A stretch of DNA of 64,000 nucleotides from Phytophthora quininea. Taxonomy: Eukaryota > Oomycota > Peronosporomycetes > Peronosporales > Peronosporaceae. The translations under genes were made by a program, and so were the position numbers. The notes beneath the pieces were generated by a model. The model ran no database searches and was not told where the DNA came from. It saw nothing but the letters and a program-made list of their open reading frames with translations. Shown piece by piece: positions 1-64,000 of the stretch (position 1 is the stretch's first letter; every line of letters starts with the position of its first letter). The stretch covers positions 62,001 to 126,000 of the forward strand of contig JAAVTG010000646.1 in NCBI GenBank assembly GCA_011947345.1, read 5' to 3'.

Positions 1-1381
1 AGCTGCTGCTTCCCGACGACAGCGACGTAACTCGTGGAGGGTTGTTGTGCTCGTGCTCATGCTCGTTCTCGAGCTCAAGCGCGTGCTCCGGACCAATCTC
101 AACACTGTTGCTGGCCGGGGAGGCTCCTCACTCGTTGAGTTGGTCGAGGAGCTCGATGAGGGCACCGAGTCCATTCGTCGCAAGTGATACACGAATACGT
201 TGCAGCCTCCTGGAGCTTGTGAGCCGGCACGTGCCTTGACCACGCAAGCTGTACAAATACGCACATGAACGGTATCGGTAGTGGTGTCCACGTCGATCTC
301 ACGCGCGGGAGCGCAAGAAGCACACACTACTTCTCCGCAATGACGACAGTGGTGTTTTCGCCGGCGAAGCGCGAAGGGCTTTACGCACACGGCGCAGGCC
401 TTACGTGCCGCATCGGTCACCCACTCAGTCCGCGGTAAATGCTCCAGCTTGTTGAGTCGCCGACGCTCCAAGAACAAATCGAGTCTGCCAACGGCACCAA
501 CACGCCGTCTCATGCGGCGGGCTAGTGCCTGTGCACCGGCACCGTTGCCATCGCTTGCAACACCAAGAGCAGCTCCTTCCGTCACCCGCATCTGCAAAAT
601 TGAGGTAACTTGCACAACGTCCGCGCGGTCCGTAGGCAAAACGAGAATGCCGGTGCGGTGGAAATGTCCTCGGGCCAGTCCGACCCCAGCAAGTGAAGGC
701 ACCTCACGCTCGCGCGAAATCGACTCCTGCACACTGAATCCGAACGTCTCGTTCTGGGTGCCATTTTCGAGAGCGTCGCCGCTCCTGGAGCGTGCCCTGT
801 GGATGCCGGAGTGCTCCAGGAAGCAATAGTCGGTGCCTGCAGGGGATCCTGCAGTGTTGAGAGCTTTGCCGTCATCAAACGCTGCCCACTTGACGGTCGT
901 AAAGCCTGCGAGCTACGCTTCAGACTATTCGATCCGTTGTTGGAACTGGACTGCGGAGTTGCGCCTGTAACTGTGTGCAAGCACACGCCATCGACAAAGC
1001 GCGAGCCGTACAGGAACCGCATGGCACGCCGGTAGTCCTCTGTGAGTGGCGATGCTAAGCACTCGAGCACCTCGCTAACGGTCCCAGCTGCGAAGGCTGT
1101 AGCGCTCATCATTAAGCACGCCGACGCCATCGCTGGTGTCGAATTGCTGAGCTTGTTTGTCTCGGCGACGGACGGCGAGCTGGCCATGCTGCCGCTCCCT
1201 CGATGCAGTGCGCTTGCGCGTACGTGACCCCGTCCTGATCCTTGGTCTTTTTCCAGTCGAGAGTCTGCATGCTGTTGCGGAGCGCCATCGCGCTGCGCTC
1301 ACCGATGTTGACGTACATGTGTCGCTCCTCGGCTGTGAGCCGCACCTGCGGGAAGAAGTCCGCCTTGATTGGGAACTCCAT
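1..1381 (-). CDS. FYVE-zinc-finger / START-like lipid-binding protein, 3' end cut by window edge, two frameshifts
   Basis: Reads leftwards from an ATG at 1381. The N-terminus (FPIKADFF, then AEERHMYVNIGERSAMAL and LDWKKTKDQDGV) matches the start of the large oomycete START/FYVE family. The middle (MRFLYGSRFVDGVCLHTV, then VKWAAFDDGK) is the START-like part. A FYVE finger lies at about 250-400: CAVC, then RRRKHHCRHCGEVVCASC, then CTAC, with the R(R/K)HHCR signature that binds phosphatidylinositol 3-phosphate on endosomes. The reading changes frame near 1190-1225 and near 905-930, with no intron visible at either place. The frame is open to the left edge, so the C-terminus is missing. Membrane-lipid binding is known for the domain; the ligand of this protein is not known. 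The frameshifts are either sequence errors or early decay. Confidence 0.8.
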
Positions 1382-1996
1382 GGTCGCCTCGCGTGGGCCT
1401 TTCGACCGACAGCTTGGACGCCGCTTGAACTCGTTAGCGAGAGAAGCGCTGCCGGTCCGAACAAATCTGCCTCGGAGCGCAACTCGCACAATGGCACGAG
1501 AGCCGCCGCTCGAGTTTTCCGCGGCCGTTGAAGGCCAAGAAGTTTCAGCGACCTTCGACGAATGGTGGAGCGGTCCAGAGCCGCTTTGGTCTCGCGCTGC
1601 CGCAGCTTGGCATTGCGTCACGGTCTCCTCAGCATGCGTCGCGACGAGCACTTGCAAGGAGCGGGCTGCAAGAGGCAACACTCTTCTCGACAAAGCAGCA
1701 CGACGGCCTCGTGCCTCCGCTTGGCATCGTTTTGCAAGCTTCAGGATGGATGGACATGAGCGGGCCAGCACGCCTGTGGGGAAAAGAATTGCCCTGTCCA
1801 AACAGACCGCGGAACGTCCGCTGGAACGTTGGCTGGACCAGTATCGCTGGCGGCGCCTTCTTCGTTGGCAGAGCGGAAGCGTCGGTCAATCCCGAGCTAC
1901 CGGCTCTGACTTGCTCAACGCGGCGTGCCTGTCTTGACGGTCTCCGCCAAGCTCCGCAAAGCACTGTGTCTCTGTCTGCCAATCAAATTCGAAAGC
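1382..1996. promoter_or_regulatory. Divergent intergenic region
   Basis: 615 bp between the FYVE-START start and the mitochondrial protein start. It is GC-rich and crossed by long chance ORFs in several frames, none with recognisable protein features. It presumably holds the promoters of both genes; I could not pick out a clear core element. Confidence 0.4.
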
Positions 1997-2959
1997 ATGC
2001 TGAGCCTGCGGAGACATCTTCTGCCTGCTCGGCGACTGCTGTCGACCGCGACCGACGCCCCCGACTTGGCATCCCTGGTGCTGCACGATGGACGCGTGCT
2101 GCCCCACGCAGAGGCGACGCGTCGTGTACTCGAGTATCTGCGCGTGGAGTCCAAGCATCTGCAGCGGGCGTTGCCCGACGACGAGAATGCGCCGCAGCCG
2201 CTACCTTACAAAACGCTCTTCGCCCCCGCCATCGTGGAGAGACTGACGCCGCTGGTGCGCTGGGGCTTTCAGCAGCTGGACGATGATGCAGAGCTCCAGG
2301 AAGCGGCCGACGTCGTGTTCGCCGCGCTGCAGCCGCACGCCAACATGGCCAGGGGCGCTGTGTGGCGACAGTACTTCCAGCGCCAGTTTTTCCTGTCAGG
2401 CGCGCCGCTGCACGCGTATCTTCGTGCTTTCAAGATCCACCGAGACGCCCTTCCACCCAGAGCTACGCCTGCTGCGGAAGAGCTGGAGCCGGAGGAGGAC
2501 GACGACGAGGAAGACGACGAAGGTGGGGTGGACGAGGAGGACGAGCCGACGAAGAGGAAGCTCAGGAGAGACAAGTGTGGGAAGAACAGCTTTGCCATTC
2601 TGGCGGAGAATCAGCAGTACGAGTGGGTGCCACTGCGTCTATCCTCGGCCATCATCCAGGAGTACTGCTTTCGAGGACGCTTCGGCGAGGCTATCGCGGC
2701 GTACAAGGCGCTGCCACTGACAGATGGAGCGCGACGGAAGGTGGTGCAGGTGCTGGAGGACTATGAGCAGTTCCCGTCTGTGTTGTATCTTTACGAGGTG
2801 CATCGGTCAGCGGGGTCCGCTGTACAGCCTCTGGATGTGGCCTCGGAGCTGAACGCGTTGAAGAAGTTGGGGCGGGTGGACGAGCTGGACATCCGCTTTC
2901 TGGGTCTACCGATGAAGGAGCAGAGCCGTGCCGACATTCAAGAGCTCATGGGCAACTAA
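1997..2959 (+). CDS. Predicted mitochondrial helical-repeat (PPR-like) protein
   Basis: About 320 aa. I chose the ATG at 1997 because it begins a typical mitochondrial presequence (MLSLRRHLLPARRLLST: Arg/Leu/Ser-rich, no acidic residues). In-frame sequence continues upstream to 1925 but looks unstructured. After the presequence come helical segments, an acidic linker at about residues 155-185 (runs of E and D followed by KRKLRRDK), and a C-terminal half (SAIIQEYCFRGRFGEAIAAYKAL, split here for length, then SVLYLYEVH) that resembles pentatricopeptide or TPR hairpins. No catalytic motif is visible. A role in organelle RNA processing or translation is inferred from the repeats and presequence only. 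The frame is intact. Confidence 0.6.
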   Translation: MLSLRRHLLPARRLLSTATDAPDLASLVLHDGRVLPHAEATRRVLEYLRVESKHLQRALPDDENAPQPLPYKTLFAPAIVERLTPLVRWGFQQLDDDAELQEAADVVFAALQPHANMARGAVWRQYFQRQFFLSGAPLHAYLRAFKIHRDALPPRATPAAEELEPEEDDDEEDDEGGVDEEDEPTKRKLRRDKCGKNSFAILAENQQYEWVPLRLSSAIIQEYCFRGRFGEAIAAYKALPLTDGARRKVVQVLEDYEQFPSVLYLYEVHRSAGSAVQPLDVASELNALKKLGRVDELDIRFLGLPMKEQSRADIQELMGN

Positions 2960-3053
2960 GACATAACGGTAGAAGCGAAAAACCCATGCAAAAGTGAACA
3001 AGCTTCACGGAGTGATTTCCTCCTCGCTACAATGCCGCCTCCCTCCCGTAAAG

Positions 3054-4402
3054 TTACAGAACTGCGCTCGTGTCGTTGGTTGAGGTCATGAGGACGTTGT
3101 GGTCGGCGGCTCCGGCACGCATCGAGAAGGCAGGCGTCTTGTTGTCGGCCATCTCCTCCTCCAGAGCCTGCTTCTTCTTGCGGATGGCCATGACGGCAAC
3201 AACGGCAACCACACCAACGGCGGCTCCGATGCACACCACAGACAAAACGGTGCCACCGGATCCACTGCTAGCGGACTGCGTGTTCGCCTGCTCGACAGAG
3301 CCGTCGGCGTTCCCGCTCGTCTGCACCGCAGGAGCCAAGGTCTGCGTTGCAACAGTGCCCGACTTTTGGTATGAAATGGGCTCGGGCGTGTTCGCAGACT
3401 CGTCACCAGCAGACTGGGATTGACCAACAGCGACGCCGTCAGAGCTAGCGCTCGTCGCATTGTCTCCACCAACCTTGCCGACAAAGTCGTTCCACTGGTT
3501 GTCGCCAGCATCGGCATCCCCGGAGCAGAAGCGGAAGTGCTCGAGAGCACCGGGGTCTCCATAGGTGGGGGTGTTGTAGTGACTGGCGCCTCGGTCGCTG
3601 GGATTTCCGTGGTTGGCTCTGGTGTCCACGTTGGGGCTTCAGTCGCTGGGGCCTCAGTGGCTGGGGCTTCAGTGGCTGGGGCTTCAGTGGCTGGGGCTTC
3701 AGTGACTGGGGCTTCAGTGGCCGGCGCTTCAGTGGCTGGTGCTTCGGTTGGGGCTGGCGTCCACTGCTGAGCAGGTGGGGCCGTCGTAGGCGGTGATGTC
3801 CATTGCTGCTGGACGTAGTTCTGAGCCTCGCCGGCGATCGTGTCGATCTGCGAGAAAGTTTGCGCAGCGCCACTCGATCCGCCAGGGCAGAACGTAACAG
3901 TGAAATCGACCGAGCTCGAGCACGAGTGCGTCTTGCTGTCGTCTGCAGGGTACTGGTAGGCGTCGGCACAGCCGTCCTCCATGCACGTGAGTGCCACGCA
4001 GCGGTTGCCGTCCGTCTGGCTGGGCTCGATGCTCATGGCCACGTTGAAGCCAACGCCGCCCGTGACGGACTTGCATTCCTCGAGACTGCCGCAATTACCG
4101 GGACCCTTGCCTTCACCAGTGGGGATGATGCTGATATCGTACCAGGCGGCGTTGTTGTCAGCCGAGAACTCGGCCAGCGTGGCCTGACCACCCGTGCCCT
4201 TGCGGTATACGTAGGCTCCGCCGGGCGAGACCGTGCGTGTGCTGGTACCGCCCACCGAAAGCGTTTCGGTGGACTTGGAGTCGAATACATCGATGGCATC
4301 GGAACACGAGTTGACAAGGGTGACTTGGAACGCCTGGGCCTGGTGACTCGCCAAGCTGACGGCGACGGCCACGACAGCGCTCACGGAAGAGCGCCACACC
4401 AT
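3054..4402 (-). CDS. Thaumatin-like secreted/surface protein with Thr-Pro repeat stalk and C-terminal membrane anchor
   Basis: ATG at 4402 starts a clear signal peptide (hydrophobic core, likely cut after AQA, about residue 26). The next ~185 residues form a Cys-rich thaumatin-like domain (FQVTLVNSCSDAIDVF, WYDISIIPTGEGKGPGNCG). A low-complexity stalk of TEAPA repeats follows. The frame then changes near 3560-3570 at a run of five C; one more C restores reading into an acidic segment, a transmembrane helix (VLSVVCIGAAVGVVAVVAVM) and a basic stop-transfer RKKK tail ending at 3054. The likely product is a type I membrane protein displaying the thaumatin fold on a mucin-like stalk. Known thaumatin-like proteins bind beta-glucans; that activity is not shown here. 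Confidence 0.75.
3636..3745 (-). repeat. Tandem 15-bp repeat encoding (T/A)TEAP units
   Basis: Seven or eight copies of a 15-bp unit (plus-strand core GGGGCTTCAGTGGCT) inside the thaumatin-like gene. They encode an (A/V)TEAP stalk rich in Thr and Pro, suited to O-glycosylation. Such arrays change copy number easily, so stalk length probably varies between strains. Confidence 0.85.
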
Positions 4403-5302
4403 TGTAACGAGCTGTGCTGGATAAGACGCGGAGGCTGTAGAGGCCGGCGCGTGCTTTGCTCTCTCAAGCAAATTGTAGAGTGAGGTCGAGCGCAGGCAGA
4501 CACAGCGCTGTTGCCTCCCATCCCATCGCTGCATCGGAGCGGATCACGCCTGAGCTATGGCCAGCAACTTCGTTCAATTGCCGGGGAGCGGACCATCCCG
4601 CACGCTGCAAACAGCGAGAAAGACCCGGCGAGGAGCAGATAGACGCATCGTCGTCTGCTTGCAAAGCTGCGCTGTAAAGAGGGTTCGAACGCGGTTGTTG
4701 TTTGCTGCGGAGGATCCTATCCGCTTGAATTGATTCCTTTCGGTGCCCCCCTTCGACTTGCACGCTGTTTGGAGAATGCACGAGGGTGAATGACTGTCGG
4801 TCGGTGATCAAGAAGAAGACTCCAAAAGTTGTCGAAGGCGCTAACGCTGAGCTGTAACAAATGACTTTGGTGTGTTGTATATCTCGACTAGAACCTGCGG
4901 AGTTAATTCGCAATTGGGCTATATAGTGCCTTACAGGAACCCTGCGGTCGGACGGCGGCGCTGTTCACAACCACCGACTTCCGTTACCAGTGTTTGCCTT
5001 CATGGCTCGAAGCTCAGACCCTTTACGAGGACAGGAGTCGATGAGGAGGTCCTGTGACGTCTCTGTTGGTGATGGCTGAGACGCTTCGTTGCCATCTTTG
5101 AACGGTACTTTCATGTTTGCAAGAGCGCAAGGCGACTGTGGCAAAACCTCCGCGCCGAGAAAGCAGCAACAAGCTGATGATCAAAGACACCAGCATTTTG
5201 ACGGAAGTGTAGCCATGTCGGAAATCCACAAGTTGAAGCGCATTCGCGTTCTTGCCACCAAGTGCACAGGCACCTCCAGAGAGACAGAACGGACAGGTCG
5301 AA
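4403..5302. promoter_or_regulatory. Divergent intergenic region, thaumatin-like / NYN genes
   Basis: 900 bp between two divergent genes. I see no coding sequence with protein-like composition, no repeat and no RNA gene. It presumably carries both promoters. Confidence 0.4.
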
Positions 5303-6229
5303 ATGGGCGTCGGCAGCGAGGCCTCGCCGGACGAGGGAGAGACCAAGGCCCAGGAGCAGAGCAACCTGGAGCGCCGCCGCCACTGGCTCAGCCGCCTCCC
5401 CAAGAGGTACTCGCCGGGCCACCGCCAGCGCTTCCTCTTCATGAATCTCGACAACATCGCCAGCTCGCTCGCCACCAGCCGCACGCTCTTCCAGCGCGTG
5501 CCTGGGGCCTCCGCGCCCAAGGACGCGCGTATCGACTTCAAAGTGCTCACCGAGCGCCTCTGCTGGCGCGAGACGGCCGCCGACATCGCGTGCCAAGTGG
5601 CCACCTACAGCTTCTACAGCCCGTTCCTCGCACACGCCGTCAAGGATTTTGGCTGGACCGTCAAGCCCGTCGCCAGGGTCGGAGGCGAGCTCAAGACGCT
5701 GCGGAAGGAGCTGATGGCGCAGCTGGACAAGGCCCGGGCCACCAACAACGACAAGACCCTGGTACTGGCCATGGGGGACGGCGGCCTCGGCAGCCGGGCG
5801 GACCGGATGACCGCTTATCGCGAGGTCATCTGCAAGTTCCTGAAGGAAGGCTGGTTTGTCGAGATCCACTCGTGGCTCTACGCGCTGAGCGACGGCTTCA
5901 TCGACTTTCAAGTGCAGTACCCAGGCCGTGTGGTGGTGAAGCCGTTGGACGATGCCGTTTCCGACATTGTGTACGCCAAGAAGCGAGAGAAATCGCACCG
6001 TGCGCGGCACAAAGCGGGCATTGCTACGGCAGCGGGAGATGTAACCTGGCGCGTGAAAGACAACGCGTCTGAGAGCGCGGCAAATGGCAACACCACCGCA
6101 AACCTCGTCGAGAAGAATGTCGAGTACCAGTTCCCGTCACCGTTCAGCTTCCCAAATCATCGCCAATCGCAGCTACAGGAATTAGTTACCGAGACAAGGT
6201 CTTGTGCGGAAGAAGCCCCGAGCCAGTGA
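5303..6229 (+). CDS. NYN-domain (PIN-like RNase) protein, limkain-type
   Basis: ATG at 5303 (MGVGSEASPDEGE). After a basic stretch, FLFMNLDNIASSL gives the first strand of an NYN domain, with Asp and Asn at the place where these PIN-like folds hold metal. The remaining core is VATYSFYSPFLAHAVKDFGW, then KTLVLAMGDGGLGSRAD, then EGWFVEIHSWLYALSDGF and GRVVVKPLDDAV. NYN proteins are RNases or RNA-binding partners acting on mRNA; the ligand here is unknown. The frame stops at 6229, but protein-like sequence continues in other frames to about 6757, so the real product is probably longer and this stop may follow an indel at the CCCC near 6212. Confidence 0.65.
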   Translation: MGVGSEASPDEGETKAQEQSNLERRRHWLSRLPKRYSPGHRQRFLFMNLDNIASSLATSRTLFQRVPGASAPKDARIDFKVLTERLCWRETAADIACQVATYSFYSPFLAHAVKDFGWTVKPVARVGGELKTLRKELMAQLDKARATNNDKTLVLAMGDGGLGSRADRMTAYREVICKFLKEGWFVEIHSWLYALSDGFIDFQVQYPGRVVVKPLDDAVSDIVYAKKREKSHRARHKAGIATAAGDVTWRVKDNASESAANGNTTANLVEKNVEYQFPSPFSFPNHRQSQLQELVTETRSCAEEAPSQ

Positions 6230-6757
6230 GTCCGTCGACGGCGTCGTCCAGTTCGATTGAGAGTTATCTGGCGGATATTTCAGAAGTCATCGGAGCTAGC
6301 TGGGAAGCCAAGACCCCCAAGGACGCCGTCGAGCCAGCTGCATCGCCTGCGTGGAGCTCTCTTGAAGCTTATCCGCCTGGAGGATCCGCAGAGTCAAACC
6401 TGCGAGCTCCACTGTACGCCCGATCGTCTACCCGTCTTGTTGCGGTGCAAGGCCAAGCGCCACTTGTCCCCCGCTTCCTGCGTTATCGGGTACGGACATT
6501 TGGTCGGTTCAGCAGCAACGAGTGAACCAGCTGCAAGCGATGGTGGCCGCGCAGCAGGCCGACCTGGCGCTGCGCCAGTTCATCCTCCAGCAGAACATGG
6601 AGCTCATGCGCTTTATGAAGAGCCAGGAGCAGGGGCTGGGCACGACGCCTCCGCAAGTGCCAGCCAGCAGCATCGACATGGACCCCTGGAGCAACGCCAT
6701 GAGGTTCTGATCGGAAGACGAAGTCGAGGTCCGCGCGCCAAAGCGAAGTGCATGTAG
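6202..6757 (+). other. Probable C-terminal continuation of the NYN gene in shifted frames
   Basis: Three overlapping frames look protein-like in succession: 6202-6350 (acidic, Ser-rich, SIESYLADISEVIG), about 6350-6470 (LEDPQSQTCELHCTPDRL) and 6480-6710 (a Gln-rich amphipathic helix, NQLQAMVAAQQADLALRQF, ending DPWSNAMRF). After the TGA at 6708 the same frame continues as SEDEVEVRAPKRSACM to 6757. I read this as the 3' end of the NYN gene broken by indels or unresolved introns. A separate small gene cannot be excluded. Confidence 0.35.
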
Positions 6758-7078
6758 TAGTCGTTCGTCCGCAAAGGCAACAAGCTCTGCAACAAGTTGC
6801 CTTTCAGATCTACAGAAAGAATCCATATCGGATCTAAGCGAATAAAGGTGTCTTCTCTATTCCATACAAACGCCAAGTCAACCCCGCCTTCTGTGGCCAG
6901 TGGTTTCGAGCCAAAGGCAAATTTGCCCCAAGACCGGTAGCAGTGTCTTGTTCCTGTGTGTCTTCCCCCTTGCCCGCTCCCCCGCCCCAGCCACATCCAC
7001 ACTCGATCGCCATGGCGCCCACAGCAGGTTCGTACCCCCTCCCCCGCCTCTAGCTTCGCCCCTCCTCCCCTTTTTGCG
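6758..7078. other. Intergenic spacer
   Basis: About 320 bp between the NYN gene remnant and the RNA-binding protein gene. The right part is pyrimidine-rich (cccctcccccgcctc-like), as is common just upstream of oomycete starts. Nothing else recognised. Confidence 0.4.
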
Positions 7079-10000
7079 ATGGATTCCTCTTCTTCTAACG
7101 TACTGAATCGGTTTACCTTCCCACCAGAGGGCGACGTGCTGAGCGAGCTCTACGCCTGGGACACAGTCGTGGAAGACGACTCTGCGCTCCCCGCGGATGA
7201 CCCCAAGCGCGACGAGGACAAGGTGGAGGAGGCCTACGAGCAGATGATCCACACGGCCAGCGCTGAGGCCAGCGACGTGGTGCTGAGTCTGGCGGCCCAA
7301 CTGCTGGTTAAGCACTTCTTTCGCTTCCCGCACGTGCAACTCAACGTGGTGGACGTGCTGCTCCAGCTCTGCGGACCCGTGCGCTCGCAGGCCGTGCGCA
7401 TCCACACGCTGCGCTCACTTCTGCAGATCGTCAAGACGCCGCCCGAGACCGTCGCCGCCAGCACCCCCACGTCAGCGGCGGCCATCGCCCGCAAGAACAC
7501 ACGGGACTGGATGCAGCGCATCGACCAGGCCGTGCAGAAGCTGCTGGAGATGGAAAAGTCCTCGGTCATTCTGCGGCAGGTGACACCGCTGCGTCAAGCG
7601 CTGGACGAGCGACTGGACTTCCCTCAGCAGCCCAAGACTTCCAATACGGACAACAGCAACGGCAGCACGTCGCCGACCGAGCGCGCAAGTCGCAAACAGA
7701 CCCGCGAGGAGAAGGAGGTCACAGTCGGAGACGACGCTACCTCGGAGCGAGACGCAAAAAGCCCAAACACAATACCGAGCAGACGCGCTTCTCACCTGGC
7801 GGCAAGAGCCCCAGCGAATCCAAGATCATCAAGCTCACGCGGGACGACAGCCATGGAGATGACTCCTGGAAGAAGCAGCAGAGTTTGAGTGGCCGCTTGG
7901 TGGAGAGTGAGCAGAGACGACGAATCTCGCCAAACTCCACGTCCCCACGGAATTGTCCGCCTGGGCCGTATCTTTTTCTCGGCAGTGTACCCCGCCACAC
8001 GCCGAACGACGAAATTGTGGATTTTTGTCTCCTGTGTGCCCCGGAATCGAACCGATGAGTGTGCAGATTAAGCAGCCGGACCACAACGCTACCGCATATG
8101 CGTTTGTTAGCCTACCTTCGATTGAGATGGCACGCGATGCGATTCGTTATGTGACGGCCAACAAATTTCGTGGTCGTTCTTTCCTGAACGCCAATTTTGC
8201 ACGCGGTCCGCCGGTGGATACGCTTTTGTTTGTGGAGAAAACGGGTGACGAGCTCAGCATGGAGGAGGAGGGCGCTGTTCGTGACTTGGGAGATTTTTCG
8301 CAGTGCGACCCAGTCGTGTGGGATATCCTGTGCCAGCAGTTGGAACGCTTTGGGCCTTTGGCGTATGCTGAGAAGGGCATTGTGCGCTTTCGCAGCGTGG
8401 AGCACGCTAAGGCGGTGATTCGCAAGATGTTCTTCAATGTGAAGGGTCATGTGATTTACCCGATTTATGATACCAAGGAGCAGTTTGCAATTGACTCGAC
8501 GAGGCGTGGCGGCAATTTGTACAGCAACAAGCAGAGCTTTACTCTGAAGTCAGGGAGGCTGGGTAAGTTTTGTTCTCGATGGGGTTTCCCGATGATGTGC
8601 TCGTGGTTTCCGTTGTCGATGTGGTGGGCTGACATTCAATGCTGGGTGTTTGTAATTTTTGACGTAGTTGGAGGAGATTCTGAATACCGAGGAGGCAAAG
8701 GCCGCTACAAGGACGAAGATGATCCCATGGATGGCAGAGGTGGTGGTCGCCGTGATCGCATGCTATCCCAAAAGTATGGCGACCGTAGCGGCAGCGCACG
8801 CAGCCGCAGCCCTCCCCGTAGCGACCGTGGAAGTACGCGTGGGCGATCTCGTTCACGCTCGCCAAAACCGATCGGTGGTCGTTACGATACGTATGGAGGT
8901 GCTCCTCCAAAGGGCCATCGTCTACCTCGATCACGCTCAAGGTCTCCGGTGATTTTAGGAAAACCGAGCCATACGGCTGGATTTGGAACACCCTTGTCGA
9001 ACAAGGAGAATCGTCGTGGCAAGTTTAGACAGCGTTCTCTTTCGCCAGTGGATGTTCGAGGCCGTGAGAGCCCTGCGCGTGTTGACGAGTTGCGTGGAAG
9101 GCCGCGTGAACGTGAGGTGCCTTGGATGGACCCACACTCGCCGGATGATGCTCGTGAGCGTCGCGGACACCGCGATGAAATGCGGAGCCGTGACAAGTAC
9201 CGTCGTGGTGCGTCGCCGTCTCCATGTTCTTCGTCAAGACGCGGAGGAAAGGACGATGTTGGACCGCCACGTTCACATGACTATCGACGTGACGGTGGGC
9301 GCCAGGCTTACCGGCGCGAACAACCAGCCCAGGAGGAACGTGGTCGGGTTCTTCCCCGTCTGGTGTTCTACCTCGACCGCGTAGTCACAGTCGCAGCCCG
9401 CCGCGATATGGAAAATATTCGTCGGGGTCTAATAGCGGCCGACCGCGATCTCGTTCGCGATCTCCCCATCAAGACATGAGAATGGGTCAACCTAGTGGAT
9501 ATCGTAGTCGTGAGGACGGGCCGATTGGAAATCCCCCTGAAGAGCGCATGCCTTTCCAGTCAGAACGGCCACGTTATGCTGATGACCGCTCTATTGCAGA
9601 AATTGCTCGTGATGAACAGCAGGAGCGTCAGCGCTTTTTCAGCAAAACCAGGGCCGCGGTGGCGGCTTTCGCGACCCTGACTTGAGTCGATATGGTGCTG
9701 GAGGCCGTGGCGGGGGACGAGGTGGAGGCCGTGGCGGGGGACGAGGCGGAGGCCGCAGTTGGGGCGATGGAGAATCACGAACAGAGTACCATGTGGCCTC
9801 TTCCTACCGCGGTGGTGGTCGCGGGAGTGGCGCAATGTACCGCCATGAATCACGCCGTTCTCCCTCCCCGCCACCGCAGCAGCGAGAAAGTTATGGCCGT
9901 GGGCGACGCGATGAATTTGTTCCAGCCCCACGTAGTCGTGAATCAGCGTTTTCCCCTCCCCGTCGCCGCTGCTTCAAGGCTCATACGGTCCAGGCCCATC

Positions 10001-10435
10001 TGATGGCTCTGATCGCCACCGTGGTTTTAATCCTGAGGACGAGGCTCGCAGAGGCCGCGAGTCAAGTCGACGCCACCCTTCTCGTCGAGAGAAGAGCCAT
10101 GATGAAAAGGGCTACCGTAGCCACCGTGAACGCCGGGAAAAGCATCCCCGTCCAGAGCGCTCGCTGAGTCCGTCCCCCTTCGTCGTGCATCTGCATCGAG
10201 CGGGCGGAAATCTGGTGGGCCATCTCCACGTCGGTCTTTCAGCCGCCGCAGCGACGCTGACAATCAGGGAGAGGAACCTTCCGTGTTGGACAAGCCCCAG
10301 AGGTTAACTAATGACAAGGAACCGGAGCAGCAGCAGCAACAGAAGGAAGCAAAGAGTGGAGCCCGGTTGGTGCGCGACGAGTTGTTTGCGGGCATGGATG
10401 ATTTGACCGTGGACTACGAGGAAGACGATGAGTGA
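7079..10435 (+). CDS. Large RRM + SR/RGG-rich RNA-binding protein with N-terminal API5-like helical domain, several frameshifts
   Basis: ATG at 7079 (MDSSSSNVLNRF). Residues about 40-160 resemble the HEAT-type start of API5 (AAQLLVKHFFRFPHVQLNVV, then QLCGPVRSQAVRIHTLRSL). Next come a basic linker, an RRM opening YLFLGSVPRHTPNDEIVDF at about 7969, and its continuation ATAYAFVSL at about 8090. A 105-bp intron (8563-8667, GTAAGT..GTAG) keeps the frame. The rest is RS/RD-rich (RSRSRSPKP, RRSPSPP), an RGG block near 9700-9760, and an acidic end (FAGMDDLTVDYEEDDE) stopping at 10435. Frame changes occur near 7700-7760, 8055, 9340-9480, 9650, 9985 and 10185. Domains point to splicing or mRNA export; API5 is known to bind the RRM/SR protein Acinus, which makes this combination notable. 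Confidence 0.65.
8563..8667 (+). other. 105-bp intron in the RRM/SR gene
   Basis: 5' GTAAGT and 3' TTGACGTAG, with a GCTGAC branch-like motif. Its length is a multiple of three and it has no in-frame stop, so translation through it gives a Trp/Phe/Cys-rich stretch quite unlike the flanking hydrophilic protein. That contrast supports an intron. Confidence 0.75.
9697..9765 (+). repeat. RGG-box coding repeat
   Basis: Repeats of CGTGGCGGGGGACGAGGTGG type encode GGRGGGRGGGRGGG, an RGG RNA-binding and arginine-methylation box in the RRM/SR gene. Confidence 0.8.
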
Positions 10436-11586
10436 GGCAGCTAACGTACTGCAGTATGACATGGCCAGCCAGTTGAGACGAGCTTGACATGACTTGCAGC
10501 GGTATGCATTACTTGGTTGGCTATGCATTGGTTGCTATGATTTGCCGAGCTTTGATTGGTCTTGTACTCAGGACGAAAGAGGCAGAAGTATGGCGTCCAG
10601 CTGACACCCAAAAGAAAACGCCAGAGACCTGCATTACCTTGTTATTGATTCTGCTCGATGCAACCTTGGCTATTGAATGTCGCGGCTACCTAGTGACTAA
10701 AGACGCATAAGCAGAGGCAAGGCGAGGTGAAGCTTGATGATCTCCAAGTTTGTGAATGTCAACAATTTTTCATGGACGGTATCGTGACCTTTCCGTGTCG
10801 GTTGGCGTCCCTCCGAGGGCTTGTCCATTTTTGGTTAGTTTAAGTTGAACTTCGTCGTCGGCTGTACATCGCAATTATACCTCGTGGACGGCGATGCGCA
10901 TTTTCAAAGCAAACGTGGGTTGATGCTGACTACGGGCTGGCGCTATTTATTTATTTTATCTTTATTTATGTTGCTGTACGCCCTTCTCCGTCGACCCCAT
11001 GCATGCGTGGTATTGAAAAAAAAATAAACGAGGTAGATATTGCATTGAACGCCAGCAAGGGCACAAATTGCACATGGTGCCGGAGGTGTGCGCGTTTTCC
11101 GGCTTCGACGTGGTGGGTTTTCAAAGTTCGAGTGGCTGAAAACCACATATGCTCACTTGGTAGAATCTTCCACTGATGCTTTCGTCTCGTCAAACTATCC
11201 AGCCTGATTGGCAGGACTGACGGAAGGACTGCGCGTGGTTCGTGTCAAGTGACTGGAATTGCAATGAATGACAAGGATTTCATTCGCGTTGGCTTGGCAA
11301 CGGACTTCGTCTCCAATCAACTCCAAAGATCTGCGGGCCCAGGACCAGGGTATGCTTCAACTTGTGGTACAGGGGAGCGTTGGAACTAGGTGCTGGCAAC
11401 GACGGCGTCGCAGTACTTCTAGGTGTGCGTTCAACTTTAATGGCAAACTTCCGCTCCGTAGCACCTGCACCAACAGCGTGATCGAGGTCTTTTGTAGATG
11501 AATAGACAGTAAAACGCGTAAAGCTATGAACAAGACAAGAGCGATGGCATTTCCAAGCTCTAAAAGCAACGTTTCATGACTGCCAC
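10436..11586. other. Intergenic region between convergent genes
   Basis: 1.15 kb between the 3' ends of the RRM/SR and histone deacetylase genes. It holds an A-run followed by AATAAA-like sequence near 11017-11030 and no protein-like ORF. I see nothing else in it. Confidence 0.4.
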
Positions 11587-13122
11587 TTAGTCGTAGAATT
11601 CGGCAGGATGGCGCGGAGCTTCGGTCTGTGTCACTTCTTTCTGGGCTAGACGCTCGCCTGACACATCCGCCATCTCGACGTCGTCTTGTTCGCGATCGCG
11701 CGCTGCGGCCTCCTTCTCTTCTTGGATGCTCGCCGATTGGGGTGCCGTCTGGAAGGGAACACTTGGTACGGGCTCAACTTGGCGGAGATTCTCGTGAATA
11801 GAGCGCTTAATCTCGTCGAGATAAGTGGGTGTGTTAAGGTTTTCCATGTTGCTCACAGGCAAGTGAAGGCGGTACTCGGGGCCATAGTATTCGAAGTAGT
11901 CGTTGTACGGCATTGCATCAGGAATATCGACGCCCACAAGCAGAGACGCTTCGTAACACCAGCAGCGCGCGACATTGCGCAGCGTATAGCCACCACCGCC
12001 TACCACGAGTGTGGGGAGGTTGAAACTTTTGACATACGCCACCGCGTCGGCGTGGCCCTTAGCAGACAGGTTAAAGCAACCAAGCCGATCTCCCGAGAGT
12101 GAGTCTGTGCCACACTGCAGCAGCACGGCGCCCGGGGAAAAGTGCTCCATGACCTTGGAGATGACGCTGCGGAAGATGCTGGTGAAGCTCTCGTCGTCCA
12201 TGCCGTCTCGGCAAGGGAAATTGACGGCGTAATGCTTGCCGTCTCCGTGGCCGATATCCTTGATGTCACCCGTGCCAGGAAAGTACTCTCCGTACTTGTG
12301 GAACGAGCAAGTCATGACGCGGTTGGTAGTGTAGAAAGCCTCCTCCACGCCGTCACCGTGGTGGATGTCAATGTCTATGTACAGCACGCGCGCGTGGGTC
12401 TTGAGCAACTCCAAAATGCCCAGAACGCAGTCATTGACGTAGCAGAAGCCCGACGCCTCCGAGCGCTTGCCGTGGTGCAGACCACCAGAGTAATTGATGA
12501 CAATATCCGCCGAACCAGCGTTCAGCTTGGCGGCGCCGCCGATCGATGCCGACGCGTAGAGCTGGCAGAACTCGCCGAGGCCATCGAACACGGGGCAGTC
12601 CTCGCCCACGTTAAAGCGCTGCAGCTGGCGCAGGTACTCGTGCATATTGTCGGGCGTGACGAGCCGCAGGAAGTGAATGTAGTCGTCCGAGTGGAAGCGC
12701 GTGAGCTCGCTCCAGTCCACGAGTCGAGGCCGCTGCAATAAGAGAGGCATGAGCAGCCGAGTTAGGGCCCGCCATGGAGAAGAAAAGAGGAGGGGGGGGG
12801 GGTACGTACGTAAACCTCCATGTGCTTGGTGAGGCCGTAGTTGGTGATGAGATTGTGCGCCATGCGCACGCGGTGAGGCTGCAAACGCAGACGGATCCAT
12901 TAGTTAGCACCTTTAGTAGGAATGAGTAGAATACTCGTACCTTCATGGGGTGGCTGGGGCCATAGTGATAGTTGCCGATCTCGGCTGGAGTAGGGAGAGA
13001 AGGTCAGACAGGGAGATCCAGAGGAGGGCACACAGCAAGCTCTCACAGTCGTAGAAGTAGGCGACACGGCGCTTGGAGGCCACGGTGCCGCCGCTGTTGA
13101 GCGCCGCCGAGCTGCCGTTCAT
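11587..13122 (-). CDS. Class I (Rpd3/HDAC1-type) histone deacetylase
   Basis: Four exons, 444 codons: 13122-13047, 12984-12941, 12878-12810 and 12732-11587, with introns of 62, 62 and 77 bp. The frame is continuous across all junctions. The spliced start reads [17 protein letters not shown], then [14 protein letters not shown] and MEVY into [19 protein letters not shown]. The zinc-dependent active site is complete: [62 protein letters not shown] and [14 protein letters not shown]. The C-terminal tail is acidic (EQDDVEMAD). It removes acetyl groups from histone lysines in the nucleus, normally within Sin3- or NuRD-like corepressors. It is one of the few intact genes here, and its start lies 183 bp from a histone chaperone gene on the other strand. 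Confidence 0.95.
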
Positions 13123-13305
13123 GCTTCCGTTCCGCACGGGGGTGGACAACTTGTGCTTTGTATCGAGCATACAACCAGCAATAGCGTACCAGGTAGTCAT
13201 AGGTTGTACCCGGTAGTCACGTAAGCAGCTGCTGCACGGGCCGTAGCCATCCACTTCGAGAAAGAGTGCTCCCCCGCCAGTCGTCGCACCAGCAGCAGCA
13301 GCAGC
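13123..13305. promoter_or_regulatory. 183-bp bidirectional promoter, histone deacetylase / NAP1
   Basis: The ATGs at 13122 (minus) and 13306 (plus) face away from each other with only 183 bp between, so the two chromatin genes must share upstream sequence. No TATA box is evident; CAG repeats (agcagcagcagcagc) precede the NAP start. Confidence 0.6.
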
Positions 13306-14470
13306 ATGTCCGACAAGCCCGTGGAGCAAGACTCGGTGGTGGAGCTGGACCAGAACGACGGCCGCGGCTTCCAGCCTGTGGACAGCGTGGCCGAGCAGGT
13401 GGCGCAGCTGAACGTGGGCGGCGCGGCCGCCGAGGATGAGGAAGACGACCTGGCCAACCTGCCCAAGAACGTGCTGCTGCGCCTGGACGCTGCGCAAGCT
13501 GCAGGAGGCCCAGGCCGAGGTGGAGGAGGAGTTCGAGAAGGAGCGCAAGGCGCTGGAGCTAAAATACGAGAAGCTCTACCAGCCCTTCTACCAGCAACGC
13601 GCCGAGATCGTGTCGGGCGCCAAGGAGGTGGAGGCCGTCACGGCCGCCACCGCGGAGCCCCAGGAGGGTGAGGCTGGCGAGACTGACGACGCGAAGGGCG
13701 TGCCCGGCTTCTGGCTGCGTGCCTTCATGAACCACTCGGTGCTGGCCGACCTCATCCAGGAGCGCGACCTGCCGGCCTTCGAGTTCCTCACGGACGTGCA
13801 CTCGGTGAGCCACGAGGAGGACAATGGCTTCAAGCTGAGCTTCGAGTTCGCGGAGAACCCCTTCTTCACCAACAAGACGCTGACCAAGGAGTACGACATC
13901 GGAGACGCCTCGGAGATGGGCGAGGCGGTGCTACGCAACGTGACGGGCACTGTTATCGAGTGGAAGGAGGGCCAGAACCTATGCGAGGTGACCAAGAAAG
14001 TCAAGCAGCGCGCCAAGGGCGGCAAGGGCGAGACCCGGGTCGTCAGCCGCACTGAGCCCTGCGAGAGCTTCTTCCAGTTCTTTACGCCCGTGGAGATGCC
14101 CTCGGAGGAGGACGACGAGGATGTGAGTGGGCCTCGTGTGCGTAGGAGGAAACATGTGGGTAGAATGCTAACTGTACTGTGTGTGTCGTTGCAGAGCGAG
14201 ATGATCATGCGCCAACTGAGCGGCGACTTCGAGATCGGCTTTACGATCCACGAGACGATCATCCCGCAGGCTCTGCTGTGGTTCACGGGCGAGGCCGTCG
14301 AGGACGACTCGGACTACGACCCGGAGGAGGACGAGGACTACGAGGACTCAGACGAGGACTCGGACGACTCTGGTGACGACGCCCCCAAGCCGCGTCGGGG
14401 CAAGAAGTTTCCCGCGCTTGAGGGCGGCACCAACTCGACCGAGAAGCCGCCCGAGTGCAAGAACCAGTAA
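13306..14470 (+). CDS. Nucleosome assembly protein (NAP1/SET family histone chaperone)
   Basis: ATG at 13306. The N-terminus (VEQDSVVELDQND..NLPKNVLLRL) leads into the dimerisation helix (LQEAQAEVEEEFEKERKALE, then YEKLYQPFYQQRAEIV), the NAP earmuff domain (FWLRAFMNHSVLADLIQERD, then FKLSFEFAENPFFTNKTLTK, then ESFFQFFTPVEMP) and a very acidic tail (DSDYDPEEDEDYED). This is a full NAP1 layout: H2A-H2B/H3-H4 chaperone, nucleus-cytoplasm shuttling. A 72-bp in-phase intron (14123-14194, GTGAGT..GCTAAC..TTGCAG) interrupts EEDDED/SEMIMRQ. One frame change sits near 13485-13492, where GACGCTGCGC lacks the bases needed to join LRLDA to LRKLQEA. Confidence 0.92.
14123..14194 (+). other. 72-bp intron in the NAP1 gene
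   Basis: GTGAGT donor, TGCTAAC branch site and TTGCAG acceptor. It is in phase, so an unspliced reading stays open but inserts a basic, Cys- and Val-rich stretch foreign to NAP proteins. Confidence 0.85.
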
Positions 14471-14827
14471 GTTAGCACCTTCCCCACGACCGTGTATCGT
14501 TTTGAGGGCCACGACGTCGGCAGACGATTAAAAGTTTATATAAACCAGCGGCACCACCAGTATCTAGCTAGCAACTTGCTGTTGTTGACGCATGAATTGT
14601 AGCCGCACGGCCTGTGCGGTAAGCTCGCGGGATATCGCAAGGACGGACCCCGTCAATGGATATTGGAGCTGTCGCCTTGAGCTCATGCAGCAAACACGAG
14701 GCTGGACGGCAAGAAGAGCAAGTTAAGCTTGCTGCTACAACCTGTCTCACCGTCTCTCCATACAATTTTCGGTACATTTCGCTCATACCGCTTCTTGCCG
14801 CCTCCCGAGCCAACGCTGAAGCCTGCC
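14471..14827. other. Intergenic spacer NAP1 / kinase
   Basis: 357 bp between two same-strand genes. A pyrimidine-rich stretch with CTCCATACAATTTTC at about 14756-14770 loosely resembles the oomycete Inr-type core promoter. Nothing else is seen. Confidence 0.35.
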
Positions 14828-16391
14828 ATGTCGGAGACGTTCTCGTGCCGGATGACGATGGACCTGGGGCTCTTCGACTTCTTCCGCAGCCGCACGCTGT
14901 CGCTGGGCGGCCACCGCGCGTCTGCCTCGTCCGCGCAGCCCAAGAGCAGCCAAGCCACGCGTCCGCTGGCGCCGTCTGCCTCCATGCCGCCTCCCGCGCC
15001 CGTGTCGGCGCCAGCTGCGGCCGCCCTGGACTCGATGACCACCACCGAGTCGGTCGAATCCCTGAACAACAACGACCACTTGAGTGACGACGACGACGAC
15101 TCGGACTCGGATTCGGCCTCCAGCAGCAGTAGCAGCAGCGTGGGCAGTGCCATCACCAAATACGAAGTGATTCGAGAGCTCGGACGCGGCGCCACGGCTG
15201 TCGTGCAGCTGGGCAAACTCCGCGAGGGGACGAGCTGGTGGCGCTCAAGGTGTTCAAGACGTCGCTGCTGCGCAAGATGCGCGAGGTGAAGCGCGTGGGG
15301 CGCCGCATGGTTGTGTCCACGGCGCTGGACAAGGTGCAGGTGGAGATCGCCATCATGAAGAAGTTGCACCACCCTAACCTGCTCAACCTTCTCGAAGTGT
15401 TCGACGATGACACGGAGACGCTCGTGCTCATGCTCGAGTACGCGCCGTCCGGGCAGGTGATGCAGTGGTTCCCCGAGGAAAAGGTCTACCGGAGGACCAA
15501 CAGCAAGAGTGGCGACTGCTTTGGCGAGGAAGAGCTGCGTCTCTGTGTACGCCAGCTGCTGCTTGGACTCGAGTACCTGCACGAGAACAACATTTGCCAC
15601 CGCGACTTGAAGCCTGAGAACATTTTGGTGGGCCAGGACGGCACGTTCAAGATCGCCGATTTCGGTGTAGCCCATTTCTTCGAGGAAGACGGCAAGCAAG
15701 CGGAAGAAACTGGCGCAAAGAACGCTGCGAAGCCTCGCAAGAAAGGCTATGTGTCCTCGACTGCTGGAACATACGCCTTCATGGGCCCTGAGACGCTCAA
15801 GGGCGGCGAGTACAGCGCTTACGCTGCGGATGTGTGGGCGCTCGGCGTCACGATCCACGCGTTGGCCTACGGCACGATTCCGTTTTACGACCCCGACGTC
15901 GTGACGCTGTTCGAGATGATTGAGAAGCAGCCTATTAAGATTGAGGCGCAGTCAAACAACGACGGCGCGTCGGAGGGCCTCATGCAGTTGTTGTATGGGC
16001 TTTTGGAGAAGGACCCGGAGAAGCGCTGGTCGCTGCAGAAGTGCAAGGAGCACCCGTGGGTCCTGGAAGGGCTTTCTGAGGGTGAGAAGAAGGCGTATGT
16101 TGAGACGAGCTACGAGGCAGTGACCGTGGGGCCAGAAGACCTGGCGTTGGCCGTGACCCGCGTGACGTCTCTGAGTGTGATTCTACGCGTAAAACTGGGC
16201 GCCAACAAGTGGAAGCGCAGAGCGATGCGGACGCTGGAGGACCGGCGACGATCACTACAGGAGGGCGGGGAAGCTTTGGCGAGTCGCCGTCGGCGCGCTT
16301 CTCGAGCGTCGACGTCCCAGAGACGAACGAGTCCGAGACAAAGCCGCCTGCAAGGGTCGAGACAGTGTCGAACAACCAGCTGGAGATTTAG
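14828..16391 (+). CDS. CaMKK/SNF1-activating-type serine/threonine kinase
   Basis: ATG at 14828. A Ser/Asp-rich N-terminus (~110 aa) precedes the kinase domain: ELGRGATAVVQLG (Gly loop), VALKVF (ATP lysine), HPNLLNLLEVFDD, HRDLKPENIL (catalytic loop), KIADFGVAHFF (DFG), MGPETL (APE-like) and YAADVWALGVTIHAL. The LEYAPSGQVMQW segment and activation-loop layout are typical of Ca2+/calmodulin-dependent kinase kinases, which phosphorylate AMPK/SNF1. Two frame changes: near 15221, where a GGGG run is one G short of joining LREG to DELVALKVF, and near 16205-16260 before the Ser-rich tail that ends VETVSNNQLEI at 16391. Calmodulin binding is not evident from the tail. Confidence 0.85.
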
Positions 16392-16599
16392 AGAGCTGCC
16401 GATTGCAGCCGGACGCTGGGAAGAGAAGAGAGCGTATGTAGCATTCATAAAAGTCGAATTGATCTTTAACCAGAAGCACAGGGAGATCTTGGCGAATAGA
16501 TATTATATTCAATCTCGTATGTGGTCCATTGAATCGGAGAGGGACATCTATGACTGTGCACACCTATGCGTATATCTCGACATCTCAAGCCTCCTGCGT

Positions 16600-16840
16600 C
16601 TAGCAGTTGACTTGGTGGCATCGAACGGGTTGCAGGAATCAATACTTTCGAGGTCTAACATGGACAAATCCCTCTACAAGAATGTCGTCGGTCAGGAGGT
16701 ATGTGGTCTTAAGAAGAAGTCCGGCAAGACCCAGCGAGACCACTCCAACGCAATGCTGCATCTGCGAACCTTACCTACGTGCCGACATCAAACAATATCG
16801 CGGATCTCTTCACCAAGTGTAGTGTTTCACGTAAAGTAAA
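16600..16840 (+). mobile_element. Degenerate Ty1/copia retrotransposon fragment (RNase H end)
   Basis: The plus strand at about 16765-16820 reads NLTYVPTSNNIADLFTKC, the well-known YVPT..NIAD(I/L)(F/L)TK signature at the end of copia RNase H. The preceding ~150 bp are weakly protein-like and frame-broken. It lies directly downstream of the kinase gene. Confidence 0.6.
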
Positions 16841-17054
16841 CACGTGCGGTGGGAGTTGGCGGACTCCTGGTAGTTGTTGCCGTTGGTGTATTGAGCAAAT
16901 GTCAAAGTGAGCAAAGTTGGAGGATTGCTGTCTAGCCTACTTGCGCAGCTCTTTATGAGATACTGGATTCTCAACACACGCCATTGACCAGGCGGTGCCC
17001 ACGTATGCCGATAAGGTATGGCGTCGTATCTTACTCATTGCAGTTGTAGGCGAG

Positions 17055-17195
17055 GCTTTCATGATAGCGCCCTGCACTACACCAAGGCGTTGGGCCCTCA
17101 GAGGTTTGAACATTTGCGGACAATGCTTGGAGTTGAAGAAGTGGTTGGACAACAGAGCACGGCGCACCAAGGCGGGTGTGCATACTGACGGTCCG
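17055..17195 (+). mobile_element. Second Ty1/copia RNase H C-terminal fragment
   Basis: The plus strand reads ALHYTKALGPQRFEHLRTML followed by GVEEVVGQQS. TKALGPQRFEHLRxxLGV is the standard C-terminal end of copia pol. About 240 bp separate it from the first fragment, so either two copies are broken side by side or one copy is interrupted. Confidence 0.6.
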
Positions 17196-20100
17196 ACTGC
17201 ATACGTTTCGCGATCAACAAAGCGGCGTAGGTTCCGAGGGAGTATGAGACTTCTGTCGAAGCTTGGGACGCCCTTTGTCCGAGCCCGGGAAGTCTCGTCG
17301 TCGATGCCGTGAAAAGCCAAGATTGATTGATGGTGGCGAGACAAAGGTGGGTTTATGCCTGGGGCTTTCCCTTCCTCGCACTGTGTGGTTGGCAGGTGAC
17401 TTAGTATAGCAGATAAATGAACTTGAAGTCGATGCCGATTGAAAGAGATACGACGAAGATAAATGATCCGGCAATCCCTTACCGAGCGCTCATCGGCTGT
17501 TTGCAATACTTAGTCAGCTACTGGAAGCCGTTTGTCACTGCACTGAGCAATTAACTTACTAATAAACTTACTAATAAACGTGGAGATCTGATGTTGTGAG
17601 CTGTCCGAACATTGAGCGCCATTCCCCACGATTTCATCTTCAGCAAGATCGTCGGGCAGCCCACTCGCATACATGATTCTTAAAAGGCCTGTGTGCCTCC
17701 AGGAGGCGGCGAACAGGGAGCTGAGCATCTTATTCCAGCACCGCACTATGGACAAATGGGCGGAGTCGCTCGTAAAAGTCGGGAGCGGCACCGGCCGATA
17801 GTGGTTGATCTGCCAGACAGAGATGACGACGAGACAGAGACCGAGGACGGCAGTGGCGAGACAGCAATGATGAAGGACACGCCGCTGCACGTGAAAGACG
17901 GCAAAGAATAGGACGGGGTTCGACAGAGCAGATGGAGAGCATCCATCACGGACGTTGAATATGGTTGACTGTGGAAGATCGACGGACGGAAGGCACAACG
18001 GGTAAGTATTCAAGAGTCAAGACAAGACGAGCGGGTGACAAGGATGAAGACTAAGGAGACAGCAGCGACAGCCGGAGTGGCACGACGAGAATGAGGATTC
18101 AAGGTGCACGCAAGAGCAGTAGGCTAGGAAGTAGCTAGGCGGCGGCGGTAGCTAGGAGGGCTCTGCTGCGCGGTTGCACCGCATCCTCAGTCTTGATTTG
18201 GGCCGGTTGGTGCCAGATAAAAAGACTAACAAGTGAGTGGTTCAGCGACCGAGAGAGTCGGCCACCACGAGACTTGAGGACGAGGGTGGTTCCGCAAGGG
18301 GCTACAAGAGAGGTAGCACGCGAGCCTCGGTGATCTTGTGGTCGGCTATCGACGTGGCAGGGCCGGGTAGTATTGCGATCGGTCATCGGAGCACACAGCC
18401 ACAGGTAAGGGAGGCAGCAGTAAGGAGGGAAAGAGGAACGAAGTGGCGGACACAGCAGACAGAGGACTCGGTCGGTGGTTTGCGACCACCGGGGACGGAC
18501 TGGGGCCGTGTGTGCCCTGGTACCGGAAAGAGTGAGTCTTTGTGGACTAAGATGGCTCTGGGGTACGATATATATGCATGTGAGTGAACCAGCCATATTT
18601 GCAGAGGACGACCGTCGCCGTGCTGGCGAGGCGGTGCCGATAATGTCCTCAGCCGTCAATAGTCTCTGTGGACACCTGCTGGTCGGAGCCTTCGGTGTAG
18701 CGCCGTCAAGAAGGACGGTTATGCGTGTTGACGCGCCTGTTCCTATGAGTACCCTACGCGTGTGTGTGGACCCTATGGTCTGCTGTACTCCCGAGTCGTG
18801 GGAGTGGCTAAGAGAACGCCGACAACACTATCGCTTGGTGGATAGGAATATTGTAGGTTTTGTTGGCAACGATGAAAATTGGTTTTGAACCAGAGTAGGA
18901 CGTAGCGTGTGGTGACGCCGTGCGAAGAGCTGGGTCAAAAACAAGCAAATGTCTCCTCGATTATTGCTCGGGCTGGATAACCTTACGTTTCAACGCTGTA
19001 TAGCTCCCATAGTTAAGCACCCCTCTGTTAGGATATCCATAAAGTTTTATGCCTGTAGTCCTATAGAGGAGGGAGGGGATATTACAGTATATAGGGCTTG
19101 TATGGAGTGGTCATTCGGGAACCGACAATTATTCTTATAAAGCGTATATTCTGATGGGGGGATATAGAAGGATTTGTCTTTAGATTCTCTTGTTCACAGA
19201 TACGGCAAATACATCGATTGCTTCGGCGATCACTTTTGGTTTTTCTACCTGCACCACACTCGACCTTTTCCTACTCTCGCGCTCGCCCCATGCTCCTCTT
19301 TCCACCGCTTCGCTACTCTACTCAACTACACAAGGCAAGCTCTACGTGTGGTCATCACTTCGAAAAGCCATCGAAGAAGGTGCCGAGGTTCCACTAGCGC
19401 ATCTGGTAGATACTCAAGACTCCACCAGCACAGACACCTGCTTAGAGTCCACTAAAAACGCAATCTAACACCGGCAGCATCGCCATGCAGCTGTACGCAG
19501 AGCACGGGAAATTAAATCAGCCACCTCTCTAGTGCTTCGATCTCACAGTACTTTAAGACCTAAGAGAGGCACCATGCCAACCGGAGCGCAGCGGAGGTCT
19601 GTCAGGGGACGGCGCGTAGACCGAATGCGTATGTCTAAGTAGTAGGTTTTATCTAATATGCACGGGATCCGTTCCCACCACGAGCGAAGCGAAGTACTTG
19701 GTGCAAATGCCGCGCAACTGAGGAGCGTGAGTGACCACAATCATGCGTGTATTTCTGTAATTTAAAACTGTAGTATCAGACACATAGCCTGATAAAACCC
19801 AGACCTGGGGTACAGACCAGACCCGCAAACAAATCAGGTTTCCCGGAAAACCACGACGCGACTCGCGAGCTCCTGGGACATGTGAAGGGGATTTTCCCAG
19901 TTGATGATACTGATGAGTGGTTATCGTTAGTGACAACGCAAATGCGATTCGGATTTTAGTGGCAAATGTGTTCAACAGTTCTTCAAGCGTTCGGTAAGAT
20001 CTGTTCCATGTCGTGCAGCGCTTTACGGATAAAGTAAAGGGCAAGATGGAAAAGAAGGTTCTGTCAAAGCAGCTGCATCATGCTTTGTTTCCGGTTGATG

Positions 20101-20200
20101 GGGAACTGCGGACCACCTGAAGAAGTGGGAGCGAGTTTATAAGTGTTTCTCAAAGCGTCTCACGCAGCGACATCACGAGTAGCAACAAAAATGAAGTGGC
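17196..20200. other. Non-genic repeat-like stretch
   Basis: Three kilobases without a supportable gene. I note a direct duplication of ACTTACTAATAA near 17553-17579, a minus-strand acidic stretch (YASGLPDDLAEDEIVGNG) near 17610-17670 of transposon-like character, and LTR-like AT-rich sequence with TGTTAGGATATCC near 19025 and GGGATATTACA near 19076. These look like eroded LTR-retrotransposon parts; I cannot assign boundaries. Confidence 0.4.
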
Positions 20201-20206
20201 AGCACA

Positions 20207-20392
20207 GTGGAACAACGAGGCTATTGGTTTGTGGAAAGCAATGTGTACAGCGAAGGTGGAGGCCAAGACGTTCGAATTGTATCTACAAGTCAGCTCGAAG
20301 GGTCCCACTCCGCACTGAAGATAGCATTGGCTCGGTCCGTGTCTGGTGCGGATCCTGGACTTATTCATTCTGCAGTACAACCTAAAGATTGA
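20207..20392 (+). mobile_element. Degenerate MULE-type transposase fragment
   Basis: The plus strand reads STSQLEGSHSALKIALARSV followed by SGADPGLIHSAVQ. MULE transposases of oomycetes and plants carry a T(S/N)xxEGxHxxLK..L..S.GDL segment after the DDE core, and this matches that segment. Upstream sequence to about 19,950 is frame-broken but similar in composition. Confidence 0.5.
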
Positions 20393-22298
20393 GTCAAAAT
20401 ATGGACGAAATCCACCACTGCAACACTGACCTCCTCATGTTAGCGTAAACAGTCATATTATGCCATGGAGTAATAGCAGTATCTCCACAAAATGAATTAA
20501 ACCTCGTCATGTCCAAACTGCTGCGACAACCGGCGTACTAAGCCTCGACAGCACTCGACTCCGATTTTACACAGTGGCAGCAGTTTGAGACGATATAAAG
20601 CGATACTGTGGTGAAGCGGTTTTCCGGAAATGCGGCCGATATGGGTACATCGCGGAAGCAATGGACCCAAGCGTAAGAAATCCGGATCTGCAACTCAGTA
20701 TGCTGGATCCGGACTCAGATCCCCGGATGGCACGGAGAGCTCATGCATATTTCTTACGGCGTTTCTTCAGATGTTCGTTCCAGTATCGAAACTTTCGCAT
20801 CTCAGCGGCATGACGATATTGTGGTGTGCTGATTTGAACGACATACTCATCGCTGAAGTCGCGGTCTCGAAATCTGGGTATCTGTTGCTCTCTTTAGCCA
20901 AGGGGCGGTAGTTGGCGGACGGAGTGTGTATGTGGTGGCCGTATCTCTTGCGTCGACGTCCCCTTTGTCGCCGCTTCCGCTTCGCCCTTTCTTGTTCTCG
21001 TGCCTCAACTTCTCCTTCTCCAAGATGCGCCTTATCAACACCGATGTCGGTAACCACACTGCGCATTCTAGGATCCACGGCGATAGTCACGTCAGGCAAG
21101 TAGTCGTCTGGTAGCACCTCTCACTCCGGATCGCTTTCGGAAGCTTGTCTATTACTTGTTCCTTTGGTGGGGTTGCTGCTTAAGCAGCTTGCGTAGCTCC
21201 TACAAGTTGCTTGTAGTATTGTGCGCTCTACTCAACATTTCCATATGAGGTTCTTAGAATCAATTTCCGCGCAATTGTGCAAGTCTGTACAAATAAATAA
21301 TATAGGTATTCGGAGAGGTCCTGTGTTCCAACTTGTCGAAGAAGCTCACGTTTTTATGAATTACGTCGCGTCGAAACACGTTCACAACAAAGCCACCAAT
21401 CTAATAGCCGTCGTCAACTGTCCAAGTGTCGCCCTATCTTATACATGACAAAACTCCGCGTCTACAGTTAGCGCAACCAGCAACTTCAACGTACCAGCAG
21501 CCTCATGTTCCGGCGGACACTTCGACAGAGAGTCAGGATAAACATCGCTTACGACCGGTAGTACAAGATATCGTAAAAAAATATAGGGCAGGGTCCTGGA
21601 GATCTTTGCTGCAAGTGGTGCTACATTCGATGGCATCGTGCACAAGCTGCCCGGGCCATCTTCTTCCTCGCTTGCTGATTTGTACACCAGCAGCCCAGTG
21701 CCACTGCCGCTGTGCACCAGCCTACCCTGTGAGACCAGGACCGCACGGCAGGCACTTGCCAGTTGAGAACCGATCACTCAACGGCAATGCTAATTCGAAC
21801 ATAGGACAAGCAAACGCCTTTATATTTAGCCAAAAGAAAACATAAAGAATCTTACCCACGATTGAGAAGCCCAAGAGCGCCTCCATGGCATGAATGTCGT
21901 GGCTAGCAAAGAAAACAGCACAAAAACATAGTTCAGTCTTCAATTTGAGTCGTCCCCCACAAGACAACAACCATCATTACCCCGCCGCTGCCAACCACAA
22001 CCCGACAAGGCTCTAGAGGAGCTGGCGGCAAGGATCATGCCCATTCTGAGCCCTCAGGTACTTATAGGCGATCTTGTCGGTACAACTTTGCCAGTAGAAG
22101 ATGATGGTTCAAATCCGTATGTGTCTTTACACTACGTAGGCTGGTGTCGTCTTTGATAGCCAGGTCTACTGGACGCAATACAACAAGATGGTTCACGTTG
22201 GACGAGAGCACTCGGCAGTCACTGACAAAACTGCACGTATATTGCAGAATCTACGTCGTCAAAGACGTCGCGACAATAAAGAAGAAAATGAGCGAGGC
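20393..22298. other. Non-genic stretch
   Basis: 1.9 kb with short, frame-broken ORFs only. A plus-strand stretch at about 20655-20760 (EAMDPSVRNPDLQLSMLDPD) looks protein-like but is not recognised. No RNA gene or clear repeat boundary. Confidence 0.35.
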
Positions 22299-23331
22299 TT
22301 ATGATAAAATATACTCGATCTGCATCGCCTCCGGAAGAGATGGAGGGGTCTTGTTTTCCTCTTCGATGGTAGCGCACGTCGCCTCACGCATCTCGGAATC
22401 GGAGAAATTCTTGCCAGCATCCACCACCACTTCCGGGTCGGGTTCTTCGCCGAGTGCATGACCTTTGATTAAAGCCCGGCCGAGTATTCTCTCGCATTCC
22501 CCTAAGTCGCCTAGCACCTCCATGAAAGCCCCAAGAAAGTCCGGCGTCATTTCGTACCCTCCAGTTTCCCACGCTCGCTGAAATGCATCTCGGCCCTGTA
22601 GCGAACATGCAGCTGCCTGCCGATTAGCTTTTGAATGAGGTCTTCTTCGGCGGCGGCGTGGGGAAAGACGTTTTCAATGGTGCGTCTCGAGTAGCGCAGG
22701 TGCAGGATGCCGTGCACCACGACCGTGGCGCAGTTGTCGATGCACAGCAACTCAGTGGACTCGCACGACAGCTTGACGGACAAGTGGAGCTTGGTGTAGC
22801 GCTCCCAGATGCCCAAGATCAAGTCCGCCGCCGGGAGGCCGCCAAACATTGTGCCCGGCTCCACGAGATTGCGCAAAAGTCTCGCTGCTTCAGGCCCGAG
22901 GTGACCGCGAGCGTCTCAGGGTCGCGCAGTCCGGTACGGAACTGGTTAAAGTACTCCATGACGAGCTTCATGGGTGCCCCGGTGGTCGAGAAGGGTGTCG
23001 AGAGAGCCTGCTGCTCGAACATGGCACGCAACGCCTGCAGTCGCTGAACCTGCTGGCGTAGAGTCTGATTGTCGACGATCAGCGCAATCTGCCGCTCCTG
23101 CTGCCTCTGGCGGAATTTGATGCCGCGCTCGCTGCTGGTCATGGCGCGTTTGCTCTTGGCCTTGGCTCCCGCTCGTGGCGGTGGTGGCACCACTTGGCGC
23201 CGCACGTCGAGCGGCGGGACCAACGGAGGCGTCAGGGGCGTCCGCTCGAGACTGTCGAGCCCCGGGAGCTCGCGAACGGCGCCGCGCGGTCGGATCGGTA
23301 CGAGGCCCGGCGTGGAAGTGAAGAGAGCCAT
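22299..23331 (-). CDS. bZIP transcription factor (oomycete type), two frameshifts
   Basis: ATG at 23331 (MALFTSTPGLVPIRPRG). A Pro-rich N-terminus leads to the basic region (SSERGIKFRQRQQER) and leucine zipper (heptads L-IVDNQT-L-RQQVQR-L-QALRAM-F). A conserved C-terminal domain follows in two shifted frames: LLRNLVEPGTMFGGLPAADL, then LHLSVKLSCESTELLCI, then WETGGYEMTPDFLGAFMEVL, ending IEYILS at 22299. Frame changes lie near 22893 and 22588. The invariant Asn of ordinary bZIP basic regions is not at its place, a deviation known in oomycete bZIPs. It probably binds DNA as a dimer in the nucleus. It is divergent from a LURP-one-like gene. Confidence 0.8.
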
Positions 23332-23708
23332 GGCGACGGCCAGTGTCTGAAGCGGGAATGGTGGCCAGCAGAAAGAAGGTTGAGCAGCAAGGAAACGGCG
23401 AGTGCTCTGGCTTGACTCACTGCTGCTGCGATGATGAACGACAAAGGCCGCTGGGATTGGCCGAGTCGCGCGTTAGCTGCGACGGACCACACTGCCATGT
23501 CTTGCTGGCCCTCTTCTTCATCCAATACGTCCTGGGGATGGGGTCCCGCTCAACCGAGAAGCAAGACCACCATGGAGGAGCTGCCCAAGGTGGAGCTTGA
23601 CATGGCTACATTTGAACCATCTGGATCGACACGCCGAGGCAAAAAGCTCCACAGCAGGCTCAGTCGTAATCGCAGCGCCAGAGCGCAAAGCTCTCGACGC
23701 CTTGCTCG
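23332..23708. promoter_or_regulatory. Bidirectional region, bZIP / LURP-one-like gene 1
   Basis: 377 bp between the bZIP ATG (23331) and the ATG at 23709. It contains a short plus-strand ORF from an ATG at 23572 (MEELPKVELDMATFEPSGS) whose TGA overlaps the ATG at 23709 as ATGA. That ORF could be a regulatory upstream ORF or the true N-terminus with a frameshift. Confidence 0.45.
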
Positions 23709-24434
23709 ATGATCCGACGCCGCTCGAGGAGCAGACCCAGCAGGAGCACTGCGGCAGCGTCCACCAGTGCCAAGAGCTCGCTGAGCTTCTCTGCCGAGTT
23801 CCCCGTGGGGCCGCCGCCGCCCGCCGCCAAGCGCCGCCCGCTGCGGGCTCAGCCGCTGGGGCTGGCGGCCGTGAGCGCGGGCTTCTGTTGCTTCGAGCAT
23901 ACGCAGCTCTACCTGAGCATCGAGTGGCGCCACGACCACCATGTGGTGGCCGGCGCGCTGGAGAACTGTACTGGCCAGCGGCTCTTCACCATACGGGAGA
24001 AGCCGCTGTCGCTGCACCGCCAGCGCACCGTCCTGGACGCCAACCAAGTGCCTGTGGCCACCATGCGCATGGGTGCCTTCCGCCGTCGCAAGGCCACGTA
24101 CTCGGTGTACCCACGCGAGGAGCTGAGCAAGAAGACGCCACTGCTGTTCAGGTTCGAGGTGCGCTGCGGCAAGCTCGAGCTGGCGTTCAACGACCTCATG
24201 ACGAGCGAGACCTGCCGCCTCGGCTGCGACGGAGAAGCCGGCAACGTGGAGATCTGGCTGCAGCGAGGCGTCTCGGACGACAGCACGCGGCAGCCCATCG
24301 CGCACCTGTACCCGGGCCCCGTGGGCGCTCCGCTGGGCTACTCGCTTGACATTGCAGAGGGCGTGGACGCCGTTATGGTCCTTCTCCTCTGCATCAGCCT
24401 GCACGACAGCGAGTCCGAGCGCGCAGGCAGGTAG
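23709..24434 (+). CDS. LURP-one-related (LOR, tubby-like fold) protein 1
   Basis: 241 aa from the ATG at 23709, frame intact. A basic/Ser-rich N-terminus is followed by the LOR beta-barrel pattern: LFTIREKPLSLHRQRTVLDA, then PVATMRMG, then TYSVYPRE, then LLFRFEVRCGKLELAF, then LGCDGEAGNVEIWLQRG, and a hydrophobic helix at the end (GVDAVMVLLLCISLHD). In this fold a central C-terminal helix sits inside a 12-stranded barrel, as in tubby and phospholipid scramblases. The biochemical role is unknown; phosphoinositide or membrane binding is an inference. First of a cluster of three. Confidence 0.75.
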   Translation: MIRRRSRSRPSRSTAAASTSAKSSLSFSAEFPVGPPPPAAKRRPLRAQPLGLAAVSAGFCCFEHTQLYLSIEWRHDHHVVAGALENCTGQRLFTIREKPLSLHRQRTVLDANQVPVATMRMGAFRRRKATYSVYPREELSKKTPLLFRFEVRCGKLELAFNDLMTSETCRLGCDGEAGNVEIWLQRGVSDDSTRQPIAHLYPGPVGAPLGYSLDIAEGVDAVMVLLLCISLHDSESERAGR

Positions 24435-24505
24435 TCGACGTCATGGATGGCTACACTTTCTGCCTCATTCGCAATCTCTATACCATTCGCCAAGTCGCCG
24501 CCGCG

Positions 24506-25140
24506 ATGGAATCTCTGCAAGAGGTCGCCTCCAAGGTGCAGACGCTGGCGGCTCTGCGCCACTTCGTGGCCGCGTTCGACGCCGCCCAAGTGGCCTCCAA
24601 GCCCACCAAGCTGCGCGTCACGGCGGACGCAGTCGTGGACGCGGACTCCGGCGAGACCCGCTACATAATCCAGCAGAAACACTACTCGCTGCACAAGCAG
24701 CGCACCCTTCTGGACGCGCGCGACCAGCTGCCGGTGGCTACGCTGCGCCTCAGCATGTTCAACCGTACGCCCACGTACTCGGCCTACCCGCGCACGGAGC
24801 ACGAGGAGACGCCGTGCGCCTTCAAGTTCACGGCGGACGACACGACCGTGCGTGCCGAGTTTTCGGACCTGGTGGGTGGTCTACCGTGCGTCATCGGGTG
24901 CGACCCGGCCAAGGACGGCAGCGACTCGCTCAGCGTCTGGCTCGTGCGCGGCACGGGGAGGCCGCCGACGTCCAGCAGACCATCGCCCGACTGACGTACT
25001 CGCACAAGTGCGCCAAAACCAGCAAGGAGCAGAGCGTCGTGCTGGAGGTGGCGCCCGGCGTCGACAAGATGATGATGATCCTCATCTGCATCGGCCTGCT
25101 TGACGAGGGCTTCGAAGACGAGCACACGCATGCGCAGTAG
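24506..25140 (+). CDS. LURP-one-related protein 2, one frameshift
   Basis: Tandem to LOR 1, 70 bp downstream. I chose the ATG at 24506 (MESLQEVASKVQTLAALRHF); an in-frame ATG also lies at 24443. Core: YIIQQKHYSLHKQRTLLDAR, PVATLRLS, TYSAYPR, FKFTADDTTVRAEF, VIGCDPAKDGSDSLSVWLV. Near 24955 the run GGGG is one G short; restoring it joins RGT to EAADVQQTIARLTYSHKC and the terminal helix KMMMILICIGLLDEG, ending at 25140. Same fold and same uncertainty of function as its neighbour. Confidence 0.75.
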
Positions 25141-25229
25141 CGGACTGAGGAGAAAAGAAACCAACGCAAGAACGTGGTGATAAATAATTGAGGAGTCTCC
25201 ATTCGATGTGCTAACTAGTGTAGTTGGCT

Positions 25230-25867
25230 TTACCACTTCTCCGAGTGCGCCTGCTCGAGCGCGATGCAGATCAGCACCATGAGAGACATATCGACACCGC
25301 CCATGATGGCGAGAAAGTACTCGTCGTCAAGGTGGCTGCTGGACATGGAACTACGCGCTGTGGCGGCGGAGCTGCGGCTTCCCGACGGCCGGAAAATACG
25401 CCCGATCGTTGTGCGGTTGCCCTTGCGGCCCTGCTCCAGCCAGATGGAGGCTTGTCGTTTGGTCCAGCTGCCTGCCATGCCGATGCGGCACTTTTCGCCG
25501 GTTGTGGGGCTGACGAACTCGACGTTGAGCTCGGGCAGCGCCTTGATGGTGAACAGCCGAGCGGCCGAGGCCTTGGCATCGAACACGTTGTACGTGGGCA
25601 CGGGCGCCATCAACTCTCGTTTCATGTGCACGAGCGGTCTGCGGTGAGGTCGCGCAGCGTCTTCATGGCCGACGTGGTGCGCTGGATGCGGAACACGGCC
25701 TGGTTCCATTCCGCGTCGCAGATGACAAAGTCGTCGCCGCCGGGCAAGTCCCAGAAGCGGTCTCGCAGGCGCAGTGTGGTGATGGCCGGCGTACACAGGT
25801 CATTTTCGACCGGCGCGAGCTGCTGTTGCGGCAGCGTTGGAATGGCGGTGGACGATGCACAGCCCAT
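25230..25867 (-). CDS. LURP-one-related protein 3, probable N-myristoylated form, one frameshift
   Basis: Convergent with LOR 2. The ATG at 25867 gives MGCASSTAIPT, a classic N-myristoylation start with a Cys at position 3 for palmitoylation. The rest: RFWDLPGGDDFVICDAEWNQ, FRIQRTTSAMKTLRDLTAD, then a frame change near 25635-25650, then HMKRELMAPVPTYNVFDAKA, RLFTIKALPELNVEFV, RIGMAGSWTKRQASIWLEQG and the terminal helix GVDMSLMVLICIALEQA. Predicted plasma-membrane attachment sets it apart from LOR 1 and 2, which lack this start. Confidence 0.72.
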
Positions 25868-26697
25868 GGGGTGACGCTGGGAGGCAAGTTGACGAATGGC
25901 CGAGTGGGTCCGAGCGGGGCGGCGAGACGAAGCAATTGCTCGCGGCCGGCCGATCGATGCAAGAGACACCAGACTGGATTTCAAATGCACAGCTGGGGCT
26001 TTGCTAATCAGGACCAGAGCTACAGGTGGTAGCGGTGCAGCAAGAAGTCTTGGCGTTGACATGCATGGTGAGCAAAACGCATTCGGCTTCTTTGGCGGCG
26101 TTACTCGGCACTCGGGACACGAGTGTGCATGGAGCCATCGCCGCCGGGCCAAAAGTCCTCGAGCAGCAGGGAACTGAGAGCCCAGCCTACGATTTTCTTT
26201 GGGAGCTTGCTGCCCGAATGTTGGCAAAATATTGGCTAGAGTGCATAAATGAGAGCTCGCTAGTCGCGTTGGACTGGGGTCGTCGGCAAGTTCGCGCGTC
26301 CCAGAGGAAAGGTGCAACCAGTGTTGTCTTGGTTGCACCCTCGTGCCGCTCTCGAGTCGCACGCTTGAGTCGTGCAGGTAGCCATTTGGGGGCACTCTGG
26401 ATTTTCATGGCCATTGCGACGGCTTTCGGTTCTCTTCGTCATGCCATGATCAGCATGGACTGAAAGCTCACCTACACGAAAACAGCATGCATGAAGCTCG
26501 CCTTGGATAGCCTAAAGGAAGCTGTCGCTGGTGGCAAAACGATCAAGCCCGCCTTGCTCTCAAATATTCCACCTACATGTATTCTTCAATGCATCGATAC
26601 AACAGCTTTCATGCGGGCAACTACCCAGCACGAACATCCTCCCGATCGAGACTGAAAAAGTTAACTTCGTCGATACACGGAACTTCCTACGGTTTCT
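25868..26697. other. Intergenic region
   Basis: 830 bp between LOR 3 (its 5' side) and the 3' end of the PPR-like gene. A short inverted repeat occurs around 26313-26341 (GGTGCAACC / GGTTGCACC). No gene is supported. Confidence 0.4.
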
Positions 26698-28874
26698 CTA
26701 TTGGTCCATCGCGTCACGGGCAATCGTTCGGATCACCTCGTTGTGAGGGTAACGACGCGCTAGGTTGAGTTCTTTGTGCTGCTGGAGGACCTTGTCGAAC
26801 TGCTCGAGGCGGAAGTAGCTCATCAGGTAGCGCTCGTAGAAATCTTCACGGAGTTTGAGTAGAGCCTTCTGCGGCAGCCTTTGCAGCATTTTCTCACCGA
26901 CGCGCGCATTCGCTTCGAACCGCCCGTGCAGCTCATTGGCTGACATCATCTTGACAATGCTGTTGACAGGCAGGCGAACCACCTCCAAGTCTAGCAGGTA
27001 GTCCACTAGCAACTCACACTCGTCCCCAAAGTGGCGTGACACGCACTCGTCCAGCAGCAAATGCACTAAAAGCCCTGCCCACTCAGTACCGATGAATGGC
27101 TATCCCAGAATTTGAGAGAGTTCTCCAAAGCCTCGCGCGGCAGCGACTTGTTCTGCTTCATGTCGTAGTCGAACAGAGCAACTACAGCAAGCCGCAGCAC
27201 CACGGCCCCACCTTTCGAACCAATGGACTCCATAAGATCCAGCACTTGCTTGAGCGATGGCACGGGGTGTCGGTGCTTCAACATTTCCCATAGCATCATA
27301 TTGAGTAGCTCGCTCTCCGCATTGTTCTTGAATGTGACGACCGTAGAAGGTGCCGCCTTCTTCTCTCCTCCCAAACCAAGCAGCGCGCTGTTCTGGGGCG
27401 TAGATTGAGGCGCCGCGATAGACTTGACATCGCGGTTTACAAAAGTTGCCTGCTCATACTCTTCCCTCTCTTCAAAGAGCGCCTTTGCGTTCGAGTAACT
27501 TTCGTTACAGCTTGCCCAGCAGAAATGCATCATATCGAGGGCGGTGGAATCTTTTAGGCGACAAGCTGCACGCAGAGCTTGCCGGAAATTTGCCTGGTGT
27601 TCCAGGATGCGATGGCGAGGGTAGCTCTTGAACACTTCAAGAGCACAATCTGGACGCTCCATATTCAAACTCACCTTGATCAGCGCACTCCAGAGATCAG
27701 GCTTAAGCACGTAGCCACCGTCCTTCTGCAGCGCACGCGCCAGGTAAATTGCAGTCTGTAGTTCTCGCTCACCACGCTTTTTATCGCGTAGGTTGGTGCG
27801 AATAGCGAGCTCGTAGCAGCCGAGCGGTACAACAGCGGCAGGCGAATGCTGCACAATTGAATCAATCGCACGCCTTGCCAGCGCCCCATTCTTTTCGTCA
27901 AAACATGCGTGCAGTAGCATATACAGGTTTGGGACAGTACTGCAGATCTTCTGCAGTTGACGCTCGTCGTCTTCAAATACGCGCACAAACTTTTTGGATT
28001 GCTTCAAAGTCGACAACGAACGGAGGTAGCACGAGTACACTGATCGGGGCAGGCGCGTGACGTGCTCAATGTCGACCGAGATGTCAGCTGACGCCGTCGT
28101 TGTGAACTCCTCCGCGCCTTCCCTGGGCGCGTCTTCTTCCATCATGGCGGCTTCACGAAGTTGTTGCTCCTGTAGCCACACGCTTCGGTCGCGGTCGTAT
28201 GACTCAAAGAAGGCCACCGTCAGCTCGTGTGCATCCAGCCCATGAAATGCCTTGATCAGGTTGCCCACCACCAGCGCCTCGTTCGCAACCAGTACGTCCG
28301 TATTGGTCTCCGCACCCACGGCAGAGCCCACGAACATGGCGCGTGTGCCAATCGTCGCCGCCAGCTTGGCGAACACGTTGGCGGGCACGATCTGCATGAG
28401 CCAGCGACGGCCGTCGTCGTCTGCTGCTGCTGCATCCTCCGGCGTGGCGAGTCGGACGCCGTTCTTGTCTGCGATGAAGGGTTCGCACTTCGAGACGACT
28501 TGCCAGGTGTCCAGTAGCTGCTCCGAGGACGCGCGCTTGAGCTGCTGCGAGAAACGGCCGAGCGTGTACGAGGCAGAGCGGTGCTTTGACCGGTCCAGCG
28601 ACGTTTGGAAGGTCGGGAAGGCGGCACCCTTAGGAGGATACGGCCGTAGCACGCGTTTGGCGGCCAGACGATTGGGCGGCGTTGTCTGCTCCACTGGTGG
28701 TGATCTCACGGCGGCTTTCGGCTGGTCTGGCGGCTCCTTGCGAGAAGCGGGCTCAGAGCTGTCGGTAACTGGGGTGATGCCCAGCCACGACACGAAGTCG
28801 GAGGCGCGGCCCCACAGCAGGCGTCGCGAGTGGCGCAACGGCGTCGCCATCAGCTCACGGCGAGGCCTCAGCAT
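26698..28874 (-). CDS. Predicted mitochondrial PPR-like protein, one frameshift
   Basis: About 725 codons from the ATG at 28874. The start (MLRPRRELMATPLRHSRRLL) is a mitochondrial presequence. The rest is helical with degenerate pentatricopeptide-like hairpins, e.g. LYMLLHACFDEKNGALARRA, YELAIRTNLRDKKRGERELQ, and WSALIKVSLNMERPDCALEV followed by FKSYPR. The first frame ends ..SSVLSGQGF at 27066; one extra T in the TTTT run joins it to VHLLLDECVSRHFGDECELL and on to the true end DAMDQ at 26698. A role in mitochondrial RNA metabolism is inferred from repeats and targeting only. Confidence 0.65.
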
Positions 28875-29275
28875 CCTCCAAGCGTGCGGATGAAATTGAT
28901 TATGTCCAGTAGACCAAAGACGATACTATTGTCCCTTTCAGATAGAATGACCAAATTGGACTCTCAGACGAACGAAGACGGTCAGCACCAAGGCGAATGT
29001 CCTCCTACTACCACAAGAGCTCCGACGATTAATGTTTCGAGGCTAGCAGAACCAATCATTGTTTAACCAGTCTCAGCAATTACACTCTCTCCATTGCTGC
29101 GAGATTGTTGGCCAATCTGAGTGTTTTGCCTTACACGATGACTTGCGCTGGAGGGCAATTGTTCTGGTACTATCCGAGCGCCGCCGCAACGCGGCGGTGG
29201 TTTATGGTTGGATGCAGCTGTGGGACCGCCCTCCGCTACGCTCCGGCGGGATGATGTAGCTTTTCGCACGAATTA
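28875..29275. other. Upstream region of PPR-like gene
   Basis: 400 bp between the PPR-like ATG and the piggyBac-like element. No gene is supported. Confidence 0.4.
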
Positions 29276-29279
29276 GTAA

Positions 29280-29316
29280 CCCCTCTGAAGCGGGATTTTA
29301 CTCTGTATTATACAGA
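29280..29316 (+). repeat. Left terminal inverted repeat of the piggyBac-like element
   Basis: Starts CCCCTCTGAAGCGGG and includes the 13-bp near-palindrome CTGTATTATACAG at 29303-29315. Confidence 0.8.
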
Positions 29317-29622
29317 TTAAGGATTTGTCTTGTTTAAAGTATAGTTGGAGAACCTATCATAAATCTTCTGTTGTAAGCCCTCTCGCAGGAGTGGTGACTT
29401 AGGCACTGCGAAATTGCACAAAGCCATCGCAAACCTGGCAAAAACGCTGCGATTTTCCCGCCAGCTGTTCATTTGAAGCTTCCTCATTGGCTGTTCCTGT
29501 CAGCGCAACACCTCATTCTGCCTCCATTTTCGTGTTTCCTGCCTAATCCGATTGGAAGCTGATTTCCGCGCCAAATTTCGCGCCAAAACGTTTGGTGGAT
29601 GGACGTCGGCCGCGCGCACTCC

Positions 29623-29704
29623 GCGCACCAAATTTTCGGCCAGTTCTAGACTAGAAGGAAGTGAAGAAGAACTAGGATAGAGCTGGCCGAAAAGTTTGGT
29701 GCGC
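29623..29704. repeat. Inverted repeat inside the piggyBac-like element
   Basis: Left arm 29623-29643 (GCGCACCAAATTTTCGGCCA + G) and right arm 29683-29704 are complementary over 21-22 bp with a single 1-bp difference. They are separated by about 39 bp. It lies outside the transposase reading frame, near the element's left end. Confidence 0.8.
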
Positions 29705-29759
29705 GGGCCACAAGGGCGATCGGTACGTAAACGGAAACCTCAACTTGTTCGCTACGCGA

Positions 29760-32739
29760 CTAACTACTCCCTTCACTTGTTTCAATTGTCCATGGCTTTC
29801 TCTTCTTCGTCTGTGCGTTTGCGCTTGCGCTCGCGGAAGCGAATCTGCCTAAAATGCGGGGAATTGCAGTTCCATTTGCCCAGTTTTGATGCCATATCTG
29901 GCTGCACGTCAGCGTGTTGCCCAACTCCTCCCGCCGAACACGATTGCAAAGCGGGACGTAACCACCTCGAAGTTCTGTGCAGGTGGGGCAGAAATAGCTG
30001 CTCTCGAAGCTCTTCGTGTTGGGCTCCGCCATGGCAGAGCAGACTTTGCAGAGGTGTTGGCGTCTCTTCGGGTCGCGCCCCCTTCATACATGTCGTCGGT
30101 ATTCACCAATGCGTGGTCGGCAGAAGGTGTTGGTACGGTCACCAAGTCCTCTGCGTTGATGTTGCTACGCAGCGTCACCTTGGTGACATTCAGGAGCTCC
30201 ACATGCAAGCGACGCATATACTCAGACCGAGTAGGTACGCGCTCCCCTTCTTCTTCAGTACCAACTTGTGCAAAATGAATCCGTTGACGATTGCCATGTC
30301 CACAAATGTCAGGAACAACTGCCTGTAGTACTTCTTGAAAGCCACGCACCGCTGAATGGAGTAGCTTTGAAGCCTCAGCTGGTCGTGGTAGTCAACTCCC
30401 CCATGCCAGCATGATACTCAGCTATCAGCTGAGGACATGGCACTGTAGCTCTATCGCTCTCTCCTTTGTCCCTCCGCAACACAGTTGTTGGCGTCGTCGC
30501 ACAGCCTGTGGCGATCATGTGCACTGGCCTCGAATCCATCCAAGCCACTGCTATCAACTCCGGGTAATTTTTGCTTGGGCGATACGGTACGCGCCACGTG
30601 GCATTCCCTTTGGCCGAGCCTTCTGCGGGAACTGGATAGCACGAGGCCATCCAAGCCTGTCACTGCGATGCGTCCCCACGTAATAGTAGCCCATGCTGAG
30701 CATTGACAGCACTAGAGCGCATGAGCTGTAGAAGTTGTCCGCAATGATCAGCCTCTTCCCGGGCTGGCCGTCGAGAGCCTTCGTGATGTTTCGGATGACT
30801 GCCTTCTGTGCAACGCCTTTTGCCAGCCTTGCGTTGCTTTCTTTGCCGAGATAAACCTCAACTCTGTATGATACAGCATAACAAACGCCAGAGCATACAG
30901 CATTGTGTTAGAATTGATCGCCTTCATCTGTATGATACAGCTTTGTTATTCTGTACATACAGAATACTCAACTCTGTATCAACAGCACAGATGACTTACC
31001 GCGAACAGTAGCCGGTATCGGCGCAGCACGTCATGTAGCATTTGGTTCCATACTTGTGCGGCTTGTCCTTGTTGTAGACTCTGATTGGATTGAACTTGCT
31101 TCTGTTGGGAATGGTTCCCTCGTCGAAACTGATTCTCGACCCAAGCCGGTAGCCCCGTCGAAAGGTTTTCTCCATCACCTGCAAGACAGGTCGAACCTTC
31201 CAGGCCTTGTCTGTTGCTGCGTTACTGGACGAGTTGCAGGAGAAATGCAGGTAGCGTGTGACGGTCTTGAAGCGATCTCGCTTCATGTACCTACCAAACG
31301 TGCCACGAGGCACTGCTCCATCTTCTCGAGTGGCCCAGTGCTTTTCCAAACCATCAGTGTGCCCACAGAGCGCCCTCGATATCAAAAGACCAATGACATG
31401 CAATATCTCATGTGCTTTGATTGGCTTGACACGCCGCAGATTTTCCTCGAGCTCTTCAATAGTTGATACACGCTTTCGAGGGTCCTTTGCCTGGACCGCC
31501 AGCTGCTTGGCACGCTGCTGCTGGGCTACCAGAGGAATGCACTCCACACGGTAATCGTTCGTCTCCTTTTCAATGCGAATCCACAGTCGCTTCGGAAGGA
31601 AGTAAAAGAATAAGCCGAGCGGAGATTCAGCAAATGCCGCAGCGGATCTTGTTGGCCCGCAGGATCCGTTGTACAGATCACCAGCTCCGGGAAGCTGCAG
31701 TTGGGCTACAGTCAACACGATACAGAATTAATTTACTAGCGATGAGCGTATTCTGTAGCAGACAGACTTACCAGAGTGATACTGATCGTAGATGTTCCAG
31801 CCTGACAGCCCGAGTTCCCTCATGGCGCCATCGTCTTGTTCGAATAAACCGCTCTCGTCTTCGAAGTCGCTGTCTGACTCCACCTCGCTTTCGTAGTCAT
31901 CCGTCTCAGGCACTGGCACCTCTAACTCATCGTCACTGATTCTGTCGTCGTCATCGTCGGTGTCAACCCCAACGTCCCCGCACAGATTGATGTCGTCAAC
32001 CGCTACAGGCCCGAACAAATTCTCGCTTCGCAATGCATCCATGAATCGATCGCAATCGAACAGCTCAATATAGTTGTCACCATCGCTGGTCCTCGTCCTG
32101 CGCGCAGAATTGTTGTCTTCTGTGGTACGTTCTTCTGTCGCATCACCTTCTGTATGGACTTCTTCTGTGGGGGCTCTTCTGTATGATACAGAGTTGAGGT
32201 GAATAAGTCATCTGTATCCTCCTGAGCAGCTGCTGCTGGTGCTGGGTCTTCTTCTGTATCCTCCCGAGTAGCTGCTGCCGGCGTTGGGGCTTCTTCTGTA
32301 TCCACTTGAGTAGCTGCTGCCGGCGCTGGAGATGGGTAATCAGCTCGACTAGCGCCTTCGAAAGCAGCAACCTGGATAGCAGACTGCGTTACGGAACCCG
32401 CAGCAGCCAAGGGGGCTCTGTGGGCACTGTAACGACCTGTTCCGCAGTGGATGATGGGGGAATCGCTGCAACATCCCTTCTGCCCGTGCGAAGGCAAGTA
32501 AATCTCGTGTCCCTGTGATAGCCGCGTTAGTGAGTGTAATAGTAAGAAAACAGCAAATACGTACCAACAAAGTAGTCCAAGTTTCGCCTCGACTCATCCA
32601 GACGCCCTTTGATACCAGGCTTGACGTAGATGTGGTCCCTGCTGAGGCCTCGCGGCTTCCTTGGCTTCCACCCCGCCTTGGTCAGCTCGCGCCAGAGCTG
32701 CTTGAACGTCTTCTCGTCGGGCATCGTCGGTTGTGGCAA
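29760..32739 (-). pseudogene. piggyBac-type (DDE_Tnp_1_7) transposase, spliced and frame-broken
   Basis: Reading leftwards from an ATG near 32721-32739: KTFKQLWRELTKAGWKPRKP, an intron (GTACGT..TCACAG, about 32510-32560), an Ala/Glu repeat region, an acidic domain (about 31780-32040), GLSGWNIYDQYHS, a second intron (GTAAGT..CTGTAG, about 31705-31770), then the catalytic core. The core has IGLLISRALCG, RYMKRDRFKTVTRYLHF, SRISFDEGTIPNRS (first Asp), a 136-bp intron at 30864-30999, RLIIADNFYSSCALVLSMLS (second Asp), GGVDYHDQLRLQSYS (third Asp, in a shifted frame), and a C-terminal Cys-rich finger (HLCKVCS..YFCPTC..VPLC). These are piggyBac family landmarks. At least three frame changes and a stop mean this copy is probably inactive unless the sequence has errors. 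Confidence 0.8.
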
Positions 32740-32969
32740 AGTGACTGGAGCTGGATGGTTTCAAAAGTGATTCGGAGAGCTTCAAATAGAAATTTCTCAC
32801 CTGCTCTGAATTTATATTGCATTTTCTATGGCCTAAGAAGAAACCCCGTCTATCTTCCCTGCACGAATCGCCTGTGCTAGCATTGGCGTCTTCAACGCAT
32901 ACAAATAGTTATATGCGGGGGATAGCTTTGATGGCAAGCTTTCAGAATATTAAATCCTGTTAAACGGCT

Positions 32970-33004
32970 TATTCTGTATGATACAGAGTAGCGCTTTAGA
33001 GGGG
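32970..33004 (-). repeat. Right terminal inverted repeat of the piggyBac-like element
   Basis: Read on the minus strand it starts CCCCTCTAAAGCGC. It carries CTGTATGATACAG at 32974-32986 (plus strand) and is followed by TTAA. Confidence 0.8.
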
Positions 33005-34300
33005 TTAATCTAAAACGTACAGGCATATAAAACGTGTCATGAAAATTGCCAAGTGCCATTTGTCCAACATAAAGCTAGGTTCTAGTTCGTAGTGGCAAGC
33101 TACTACATCTAGCCTAGAAATGCACCTCGACTCCTAATCGAAAATCTGCGTGTACACGATGTTTCTCGTGTACACTCCTCCGTCCGGATCTACCAACTCT
33201 TGGTACTCAATCAACGCCTTGAACTTGCTTCGAGAGGTCACGCAAGACAACGCCACATACAACTGGCTATGCGAAAAGCACGGGAAGCCAAGTACAGCCC
33301 CAAGTTTAACACCGTCTGACCTTGGGCCGTGTTAATCGTCATGGCGAATGATGGTTGCACGGGGAACTGCTTTCGTCGTAGCCGGGAGGGGAAATCGGAG
33401 CTGTCGTCGTCGCTCACGAACATAATTCTCGGGGTGAGTACTTCTTGGCCTGTTCGTTCTCCAGTCATAATTGTTGCTCTAATGACGTGGTCCTTCAAGT
33501 CGACTATTCGTAGACGCGTTCCGTTGCACAGTCCAAGATCCGGGTTCAGATTTCTCATCATCATCATGGGGATGCTCTTCTTGAGCAGTAGTCTGTGAGG
33601 TGGAATCCCGTTAATGTTCACCGAGTGGAGGAACTCCTGCTCGAAAAGTGTTCCGTCATTCTCCTCCACCGAGTCCATCAACAAATACTCCCGCGCTGTC
33701 TCCGGAAGTCGAGCTGCGACTGCCTTGTTGATTCTCCGTACCGTCTCGTTCGTAGTCGTCAAAATGGTCCGACTGGCAAAATATTCATCACTCGCAACCT
33801 CCGGATTGGCAACGTCGGCATACATTGCGTCAATGATGCGGGTCATACCCCTTGGTATTGCCCCTGGAGCTATTTCCTCGTCCTCGTCGTCTTCTACAGG
33901 AGGATCTGGGATCAGCATATTAGCTGGAATCTTGATGTAGTCATTGCCAAGATCAGCACGTTTTTCGTGCCGACCCTCTCCAACGGCAAGCAAAAATTCA
34001 GAGAAAGAGAGGATATCCTCATTGTTAGGCTCTCGCGCGGGCGGGCCAACGGACGACTATCACCTGGAACGACCACGATAGTCATCACGGTCCTACCCGA
34101 ACTTTACGCTGTTGCCCGTTTTACCACTGTTTGTGCGTCGATACACAATAGAACCGACTTGGCTGAAATGAAAACAAATGTATTGGTAGAGGCTATTGAC
34201 AGTCAATGGCCTATCCCTAGCGGTAGCGACGGCGACGCGCGGTCTGTCGCTGGCGGAGTCGGCGGCGTCGACAACAATGGCGAGCTTTGCGAGGTGGTAG
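33005..34300 (-). pseudogene. Helitron Rep/helicase (PIF1-like) C-terminal remnant
   Basis: The minus strand at about 34060-33130 reads EPNNEDILSFSEFLLAVGEG, IKIPANMLIPDPP, MYADVANPEVASDEYFASRT, LNPDLGLCNGTRLRIVDLKD and QPSFAMTINTAQGQTVLNLG. Then, after a frame change near 33300, it reads FSHSQLYVALSCVTSRSKF. NGTRL and the FAMTINxxQGQT / QLYVALSR motifs are the last helicase motifs (V-VI) of PIF1-type Helitron helicases. The N-terminal Rep half is missing and the right side is cut by the gypsy LTR at 34301. No Helitron end (hairpin plus CTRR) was identified. Confidence 0.75.
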
Positions 34301-35380
34301 TGTGGTATAGGATTCCATGTGAAAACTCGTTGGTAGTACGGATAGACTCCACCCACAACAATACGTCAACCAGGAAGGTCAACGAGAGTTGGGGCTCAAA
34401 TCTGAAGACCCAGATTCAGCCCTAGCACCGGGACTGACTGGTCTTGCGATCCGTCCACGCAAACTTCCCAAGTAAACAAACGCCACTAGCACGAGCTCGC
34501 TAGCGCGCCAAACCTCGCTGGCCCAACAGCAGAAGGGTCCAAAGCCAATTAAGGCCGACTGCGAGTCCATCGAGGTCTCAGCCTGCGGTGACCTTTAGAG
34601 AAGCGGGGAGAACACTCGACCCCGAACACAAGCGCTGGCAATTCAGCCGTCACGCTATACACACTCAACCTTGCCACAAACTCTTGGCTTGGCCGAGGGG
34701 CGAGCACTGTCCTCACGGATAAACGTGCCCACCGACAGACATAACCCGCTCAAACGGGCGGATCCAGACGCAACGTACCGAAGACGATTCCGCTGCCGGA
34801 CTTGGCCCTTGTGTGCTTGAGGGGAAATTCTGTTCTGTATATGTAGTGCCCATTCGGGCTTATGTAAATCCTATCTTTCCTACTTTCCATACAAATATGC
34901 AGTGAAATATGATCCGTTTCCTAACTGCGACCTCGCTGAACCCACCGCCGAGGTCCCCGAAGCGTCGCCGAGCTCTCAGACTGGCCACCGAGGTTTCGGA
35001 GCGGTCGGGTCGTTGCTAGCGAGCCCTCCCAAGAGTCATCGAGGATCCAGCTGTAGCCAACGAGCTTTCCCAACAGGCACTGAGGCTCCCAACCGTCGCC
35101 GGGGCTTGGGAAGGGTCGCCTGGATCTTTGTCCGTTGGAAAGGTGACGTCGACGTGTCACCGAACATTCTGAGGAATGGCCAATCACAGCGCCTTCCGTT
35201 GGGCATAATGGTTCAATCCACAAAAATGATTCCCGCCGACTGACCATTGAGACTTCGCCAGACTTAAAAATCCAGCCAATCAGGGAAGACTCCGTTGGGA
35301 ATGACCGTGAGCGAATCCTCGCCACGCATCACGATGCCTCACGACTCGTCCCTGTTTCCCAGGCAAATCGCTTTACCACA
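34301..35380 (-). repeat. 3' LTR of the gypsy element (left copy)
   Basis: 1,080 bp, beginning TGTGGTATAG and ending TTTACCACA on the plus strand. It is nearly identical to 47648-48719; the main differences are a 9-bp stretch (ATCTTTCCT-like) present only here and scattered substitutions. Confidence 0.92.
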
Positions 35381-35535
35381 ACTGCCCCTGGCCCGACGCG
35401 AACCTCCCGATCGGCGAGCGTCTGGACATCTGCCTTCGCTCGCGTTGACACGGTTGCTCGTTGCTTCTACACCTCGCATCGCGATGTTGGTGGGTAGCTC
35501 GAAGCAGTAGGCGTTTGACTGGTTTGGCTGACTCG

Positions 35536-38500
35536 ATGTCTTCCTCGCAGGATCGTGCCGAGGCGGCCGAGGTCTCGTCGACTACTCAGTCAGCTCCACC
35601 CAGTTCCTGTGCAGCTTCGTCTGGCCCAGGGACCCGTTCGATGGCCGCGGTGACCTCATCTGCGCCTGCGGCGGCTCGTGCAGCTCCCGTTAACCCGACG
35701 CAGATTCATCGTGGGGCGCTCGTTGAACTTGTCAAGAGCTCGGTGGAGTCGTCGTTGCATGGCTTCGCGGTATCCTTGGATGCCAAGCTTGCGCAGGTGA
35801 CCAAGACTGTGTTGTGCCAAGCTATTCATCCTCCAGCCGTCGGGGATCGAGCTTTTGAAGCTGCCCTGGAGCGCGCCGGAAACCTCGCTGAAGTCTGTGC
35901 GCAGTCCGTGTCTGGGGTCATTCCTCCGGTTGACCTCGACAACCTGGTGGGTCGCCTTAAGGCGGATTCGGAGGCCGCGCGCGCGAGGGCGGCCGCAGTT
36001 CAACGCTCACTGAACACCGAGATCGGCCTGAAAGAGAACGCGCGGCTGATTGCATCACATGCGACGGCCGAGGTGGAGCATCTCAAGCGACAGCTCCGTT
36101 CCCAAGAACACACCATCGCCTCACTTGGTTCAAAGCTGAAGGTAATGGACGAGAAGTTGGCGCGCGTGACGGACACCGAGAACTCGCTGAGGCTTCAGAT
36201 TGAAGCGCGCGACAAGTCTATCCATGAACAAGAGCGACAGATCCAGCGTGAGCGTGAGGTCTTCAAAGGGAAGATCGCCGAGAATTCCAAGACCGAAGCC
36301 CGTCTGCATTCTTTGCTGTCCGCGTCGTCGGCTCCAGGGTCTGCGTTGGATCGTCAGCGTGAGCTTCGCATTGAAGATCTCCAGCGGCGCGTCTCTAAAC
36401 TCTCTCATGCCAATGCAATTCTTCGGTCTCACGTCCAAGATCGGCAGTTAGACGCCGACACTCTCGTCAAGGTCATGGAAGGTAAGGCCTCGTTGCTGTC
36501 CTTGTCTCCAACATAATTTGACTCCTCGTCAATGTTTTAAGGTTTGCTAGCGGAGGAATTGGACTGGTCTACGCTGGGACTTAGTTCCGCCGAGTTTACA
36601 CGCCTCTCGGCGCTACAGTCAACAGCGCGGACTGCGTTTGAGAAGTCCAAGCTAGCTGAGGATGCCGCCCAGTCAGTCCACAAGAAGAAGCACAGGAACG
36701 CACACAAGCGGCTGCGTCAACTCGACCAGGACCCTCCTCCGAGCTCATCTGCTCGTGGGGACTCCCTTCCAGTAGCCACCGAGGTTTCGTCATCTGTTGG
36801 TTGTTTGGCTCTGTCAATGGCAGAGGCTGGTCTTGGTGACTCCGACTCGGAGCCTGAAACCTCAGCAGCTGTCGAGACTTCATCCCGACGGGGTCTCCAC
36901 AAACCACAGGCATGGAAAAGAGGGCCAAAACGTCGCCGGCTTCGATCCCCTGGTCACAAGTCCTGCAAGGCTGCTTCCCACAAGGCTTCTCCAGGGCCTG
37001 CTTCACCTGTGTCGCGTCCTGCGACAAGTTCTCCACCACAGTGGTTTAACGACAGCCAAGATGACTCGCTACCGTCGACGCCTACGGAATCTAACGTCCA
37101 AGGGACTCCGCTTTCCAGCTCGTCGGCTGATGCAAGCACTCGACTGAGTCCAGCGAGCTCTCATCCGTCACCTCCAGTCCCTCCAAGCTCTTCCCGCCGA
37201 GGCACACCTTCGCGAGGGGCCTCTCGTCGTGCAGTTCAGAGGAGTTCGCTGTATCAGCAGCAGGAGGCTGCAGACGATGATGATTATCTCGGTATTGATG
37301 ACGATGGATTCACTATGTCGAGGACTGCCCCTGTGGTGATCGACCTCTCTTCCGGACCGTCGCAGGCAGAGTCTTCGTTGGGCACTGTGGAGGTCGCTGG
37401 AGCAGTTCCCGTGGAACTTGAGTCGTCAACGAGTTCTCGTCGGTCTTCCTCTTCTGCCTCGAAGACTTCCCGCGAAATCGACAAAAGATCGGTGGGGCCT
37501 CCAAGTGATCCCGCCGGCAGTTCGTCTACTCCGACTGTCGCCAACAAGCCCGACACCCACGACGATCTCGATGTGCAGCGCCGTCGGGAAATCGACGAGA
37601 TGTTCGAGGAAGACTTGGATATCGTGGAGACTGACGCAGCACGAATTCTCGATCCCGTTCCCATTGCTCAAGATACCTCGGCTGGCTCAGCAGTGGAGTC
37701 CTCGTTGGACCACCCCCTGTTCCGGCTGTGGCCAATTCTCTGCCAGGTTCCGCCAACGAGCCCTCGTCGACCTCTCCTCCGGTGCCCCTGACTCGGCTGC
37801 GACGGCTCGGACCGCGTACCGAGGTCGTGGCCACTTTTGGCCAGAGACCTGTGGGGAATTCGAGCTCGGTGACTCCTGTTCCAGCCTTGCCTTTGGTTAC
37901 CGGTGGCGTTCCTCCACTGGTTCGTCCTTCTGGGCCGCTCCCCACCTGGAGCAACAAATTTATTGACATGACGTTCCACAAGCCCGGAGCCCAGGAATGT
38001 TGGTGGAGGATGTTGAATGTGACGACACCTCATGCTGTCTCGGGCGACGCCATGGTCCCGTGTGATGCTAAGGGCATTAAGGCGTTCGCAAACTACACTC
38101 ATCGGAATCATCCGTGGCAGACCCTCCGCCGACGGCTTCCTGAGAACGCTTCTCTGTTCGACACAACGGACTTTAATCCCGACAGCAATATTTCCACCCG
38201 TTCCAAGGACATGATGCTCCAGATTAAAAATGTGTGGCGAGCTGTGCGCGGATATGGACCCAAGGCAGATCTCGGCTTCGCTCTCTGGGAACGCTCGCAC
38301 TGGTTTCACGACCGATGTGTGGAGAATTACTTCCGCATGCTGGAACAGCAGTTGGATTCGAAGTCTCTTCCTGGCGAGGTTTCGGTCGAGAGTGGTCACC
38401 CTGATTCGGACGACCTTGCTGCTCTTGTCCTGTCATCCCGTGACGAATGGGCAAAGTATTCGAAGGCTCGAGGTAAGAGAGCAGATCGGCTTCGCCTGCA

Positions 38501-38969
38501 GATCCCCAGGAAGCTGTGGTATTGGTTCGTTGATGGCCCTGATGGGCACCAGCCTGTTCCCGAATATATTTTCGAGCCGTCGATGCTGCATTACCCCGTG
38601 GAGCAGTTGCTGTCGTTCCCTGCTGTCCCAGATTGGACTCTTGAAGTGGCCGGTATCGACCAGCGGGAGCCTTGGCGTTGCGGCTGGGTCAATGCTCCAC
38701 ATCTTCATCCGTTCAACACCACGTTCTTCCCGTGTAATGCATCGGAGGTTACGCCATTTATTCCTCGGCGCAAATCGGCTTCCAAGGTGAATGCGGTAAT
38801 CTCAGTCGACCCAGCAATACAGGATATTGCTGAGGACACTTGGAGAGACGAGATGGTCACCCCACCGAGTTCTCGCCACGCGTCGGACTCAGAATCTGAA
38901 GCCAACGACTCGCCACCAGCAGCAGATGGTTCTCAACTCGCCAGCTGGCGCAAGCTGCTGCTGACGTGA
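35536..38969 (+). CDS. Antisense extra ORF of the gypsy element: coiled-coil / acidic / Trp-rich protein of unknown function
   Basis: Plus strand, opposite to gag-pol, between pol and the 3' LTR. Exon 1 is 35536-36481 from the ATG (MSSSQDRAEAAEVSS); a 60-bp intron (36482-36541, GTAAGG..TTTTAAG) joins VMEG to LLAEELDWSTLGLSS. One frame change near 37708 sits at a run of five C; with one more base, about 1,124 aa. Residues ~130-310 form a long coiled coil (ERQIQREREVFKGKIAENSK). The middle is Ser/Pro-rich with basic patches (KRGPKRRRLRSP, a likely nuclear signal). The end is a compact Trp/His/Cys-containing domain (CWWRMLNVTTPH, HWFHDRCVENYFRML, PRKLWYWFVDGPDGH). I do not recognise this domain. 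It is not an envelope: no signal peptide or membrane helix. Confidence 0.75.
36482..36541 (+). other. 60-bp intron in the antisense ORF
   Basis: GTAAGG donor, TTTGAC-like branch region and TTTTAAG acceptor. Splicing joins two long frames exactly (GAA G + GT TTG), and the unspliced frame stops at 36514-36516. Confidence 0.7.
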
Positions 38970-39268
38970 ATGGGGCTGAGCAGGCTCGTTGACCTGAGTT
39001 TTGTGTGTGTTTCTTCATGCTTCAGCTCATAGTGCATCTACCGAGGGTTTTAAGCGGAGCTGGTCGTGTCGTAGTGTTTTCTTTTCTTGCAACTTTATTC
39101 CTTGTAATCATTTTCACGTTCATCGATGTAACATGCAGGGTTGTTGGTGCAATAGCTTTTTCGTCTGTAGCGACGGGTTGCACCGTCCCGTCGTCAGTTC
39201 AATCCTCGACAGACATAGCCAGATAACTCTTACGTGATCTGGTTGCTGCCGGTAATTCCACCGAGGTT
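38970..39268. other. Spacer between pol stop and antisense ORF stop
   Basis: 299 bp between two convergent reading frames inside the element. It must carry the 3' end of the antisense transcript. No further feature recognised. Confidence 0.4.
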
Positions 39269-42187
39269 TCATTCCTCATCAGCGACCTGCACCATCTGAA
39301 GACGCTGGTCGCTTTTCTTTCTGCGCAAATAATCAAACAAGAGTCCGCCGCAGGACAGGTTTGCCATTGGTTCCCACGTGGGTTCATCATAGCCGACCCA
39401 CTTTACTTGGAACTCACGCACGGAGCGTCCAGTCGATGTTGACAAGGGCATTCGATCGCCGAGGATTGCTTCCACCTCGTATTCACCAGTTACTTGGTCA
39501 GGTTCCCAACTATCTTCGGGTAGCAATTCCTCGTCAAAGTCCAGGCGAGTGTCGTCCGTCACCCCAAGGGCTAGTCGAGTCGTCGGTCGATCCGAGAACT
39601 CGTTTACTGCTTTGAGCCGAGAGATGTGCACCACCGGATAGAATCGGTATCCACTTCGATCGGGGAGCTCTAACTCGAAAGCAAAGTCCTCGACCTTGCG
39701 CTTGATGCGGAAAGGGCCGTGCCACCGATGCGCTAACTTCTTGACGAGACCCGGCTTCACCCGTTCCATGTAGAGCCACACCCGGCTCCCTTCTGTGAAC
39801 GGAGACCTCGGTGGCCGAGAGTGCCGATCGTCTGGACTGTTTCCACTACTTGATGAGGTCACCGAGGTTTCATTATCATTCTGGCTAGGATTGGAAGCTT
39901 TTTCCAGCCGACTGAGTGTCTTGTTGTGCTCATCAGCTCTGCGCTTCTTTTCGGTCGCTTGGTAGTCCTTGGCCATGACAAGAGCGATTTCTTGTTGCCG
40001 ATTGACTTCTCGTCGCCACGCTAAAGCGTCAGACTGTCTGCCGTGACCTCGTTGGAGGGATGTTGTCATTGCTTTCATTGTTGACTGTGCGTCCCAGCCA
40101 TGAACGAGGTAGAACGGAGTCTCCTTCCTTGTCGTATCTTGCGAGTTGTTAATAGCAAACACTAATCGTTCTGCGATTTCATCCCAGTCTCGTTGCAACG
40201 GGTCTTCCACGTACACTCGGACTGAAGTCATTACTGACTTCACCGAGCGTTCCTGTTGCCCGTTTGCTTGCGGACGATAACTCAGAGTGGCTCTGGAGCG
40301 TGATTGCAGCATTTCTGCGAACACCTGGAAGACTTCGCTCATAAAGCGAGGGTCTCTGTCGTGCCGAATCAGTGACGGCGCGCCGAAACGTCGGTAGATA
40401 CATTCTTCGAAAGCTTGAGCTACCTTTATCGCGGAAGTGTCAGACATTGCCTTGGCGATGACAAATCCAGTGAATGAGCATTGGAACAGCAGCAAGGCAG
40501 TGTTCCCACTTCGGCTTTTCGGTAGCGGGATAACGAAATCCATGGAGACAATTTGGAATGGTCTGTCGGCCAGGACGTTTCCTGGTGACATTCCCTTCAG
40601 TTGTGGTCGGCTTTTGCTGGTGCAGCAATCGGGGCACGATTTGACATGCTTCTCCACATCAGCAAAGAGTCCGATCCAATAGAAGTCTGCTTTGACTCGG
40701 TGGTATGTCCGAGTGACGCCCTGATGACCCCCTTCCAACGTGTCGTGGCAAGTGTGCAGTACTTCCTGAATCATCGTTGTGGGCACGACCAGCCGGAGCT
40801 TAGTCTCTTCTCGCGGGTTTCGGCTCGACCGAGGTTTCGACCCAAGGTAGTAGAGCAGACTATCTTCAGAAAGCACAAAGTTATCAGCCCATTTGAGAGC
40901 ATCTCGTGCTTCTTTATAGGGTAAGTCTTCCGTAGACCCTCTTAGCGCCAGCTTGAGGTTTTTCCATCGTAGCTCTTCATCTTGAGCCTTGCTGATGCGC
41001 CGGCGACGTTCGGCTTGGATTTCTACAGGGTCCAGTTCCTCCACTGAGGGTTCATGAGGAGTTGTTTCTTCTCCCCGCGCCAGGGCTTCGGCGTGTCCCG
41101 AAGTCTCGTTAGGTTCTACTGTGGTCCCTTGAGGCTTCGTTGCAGCTTGATCTGTATCTGGTGGAACCTCGTTGGCAAACCTAACGCGTTTCCGCTTAGA
41201 CTTCGCTTGTTGTCGTGTCATCACAGAGATCTCAGCGTGCTCCAGTTCCTCAGGGGCGTATAACATCTCTTGAATTCGATTTAACCCCGTCAATTCGGCT
41301 TTTCGTGCTTCGCCCAGTATCACTCGGCTTGTTTTCGTCTCCAACGACTCGGTGGCTAGTGAATCAGCTGCTGCGTTGTATTCTCGTACTACGTGCAAGT
41401 ATTTCACCGTTTTTAGCTTTGCCACCAAATCTTTGTGCCGATTGAGCTGTGCCATTAAAGCTTCTTTCCGGCAGGCGATCACCCCTAGGGATTGCTGGAT
41501 CGCGAGTCTAGAGTCGCCAACGATTACTAAATCCTCGGCACCTTGTTCAATGGCAGCTATGACGCCATTGTTCATGCCGGTGTACTCAGCGATGTTTACC
41601 GTTGTCGACGATAGGTAAGCGTTCGCAGCGATCGCTATAGACCACTCCGGTAATTTCCACACAATCCAAGAGCAGCTTCCATAGCCACCATACTTTTCCG
41701 TCTTTGCTGAGCCGTCAAATGACACAACGAATCCTCTGTAGTCACGTGGCAACTTCGCATAGAGCAAATTCGGGTCCATCCGAATCATCGGTGAGCCTTT
41801 GCTCGGTGGAGCTATCGGAGCTAACGTATCTTCGAGATCCATGAAGTTAGTGATTGTTGACTGCAGCAACTGTGTGAAGGTACAATCTCGCTCTTTGACT
41901 CGTTCGATCTTTAAATGCCATGGCGACAACATCACTGCAAACTGGGTTGTCCGTCCGAACAATGATTTGGACTTGTGCACCCATTCAAGAGTGGAAAATC
42001 TCGTGTAGACGTGAATCACTCGGCCGGCTAGCTGTGTGTAGCACACCTTCAGTAATAGCAACAGAGCCAACACCTCTTTCTCCGCGGGGTGGTAATTCAT
42101 TTCACTGTCTTTGAGAACTCGTCCCGCGAATCGGACCGATGCAGCTTTCCGTCGTGTTCTTGCATCAATGTCGTGCTTAGAGCCCAC
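39269..42187 (-). CDS. Dual RNase H, integrase and chromodomain of the gypsy element
   Basis: 972 codons, open. First comes a RT-linked RNase H remnant (VRFAGRVLKDSEMNYHPAEK, then EVLALLLLLKVC). A second, plant/archaeal-type RNase H follows: FVVSFDGSAKTEKYGGYGS (Asp), AEYTGMNNGVIAAIEQGAED (Glu), VIVGDSRLAIQQSLG (Asp), REYNAAADSLA (Asp). The integrase has an HHCC finger (HTCHDTLEGGHQGVTRTYH.., CPDCC) and a DDE core (VSMDFVIPLPKS, RHDRDPRFMSEVF, RPQANGQQERSVK). Near the end, EYEVEAILGDR and FQVKWVGYDEPTWEPMANL form a chromodomain that may steer integration to marked chromatin. Two further indels lie just upstream (42110-42200). Confidence 0.88.
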   Translation of the reverse strand: MGSKHDIDARTRRKAASVRFAGRVLKDSEMNYHPAEKEVLALLLLLKVCYTQLAGRVIHVYTRFSTLEWVHKSKSLFGRTTQFAVMLSPWHLKIERVKERDCTFTQLLQSTITNFMDLEDTLAPIAPPSKGSPMIRMDPNLLYAKLPRDYRGFVVSFDGSAKTEKYGGYGSCSWIVWKLPEWSIAIAANAYLSSTTVNIAEYTGMNNGVIAAIEQGAEDLVIVGDSRLAIQQSLGVIACRKEALMAQLNRHKDLVAKLKTVKYLHVVREYNAAADSLATESLETKTSRVILGEARKAELTGLNRIQEMLYAPEELEHAEISVMTRQQAKSKRKRVRFANEVPPDTDQAATKPQGTTVEPNETSGHAEALARGEETTPHEPSVEELDPVEIQAERRRRISKAQDEELRWKNLKLALRGSTEDLPYKEARDALKWADNFVLSEDSLLYYLGSKPRSSRNPREETKLRLVVPTTMIQEVLHTCHDTLEGGHQGVTRTYHRVKADFYWIGLFADVEKHVKSCPDCCTSKSRPQLKGMSPGNVLADRPFQIVSMDFVIPLPKSRSGNTALLLFQCSFTGFVIAKAMSDTSAIKVAQAFEECIYRRFGAPSLIRHDRDPRFMSEVFQVFAEMLQSRSRATLSYRPQANGQQERSVKSVMTSVRVYVEDPLQRDWDEIAERLVFAINNSQDTTRKETPFYLVHGWDAQSTMKAMTTSLQRGHGRQSDALAWRREVNRQQEIALVMAKDYQATEKKRRADEHNKTLSRLEKASNPSQNDNETSVTSSSSGNSPDDRHSRPPRSPFTEGSRVWLYMERVKPGLVKKLAHRWHGPFRIKRKVEDFAFELELPDRSGYRFYPVVHISRLKAVNEFSDRPTTRLALGVTDDTRLDFDEELLPEDSWEPDQVTGEYEVEAILGDRMPLSTSTGRSVREFQVKWVGYDEPTWEPMANLSCGGLLFDYLRRKKSDQRLQMVQVADEE

Positions 42188-42203
42188 TCATTAGCAAACA
42201 GCA

Positions 42204-43761
42204 TCACGTGCACAGGCTTCGATCGGTCAAAGTGCCGGAGAATTGGAGCTTCCGCGACCTTTGCTTGAGCGCCGTGAAAGCTCGTTGAGCCGCAGAGAGG
42301 TCACCCCTGGGGCCAAAGTCGTCATCCTTCAGCTGGTACAGTGCTGCACCGTAAACAGCGAAGTCTTGGATGAACCTACTGTAGTAGTTCAAGGCTCCGA
42401 GAAACGACTGCATCCCTTTCTTGGTCTGAGGGAAGGAAAGCTCGGTAATGGCTTTCATCTTCTTGGCGTCGGCTTGTATGCCCCTAGCTGAGACTTCGTG
42501 CGACAAGAAGTCCACCTTCGACTGTGCAAAGATGCTTTTAGTGAAACTCACACTAATTCGGCATTCCGTGAATCGTGTCAGCAGTTGATCTAGAGTGGCC
42601 AGGCAGGACTCGAAAGTCTCGCCACCAAAGCAAATGTCATCCACAAATGATCGTCGATCGAAAACTGGCACTAACAAGCTCTCGTCGATCTCTCCATGGG
42701 CAAACATGTTGGCAACGGGGCTGTTGATCAGTTGCAGAACAGGGTCCGCTTCCACCGAGGTTTCACGGTCCGCCTCAAACTTGGTTCGAGGCGCAGTTCC
42801 AGAATTCGGCGGCACGAGGGAAACCTCGTCGGACCCTTTATGCCATAGTTTAGCTTGTTCTTCAGCCTCACGCATCAGATTTGCGTAGTGTTTCCATCCG
42901 CCTCTAGGCTGAACAAACCCCACAAGGCGTTGTCGATCATTCTCTGGTAAATCATCGGCGCGTTTTTAGACCGAACGGCATTCGCAGCCATTCAAAATGA
43001 CCCAGGGCACAAACAAACGCCGAGACCTTCCGAGCTCTCAGAGTCATCATTATGGCCCAGAAGCCGCTGGCAGCATCCAGCGAGCAAAACCAAAGGTAAC
43101 ACTCCAAATCCGTCAGCAGGTCGTCCACCAAAGGCATGGCGTACTCCATGATAGCCGTTACAGCATTTACCATCTTGTAATCGATGCACAGTCGAATATC
43201 TTGACCGTTCTTTTTCAGTACGATCACAATCGGCGAGGCCCATGGACTGTCCGAGAATGCGATTAGGCCTGCCTTCAAGAGTCCCTTCAGAAGCTCATAG
43301 AGTTGTCGGAGATGTCTGAGCGGTATTCGTCGAGCTCTCTGCTTGATTGGAGCGTGCCCTTGGACGTCGATATCACAAACCACCCCATAGGCAGGCGGGG
43401 GCAGCGCGTTGCCACTGCTAATCATTATTCCCTCGTGCTTCTTTAGCACTTGGACCAACCGTTTTTGTTGGGCTGCTGTCAGGTCGGGGTTAACGACGTT
43501 CGCTCCTGCGTAGTCGAGCACGGTCGTTGACTCCTCGGTGAGGTCCGGAAGGAACGCTAGTTCGTGAGCGTAGTCTTCCAACCCGATCTCATTTGCCGGG
43601 TGTTCGAACGAGTTCTCGTTCTTCCCTGACAGGGTAGCATTTCCCTCCGTTGTCAACCCTCGAGCGACCGAGACGAAGGTTTGTTCCAGCTGGGCTACGC
43701 TTCTACCCGAAACCTCGTTGGGGCATCCATGTCCGTCAGTAGTTTTGCCTGTCAGCATCAC
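42204..43761 (-). CDS. Reverse transcriptase of the gypsy element, frame-broken
   Basis: Frame 1 (43761-42952) holds RT motifs GLIAFSDSPWASPIVIVLKK, LCIDYKMVNAVT, FCSLDAASGFWAI and EWLRMPFGLK. A run of five A at about 42965 is one base short. Frame 2 (42923-42204) resumes with ALWGFVQP and has the catalytic box as RSFVDDICFGG (FVDD), then FLSHEVSARGI and SFLGALNYYSRFI. All gypsy RT motifs are present. An insertion of about 60 residues between the palm halves (EADRETSVEADP) is Ser/Glu-rich. Confidence 0.85.
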
Positions 43762-45260
43762 CCCATGTTGTCCCCTGGATCGAAGGGAATACCATCACAC
43801 CGAGCTTCTATGCTATGTGAGGTGTCCACCGAGCTTTCGTCGCTTTCTTGAGCCGTGCTGTCATCGTTTCGAAAAATCTTTTCCCAACGCTCAGCACAGC
43901 TTAATTGTCTATTGTCTCCAGCGGAAAGTTCGGCAGGACGTGCCCTGATTCCTTTAGGTGTGGAGTAAGCTGGTCTTTCGACCGGTGAGGGTTGAGCAGC
44001 AAGCCATCTGTCGTACAGGATCCGTTCCCGTTCCATCGTACTTCTGTCTTTCGATTCTGCATAGGCTAACACTTGCCATTCCTCATACTTCTTGGATGTC
44101 ATCTTGACGTATCCAGGAAACCTCGGCAAATCTCCAACAGGAACCAACTGCAACACTGGAAAATGCCGAGGACAACTCGTTAGTTGCTCGGTGACGTTTG
44201 TCAGCCGAACTACCCTTGGTTGCCCCCGCCAAAACGTCGTCACCGTTGGTACCCAGGCCGTTGTTCGCCTAACCCACACGTCATGTGTTTCCGCAGAGTG
44301 CTGTCTTCTGGGCAGTTTGAAGTAGGCCTGCTCCCGTCCGGGGATATTCAAATCCTCAATGGGCCCATAAGATGAATGGCTACTCATCCGGTCTTCGGCT
44401 GTCATGTTGGCGGTCTTGATCAAGGGAATCATGACCTCGTTTGGCAGTTGAGCGGTACTGTTGAACAAGTCCAGTCGGATTCCGGCCGGAATCATAAAGT
44501 CCGTTCCGAGCACCACGTCAACGCCAGCGTTGTGCTGCATGATCCAAATCTCAAACTCATAGACAGTATCCCATCCGAGAGTAATCTTGACCAGAGCTCG
44601 GCGAGTTGTTGATACTTTGCCTTCATTTATTCCTTGCACGTCGATGCTGCGACCATGACCTTGGATATCACGTATCCGCAGTTTCCGCGCAAAACTCGCC
44701 GAGATCACACTAACATTGGCGCCAGTGTCGAGGAGTATCCTCGTTCTGTTGTCGTTCAGCGCGCCTTTGACCAGCGCTCGCATCCTTATTCGTCGGTCGA
44801 ACTTCTTGGCCGACCACCAACCCAGTCGTTCTCCAGGTAATAGCTTCAGTACTTTCTGAAGCGGTCTTGCCTCGTTACACGTCACACTGGTTATCCATCC
44901 TTCTGTGCCATACGAAACCTCGTTGGAGCCGCTAGTGGTTCCTTGGTTCCGATAGGCACTTAATATACCTCCACCAAGGTTTCCGTCGTTGTCACTTTCA
45001 CTTTCCATCGCGTCACGCTTATCACCATTGTCGTAAGGCCATTCGCCGCCACCCACGAATGCGAAAATACAGTCCGCATCCATCGCTGGTTCGGCTAACT
45101 GTGGCAGCCCGATAGGGACCAACCCAGTCATAGTTGGCGAGCTGTCTAGTTTAAATGACCTTCGCGCACGACGGTCTGGAGCTCGTTTGGGAGCTCCTGA
45201 CTGCTGACCTTCGTGCGGACGAACTTGGCGAGGTCTTGAAAGTTGCGGTAGAGTTCGCAC
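43758..45260 (-). CDS. Aspartic protease region of the gypsy element
   Basis: One open frame. The catalytic motif LLDTGANVSVIS is followed by VDVVLGTDFMIPAGIRLDLF, the two halves of a retropepsin-like fold. Long Ser/Glu-rich sequence follows. It overlaps the gag end by about 110 bp in another frame and the RT frame by 4 bp at 43758-43761, where a GGGG run sits (ATGGGGTGATG). Either a ribosomal frameshift or a one-base indel links it to RT. Confidence 0.8.
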   Translation of the reverse strand: MRTLPQLSRPRQVRPHEGQQSGAPKRAPDRRARRSFKLDSSPTMTGLVPIGLPQLAEPAMDADCIFAFVGGGEWPYDNGDKRDAMESESDNDGNLGGGILSAYRNQGTTSGSNEVSYGTEGWITSVTCNEARPLQKVLKLLPGERLGWWSAKKFDRRIRMRALVKGALNDNRTRILLDTGANVSVISASFARKLRIRDIQGHGRSIDVQGINEGKVSTTRRALVKITLGWDTVYEFEIWIMQHNAGVDVVLGTDFMIPAGIRLDLFNSTAQLPNEVMIPLIKTANMTAEDRMSSHSSYGPIEDLNIPGREQAYFKLPRRQHSAETHDVWVRRTTAWVPTVTTFWRGQPRVVRLTNVTEQLTSCPRHFPVLQLVPVGDLPRFPGYVKMTSKKYEEWQVLAYAESKDRSTMERERILYDRWLAAQPSPVERPAYSTPKGIRARPAELSAGDNRQLSCAERWEKIFRNDDSTAQESDESSVDTSHSIEARCDGIPFDPGDNMG

Positions 45261-47545
45261 TGGCCCACGTCATGGACCTGTTTGCAGAACTTGCAACGTC
45301 GGTAACATCGGTGGGCTGAGTGCCCCGAGGCTCCGCAGGCGGCACACGGCCCGTACTGAGGGCGACGTTCTCTGGAGGAATCTCGGTTGTGATCAGTTCT
45401 TTGCTGACGACGGTCCGATCGTCCATATGTGCCTTCAGCTGCCGCACGACGTTCCGTGTCGTTAGCGGCGGCTAGGCGTCGGTCACAGTCTGACGAGAAA
45501 TCGTCGTCGCTCTCGTCATAGTACCGATAGTCGTCGAACGAGCTTTCATCCTCACTTTCGTCACTTCGGCGGGGCTTCCAGACATCGTTACTACGTCCGT
45601 TGGACTTCCGGTCGTCCAGTTCGGCTATTAAGTCATCCATCGAGGCTTCAGCGAGGGTGACTCTCGGGGCATTACGCGAGTCATCCCGTCGGTGGTCGTA
45701 CTCTCGGCGACGATCGCGGCGATCGTCTCGACGACTGAATCCCCATACGAATCCTCGTTGCGGCGATATTCACGTCGAGGCTCACCATCTCGTGCCCTGG
45801 ACGACCTTGACGAGGCGTCACGAGTCCTCGATGACGCGTCGCGAGTCCGGATCTTCTCTTCGCCCTTGAGCTTATCGAGGAGAATCTCTTCCAACTCTTG
45901 TGTGTCGGTGATCTGGCGGTCGTACAGCTCACGCATCAACTTGTCGTCTCCGCACGTGGTTAGAAACCTATGGATATGCTCCTTCCCGTGGCGTCCACCG
46001 TTGTCGAACTTCACTCGAGCTCCCTTAGCATAGCCATTCAGCCTATTGAGGTAGTCGCAGAGGTGCTCACTTTTCTCCCGCCGAGCACCAAAGTAGCGAT
46101 CCATGGCACTTTGCGAATGGTTCGTGCAGTAGTAGCTAATGAAGGCTGCGCTCAGTTTTTCCAGTCCTTGCGCACGTCCTTCTTGAGCTGCTTGAACCAA
46201 TATATGGCTCCTTCGCGCAGACTCAACTCGAACGGCGTGCACCACTGGTGCGACGGCGTCCGAGTCCCGTTCATCTCATAGACAAATGTACGCAACCACT
46301 GCAGTGAGTTTTCGCTCTTGCCTCGTTGTCCTCTGAACGGAGTGATGCGATCGAGAGGTCGATGTGTCGCCACCTCAAGCCTCGGTGTAGGGTCCGAGTC
46401 ATTCATCGTACTAAGCGCCAGTATTTGTCTCGTCAATTCGTGAGTAGGGTCGTTGTGGTCATCGTTGTCTTCGTTGTCACTCCACATGTTGTTACGCACC
46501 CGTGGCGAATCCTCGGTGGCCCGAGAGCGTGGGTCAGAGCGTAGTCCAGAACGCTGCCTGCTACCCACCGAGGCTCGGCGATCTTCCAGTTCTCGCTCCA
46601 GACGCTTTGTCCGACCTGTCGAGCGAGGTGTCACCATATGAGAGTCTTGGAAGTACGGCGATACCTCTTTGGAGGCAAACACTCTTGGAGAATCCTCGTC
46701 ACTGTCCCCTTCGTAAACCTTGGACCTCCCCGGGGTCTGAGGCAACGGAATATTGCGCGGATCGTTCATGTTCCGGGCAGGACGAGAAACCGGCTGCTTT
46801 CCCATGTTAATACCGACCACTCCGAAGGCTTCACGGAGTTTCTTCTTCCACTTGTGCAGCGTGGCCCCTGCCACCGCTGGCTCCCAGTCTTCCAGCGCTA
46901 ACTCCGACGGGTAGGCCATGGTCTTCAGTCCCATTGCAGTAAGCATCGAGACTGTGTCCTCGGCCACCTGTTTAGTCGTCATCGAGTTGACTGGCCATTG
47001 TAGTTCATCAGCTAATGCCGGCCAGTCAGCTCTGCGCGTGGGATGTGGTGCAAAGAGCTGCATCCACGGGTCTTTCTCGATCGCAGCGAAGCAGCGTTCG
47101 AACACTTGTTTGGCTGCAGGCGTGTCGCCGTTGATGGGCGGTCGAGACGCGGCCATCACCGAGCGTCGCGCTGCAGCCGTCGCCGAGGTTTTGACGCCCG
47201 GGGCGACTTCATCATAGTCATCTTCATCGGGATCAGATCCCGCCGCTTCCAGTTCGTTAGCGAGGTTACGCGTGATCCTTGGTGTCGTGCTGCGTCCAGA
47301 CGACAACACTGGTTCTTCCGGCGTCACTCCACTCACTTCGGCCACGGCGGCCTTCTCCTCGTAAACATCGTTATCCACATCCTCATGGTCATTGTCGTTG
47401 GCGTCCAGATCCCCTCCGAGTCCTCAAAGCTCACCGAGCGCTCGGTGATAGTCGCAACACGCGCCGTATCACCGGATGAATGCTCGGTGGATACTCCACC
47501 GGCCGTCGATGGGGTCGCTGGTACCGCATTCGATCCTTTCGCCAT
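45146..47545 (-). CDS. Gag of the gypsy element, frame-broken
   Basis: The ATG at 47545 (MAKGSNAVPATPS) is just downstream of the PBS. Frame changes occur near 47415 (GGGG run), 46160-46240 and 45630. Segments: an acidic/Ser-rich N-terminus, a capsid-like region (GAIYWFKQLKKDVRKDW, then FISYYCTNHSQSAMDRYF, then HLCDYLNRLNGYAKGARV), an Arg/Ser/Asp-rich linker, and two zinc knuckles at about 45305-45346 (CAACGASGHSAHRC, a C-x2-C-x4-H-x4-C) and right after it (CKFCKQVHDVGQC). It forms the particle and packages element RNA. Confidence 0.8.
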
Positions 47546-47625
47546 CTTCTTCACTTGTTTTCTTGGTTTTCTTCTTGCTCGATAACTTGGGACGTCTACA
47601 CAGACGGTTCACAAAGGCTCACTCA

Positions 47626-47645
47626 GTTCCCGGGTCGCGGCACCA
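47626..47645 (-). promoter_or_regulatory. tRNA primer-binding site of the gypsy element
   Basis: On the minus strand TGGTGCCGCGACCCGGGAAC starts two bases inside the 5' LTR. TGG plus 15-17 further bases complementary to a tRNA 3' end (..CGGCACCA) is the standard PBS form. I did not assign the tRNA. Confidence 0.75.
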
Positions 47646-47647
47646 GT

Positions 47648-48719
47648 TGTGGTATAGGATTCCACGTGAAAACTCGTTGGTAGTACGGATAGACTCCACC
47701 CACAACAATACGTCAACCAGGAAGGTCAACGAGAGTTGGGGCTCAAATCTGAAGACCCAGATTCAGCCCTAGCACCGGGACTGACTGGTCTTGCGATCCG
47801 TCCACACAAACTTCCCAAGTAAACAAACGCCACTAGCACGAGCTCGCTAGCGCGCCAAACCTCGCTGGCCCAACAGCAGAAGGGTCCAAAGCCAATTAAG
47901 GCCGACTGCGAGTCCACCGAGGTCTCAGCCTGCGGTGACCTTTAGAGAAGCGGGGAGAACACTCGACCCCGAACACAAGCGCTGGCAATTCAGCCGTCAC
48001 GCTATACACACTCAACCTTGCCACAAACTCTTGGCTTGGCCGAGGGGCGAGCACTGTCCTCACGGATAAACGTGCCCACCGACAGACATAACCCGCTCAA
48101 ACGGGCGGATCCAGACGCAACGTACCGAAGACGATTCCGCTGCCGGACTTGGCCCTTGTGTGCTTGAGGGGAAATTCTGTTCTGTATATGTAGTGCCCAT
48201 TCGGGCTTATGTAAATCCTACTTTCCATACAAATATGCAGTGAAATATGATCCGTTTCCTAACTGCGACCTCGCTGAACCCACCGCCGAGGTCCCCGAAG
48301 CGTCGCCGAGCTCTCAGACTGGCCACCGAGGTTTCGGAGAGGTCGGGTCGTTGCTACCGAGCCCTCCCAAGAGTCATCGAGGATCCAGCTGTAGCCAACG
48401 AGCTTTCCCAACAGGCACTGAGGCTCCCAACCGTCGCCGGGGCTTGGGAAGGGTCGCCTGGATCTTTGTCCGTTGGAAAAGGTGACGTCGACGTGTCACC
48501 GAACATTCTGAGGAATGGCCAATCACAGCGCCTTCCGTTGGGCATAATGGTTCAATCCACAAAAGTGATTCCCGCCGACTGACCATTGAGACCTCGCCAG
48601 ACTTAAAAATCCAGCCAATCAGGGAAGACTCCGTTGGGAATGACCGTGAGCGAATCCTCGCCACGCATCACGATGCCTCACGGCTCGTCCCTGTTTCCCA
48701 GGCAAATCGCTTTACCACA
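47648..48719 (-). repeat. 5' LTR of the gypsy element (right copy)
   Basis: 1,072 bp copy of the left LTR. Because gag-pol reads on the minus strand, this right copy is the 5' LTR and should hold the promoter of the genomic RNA. Confidence 0.92.
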
Positions 48720-49150
48720 ATCAGATCTGGGTTGTGTGAGATGAACATTGATCCCAGCGTTGAGAAGGTTCTCGCTTTGCTTTCCACTCTATTCCCCATG
48801 CACTGATACTTGATATACAATACGTTGTACTTACAGTCCACGTTTTCCACCGTCCGTTGTTTGCGCTCTTTAATATTTGGATCACATTCGCAGTCTTTGA
48901 AAACGCAAGCAGGTTTGTTCAAGCGCCGCCCAACCTCCGGGATCCACACCAACCAAGGCCGAGAAAATATAGAGATAAAGTCCGAGTCAGCACAAGTAGT
49001 TTCTGGATACACGAGCTGGGGTGGGAATGCACGATTGTCCATTGCAAGTTGAATTAATCTCCTCTTTTCGTCAGCCGAAAGCATGCCTTGAGCGGAGTCA
49101 CACGCAGGAACTTTCATCTTGTCCAAGCGCCTCAACTCGGCGTTTGGATC
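48720..49150 (-). mobile_element. Unidentified transposon exon fragment
   Basis: The minus strand is open: RRLDKMKVPACDSAQGMLSA, DSDFISIFSRPWLVWIPEVG, VFKDCECDPNIKERKQRTVE, YNVLYIKYQCMGNRVESKAR, STLGSMFISHNPDLI. It ends exactly at the 5' LTR. A CxCxP motif followed by a VLYIKYQC strand resembles the Cys-rich N-terminal domain of transposon-encoded proteins common in oomycetes (possibly the DUF6729 type). The assignment is a guess; its truncation at the LTR and an acceptor-like CAG near 49151 suggest an exon of a larger broken element. Confidence 0.4.
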
Positions 49151-49198
49151 TGTTTAGCGTCCCGCCAAGCACAAAATAAATTTAGCGGCGACCGTCGG

Positions 49199-49262
49199 AC
49201 CGGAATTCCGGAGATAGCGGAGGTTCACCGGAGATACCGGGCCTGCCGGCCCCGGTATCTCC
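49199..49262. repeat. Palindrome cluster at a duplication breakpoint
   Basis: A perfect 12-bp palindrome CCGGAATTCCGG at about 49199-49210. A perfect 12-bp hairpin follows, GGAGATACCGGG (49230-49241) / CCCGGTATCTCC (49251-49262), with a 9-nt loop. GGAGATA also occurs just before. The cluster ends 4-5 bp before homology to the polycystin gene begins. Confidence 0.75.
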
Positions 49263-49265
49263 AAT

Positions 49266-49800
49266 AAACCCGCGGCTGCTTCCAGAAGGGAGCGATGGTT
49301 TCGTACCCGCTCGATGAAATGCAGGAGAATTTTGACCTTCCCAGACGCCAAGTAGTTTTCCGAGGTCGAATTCGTCCGGACGTGTTGGAAGCTGTACTTG
49401 AAGCGCTGGAAGATATTGATGTGGAGAAAGTGTCCGCAAAGAAACCCCGCCGAAGCTGTCTCCGCAGAGGTTGCGAAATATCTTCGCCTACGCTCAAGTG
49501 TCAAGTCTCGAAGCGCAGGCAACGATGGAGTACTTGAAACGCGGACTGACACGTACTGGCGAGGATGAACACGGAGACAAGCATGATCTAGAGAACTCAA
49601 GGCGAGGTAAGAGGCCGATGCGGTGGTCGCGAGGACGCAGGAGTGCGTGCTCCGAGTTGGAGCCGTCCCCGACACCAGAACTCGGTGCTTATGGCCCATG
49701 GACGACTTTTGCTTCTCTTGAGACACAGCAGCTGGTGGATCGCATGAGTGCAATGGAACAAAAGCTGGAGATTCTGGTGGAACACATTGCTCACAAGTAG
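49266..49800 (+). pseudogene. 3' fragment of a polycystin-2-like channel gene
   Basis: It encodes only the cytoplasmic C-terminal tail of the neighbouring channel: SYPLDEMQENFDLPRRQVVF, then RGRIRPDVLEAVLEALED. After a one-base frame change at a CCCC run (about 49447) it reads LRNIFAYAQVSSLEAQATME and the final coiled coil QLVDRMSAMEQKLEILVEHI ending at 49800. The equivalent part of the intact gene is 51632-52158. Homology starts abruptly near 49268 with no membrane part, so it is a truncated tandem paralogue, probably cut by the transposon insertions to its left. Confidence 0.85.
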
Positions 49801-50022
49801 CCACACCATCACATTAATGTAGAGCTTCCAGCGAACCGGATCGTCATTCAAAGGTGTTCAACACGATGATCAAGAGAGCTTTCCAGATGGCCATTGCGTT
49901 GCTGCACAAGTCTCACCACGTGATCGAGCATCCGTGAGCCAGGATCTCCGTCCATACCGCGAAGATATTGGTGGTCGCCACTGCTTCAGTCTAAGTGCCA
50001 TTTCATTACTTTCGTCGTTCGG

Positions 50023-52158
50023 ATGAAGCAGCAGTTTGAGGACGAATTCCACAGCATCGAGACGCCAGCAGTTTTGGAGTTTGGAGCGGAGACCGACAAT
50101 GACTTGGAGGTCTCTAGCACCAGCGCCCTCAAGGTCCTTCGTCATGACAGGCAACTCACTCGTGCCGTTCGACGCGTGCCACTGCCCGTGATCTACTTCG
50201 TGTTCTACATCATCATGATCGCTTCCCACATCCCAGCCAACTACTTGTACAAGCAGAACAACGCGCTCTACACGACGCTCGCCAGCTCCGGTGACGACAC
50301 CATCACCAGCGACTCGCCCATGCTCTTCTTCAACATCGCCACCCCCAGCGACGTCTTCAGCTGGATCGAGTTGTCTCTGGTGCCGAGCATCTTCGTGACG
50401 CAGGACTACAATGGCAACGACCTGCCGTTGGAAGAGTGGGGCCGTATCGCCACACACAACCAGGTGCTCGGCGCCGTTCGCTTCACAGTGACTAGCGGGG
50501 CCATGGAGTCCTGTGACAACCAGAAATTCCTCCACTCGATCTACCCGACGTGCTACGGCACCGACGCTGCGTTTGAGAACGTGACGCTCTTCAGCATCAC
50601 GCTCAACTCGACCGAAGCCGTCAATAATATCAAGCAGCTGCAAGCAGACGGAGCGTGGATCGACGCCTCGACCCAGAAGCTCGAAATCACCGCCGTCTCG
50701 TACAACGCCGAGCTGAGCACGTACGGAGTCACCAACCTCAAGCTCGAGTTCGAGCAAGGAGGCTTCATCGACCTGTCCGCCACGACCACCGGAGCCAAGT
50801 CCACTTTGTACAGGAGCGCGCAGCCGTTCGTGTCGGATGCACTTCTGGTTGTGTGTTTCCTATTTGTGTTGGGCAACCAGCTTTTGACGTTGTGGCGGAA
50901 TCGGCAGTGCCTTGGAGCACATCTCAGGGACTTCTGGTACTTCATCGACTACGCTTCGAGTGTGCTGGTCGTGGCCTTCTACGTGGTCTGGGCCTTCGTG
51001 TTCGCGACCACCAGAGACTCGAGCTTCCGCACCAACGTGGACGCGTTCTCGGTCTCCAACATCGACTGGACAGCCGACGACGAAGCGGCCAACAGACTCG
51101 ACAGTATCATCTCGTCGGTCGAGCACATCGGCCACCTGACGGTAGCGCTGCGCCTCCTCGCGACAGTCACCATTTTGTTCTTGGGCATCCGCATCCTCGA
51201 CAGCTTCCGCTTCCACCCTCGCCTCAACATGCTGTCGCACACGATCTCCCGCTCGCTGCACAAGTTCGGCGCCTTCTTCGTGGTGTTTGTGGTGGTCGTC
51301 GTGACCTTCTCGCTGTCCGGCCACTTCATCTTCGGCGACCACGCCAAGGAGTTTTCCTCGATCAAGGCCTCGCTCGAGTCGTGTGTGAACATTCTGTTCG
51401 GCAACTTCGACTACGCAGCGATCGAGGGCATCTACGTCCCCGTGTCCATCATCTACTACTGGGGATACCTCATCATTGCGAGCCTCATCCTGCTCAACAT
51501 GATGCTCGCCATCGTCTTAGACACGTACGAGGAAGTGAGCGAGGAGGCCTTCAACGACAAGACCACCACTTCGACCGGGCGGGTTATGAGAATTATCTGG
51601 TACGACTTGCTGCTGTGGCTCCACGACCTGCCTCGTCGCGGCTGCTTCCAGCGGAACAAGAACGCTTCGTATCCACTAGACGAAGGACAGGAGAACTGCG
51701 ATATCCCTCGGCGGCAGGTGATTTTCCGAGGTCGAATCCGTCCGGACGTGCTGGAGACGGTGTTTGATGCTTTCGAAGCTGCTGGGGAAAAGAAGGCCAC
51801 GAAAGCGTCGCAGAAACTATCTCCTCTGAAGCTGCAGAGCATCTTCAGCTACGCCCAAGTGACGAATGTCGAGGCTCGAGCAACGATGGAGTATTTGCTT
51901 CATGGCTTAACTCCGTTTGCAGAGGAAGACAACGATGACAACCAGCCACGAATCACTAAGAAACAGCGCAAACAACAGCAGCGTCAACTCCACAACAAGA
52001 GTCGCCACTCCGAGTCCGCAGGGTCTTCAACCCCAAAGCTTGACACGAATGGTTCATGGGCAACGTTCTCGAATTCCGAAGCACAGCAACTATCGGATCG
52101 TGTGGCTGCGATGGAGCAGAAATTGGAGCTGCTGCTAGAACAGATCGTTCGCAAATAA
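50023..52158 (+). CDS. Polycystin-2-like (PKD2/TRPP) cation channel
   Basis: 711 aa, single intact frame from the ATG at 50023. Cytosolic N-terminus, TM1 (PLPVIYFVFYIIMIASHIPA), then a ~210-residue extracellular polycystin domain with TSGAMESCDNQKFLHSIYPT and WIDASTQKLEITAVSYNAEL. Then come TM2 (ALLVVCFLFVLGNQLLTLW), TM3 (FIDYASSVLVVAFYVVWAF), TM4 (LRLLATVTILFLGIRILDSF), TM5 (FGAFFVVFVVVVVTFSLSGH), a pore helix and filter (SLESCVNILFGNFDY) and TM6 (IIASLILLNMMLAIVLDTYE). The tail ends in a coiled coil (DRVAAMEQKLELLLEQIV), which assembles polycystin multimers. The family conducts Ca2+/Na+ in cilia, ER or plasma membrane; a link to zoospore flagella is inference. Confidence 0.88.
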   Translation: MKQQFEDEFHSIETPAVLEFGAETDNDLEVSSTSALKVLRHDRQLTRAVRRVPLPVIYFVFYIIMIASHIPANYLYKQNNALYTTLASSGDDTITSDSPMLFFNIATPSDVFSWIELSLVPSIFVTQDYNGNDLPLEEWGRIATHNQVLGAVRFTVTSGAMESCDNQKFLHSIYPTCYGTDAAFENVTLFSITLNSTEAVNNIKQLQADGAWIDASTQKLEITAVSYNAELSTYGVTNLKLEFEQGGFIDLSATTTGAKSTLYRSAQPFVSDALLVVCFLFVLGNQLLTLWRNRQCLGAHLRDFWYFIDYASSVLVVAFYVVWAFVFATTRDSSFRTNVDAFSVSNIDWTADDEAANRLDSIISSVEHIGHLTVALRLLATVTILFLGIRILDSFRFHPRLNMLSHTISRSLHKFGAFFVVFVVVVVTFSLSGHFIFGDHAKEFSSIKASLESCVNILFGNFDYAAIEGIYVPVSIIYYWGYLIIASLILLNMMLAIVLDTYEEVSEEAFNDKTTTSTGRVMRIIWYDLLLWLHDLPRRGCFQRNKNASYPLDEGQENCDIPRRQVIFRGRIRPDVLETVFDAFEAAGEKKATKASQKLSPLKLQSIFSYAQVTNVEARATMEYLLHGLTPFAEEDNDDNQPRITKKQRKQQQRQLHNKSRHSESAGSSTPKLDTNGSWATFSNSEAQQLSDRVAAMEQKLELLLEQIVRK

Positions 52159-52222
52159 AAACTAACGGCGGTGTCTCCTTGAGATAATCTAGAGGAAGCC
52201 TGGTTCATCATAAGCAACTGGA

Positions 52223-53511
52223 ATGTATTTACTGTGTTTTCTGTCAAGCAATTACTCTGCGGGATCGTGCGGATGCTGGACCTGCACCAAGATTTCGTAC
52301 GCTCCTGCTCCGAGCACGGCACCGATCAGAGGAGCGAAGATCGGGATGAGGAAGTAGCACCCGTCCAAAGTGAACACCTTGGAGCCGTAGCCGGCGACGT
52401 ACGTGAACAACCGGGCGCCAAAGTCTCGAGCCGGGTTCATAGCGTAGCCCGTGTTCATGCCAAAGCACATGCCCAGCGCCATGATCATCAACGCGAAGGC
52501 GAAGGGCGTGCCGACGGTGCCCGGAGAGCGGTTGCGCTGGTCCGTGATGGCGTAGATGCAGAGCAAGAGCATGGACGTGGCCAGCGTCTCGGTGTAGAAG
52601 GCCGTGAGGTTGTTGATCTCCGAGTTGGGGTACGTGGCGAAGTGCACGTGCATGATGGTTTTGTCCGGGTCGAACTTGTGGATCTTCTGGTAGTCCATGA
52701 GGTAGACGGCACAGGCGCCGAAGAAGGTGCCGAGCACTTGTGCGCAGACATATCCGGGGATCTTTCGCCACGCCATTCGGCCGTAGACGGCGTGCGCCAG
52801 TGAGACGGCGGGGTTCATGTGCGCGCCACTCACACCTTCCGAGATGTAGACGCCCATGAGCACGGCAATCCCCCAGGCCATGTTGATGCTGAGCCAGGTG
52901 CCTTTGTCTCCTTTGCCGAGCACGACCTGGTTGTTGACGCCCATGCCGAAGCTGATCATGACGAAGGTGCCGAGGAACTCGGCGAAGCACTCGCGGAGAT
53001 GCGGGTTGGCGGTGACGAACCACTGCTTGTGGTGCTCTTGGTCGCGGTCGTACTGGCTGCGGTTGGTGTGGTGGAGCGAGCGCTCGCAGCGGTCGACTTG
53101 GCGCGGAGAGAAGGGGGTGTCGGCGTACGGCGCGTAGTTGCCGGACTTGTTGGCGACGTCGATGACGAGCGGCGCGTTGCTGTTGACCACCTCCATGGCG
53201 AAGCACGGCTGGGTTGCTGCAGTGGTTGGTTGGTCACGGTGGAAGCTGCTGCTGTGAACAGAGGAAAAAGGATAATGAGCTTCTTTGACCGAGTCCTCTG
53301 TTGGTCGGAGATGTGTGTGGTTCTCGGCCGTTGAGGCTGCAAGGACATGGATTAACCGCTGCTTGGATCGACCCCAGGTCCAGGTCCAGGTCCAGCTCAG
53401 CTCACCGATTGACGGCGCGGATAACGGACTAAAGCGGCGATAACGGATCGGTCACGTGTTTTTGCGGTGCGCAGCACCTTCGCATTTAGCGCCGTTGGAG
53501 CAGGCCGGTGT
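52223..53511 (-). repeat. Left arm of a 1.28-kb inverted repeat
   Basis: Nearly identical, in opposite orientation, to 58051-59331. It covers the whole aquaglyceroporin gene, its 5' region including the (AGGTCC)n block at about 53385-53396, and a short 3' flank. The arms differ by a handful of substitutions (e.g. AATCCATGTCC against AATCCCTGTCC) and a C5/C4 run. Confidence 0.9.
52252..53196 (-). CDS. Aquaglyceroporin (MIP family) 1, intact
   Basis: 314 aa from the ATG at 53196. Cytosolic N-terminus (CERSLHHTNRSQYDRDQEHH), then six membrane helices and two half-helices with standard motifs: SGAHMNPAVSLAHAVYG and TGYAMNPARDFGARLF. Asp after NPAR is the glycerol-facilitator signature, so it probably passes water and small polyols across the plasma membrane. 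Helix 1 is FAEFLGTFVMISFGMGVNNQ; the last helix is FLIPIFAPLIGAVLGAGAYE. It is the reference copy for the cluster; the gene at 58368 is its inverted twin. Confidence 0.93.
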   Translation of the reverse strand: MEVVNSNAPLVIDVANKSGNYAPYADTPFSPRQVDRCERSLHHTNRSQYDRDQEHHKQWFVTANPHLRECFAEFLGTFVMISFGMGVNNQVVLGKGDKGTWLSINMAWGIAVLMGVYISEGVSGAHMNPAVSLAHAVYGRMAWRKIPGYVCAQVLGTFFGACAVYLMDYQKIHKFDPDKTIMHVHFATYPNSEINNLTAFYTETLATSMLLLCIYAITDQRNRSPGTVGTPFAFALMIMALGMCFGMNTGYAMNPARDFGARLFTYVAGYGSKVFTLDGCYFLIPIFAPLIGAVLGAGAYEILVQVQHPHDPAE

Positions 53512-54030
53512 ACTCTCGTGCGTCGACGGTATATTTGTTTAACCCAGCCAGGAAATACCAGCCCTTTCGCGATTTGGTGTGAGCGAGGCTAGCGGGTGGT
53601 CAACGTTGACGATGCCTGACATGCGTTACGCGCAGTGTGGCCACATCTTTGCCTTCAATCGAGTCACCGCAGCGTTTTAGTTGTCGCCTCGTCGCGAAAT
53701 CGTCACTAAAGCTATATTATCTTTGCAGACAGCGCTGAACGCTCTCGCCAAGCACCACTGTCCTCTGTTGTCTATCCGAAGTGGCCGCCGCGCGGCAATC
53801 GTGGCAATCAAGACCGTGGTGCGTCAAAGGGAGATGGGCACTGGTCAACAGAGTACATAATGGACCAATCACAGGATGATTGCGGCGTATTGATGATGAC
53901 GATCCGGTGCCACGTTAGCCCAATTGCAGTTAAAACCGACCTCCTCGGCGACCTCCCTGTGGACGGATGGCATTTGGCTTTCCATTCTCCAAACTCTCCT
54001 GACCGACGCAAGATCCCCCTCGACGACCTC
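53512..54030. promoter_or_regulatory. Divergent intergenic region, aquaglyceroporins 1 and 2
   Basis: About 520 bp just inside the left repeat arm. It contains an in-frame upstream ATG at 53860 that would extend aquaglyceroporin 2 by 57 residues. No other gene is seen. Confidence 0.4.
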
Positions 54031-55116
54031 ATGACAGCCTCGTTCCCGCCGCGCAAGATGCGCATCAGCAACATCGACGACGGCAGCTTCGCCTCCAACG
54101 GCCCTCGATCGATGGACCAGGCCCCGTACGCAGACTTCTCCGGCTCGGCCTACGCGCCAGACGGCCGTGTCCCTATTGATCACGAGTCTACACATGTTCT
54201 CGCCGCTCCGAGACGCAAGAGGAACGCTTTCGTCACCAAGAACGCGCACGTGCGCGAGTGTATGGCCGAGTTCCTGGCCACGACCGTCGCCATCTCCTTC
54301 GGTCTGGCCGGCATCCAGCAGAACGGCCTCTGGAATGGACAGTATGGCGACACGATGACTACGAGTGTGGGTTGGGGCGTGGCCTTGATGGTCGGCACGT
54401 TCATCGGCGACAATGTCAGCGGCGCGCATCTCATCTCGGTCATCACCATCACCAACGCAGTGTACGGCCGCCTGCCGTGGTGGAAAGTGCCCGGCTACTT
54501 GGTCGCGCAGATGCTCGGGGCTTTTGTGGCTGCAGCTTTGATTTACGTGCTCAACTGCCAGAGGATTCTGCGCGAAGACCCGGAGAAACAGACCATGCAT
54601 AAGCTCTTCATCACGGGCCCGCGCGACGGTGTGTCCAACTACACGGCCTTCTACACGGAGGTGCTGGCCTGTGCGTACATCATGCTCGTGTCGTACGCCA
54701 TCAAGGACCCGCGCAATTGTTGGCCAGGAAAGAAGGGGACTCCATTCGCTCTGACGCTGCTGGTGATCGGCATTTCGTGCTGCTTCATGTCCAACTCGGC
54801 GCTGGGCATGAGTCCGAACCGCGACTTTGGCCCTCGCTTGTTCATGTACATCGTCGGCTACCACCAGGTCTTCACGATGGACTCGTACTACTTCTGGATC
54901 CCGATGGTGGCGACACTGATCGGCGGGGTTATTGGCGGTGGGCTCTACATCTTCTTTGTCGAGATGCAGCACCCCGAGGTCCCACAAAGAATTCCAACAC
55001 CAACTCGCCACCACTACTCGCGGAAGAAAGCGTGTAGACAGCCTAGACAATCTCAATACTACATCGCTTCTGCTAAAACTAGATTCGCAAGATCGACCAG
55101 CACGTCTCAGCAATGA
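54031..55116 (+). CDS. Aquaglyceroporin-like protein 2 with both NPA motifs lost
   Basis: The ATG at 54031 (MTASFPPRKMRISNIDDGSF) lines up best with its paralogues; an in-frame ATG at 53860 is possible. It keeps the MIP fold (CMAEFLATTVAISFGLAGIQ, WWKVPGYLVAQMLGAFVAAA, YTAFYTEVLACAYIMLVSYA, IGGVIGGGLYIFFVEMQHPE). The first half-helix reads SGAHLISVITITNAVYG (LIS for NPA) and the second LGMSPNRDFGPRLF (SPN for NPA). Asn at both helix caps is the usual selectivity determinant, so water or glycerol transport is doubtful. The last ~45 residues look like frame-shifted tail; an alternative frame stops sooner. Confidence 0.82.
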   Translation: MTASFPPRKMRISNIDDGSFASNGPRSMDQAPYADFSGSAYAPDGRVPIDHESTHVLAAPRRKRNAFVTKNAHVRECMAEFLATTVAISFGLAGIQQNGLWNGQYGDTMTTSVGWGVALMVGTFIGDNVSGAHLISVITITNAVYGRLPWWKVPGYLVAQMLGAFVAAALIYVLNCQRILREDPEKQTMHKLFITGPRDGVSNYTAFYTEVLACAYIMLVSYAIKDPRNCWPGKKGTPFALTLLVIGISCCFMSNSALGMSPNRDFGPRLFMYIVGYHQVFTMDSYYFWIPMVATLIGGVIGGGLYIFFVEMQHPEVPQRIPTPTRHHYSRKKACRQPRQSQYYIASAKTRFARSTSTSQQ

Positions 55117-55447
55117 GCAATTTGGCACGGCATGTGTTGTGAGTCGAGGTGCAGCGAACGAGTAGCATTGCTGCACCCTTCGATGTGGCGGTTGCTTTTC
55201 TTGTGGCGTGGCCGATGCACGACCAACAAAAACAGTCAACTTGGGGGTATGTGGGCGATTTCTGAACGATTGGTTCAGTAGTTTTGGTGGAGATCTTGAC
55301 CAGTACCTCGCGAGGTCAGCACCTGGCACAGCTACTAACGATGCTCACCCAAAACCATCTACCAAAGCTTGCGTTGCTTCGGAAGAGACCGACAAGCTGG
55401 AGTTGGCTCCAATCATCTCGATGAGAAGGGTCGCACGACCTACAGCT

Positions 55448-55460
55448 TCATTCTTCATTT
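55448..55460 (+). promoter_or_regulatory. Oomycete Inr-type core promoter of aquaglyceroporin 3
   Basis: TCATTCTTCATTT, preceded by GCT, fits the oomycete 16-bp core consensus (GCTCATTYYNCAWTTT) closely. It lies 28 bp before the ATG at 55489. The position and match are good; transcription start is not shown. Confidence 0.55.
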
Positions 55461-55488
55461 CGCCCCACCAACCAAAAGCTGCCAAACG

Positions 55489-56468
55489 ATGAGCTCTATC
55501 TCACTTCATCCATCCGCTACCAAAGTGCACATCAGTGAGGCCAGCTTCGCCAACAGTGGACAGCTCATGCTCGACATGTCCGACAAGTCTGCGTATGCAG
55601 ACTTCGCTAACACGCCGTACACGCCCCACATCCCAGTGCTGCAAGACCGTGCGCCGCAGTCGCTTCATGACACGAACCGCAGTCAGCTTCGAAGCAACGG
55701 GCGAGATTTCAAGAAGTTGCCGTTCGTCACGACCAGCCCGCACTTTCGAGAGTGTCTGGCCGAGTTTTTGGCGCCGTCATCGTCATCGGCTTGGGGTTGG
55801 CTGTCAACAGCCAAGTCGCTCTCTCGGATGGCAAAGCTGGCGACGTGATGACCATCAGTCTCACTTGGGGCGTCGCCGTGCTCATGGGCATCTACACGGC
55901 CGAAAACGTGAGCGGCGCACACATTATCTCGGTCATGACCTTCACGCACGCCATGTATGGTCGCCTACCGTGGTGGAAAGTGCCTGGGTACATTTGCGCC
56001 CAGACACTCGGCGCATTTGTTGCGGCAGCGCTCGTGTACGTCCTACACTACCAGAAGATCGTTGCAGTCGACCCGGACAAGACAACGATGCAGATTTTGT
56101 TCGTCTCGTATCCTAACGGCGTCTCCAACTACACCGCTTTGTACACGGAAGTGCTGATGTGTGCCTTCCTACTTTCGTGCGTGTACGCCATTACGGACCC
56201 GCGCAATCGCCATCCGGGTCCCGTCGGCACCCCATTCGCCATGGCGTTGCTCATCATGGCGATAGTTGCGGCCTTCAGCTTGAACACTGGGCTCGGAGTG
56301 AGCCTCAACCGCGACCTGGGCCCCCGTTTGTTCGCTTACTGCGCGGGTTATCACTCGGTGTTCACCGAGTACGACTATTACTTCTGGATCCCAGTCGTGG
56401 GCCCATTCCTTGGCGGTGTGATCGGTGCCGGCGCGTACACCATGTTCATTGAGATCCAGCATCCATAA
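55489..56468 (+). CDS. Aquaglyceroporin-like protein 3 with both NPA motifs lost, one frameshift
   Basis: ATG at 55489 (MSSISLHPSATKVHISEASF). One frame change at about 55783 in helix 1 (CLAEFL to AVIVIGLGLAVNSQ). Remaining parts are family-typical: TWGVAVLMGIYTAENVSGAH, WWKVPGYICAQTLGAFVAAA, YTALYTEVLMCAFLLSCVYA, FLGGVIGAGAYTMFIEIQHP. The half-helices read GAHIISVMTFTHAMYG (IIS for NPA) and LGVSLNRDLGPRLF (SLN for NPA). It shares the HxIS change with gene 2, so the loss probably predates their duplication. Confidence 0.8.
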
Positions 56469-57014
56469 ACCAAGGTTGGTTGTGGTGCTCGACAGTGTTG
56501 GTCGCAGCTCAAGACGAGATAGATACGCACGAGCCATGGTGTCGAAGCAACCTGCCGGTGTTTGGTGCATTTCAGGAGCTTGTTTGCTTGGTAATTGGGG
56601 AGAGCTCAGGGACATATGACTTGCTTGGACGCGTATTTAAGCCAGACAAATGGAGAGCAATAGCACTCGTAACGTCACGAAGCCTGAATTCGACATGCTT
56701 GTTGTTCTGCAGCAGGCGTTCTTGTGCTTTTGCTCCTTGACCACAAGGGAAATCTGTTGAGTAGGAGCCTGCAACTTCAGATTGTGATGGTCGACCACTT
56801 CAACATGTGTTGAGCTCTGTCCAGCTCCGCAGCAAAAACAAAAGGAGCGACAAGCAGCAACTCGACACCCGGTAGCCGTTGTAAGAACTGTGCAGGACAC
56901 ACCAACAAGTTGGCCGAGCCCTTGGCAGACTCGCTCGTGACTGATAGCCATTTTCCTTTTTGCCGACTTCACCTCAACGGATCAGCAAAGACCAGAATGC
57001 GACCGAACCTAAAC
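56469..57014. other. Intergenic spacer, aquaglyceroporins 3 and 4
   Basis: 546 bp. A pyrimidine-rich CCATTTTCCTTTTTGCC at about 56948-56964 precedes gene 4 and could be its core promoter. Nothing else is seen. Confidence 0.4.
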
Positions 57015-57965
57015 ATGGAGCCAAGCTTCGTCACCAGCAGCCAAGTGGCATTGGAGGCCGCGGAGAAGTCTACCGGTTATGCCTTCGCTAACACCCCGTA
57101 CACCCTCACGGCCCCATCGATCGATGCGAACGTTCCCTGCACCACACGAACCGCAGCCAGTACAACCGCGACGAAGACCACCACGAGCAGTGGTTCGTGA
57201 CAAGCAACCCTCACCTTCGCGAGTGTTTCACCGAGTTCCTCGGCACGTTCGTCATGCTCTGCTTCGGCATGGGGTCAACACCCAAGTAGCGCTGTCGGAC
57301 GAGAAGAAAGGCACGTGGCTGAGCATCAACATGGCCTGGGGTATCGCCGTTCTCATGGGCGTCTACGTCTCTGAAGGCGTGAGTGGAGCCCACATGAACT
57401 GCGCGGTGACGTTCGCCCACGCAGTGTACAGCCGTCTGCCATGGTGGAAAGTCCCGGGTTACTGTGCTTCTCAACTATTCGGTGCTTTCCTCGGCGCCTA
57501 CTCGGTATACGTCCTCAACTACCAGAAACTCATGAAGGCCGACCCAAACAAAGAGACGATGATGGTGCACTTCGCGACGTACCCGAATCCAGACATCAGC
57601 AACTTCACCGCATTCTACACGGAGACGTTGGCGACGGCGATGCTGCTACTGTGTATCTACGTTATCACGGACCAGCGCAACCGGTCTCCCGGTCCGGTAG
57701 GCACGCCGTTTGCTTTCGCGTTGATGATCATGGCGCTGGGTATGTGTTTCGGTATGAACACTGGATACGCCATGAACCCCGCTCGAGATTTCGCGCCGCG
57801 TGTTGTTCACGTACATTGTGGGCTACGGCTCCAAGGTGTTCACTCGATGGCTACTACTTTTTGATCCCAATCTTCGACACGCTGTGTGGTGGGGTGATTG
57901 GAGCGGGTATCTACATGTTCCTCGTGCAGGTGCAGCACCCGAATGAGCTGGGGGATTTTGATTAA
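57015..57965 (+). CDS. Aquaglyceroporin-like protein 4 with NCA/NPA motifs, several frameshifts
   Basis: ATG at 57015 (MEPSFVTSSQVALEAAEKST). Closest to gene 1 in sequence (ERSLHHTNRSQYNRDEDHHE, FTEFLGTFVMLCFGMG, TWLSINMAWGIAVLMGVYVS). The first half-helix is GAHMNCAVTFAHAVYS, with Pro to Cys; the second, YAMNPARDFAPR, is normal. Frame changes: near 57115, at GGGG near 57272, and near 57800 and 57845 before the end (DGYYFLIPIFDTLCGGVIGA, then QVQHPNELGDFD at 57965). Either a decaying gene or an accumulation of sequence indels. Confidence 0.75.
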
Positions 57966-58050
57966 AGCACTTTCAATAAATGCTTCGCCTTGTACAATCT
58001 TCGTTTCATTTCGTCTGTGGAGATTGTTCACGTAATAGACAATTTCCATC

Positions 58051-59331
58051 GTACACGGACCTGCTCCAACGGCGCTAAATGCGAAGGTGCTGCGCACCGC
58101 AAAAACACGTGACCGATCCGTTATCGCCGCTTTAGTCCGTTATCCGCGCCGTCAATCGGTGAGCTGAGCTGGACCTGGACCTGGACCTGGGGTCGATCCA
58201 AGCAGCGGTTAATCCCTGTCCTTGCAGCCTCAACGGCCGAGAACCACACACATCTCCGACCAACAGAGGACTCGGTCAAAGAAGCTCATTATCCTTTTTC
58301 CTCTGTTCACAGCAGCAGCTTCCACCGTGACCAACCAACCACTGCAGCAACCCAGCCGTGCTTCGCCATGGAGGTGGTCAACAGCAACGCGCCGCTCGTC
58401 ATCGACGTCGCCAACAAGTCCGGCAACTACGCGCCGTACGCCGACACCCCTTCTCTCCGCGCCAAGTCGACCGCTGCGAGCGCTCGCTCCACCACACCAA
58501 CCGCAGCCAGTACGACCGCGACCAAGAGCACCACAAGCAGTGGTTCGTCACCGCCAACCCGCATCTCCGCGAGTGCTTCGCCGAGTTCCTCGGCACCTTC
58601 GTCATGATCAGCTTCGGCATGGGCGTCAACAACCAGGTCGTGCTCGGCAAAGGAGACAAAGGCACCTGGCTCAGCATCAACATGGCCTGGGGGATTGCCG
58701 TGCTCATGGGCGTCTACATCTCGGAAGGTGTGAGTGGCGCGCACATGAACCCCGCCGTCTCACTGGCGCACGCCGTCTACGGCCGAATGGCGTGGCGAAA
58801 GATCCCCGGATATGTCTGCGCACAAGTGCTCGGCACCTTCTTCGGCGCCTGTGCCGTCTACCTCATGGACTACCAGAAGATCCACAAGTTCGACCCGGAC
58901 AAAACCATCATGCACGTGCACTTCGCCACGTACCCCAACTCGGAGATCAACAACCTCACGGCCTTCTACACTGAGACGCTGGCCACGTCCATGCTCTTGC
59001 TCTGCATCTACGCCATCACGGACCAGCGCAACCGCTCTCCGGGCACCGTCGGCACGCCCTTCGCCTTCGCGTTGATGATCATGGCGCTGGGCATGTGCTT
59101 TGGCATGAACACGGGCTATGCTATGAACCCGGCTCGAGACTTTGGCGCCCGGTTGTTCACGTACGTCGCCGGCTACGGCTCCAAGGTGTTCACTTTGGAC
59201 GGGTGCTACTTCCTCATCCCGATCTTCGCTCCTCTGATCGGCGCCGTGCTCGGAGCAGGAGCGTACGAGATCTTGGTGCAGGTCCAGCATCCGCACGATC
59301 CCGCAGAGTAATTGCTTGATAGAAAACACAG
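58051..59331 (+). repeat. Right arm of the 1.28-kb inverted repeat
   Basis: Mirror of 52223-53511. The arms enclose 4.5 kb with genes 2-4. Differences include CACCCC here against CACCCCC in the left arm, which alone breaks this copy's frame. Confidence 0.9.
58368..59311 (+). CDS. Aquaglyceroporin 5, inverted twin of gene 1, one frameshift
   Basis: ATG at 58368. Identical to gene 1 in its first 28 residues (MEVVNSNAPLVIDVANKSGN). A C4 run at about 58446-58450, where gene 1 has C5, then shifts the frame. The other frame continues FSPRQVDRCERSLHHTNRSQ through HMNPAV and AMNPARD to QVQHPHDPAE at 59311, amino acid for amino acid as in gene 1. Apart from that base it would encode the same glycerol/water channel. 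Confidence 0.88.
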
Positions 59332-59756
59332 TAAATACATACAAAATCTCCATTTCCTTGTGTTCCCCGGTCTATGCGTTAGTTCCAACACGCAGGTGGC
59401 TGATGGCTCTCTCGTTCGATGCGTGAATCAACAACGCTTGGGATGGTGTTTATCTTGATCGGCAACTCAATATCAAGACCGCGTCGTGTTCTCCAGACAC
59501 TCGGGGTTTTACAATCGTGGTAGTCGCGATCACATTATGTATGTGCATCACCCTGGCTGGAAGCTTGCCCACCGCACTGTATTACTCAATGGTATTATTG
59601 TACACACGCGCCGTACTTCGCGAAGATACCTGCACGATCGCCAACTGTAGCGTTTATCAAACGCCATGACACCAAGCCAACGGGTAATGCATCTGTGCGA
59701 CGGCCAGCTCTAGGATCTCGTCTCACAGAGTGTGACAACTTCGTCACGCATTTCTG
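59332..59756. other. Convergent intergenic region
   Basis: 425 bp between aquaglyceroporin 5 and the 3' end of the MPS1 gene. No gene or repeat is recognised. Confidence 0.4.
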
Positions 59757-62700
59757 CTACATCTCAGTTCGGCGCTCCTGTGTGTTGTAGAGGCCAAGGT
59801 AGCTTCGAGGAGCCTCGCCGTTTGAGCTTTGTAAGCCCTCTTGCCCAATAGACAAGAACATATTTACTCGACTGCTTGGCATTCCTCGTGAGCGCAATAG
59901 GTCGCCGAGCTGGGTGAGAACTTGAGGTGCATTGTTCATCGTCACAGTTGGCGTTGAAGTCACGGCTCCGATAGCACCACCGGCTCGCAAAAACGGGTGA
60001 TTCAGCAAACCGCTCTTCCCCGCTATGGTTGGGCGGCGGCGGTGATCACGCTGCAGACAGGAGCGAATTACATTTTCCAAGTCTTTGTTCTTCAGTGGTT
60101 GGAACGGGATTGGAATCGACGGGTCAATGATGCAGCGGAACTTCTCGATGATGTTGTGTACGTCCGCAAAGGGGTTTCGAATACACGATTTGGTACAGTA
60201 TGCACCCCAGCGACCATATATCACTTGCCCGTCCAACCTGTAGTGCGATAAGCAATGTTTTAATCAACGACATTCACATTGAGCAATGTGATGAGACACC
60301 CACCTTCATTTTTCCCTCTGGGTCCCGCTGTCCATTCGGCATTGTGTTACCTTGGATAGCCTCGGGGACATGAAGTTAACTGTACCAATCTGACTGTCAC
60401 GTTCAATATTTGTCGTGTCGTTTGAGATTGCCTTCGCAATCCCAAAATCGATCAGTTTCAGCGCGCCATTCACAAACAAAAAGTTTGCTGGTTTCAAATC
60501 GCCTATAAAACATACGCGCAACAATTGTTCTCATTAACATGAGCGCTACAGTCGCAACATCCATTCAAACTCACCATGGATAATTCTCATGTTGTGGATT
60601 GCTTCAACAGCTTCCAGCATTTGAGTCCAAATGACGCGCAGAAAGTTTTCGTCCATGCCTCCTTTCAAATCCCGAAGCCGCTCGCTGAGATCGATCTCGC
60701 CATGCTCCATAATCTGTTGTGAAAATAACAAAATAGAACAATTAACGACCCTCCTGAAATTCACCAGTGATGCGAGCACATACCACATTGATCTGTCGTT
60801 GTTGGAGATCTTGTTCAGCAGCCACAAGCCTAATGATATGGGGTTTCCTTGAAGTTTCCGTAGCAGATCGATCTCATTCGTATACTGGGAAATGCTCTGC
60901 TCATCCAGCTTCTTCAGTTTGATTTTCTTCAAGGCATAAATCTTGAGATCGGGGCCCAACATTCGATAGACTTTGCTGCTGCCTCCACTTCCGATTTGTT
61001 CCAGCTTTATATACTGCAGTCCGCCAACCTACACGATTAAAACTGCGGTCAGACTGGTGCAAGGTATAGTTGAATACGAGAAAATACGAACCGTGACTCG
61101 GCTGGCCAAAGACGCAAAAGCATCTTGTGCAGTGGAGTTAACTGTCGATGACAAGGGTGGTGACGACGCTGACGAAGAAGAGCTGGGCGAGTACGGGCTC
61201 ATATTCGCGCGACTCTTAGCGAGTGCAGCACCTGACTGCTGCTGCCCTGGGGAGCGATAGTACTCAGAAGCAGAAGCACGGGACGCGCCGCTGCTTGCCA
61301 ACGAACGCGCTGGCGCTGCTGTGATTGCAACTGGTCTGCTCTCTTGAGCCCTTTGTACAACAAGTGAGGGATTGCTGTCGGGAATAGGAGCTGACCTGTC
61401 ATTAACTGATGCTGGTCTCGATGGTTGTTGAAGCCCTCTTGAGCTTCCTGGAGACATTCTTGTCGCCAAGCCAGCTGCACTTGGACTGGTATCACGTGAG
61501 TTGCCTCCACGAAACTTCGGTTTCCAACTTATAATGTTGGATATGTCAATATCAACTTTCTTCTTTGGTTTGACTTCCGCTTTCGCTGTTGCTGATGCCG
61601 GTGGCGTTTCCTACACGAAAAAAATGTAGCTTGCAGTTAGACACGATTCCAGAAGTCGATACTGTCTGTTGCCCTACCTTGACTGGGGTAAGTGGCTTGT
61701 TTGGCTGTTTCGGAGCGTCTGCCATCATATCATCCTCATCATCATCGCTGTCATTCACAGCATCCGGCAAAACTCTAAGCGCTGGACCACCTAAACGCTC
61801 AAACAAACAGTAATACCGTTAGAAAGAAACAAAGCATCCACAAATGCGTAGTGACAGCCTTGTACCAAATCGAAAACGCGCCGGCTTCCTTGATGTTGAC
61901 TGCGACTTGGTAATCGCTCTCGTAGGGAGCGACGGCGTCGTAAGTACTGGCGACTTGGCCTCCTTTCTCAGTCCTTTCCTCAGTGTAGAGAAACCACTCT
62001 CAGACGGAGTCAACAACCGTGTCTGACCCAACGGCGTCGTATCTGCTGGATGGGGCGACGTGAACGGGTGACTCAGCTGTCCCCGAGGCGTCGTCACCAC
62101 CTTCCTCTCCTTTTCCTCTGCGTTCTCCTTCATCGAGCTGCTGTCAAAGCTCTTAAACTTCAGTTCCAGCGTCTTTCTGTCCTCCACTTTCCACGTGTTG
62201 TCTACTTGGATCTCACCTAGCGTCTTCCGCTTTCTAACGTCCTCAACCGCCTGCTTCTTCCGTGGGTACTCACCCTCCAGTTCTTCAGCGAAGGCGTTCA
62301 CTCTACCGGCCTCTCCAGCGAGCACTCGCTGCTTCGCCTGCTGCTTCTGCTTCTCCGTCATCGCGTCGTTGTCCACTGCTCGCTCCAGAATCTCCTCCAC
62401 AGCCTCCAGATTGCCCTCCTGGAACTCGAACGCCGCCTCCTCCTCATACATCATACTATGCCGTAGCCCAATGCCCTGCTTTCGCATCAGCTGGAACGCC
62501 TTCCGCGTGTCCTCCGCCGTCTCGTTCAGTTTGGCCAGCATCACCCACAGCTCCGTGTACCGCTCGTCGCTCCTATCTGCCTGCACACACGACAGCGAGC
62601 GCCTCACCAGCCGCATCATGTTGTAATTGGACGGACAGCTCGGCACGGGGCAGCGCAGCAGCCGCAGCCACTTGTCCAGGCTGCGAGGGTCTTCGGCGAC

Positions 62701-62895
62701 GTCCAGCACAAGGCGGACCCGCCGCTCGTCCGGCTGCTCTAGCAGGAAGATCTTGCGGGCCGACTCGCCCATGTACAGCAGCGGCGTGCGCTGGCCGTCC
62801 GAGGTGGTGAAGGTGACGCCAGGGAGCGGCAGCTGGGCTAGCAGCGCCGGCAGCGACGCATCTGGCGGCTGGTTCTCCTTGTCCACGAAGTCCAT
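59757..62895 (-). CDS. MPS1: MPS1/TTK-type spindle checkpoint kinase with N-terminal TPR region
   Basis: Seven exons on the minus strand, boundaries good to about 1 bp: 62895-61866, 61790-61678, 61610-61092, 61028-60784, 60713-60575, 60502-60304, 60237-59757; introns 63-75 bp. The ATG at 62895 gives [12 protein letters not shown], with a KEN box for APC/C turnover. Residues ~90-180 are the BUB/MPS1-type TPR ([20 protein letters not shown], then [14 protein letters not shown]). The kinase domain is clearly MPS1: [111 protein letters not shown]. One-base indels sit at C runs near 60845, 60363 and 60170. It acts at kinetochores in mitosis. Confidence 0.88.
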
Positions 62896-63402
62896 GCGGA
62901 TCTGGCGGCGCGTCGGAGGGTGCAGCGCCTCGCGGGGCCGCTTGCGCGCGCGGGACAGAGTGATGGTCGTCGTTCTTGGCGCGGACGGCGTCCTTTTCGA
63001 AGTGGTATACAAAAACAAGTGTAATCGTGAGTTGGTCCGACAAGTAACATTTGCTGTATTTTGAAAAAATACAATAAAAACGTTATTTTGCCACACGACC
63101 CGATGCCGCACCTGATTCTGATGCTGGAGCGTGTCGTGCTGTCCCTGGACGATGGCAAAGCGAACGTCGGCTATCAATGACCAGCAACGACAGCGATGGA
63201 GGATGCTGATCGAAGACCGATGGATGTGCTGCTTCCAGCGTGATGAAGCGGCTTGCTGTTGGCCGTGCTGCATCTTCTGTTGCTGTCTGCAGAGCGGTCG
63301 ACCATTGTTCCAGTATGATCCTTCAACACAAAAGGCAACAAAGGCAACTACTGCAGCAAGGCATCTACTGCAGCATTTCTCGAGAAAGACTGACGTCGGA
63401 GA
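62896..63402. promoter_or_regulatory. Divergent intergenic region, MPS1 / EB1
   Basis: 507 bp between two divergent mitotic-spindle genes. An MPS1-frame ORF continues upstream to 63273, but its sequence (Gln/His-rich, then TM-like) is not conserved-looking. AT-rich TTTGAAAAAATACAATAAAA at about 63059-63078. Shared regulation is plausible but not shown. Confidence 0.4.
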
Positions 63403-64000
63403 ATGAGCTGCAGCGCGTGCTTCGCCGGCAGAACGGAGCTGCTCGACTGGCTAAACACTCTGTGCGCCACCGAGCTGACCAAGCTGGAGCAGACGTGCAC
63501 TGGCGCCGTGGCCTGTCAGGTGCTGGACGCCCTCTTCCCTGGCAAAGTCCCCATGGCCAAAGTAGACTGGGGCGCCACGCACGACTACGAGTCCATCGGT
63601 AACTACAAACTGCTGCAGCAGAGCTTCTTCGTGCTCAGGATCGACAAGCAGATCCCCGTCGACCGCCTCGTGCGCGGCAAGTACCAGGACAACCTCGAGT
63701 TCATGCAGTGGCTCAAGGCCTTCTACGACCGCCAAGACGCACACCCGCCCTACGACCCCATCGCGAGGCGCGAGAAGGGCAAAGGCGGCGCAGAGTACAA
63801 CCGAAAGCTGTTCGGATCCATGGCAGCGAAGGTCGTGGCAGCTCAACAGTCGACGCCAGTGAAGAGCAAGTCGGCAACGCCGACCAAGAAGTCTCCTCGT
63901 TGCACGAGCAGTTCTGGTCGCGGAGCTTGTGCCCCTATCAGTGAGGACGCTGCCATGGCGTTGAAAGAGATGGTGAAGAACATCACGGAGGCGAACGAGT
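63403..64000 (+). CDS. EB1: EB1-family microtubule plus-end-binding protein, 3' end beyond window
   Basis: The ATG at 63403 opens a frame that runs off the right edge. MSCSACFAGRTELLDWLNTL starts the calponin-homology domain (family form: GR.ELL.WLN); it continues LTKLEQTCTGAVACQVLDAL, FPGKVPMAKVDWGATHDYES, IGNYKLLQQSFFVLRIDKQI, PVDRLVRGKYQDNLEFMQWL, KAFYDRQ and YDPIARRE. A Ser/Thr/Lys/Pro linker (STPVKSKSATPTKKSP) follows, typical of EB1 and partly microtubule-binding, and then EDAAMALKEMVKNITEANE, the beginning of the dimerising EB coiled coil. It tracks growing microtubule ends and recruits SxIP partners. It is divergent from the MPS1 kinase gene. Confidence 0.93.
   Translation, partial: MSCSACFAGRTELLDWLNTLCATELTKLEQTCTGAVACQVLDALFPGKVPMAKVDWGATHDYESIGNYKLLQQSFFVLRIDKQIPVDRLVRGKYQDNLEFMQWLKAFYDRQDAHPPYDPIARREKGKGGAEYNRKLFGSMAAKVVAAQQSTPVKSKSATPTKKSPRCTSSSGRGACAPISEDAAMALKEMVKNITEANE

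What the first reader, a model, noticed from the sequence alone, without database searches (positions are those of the whole stretch)
35536..38969. A spliced ~1,120-codon antisense gene carried inside a gypsy retrotransposon
Between pol and the 3' LTR, on the strand opposite to gag-pol, two long frames join cleanly through a canonical 60-bp intron and encode a coiled-coil, Ser/Pro-rich, possibly nuclear protein with a compact Trp/His/Cys-containing end. It has no signal peptide or membrane helix, so it is not an env. An intron can persist in a retroelement only if the gene is antisense to the genomic RNA, because splicing then never touches the replicating template; the orientation therefore makes sense. 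Extra ORFs exist in some plant gypsy elements; I know of no described function for one of this kind in oomycetes.
Basis: partly seen in the sequence, partly recalled or inferred. Interest (0 to 1): 0.88.

Follow-up and report, generated by a model that had tools for sequence, protein, structure and literature searches.

The report
Spliced antisense gene in oomycete retrotransposons
Several families of Chronos-like retrotransposons in what is likely an oomycete genome carry, on the strand opposite to their replication genes, the same gene with predicted introns and clear protein-level selection; its product likely works in the nucleus to regulate the element, as antisense genes of some retroviruses do.

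Summary
The window carries a 14.4 kb LTR element (34301-48719) with the domain order of oomycete Chronos elements; an antisense gene lies between pol and the 3' LTR. The gene sits beside pol in 9 of 10 related regions fetched from the same genome, in at least three divergent families; related proteins occur in Phytophthora cactorum, P. idaei and P. fragariaefolia. A second, upstream intron is predicted. dN/dS is 0.16-0.18 in the gene's frame (one divergent pair, dS 1.3-2.2) against 1.3-2.1 in the strand's other frames. No RNA evidence was available. Function is inferred: a nuclear regulator or anti-silencing factor; no family matched above cut-off and both fold predictions failed. Antisense genes in this position are known from plant Retand/Grande elements. 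This one, unrelated by Pfam and with introns, is a new variant of a known kind.

The parts
34301..35380 (-). 3' LTR of the element (sense of the element is the - strand); predicted to hold the antisense promoter
   Evidence: 98.3% identical to 47648-48719; edges TGTGG...CCACA. Promoter role inferred: the candidate start codons lie about 60 (family B) to 155 bases from the LTR edge.
35484..35489 (+). candidate first coding exon of the antisense gene (ATG TTG); the alternative start is the ATG at 35536
   Evidence: Place homologous to the end of the short first exon MSGFVGRAASRAMQAAGLTTPPPPL of family B; ATG present in 3 of 4 family-A copies, GTG in C265 (read by eye). Weakly supported in family A.
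35490..35550 (+). predicted upstream intron, GTGGGT...CTCGCAG, 61 nt
   Evidence: Same place as introns of 57 nt (family B, 4 of 4 copies read), 61 nt (C204) and a 39-nt candidate (C858); donor GTGGGT in 4 of 4 family-A copies
35551..36481 (+). main exon with predicted coiled coil
   Evidence: Open frame; conserved in families A, B, B' and in P. cactorum, matched in C858; dN/dS 0.18 between C204 and C78
36482..36541 (+). intron, GTAAGG...TTTTAAG, 60 nt
   Evidence: Same position and phase in 11 of 11 copies compared, lengths 60/70/71/79 nt
36542..38969 (+). last exon: Ser/Pro-rich linker, then conserved Trp/His/Cys domain; interrupted in this copy by one frame change between 37635 and 37791
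   Evidence: Frames; interruption in family A; dN/dS 0.16-0.18 for C204 vs C78
36679..36717 (+). first basic cluster, nuclear-localisation-like (HKKKHRNAHKRLR)
   Evidence: Aligned KRRRLR-type clusters in B, B', P. cactorum and P. idaei; absent from the P. fragariaefolia protein and not covered in C858; coordinates; NLS reading inferred
36913..36945 (+). second basic cluster (WKRGPKRRRLR)
   Evidence: Same lineages as the first; coordinates; NLS reading inferred
37246..37293 (+). conserved short motif SLYQQQEAADDDDYLG in the linker (SLLxEQExAxDxDVLG in relatives)
   Evidence: coordinates
37908..38846 (+). conserved C-terminal domain, fold unknown
   Evidence: 52 of 319 columns identical in the five or six lineages that cover them; homologues in three Phytophthora species
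39269..42187 (-). pol 3' part: gypsy RNase H, second (archaeal-like) RNase H, integrase, chromodomain
   Evidence: Pfam RT_RNaseH, RVT_3, Integrase_H2C2, rve (just below its cut-off), SH3_Tf2-1, Chromo
42204..43794 (-). reverse transcriptase, in two frames in this copy and in C830 and C552
   Evidence: RVT_1 in both pieces, one of them below cut-off; frames
43758..45269 (-). protease region
   Evidence: Asp_protease_2
45146..47423 (-). gag region, frames interrupted
   Evidence: frames; Retrotrans_gag PF03732 E 3e-6 in the C830 copy; CCHC knuckle at 45346
47628..47645 (-). putative primer binding site TGGTGCCGCGACCCGGGA
   Evidence: Just inside the 5' LTR in the window and in C78; no tRNA was matched to it
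47648..48719 (-). 5' LTR

Best explanation
This is a conserved antisense accessory gene of Chronos-like LTR retrotransposons, with predicted introns, that is likely transcribed from inside the 3' LTR and whose protein likely enters the nucleus and regulates the element's own expression or chromatin state. Shown here: the position inside the element, conservation across families, related proteins in other species, protein-level selection and conserved splice sites. Inferred: transcription, splicing, nuclear entry (two basic clusters), self-association through a predicted coiled coil, and the regulatory role. The conserved Trp/His/Cys end would be the effector or nucleic-acid-binding part. Antisense placement keeps the introns out of the RNA that is reverse transcribed, and would let expression of the accessory gene be timed apart from genomic RNA synthesis.
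For: Inside the element: LTRs on both sides, pol adjacent; 9 of 10 fetched related regions have pol next to the gene, and 8 of 10 show an LTR pair, 96.9-100% identical. 4-base target duplications in C830, C552 and C78, read by eye. Selection: C204 vs C78 dN/dS 0.18 (coiled-coil exon), 0.18 (linker), 0.16 (C-terminal), with 95% intervals 0.11-0.25, 0.12-0.28 and 0.10-0.23; the other two frames of that strand give 1.3-2.1. Introns: (11 of 11 copies compared). Other species. Own gag exists on the other strand, so it is not a displaced gag. Basic clusters shared by A, B, B' and two Phytophthora species. Analogues with nuclear proteins: maize Grande gene23 (PMC7264820, passages and sections 5 and 7 read); HTLV-1 HBZ, whose antisense mRNA starts in the 3' LTR and is spliced (PMC1459196, abstract and outline read).
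Against: No transcript evidence. Family A, including the window copy, has the frame interrupted in 4 of 4 copies, and no copy read has the antisense gene open from end to end. pol is spread over several frames in 9 of 9 copies. Some pairs show dN/dS near 1 (C78 vs C665 0.78 and 0.82, vs C664 0.97, vs C662 linker 0.86; A exon win vs C265 1.22 with interval 0.26-3.9), partly because frame-broken stretches were aligned. No Pfam or NCBIfam match above cut-off and no PDB match, so nothing independent points to a nuclear or DNA-binding function. The P. fragariaefolia protein lacks the basic clusters. Both AlphaFold models failed.
Confidence: 0.6

Rival explanations
1. Anti-silencing factor: the protein would counteract host silencing of the element rather than tune its transcription. 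This is the same gene with a different target.
For: Fast evolution relative to pol (C-terminal domain 37-39% identical between A and the other families while RNH-INT is 65-71%) suits an arms race. In P. infestans small RNAs map to gypsy elements on both strands (PMC3522703, passages read).
Against: No direct evidence; fast evolution also fits a loosely constrained disordered protein.
Confidence: 0.25
2. The antisense RNA rather than its protein is what matters, for example as a regulator of the sense RNA through duplex formation.
For: PMC7264820 (passage read) raises this for antisense transcripts of plant elements; the window's frame is broken.
Against: Codon-position-specific constraint in both exons and the linker and maintenance of frame across introns of four lengths need a translated product.
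Confidence: 0.07
3. A host gene picked up recently by one element, or another transposon nested in it.
For: Protein has no similarity above cut-off to gag, pol or env families.
Against: Same place and intron in at least three divergent element families of this genome, and the same protein family in three Phytophthora species (whether it lies in elements there was not tested). No other repeat of 100 bases or more was found inside the element around the gene.
Confidence: 0.04
4. A chance open frame.
For: Many long spurious frames occur in this stretch.
Against: dN/dS in the true frame against shifted frames, conserved splice sites, homologues elsewhere.
Confidence: 0.01

Closest known systems
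Antisense additional ORFs between pol and 3' LTR of plant gypsy elements (aORF-3R: Grande gene23, RIRE2, Retand ORF4/TRP28)
   Same: Same position and orientation; present in most copies and several species; nuclear protein in Grande (PMC7264820). Retand belongs to the Tat elements (recalled), and Tat, like this element, carries a second RNase H (PMC5348765).
   Different: No Pfam match to Transposase_28 (PF04195) at E up to 10 (HMMER's filters drop most matches above about 0.1). Two predicted introns here; the word intron does not occur in the main text of PMC7264820 or PMC11963269. Different host lineage; this element has a chromodomain.
HTLV-1 HBZ and other deltaretroviral antisense genes
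   Same: Antisense gene in the 3' part of a retroelement; HBZ is spliced, starts in the 3' LTR (PMC1459196 abstract) and is nuclear (PMC11963269 passage).
   Different: No bZIP match and no sequence relation found; about 1,100 codons here (sum of the frames); no transcript shown here.
Chronos Ty3/Gypsy elements of oomycetes
   Same: Two RNase H domains and chromodomain after integrase (PMC5348765 abstract and sections 5 and 9 read).
   Different: That paper's main text has no occurrence of 'antisense' or 'intron'.
Boty element of Botrytis
   Same: Listed in PMC7264820 as a non-plant element with an antisense ORF between pol and 3' LTR.
   Different: Protein not compared here; a fungal host.

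Membership tests
LTR retrotransposon, Ty3/gypsy | paired LTRs, PBS, gag, PR-RT-RNH-INT order | tested here: met
Chronos group | gypsy RNase H followed by a second, archaeal-like RNase H | tested here: met
   RT_RNaseH then RVT_3; by eye the second domain keeps D-E-D-R-D (SFDGSAK, NIAEYTG, VGDSRL, VVREYNAAAD) and the first has lost aspartates (VYTRF, MLFANEW); the residue rule is from PMC5348765
Chronos group | chromodomain at the end of pol after integrase | tested here: met
   PF00385 at 903-950 of 972, E 1.4e-6
Chronos group | RT phylogeny inside the Chronos clade | not tested
   no Chronos reference sequences at hand; PMC11541908 (passages read) mentions other, unclassified chromodomain LTR elements in oomycetes
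Chronos group | host in Peronosporales or Pythiales | tested here: inconclusive
   genome unnamed; the relatives found are from Phytophthora
Antisense additional ORF between pol and 3' LTR (aORF-3R) | coding frame antisense to gag-pol, between pol and 3' LTR | tested here: met
Antisense additional ORF between pol and 3' LTR (aORF-3R) | present in most copies of a family and in several species | tested here: inconclusive
   many copies and three other species hold the gene, but the share of element copies that carry it could not be counted because the pol search did not complete
Retand TRP28 protein | Transposase_28 domain PF04195 | tested here: not met
   no match at E up to 10 in P0001, P0002, P0003 and the C78 frame
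HBZ-like deltaretroviral antisense protein | bZIP domain | tested here: not met
   no bZIP match in Pfam; only a sub-threshold leucine-zipper match, TSC22, E 0.029, 15 bits against a cut-off of 30
HBZ-like antisense gene | spliced antisense mRNA starting in the 3' LTR | not testable with these tools
   splice sites conserved but no RNA data
env-like gene | transmembrane helix, sense orientation | tested here: not met
   antisense; highest 19-residue hydropathy mean 1.48 in the pieces tested

The most novel reading that the evidence does not exclude
Chronos-type elements of oomycetes independently evolved what plant Tat/Retand elements and deltaretroviruses have: an antisense gene for a nuclear regulator next to the 3' LTR, here spliced. 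In both Chronos and Tat this comes together with a second RNase H, which would make the pair a recurring package in the evolution of LTR elements towards retrovirus-like control.
Probability: 0.35. Interest if true: 0.82.

Novelty: new variant of a known kind. Interest (0 to 1): 0.6.

Why it matters
Antisense accessory genes of LTR elements are known in plants, a fungus and some retroviruses, but their function is largely open outside retroviruses. A further lineage with an apparently unrelated protein, conserved introns and measurable selection suggests that the arrangement is useful to such elements in general. Because the introns lie on the strand that is not reverse transcribed, a splice-junction read would be strand-specific proof of expression. 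It also likely re-labels a set of Phytophthora 'hypothetical proteins' as retroelement genes.

Tried and rejected
Env, displaced gag, recent host-gene capture, nested transposon, chance frame: rejected for the reasons given under the rivals. A third intron to explain the frame change at about 37.7 kb: 14 GT..AG pairs of 40-200 nt and the right length class span it, only one with an ordinary third donor letter and pyrimidine before AG (152 nt), so there is no support. Structure: two AlphaFold jobs, both pLDDT 35, so no fold search was run. SUMO-interacting-motif reading of VVIDL at 37333-37347: similar words occur in B and P. cactorum but do not align well; a lead only, the motif recalled. Oomycete initiator motif scan in the LTR: isolated matches, motif recalled from memory, uninformative. 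Viral contigs: 3 pattern matches, none confirmed as a relative. P0001 as protein query: none of 7,994 scored candidates at E 1e-3, although the C78 frame and P0002 found relatives. How many pol copies lack the antisense gene could not be counted: the whole-genome pol search did not complete.
Full report
What is there. The window (G000:C640:62001-126000 of an unnamed 87.2 Mb genome) holds an LTR retrotransposon at 34301-48719, read on the - strand. The LTRs are 98.3% identical and a putative primer site TGGTGCCGCGACCCGGGA follows the 5' LTR. gag lies on the - strand (Retrotrans_gag in the C830 copy; CCHC knuckle), followed by protease, reverse transcriptase, two RNase H domains, integrase and a chromodomain. 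Between the end of pol (39269) and the 3' LTR (inner edge 35380) lies a gene on the + strand.

Gene model. In this copy the last exon changes frame once between 37635 and 37791. Two of the three other family-A copies (C830, C265) show the same change and the third (C552) differs by one base in the same short run; none is in frame there. I could not decide between a lesion inherited by the family and an assembly error. Upstream, families B (4 of 4 copies read), B' (C204) and C (C858) show another short exon and intron; the family-A counterpart is predicted at 35490-35550 with a start at 35484, the alternative start being 35536. The 39-nt candidate in C858 is short for an intron and is the weakest case; C204 has GTG where family B has the ATG.

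Conservation in the genome. The last 353 residues give 43 matches in the genome and the main exon 26, both lower bounds and many of them fragments. I fetched regions around ten matches. In 9 of 10 pol lies next to the gene (in C265 the match stops before pol) and in 8 of 10 an LTR pair is seen, 96.9-100% identical (none in C265 and C467). C830 has two identical 1,072-base LTRs and the target duplication gata; C552 has cgat and C78 has ccat, all read by eye. The window copy shows no duplication. The copies fall into family A (window, C830, C552, C265), family B (C78, C561, C662, C665, C467, also C664, C63, C329), a B-like line B' (C204, C312) and C (C858); decayed A-like relics are at C534 and C628.

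Splice sites. The intron sits at GAAG|GT...AG|G in 11 of 11 copies compared, with lengths 60 (A, 4 copies), 70 (B, 5), 71 (C204) and 79 (C858). These leave remainders 0, 1, 2 and 1 on division by three, yet each splice gives the same conserved junction (GLLAEELDW, GIASGDL, GLSTGELDW); C662 has changed letters (AAG preceded by a stop codon, and a stop soon after). The four loci were not included. The acceptor is AAG in family A and CAG in the others. Intron sequence is weakly conserved: C78 vs C204, 39 of 66 aligned bases.

Selection. Nei-Gojobori dN/dS for C204 vs C78 is 0.18 in the main exon (277 codons, dS 1.3), 0.18 in the linker (276 codons, dS 2.2, near saturation) and 0.16 in the C-terminal part (374 codons, dS 1.7). 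Reading the same aligned bases in the two other frames of the strand gives 1.3-2.1; on the opposite strand 1.1-2.3 except one frame at 0.28-0.33, which shares codon third positions and is expected to mirror the signal. Young pairs agree: C-terminal part, C78 vs C561 0.26 and vs C467 0.20, against 1.0-3.2 in the other two frames of the strand. Against: C78 vs C665 0.78 (C-terminal) and 0.82 (linker), vs C664 0.97, vs C662 linker 0.86, vs C329 0.57, where frame-broken stretches were aligned; A exon win vs C265 1.22 (interval 0.26-3.9), A C-terminal win vs C265 0.71. A against B or C is close to saturation at silent sites: many comparisons give no ratio, the rest 0.2-0.4; B linker vs C858 gives 0.96 on 78 codons. 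Relics: 0.33 (0.22-0.48) in C534 on the + strand, with a shorter - strand piece at 0.55 (0.22-1.10); in C628 0.43 in the main exon and 0.68 in the linker.

Other species. Protein searches found an 804-residue protein of Phytophthora cactorum (cluster of 17 members, 53% identical to the C78 end), further P. cactorum and P. idaei proteins, and one of P. fragariaefolia at 34%, the names shown being 'hypothetical' or 'unnamed'. In one search only the 7,988 best candidates were scored. Whether these genes lie in elements was not tested. P0013 of P. cactorum contains MSGFIRRTAARAL, in line with the family-B first exon. In the C-terminal part 52 of 319 columns are identical in the five or six lineages that cover them, 13 of them W, H or C. 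The gene changes faster than pol: A vs the other families 37-39% against 65-71% for RNase H-integrase.

What the protein looks like. A predicted N-terminal coiled coil, a linker that is 27% Ser+Pro, two basic clusters shared by A, B, B', P. cactorum and P. idaei but not by the P. fragariaefolia protein, and a motif SLLxEQExAxDxDVLG, then the Trp/His/Cys domain. No membrane helix in the pieces tested. No Pfam or NCBIfam match above cut-off; sub-threshold ones are TSC22 (E 0.029), CC4_CEP85 (0.046), Nucleoporin_N (0.035), PSDC (0.093), SMC (0.033) and topoisomerase VI (0.58), and the only PDB hit has E 1. Two AlphaFold models were unusable.

State of the copies. pol is spread over several frames in 9 of 9 copies read, and no copy read has the antisense gene open throughout (one search's output was cut for part of C561 and C78). 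With LTRs up to 100% identical this suggests either mobilisation in trans by elements not read here or indel errors in the assembly; I cannot separate these.

How it most likely works. Inference: an antisense promoter in the 3' LTR starts a transcript, since the family-B start codon lies about 60 bases from the LTR edge. Splicing makes the mRNA; the protein enters the nucleus through its basic clusters, associates through the coiled coil and regulates the element, either its transcription or its silencing. The sense genomic RNA does not carry the splice sites in usable orientation, so the introns are kept.

Relation to what is known. Antisense genes in this position occur in plant Grande, RIRE2 and Retand elements and in fungal Boty; Grande's is nuclear, Retand's carries TRP28 (PMC7264820, passages and sections 5 and 7; PMC11963269, passages and section 12). 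HBZ of HTLV-1 is the proven case of a spliced antisense regulator from a 3' LTR (PMC1459196, abstract and outline; PMC8622228, passages). Additional ORFs of bdelloid LTR elements are expressed from spliced messages, but no antisense gene is mentioned in the passages I saw (PMC5408684). Domain order and RNase H residues put this element with Chronos of oomycetes (PMC5348765, abstract, sections 5 and 9, passages); that text does not mention an antisense gene. My literature searches listed no report of such a gene in oomycetes; some searches listed 20 of 22, 12 of 101 and 12 of 78 papers, titles and abstracts only, and the library holds open-licence papers only.

Noticed in passing
window 30999-31727 (-): piggyBac-type transposase piece (DDE_Tnp_1_7, E 9e-30) beside the element; the piggyBac label is recalled.
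   Followed up: partly
window 33241-34056 (-): Pif1-type helicase piece (Pif1_2B_dom, E 3e-18), possibly from a Helitron, close to the outer edge of the 3' LTR.
   Followed up: partly
window 42940-43000 and copies C830, C552: Reverse transcriptase changes frame at the same short A run in all three full-length family-A copies, although C830 has identical LTRs: mobilised in trans, or a repeated base-calling error.
   Followed up: partly
window 27069-28925 (-): 619-residue open frame with no Pfam match at E 0.01.
   Followed up: no
G000:C534:118814-119296 and C628:36080-36559: Decayed relics of a further line of the antisense gene, 68% and 64% identical to family A.
   Followed up: partly
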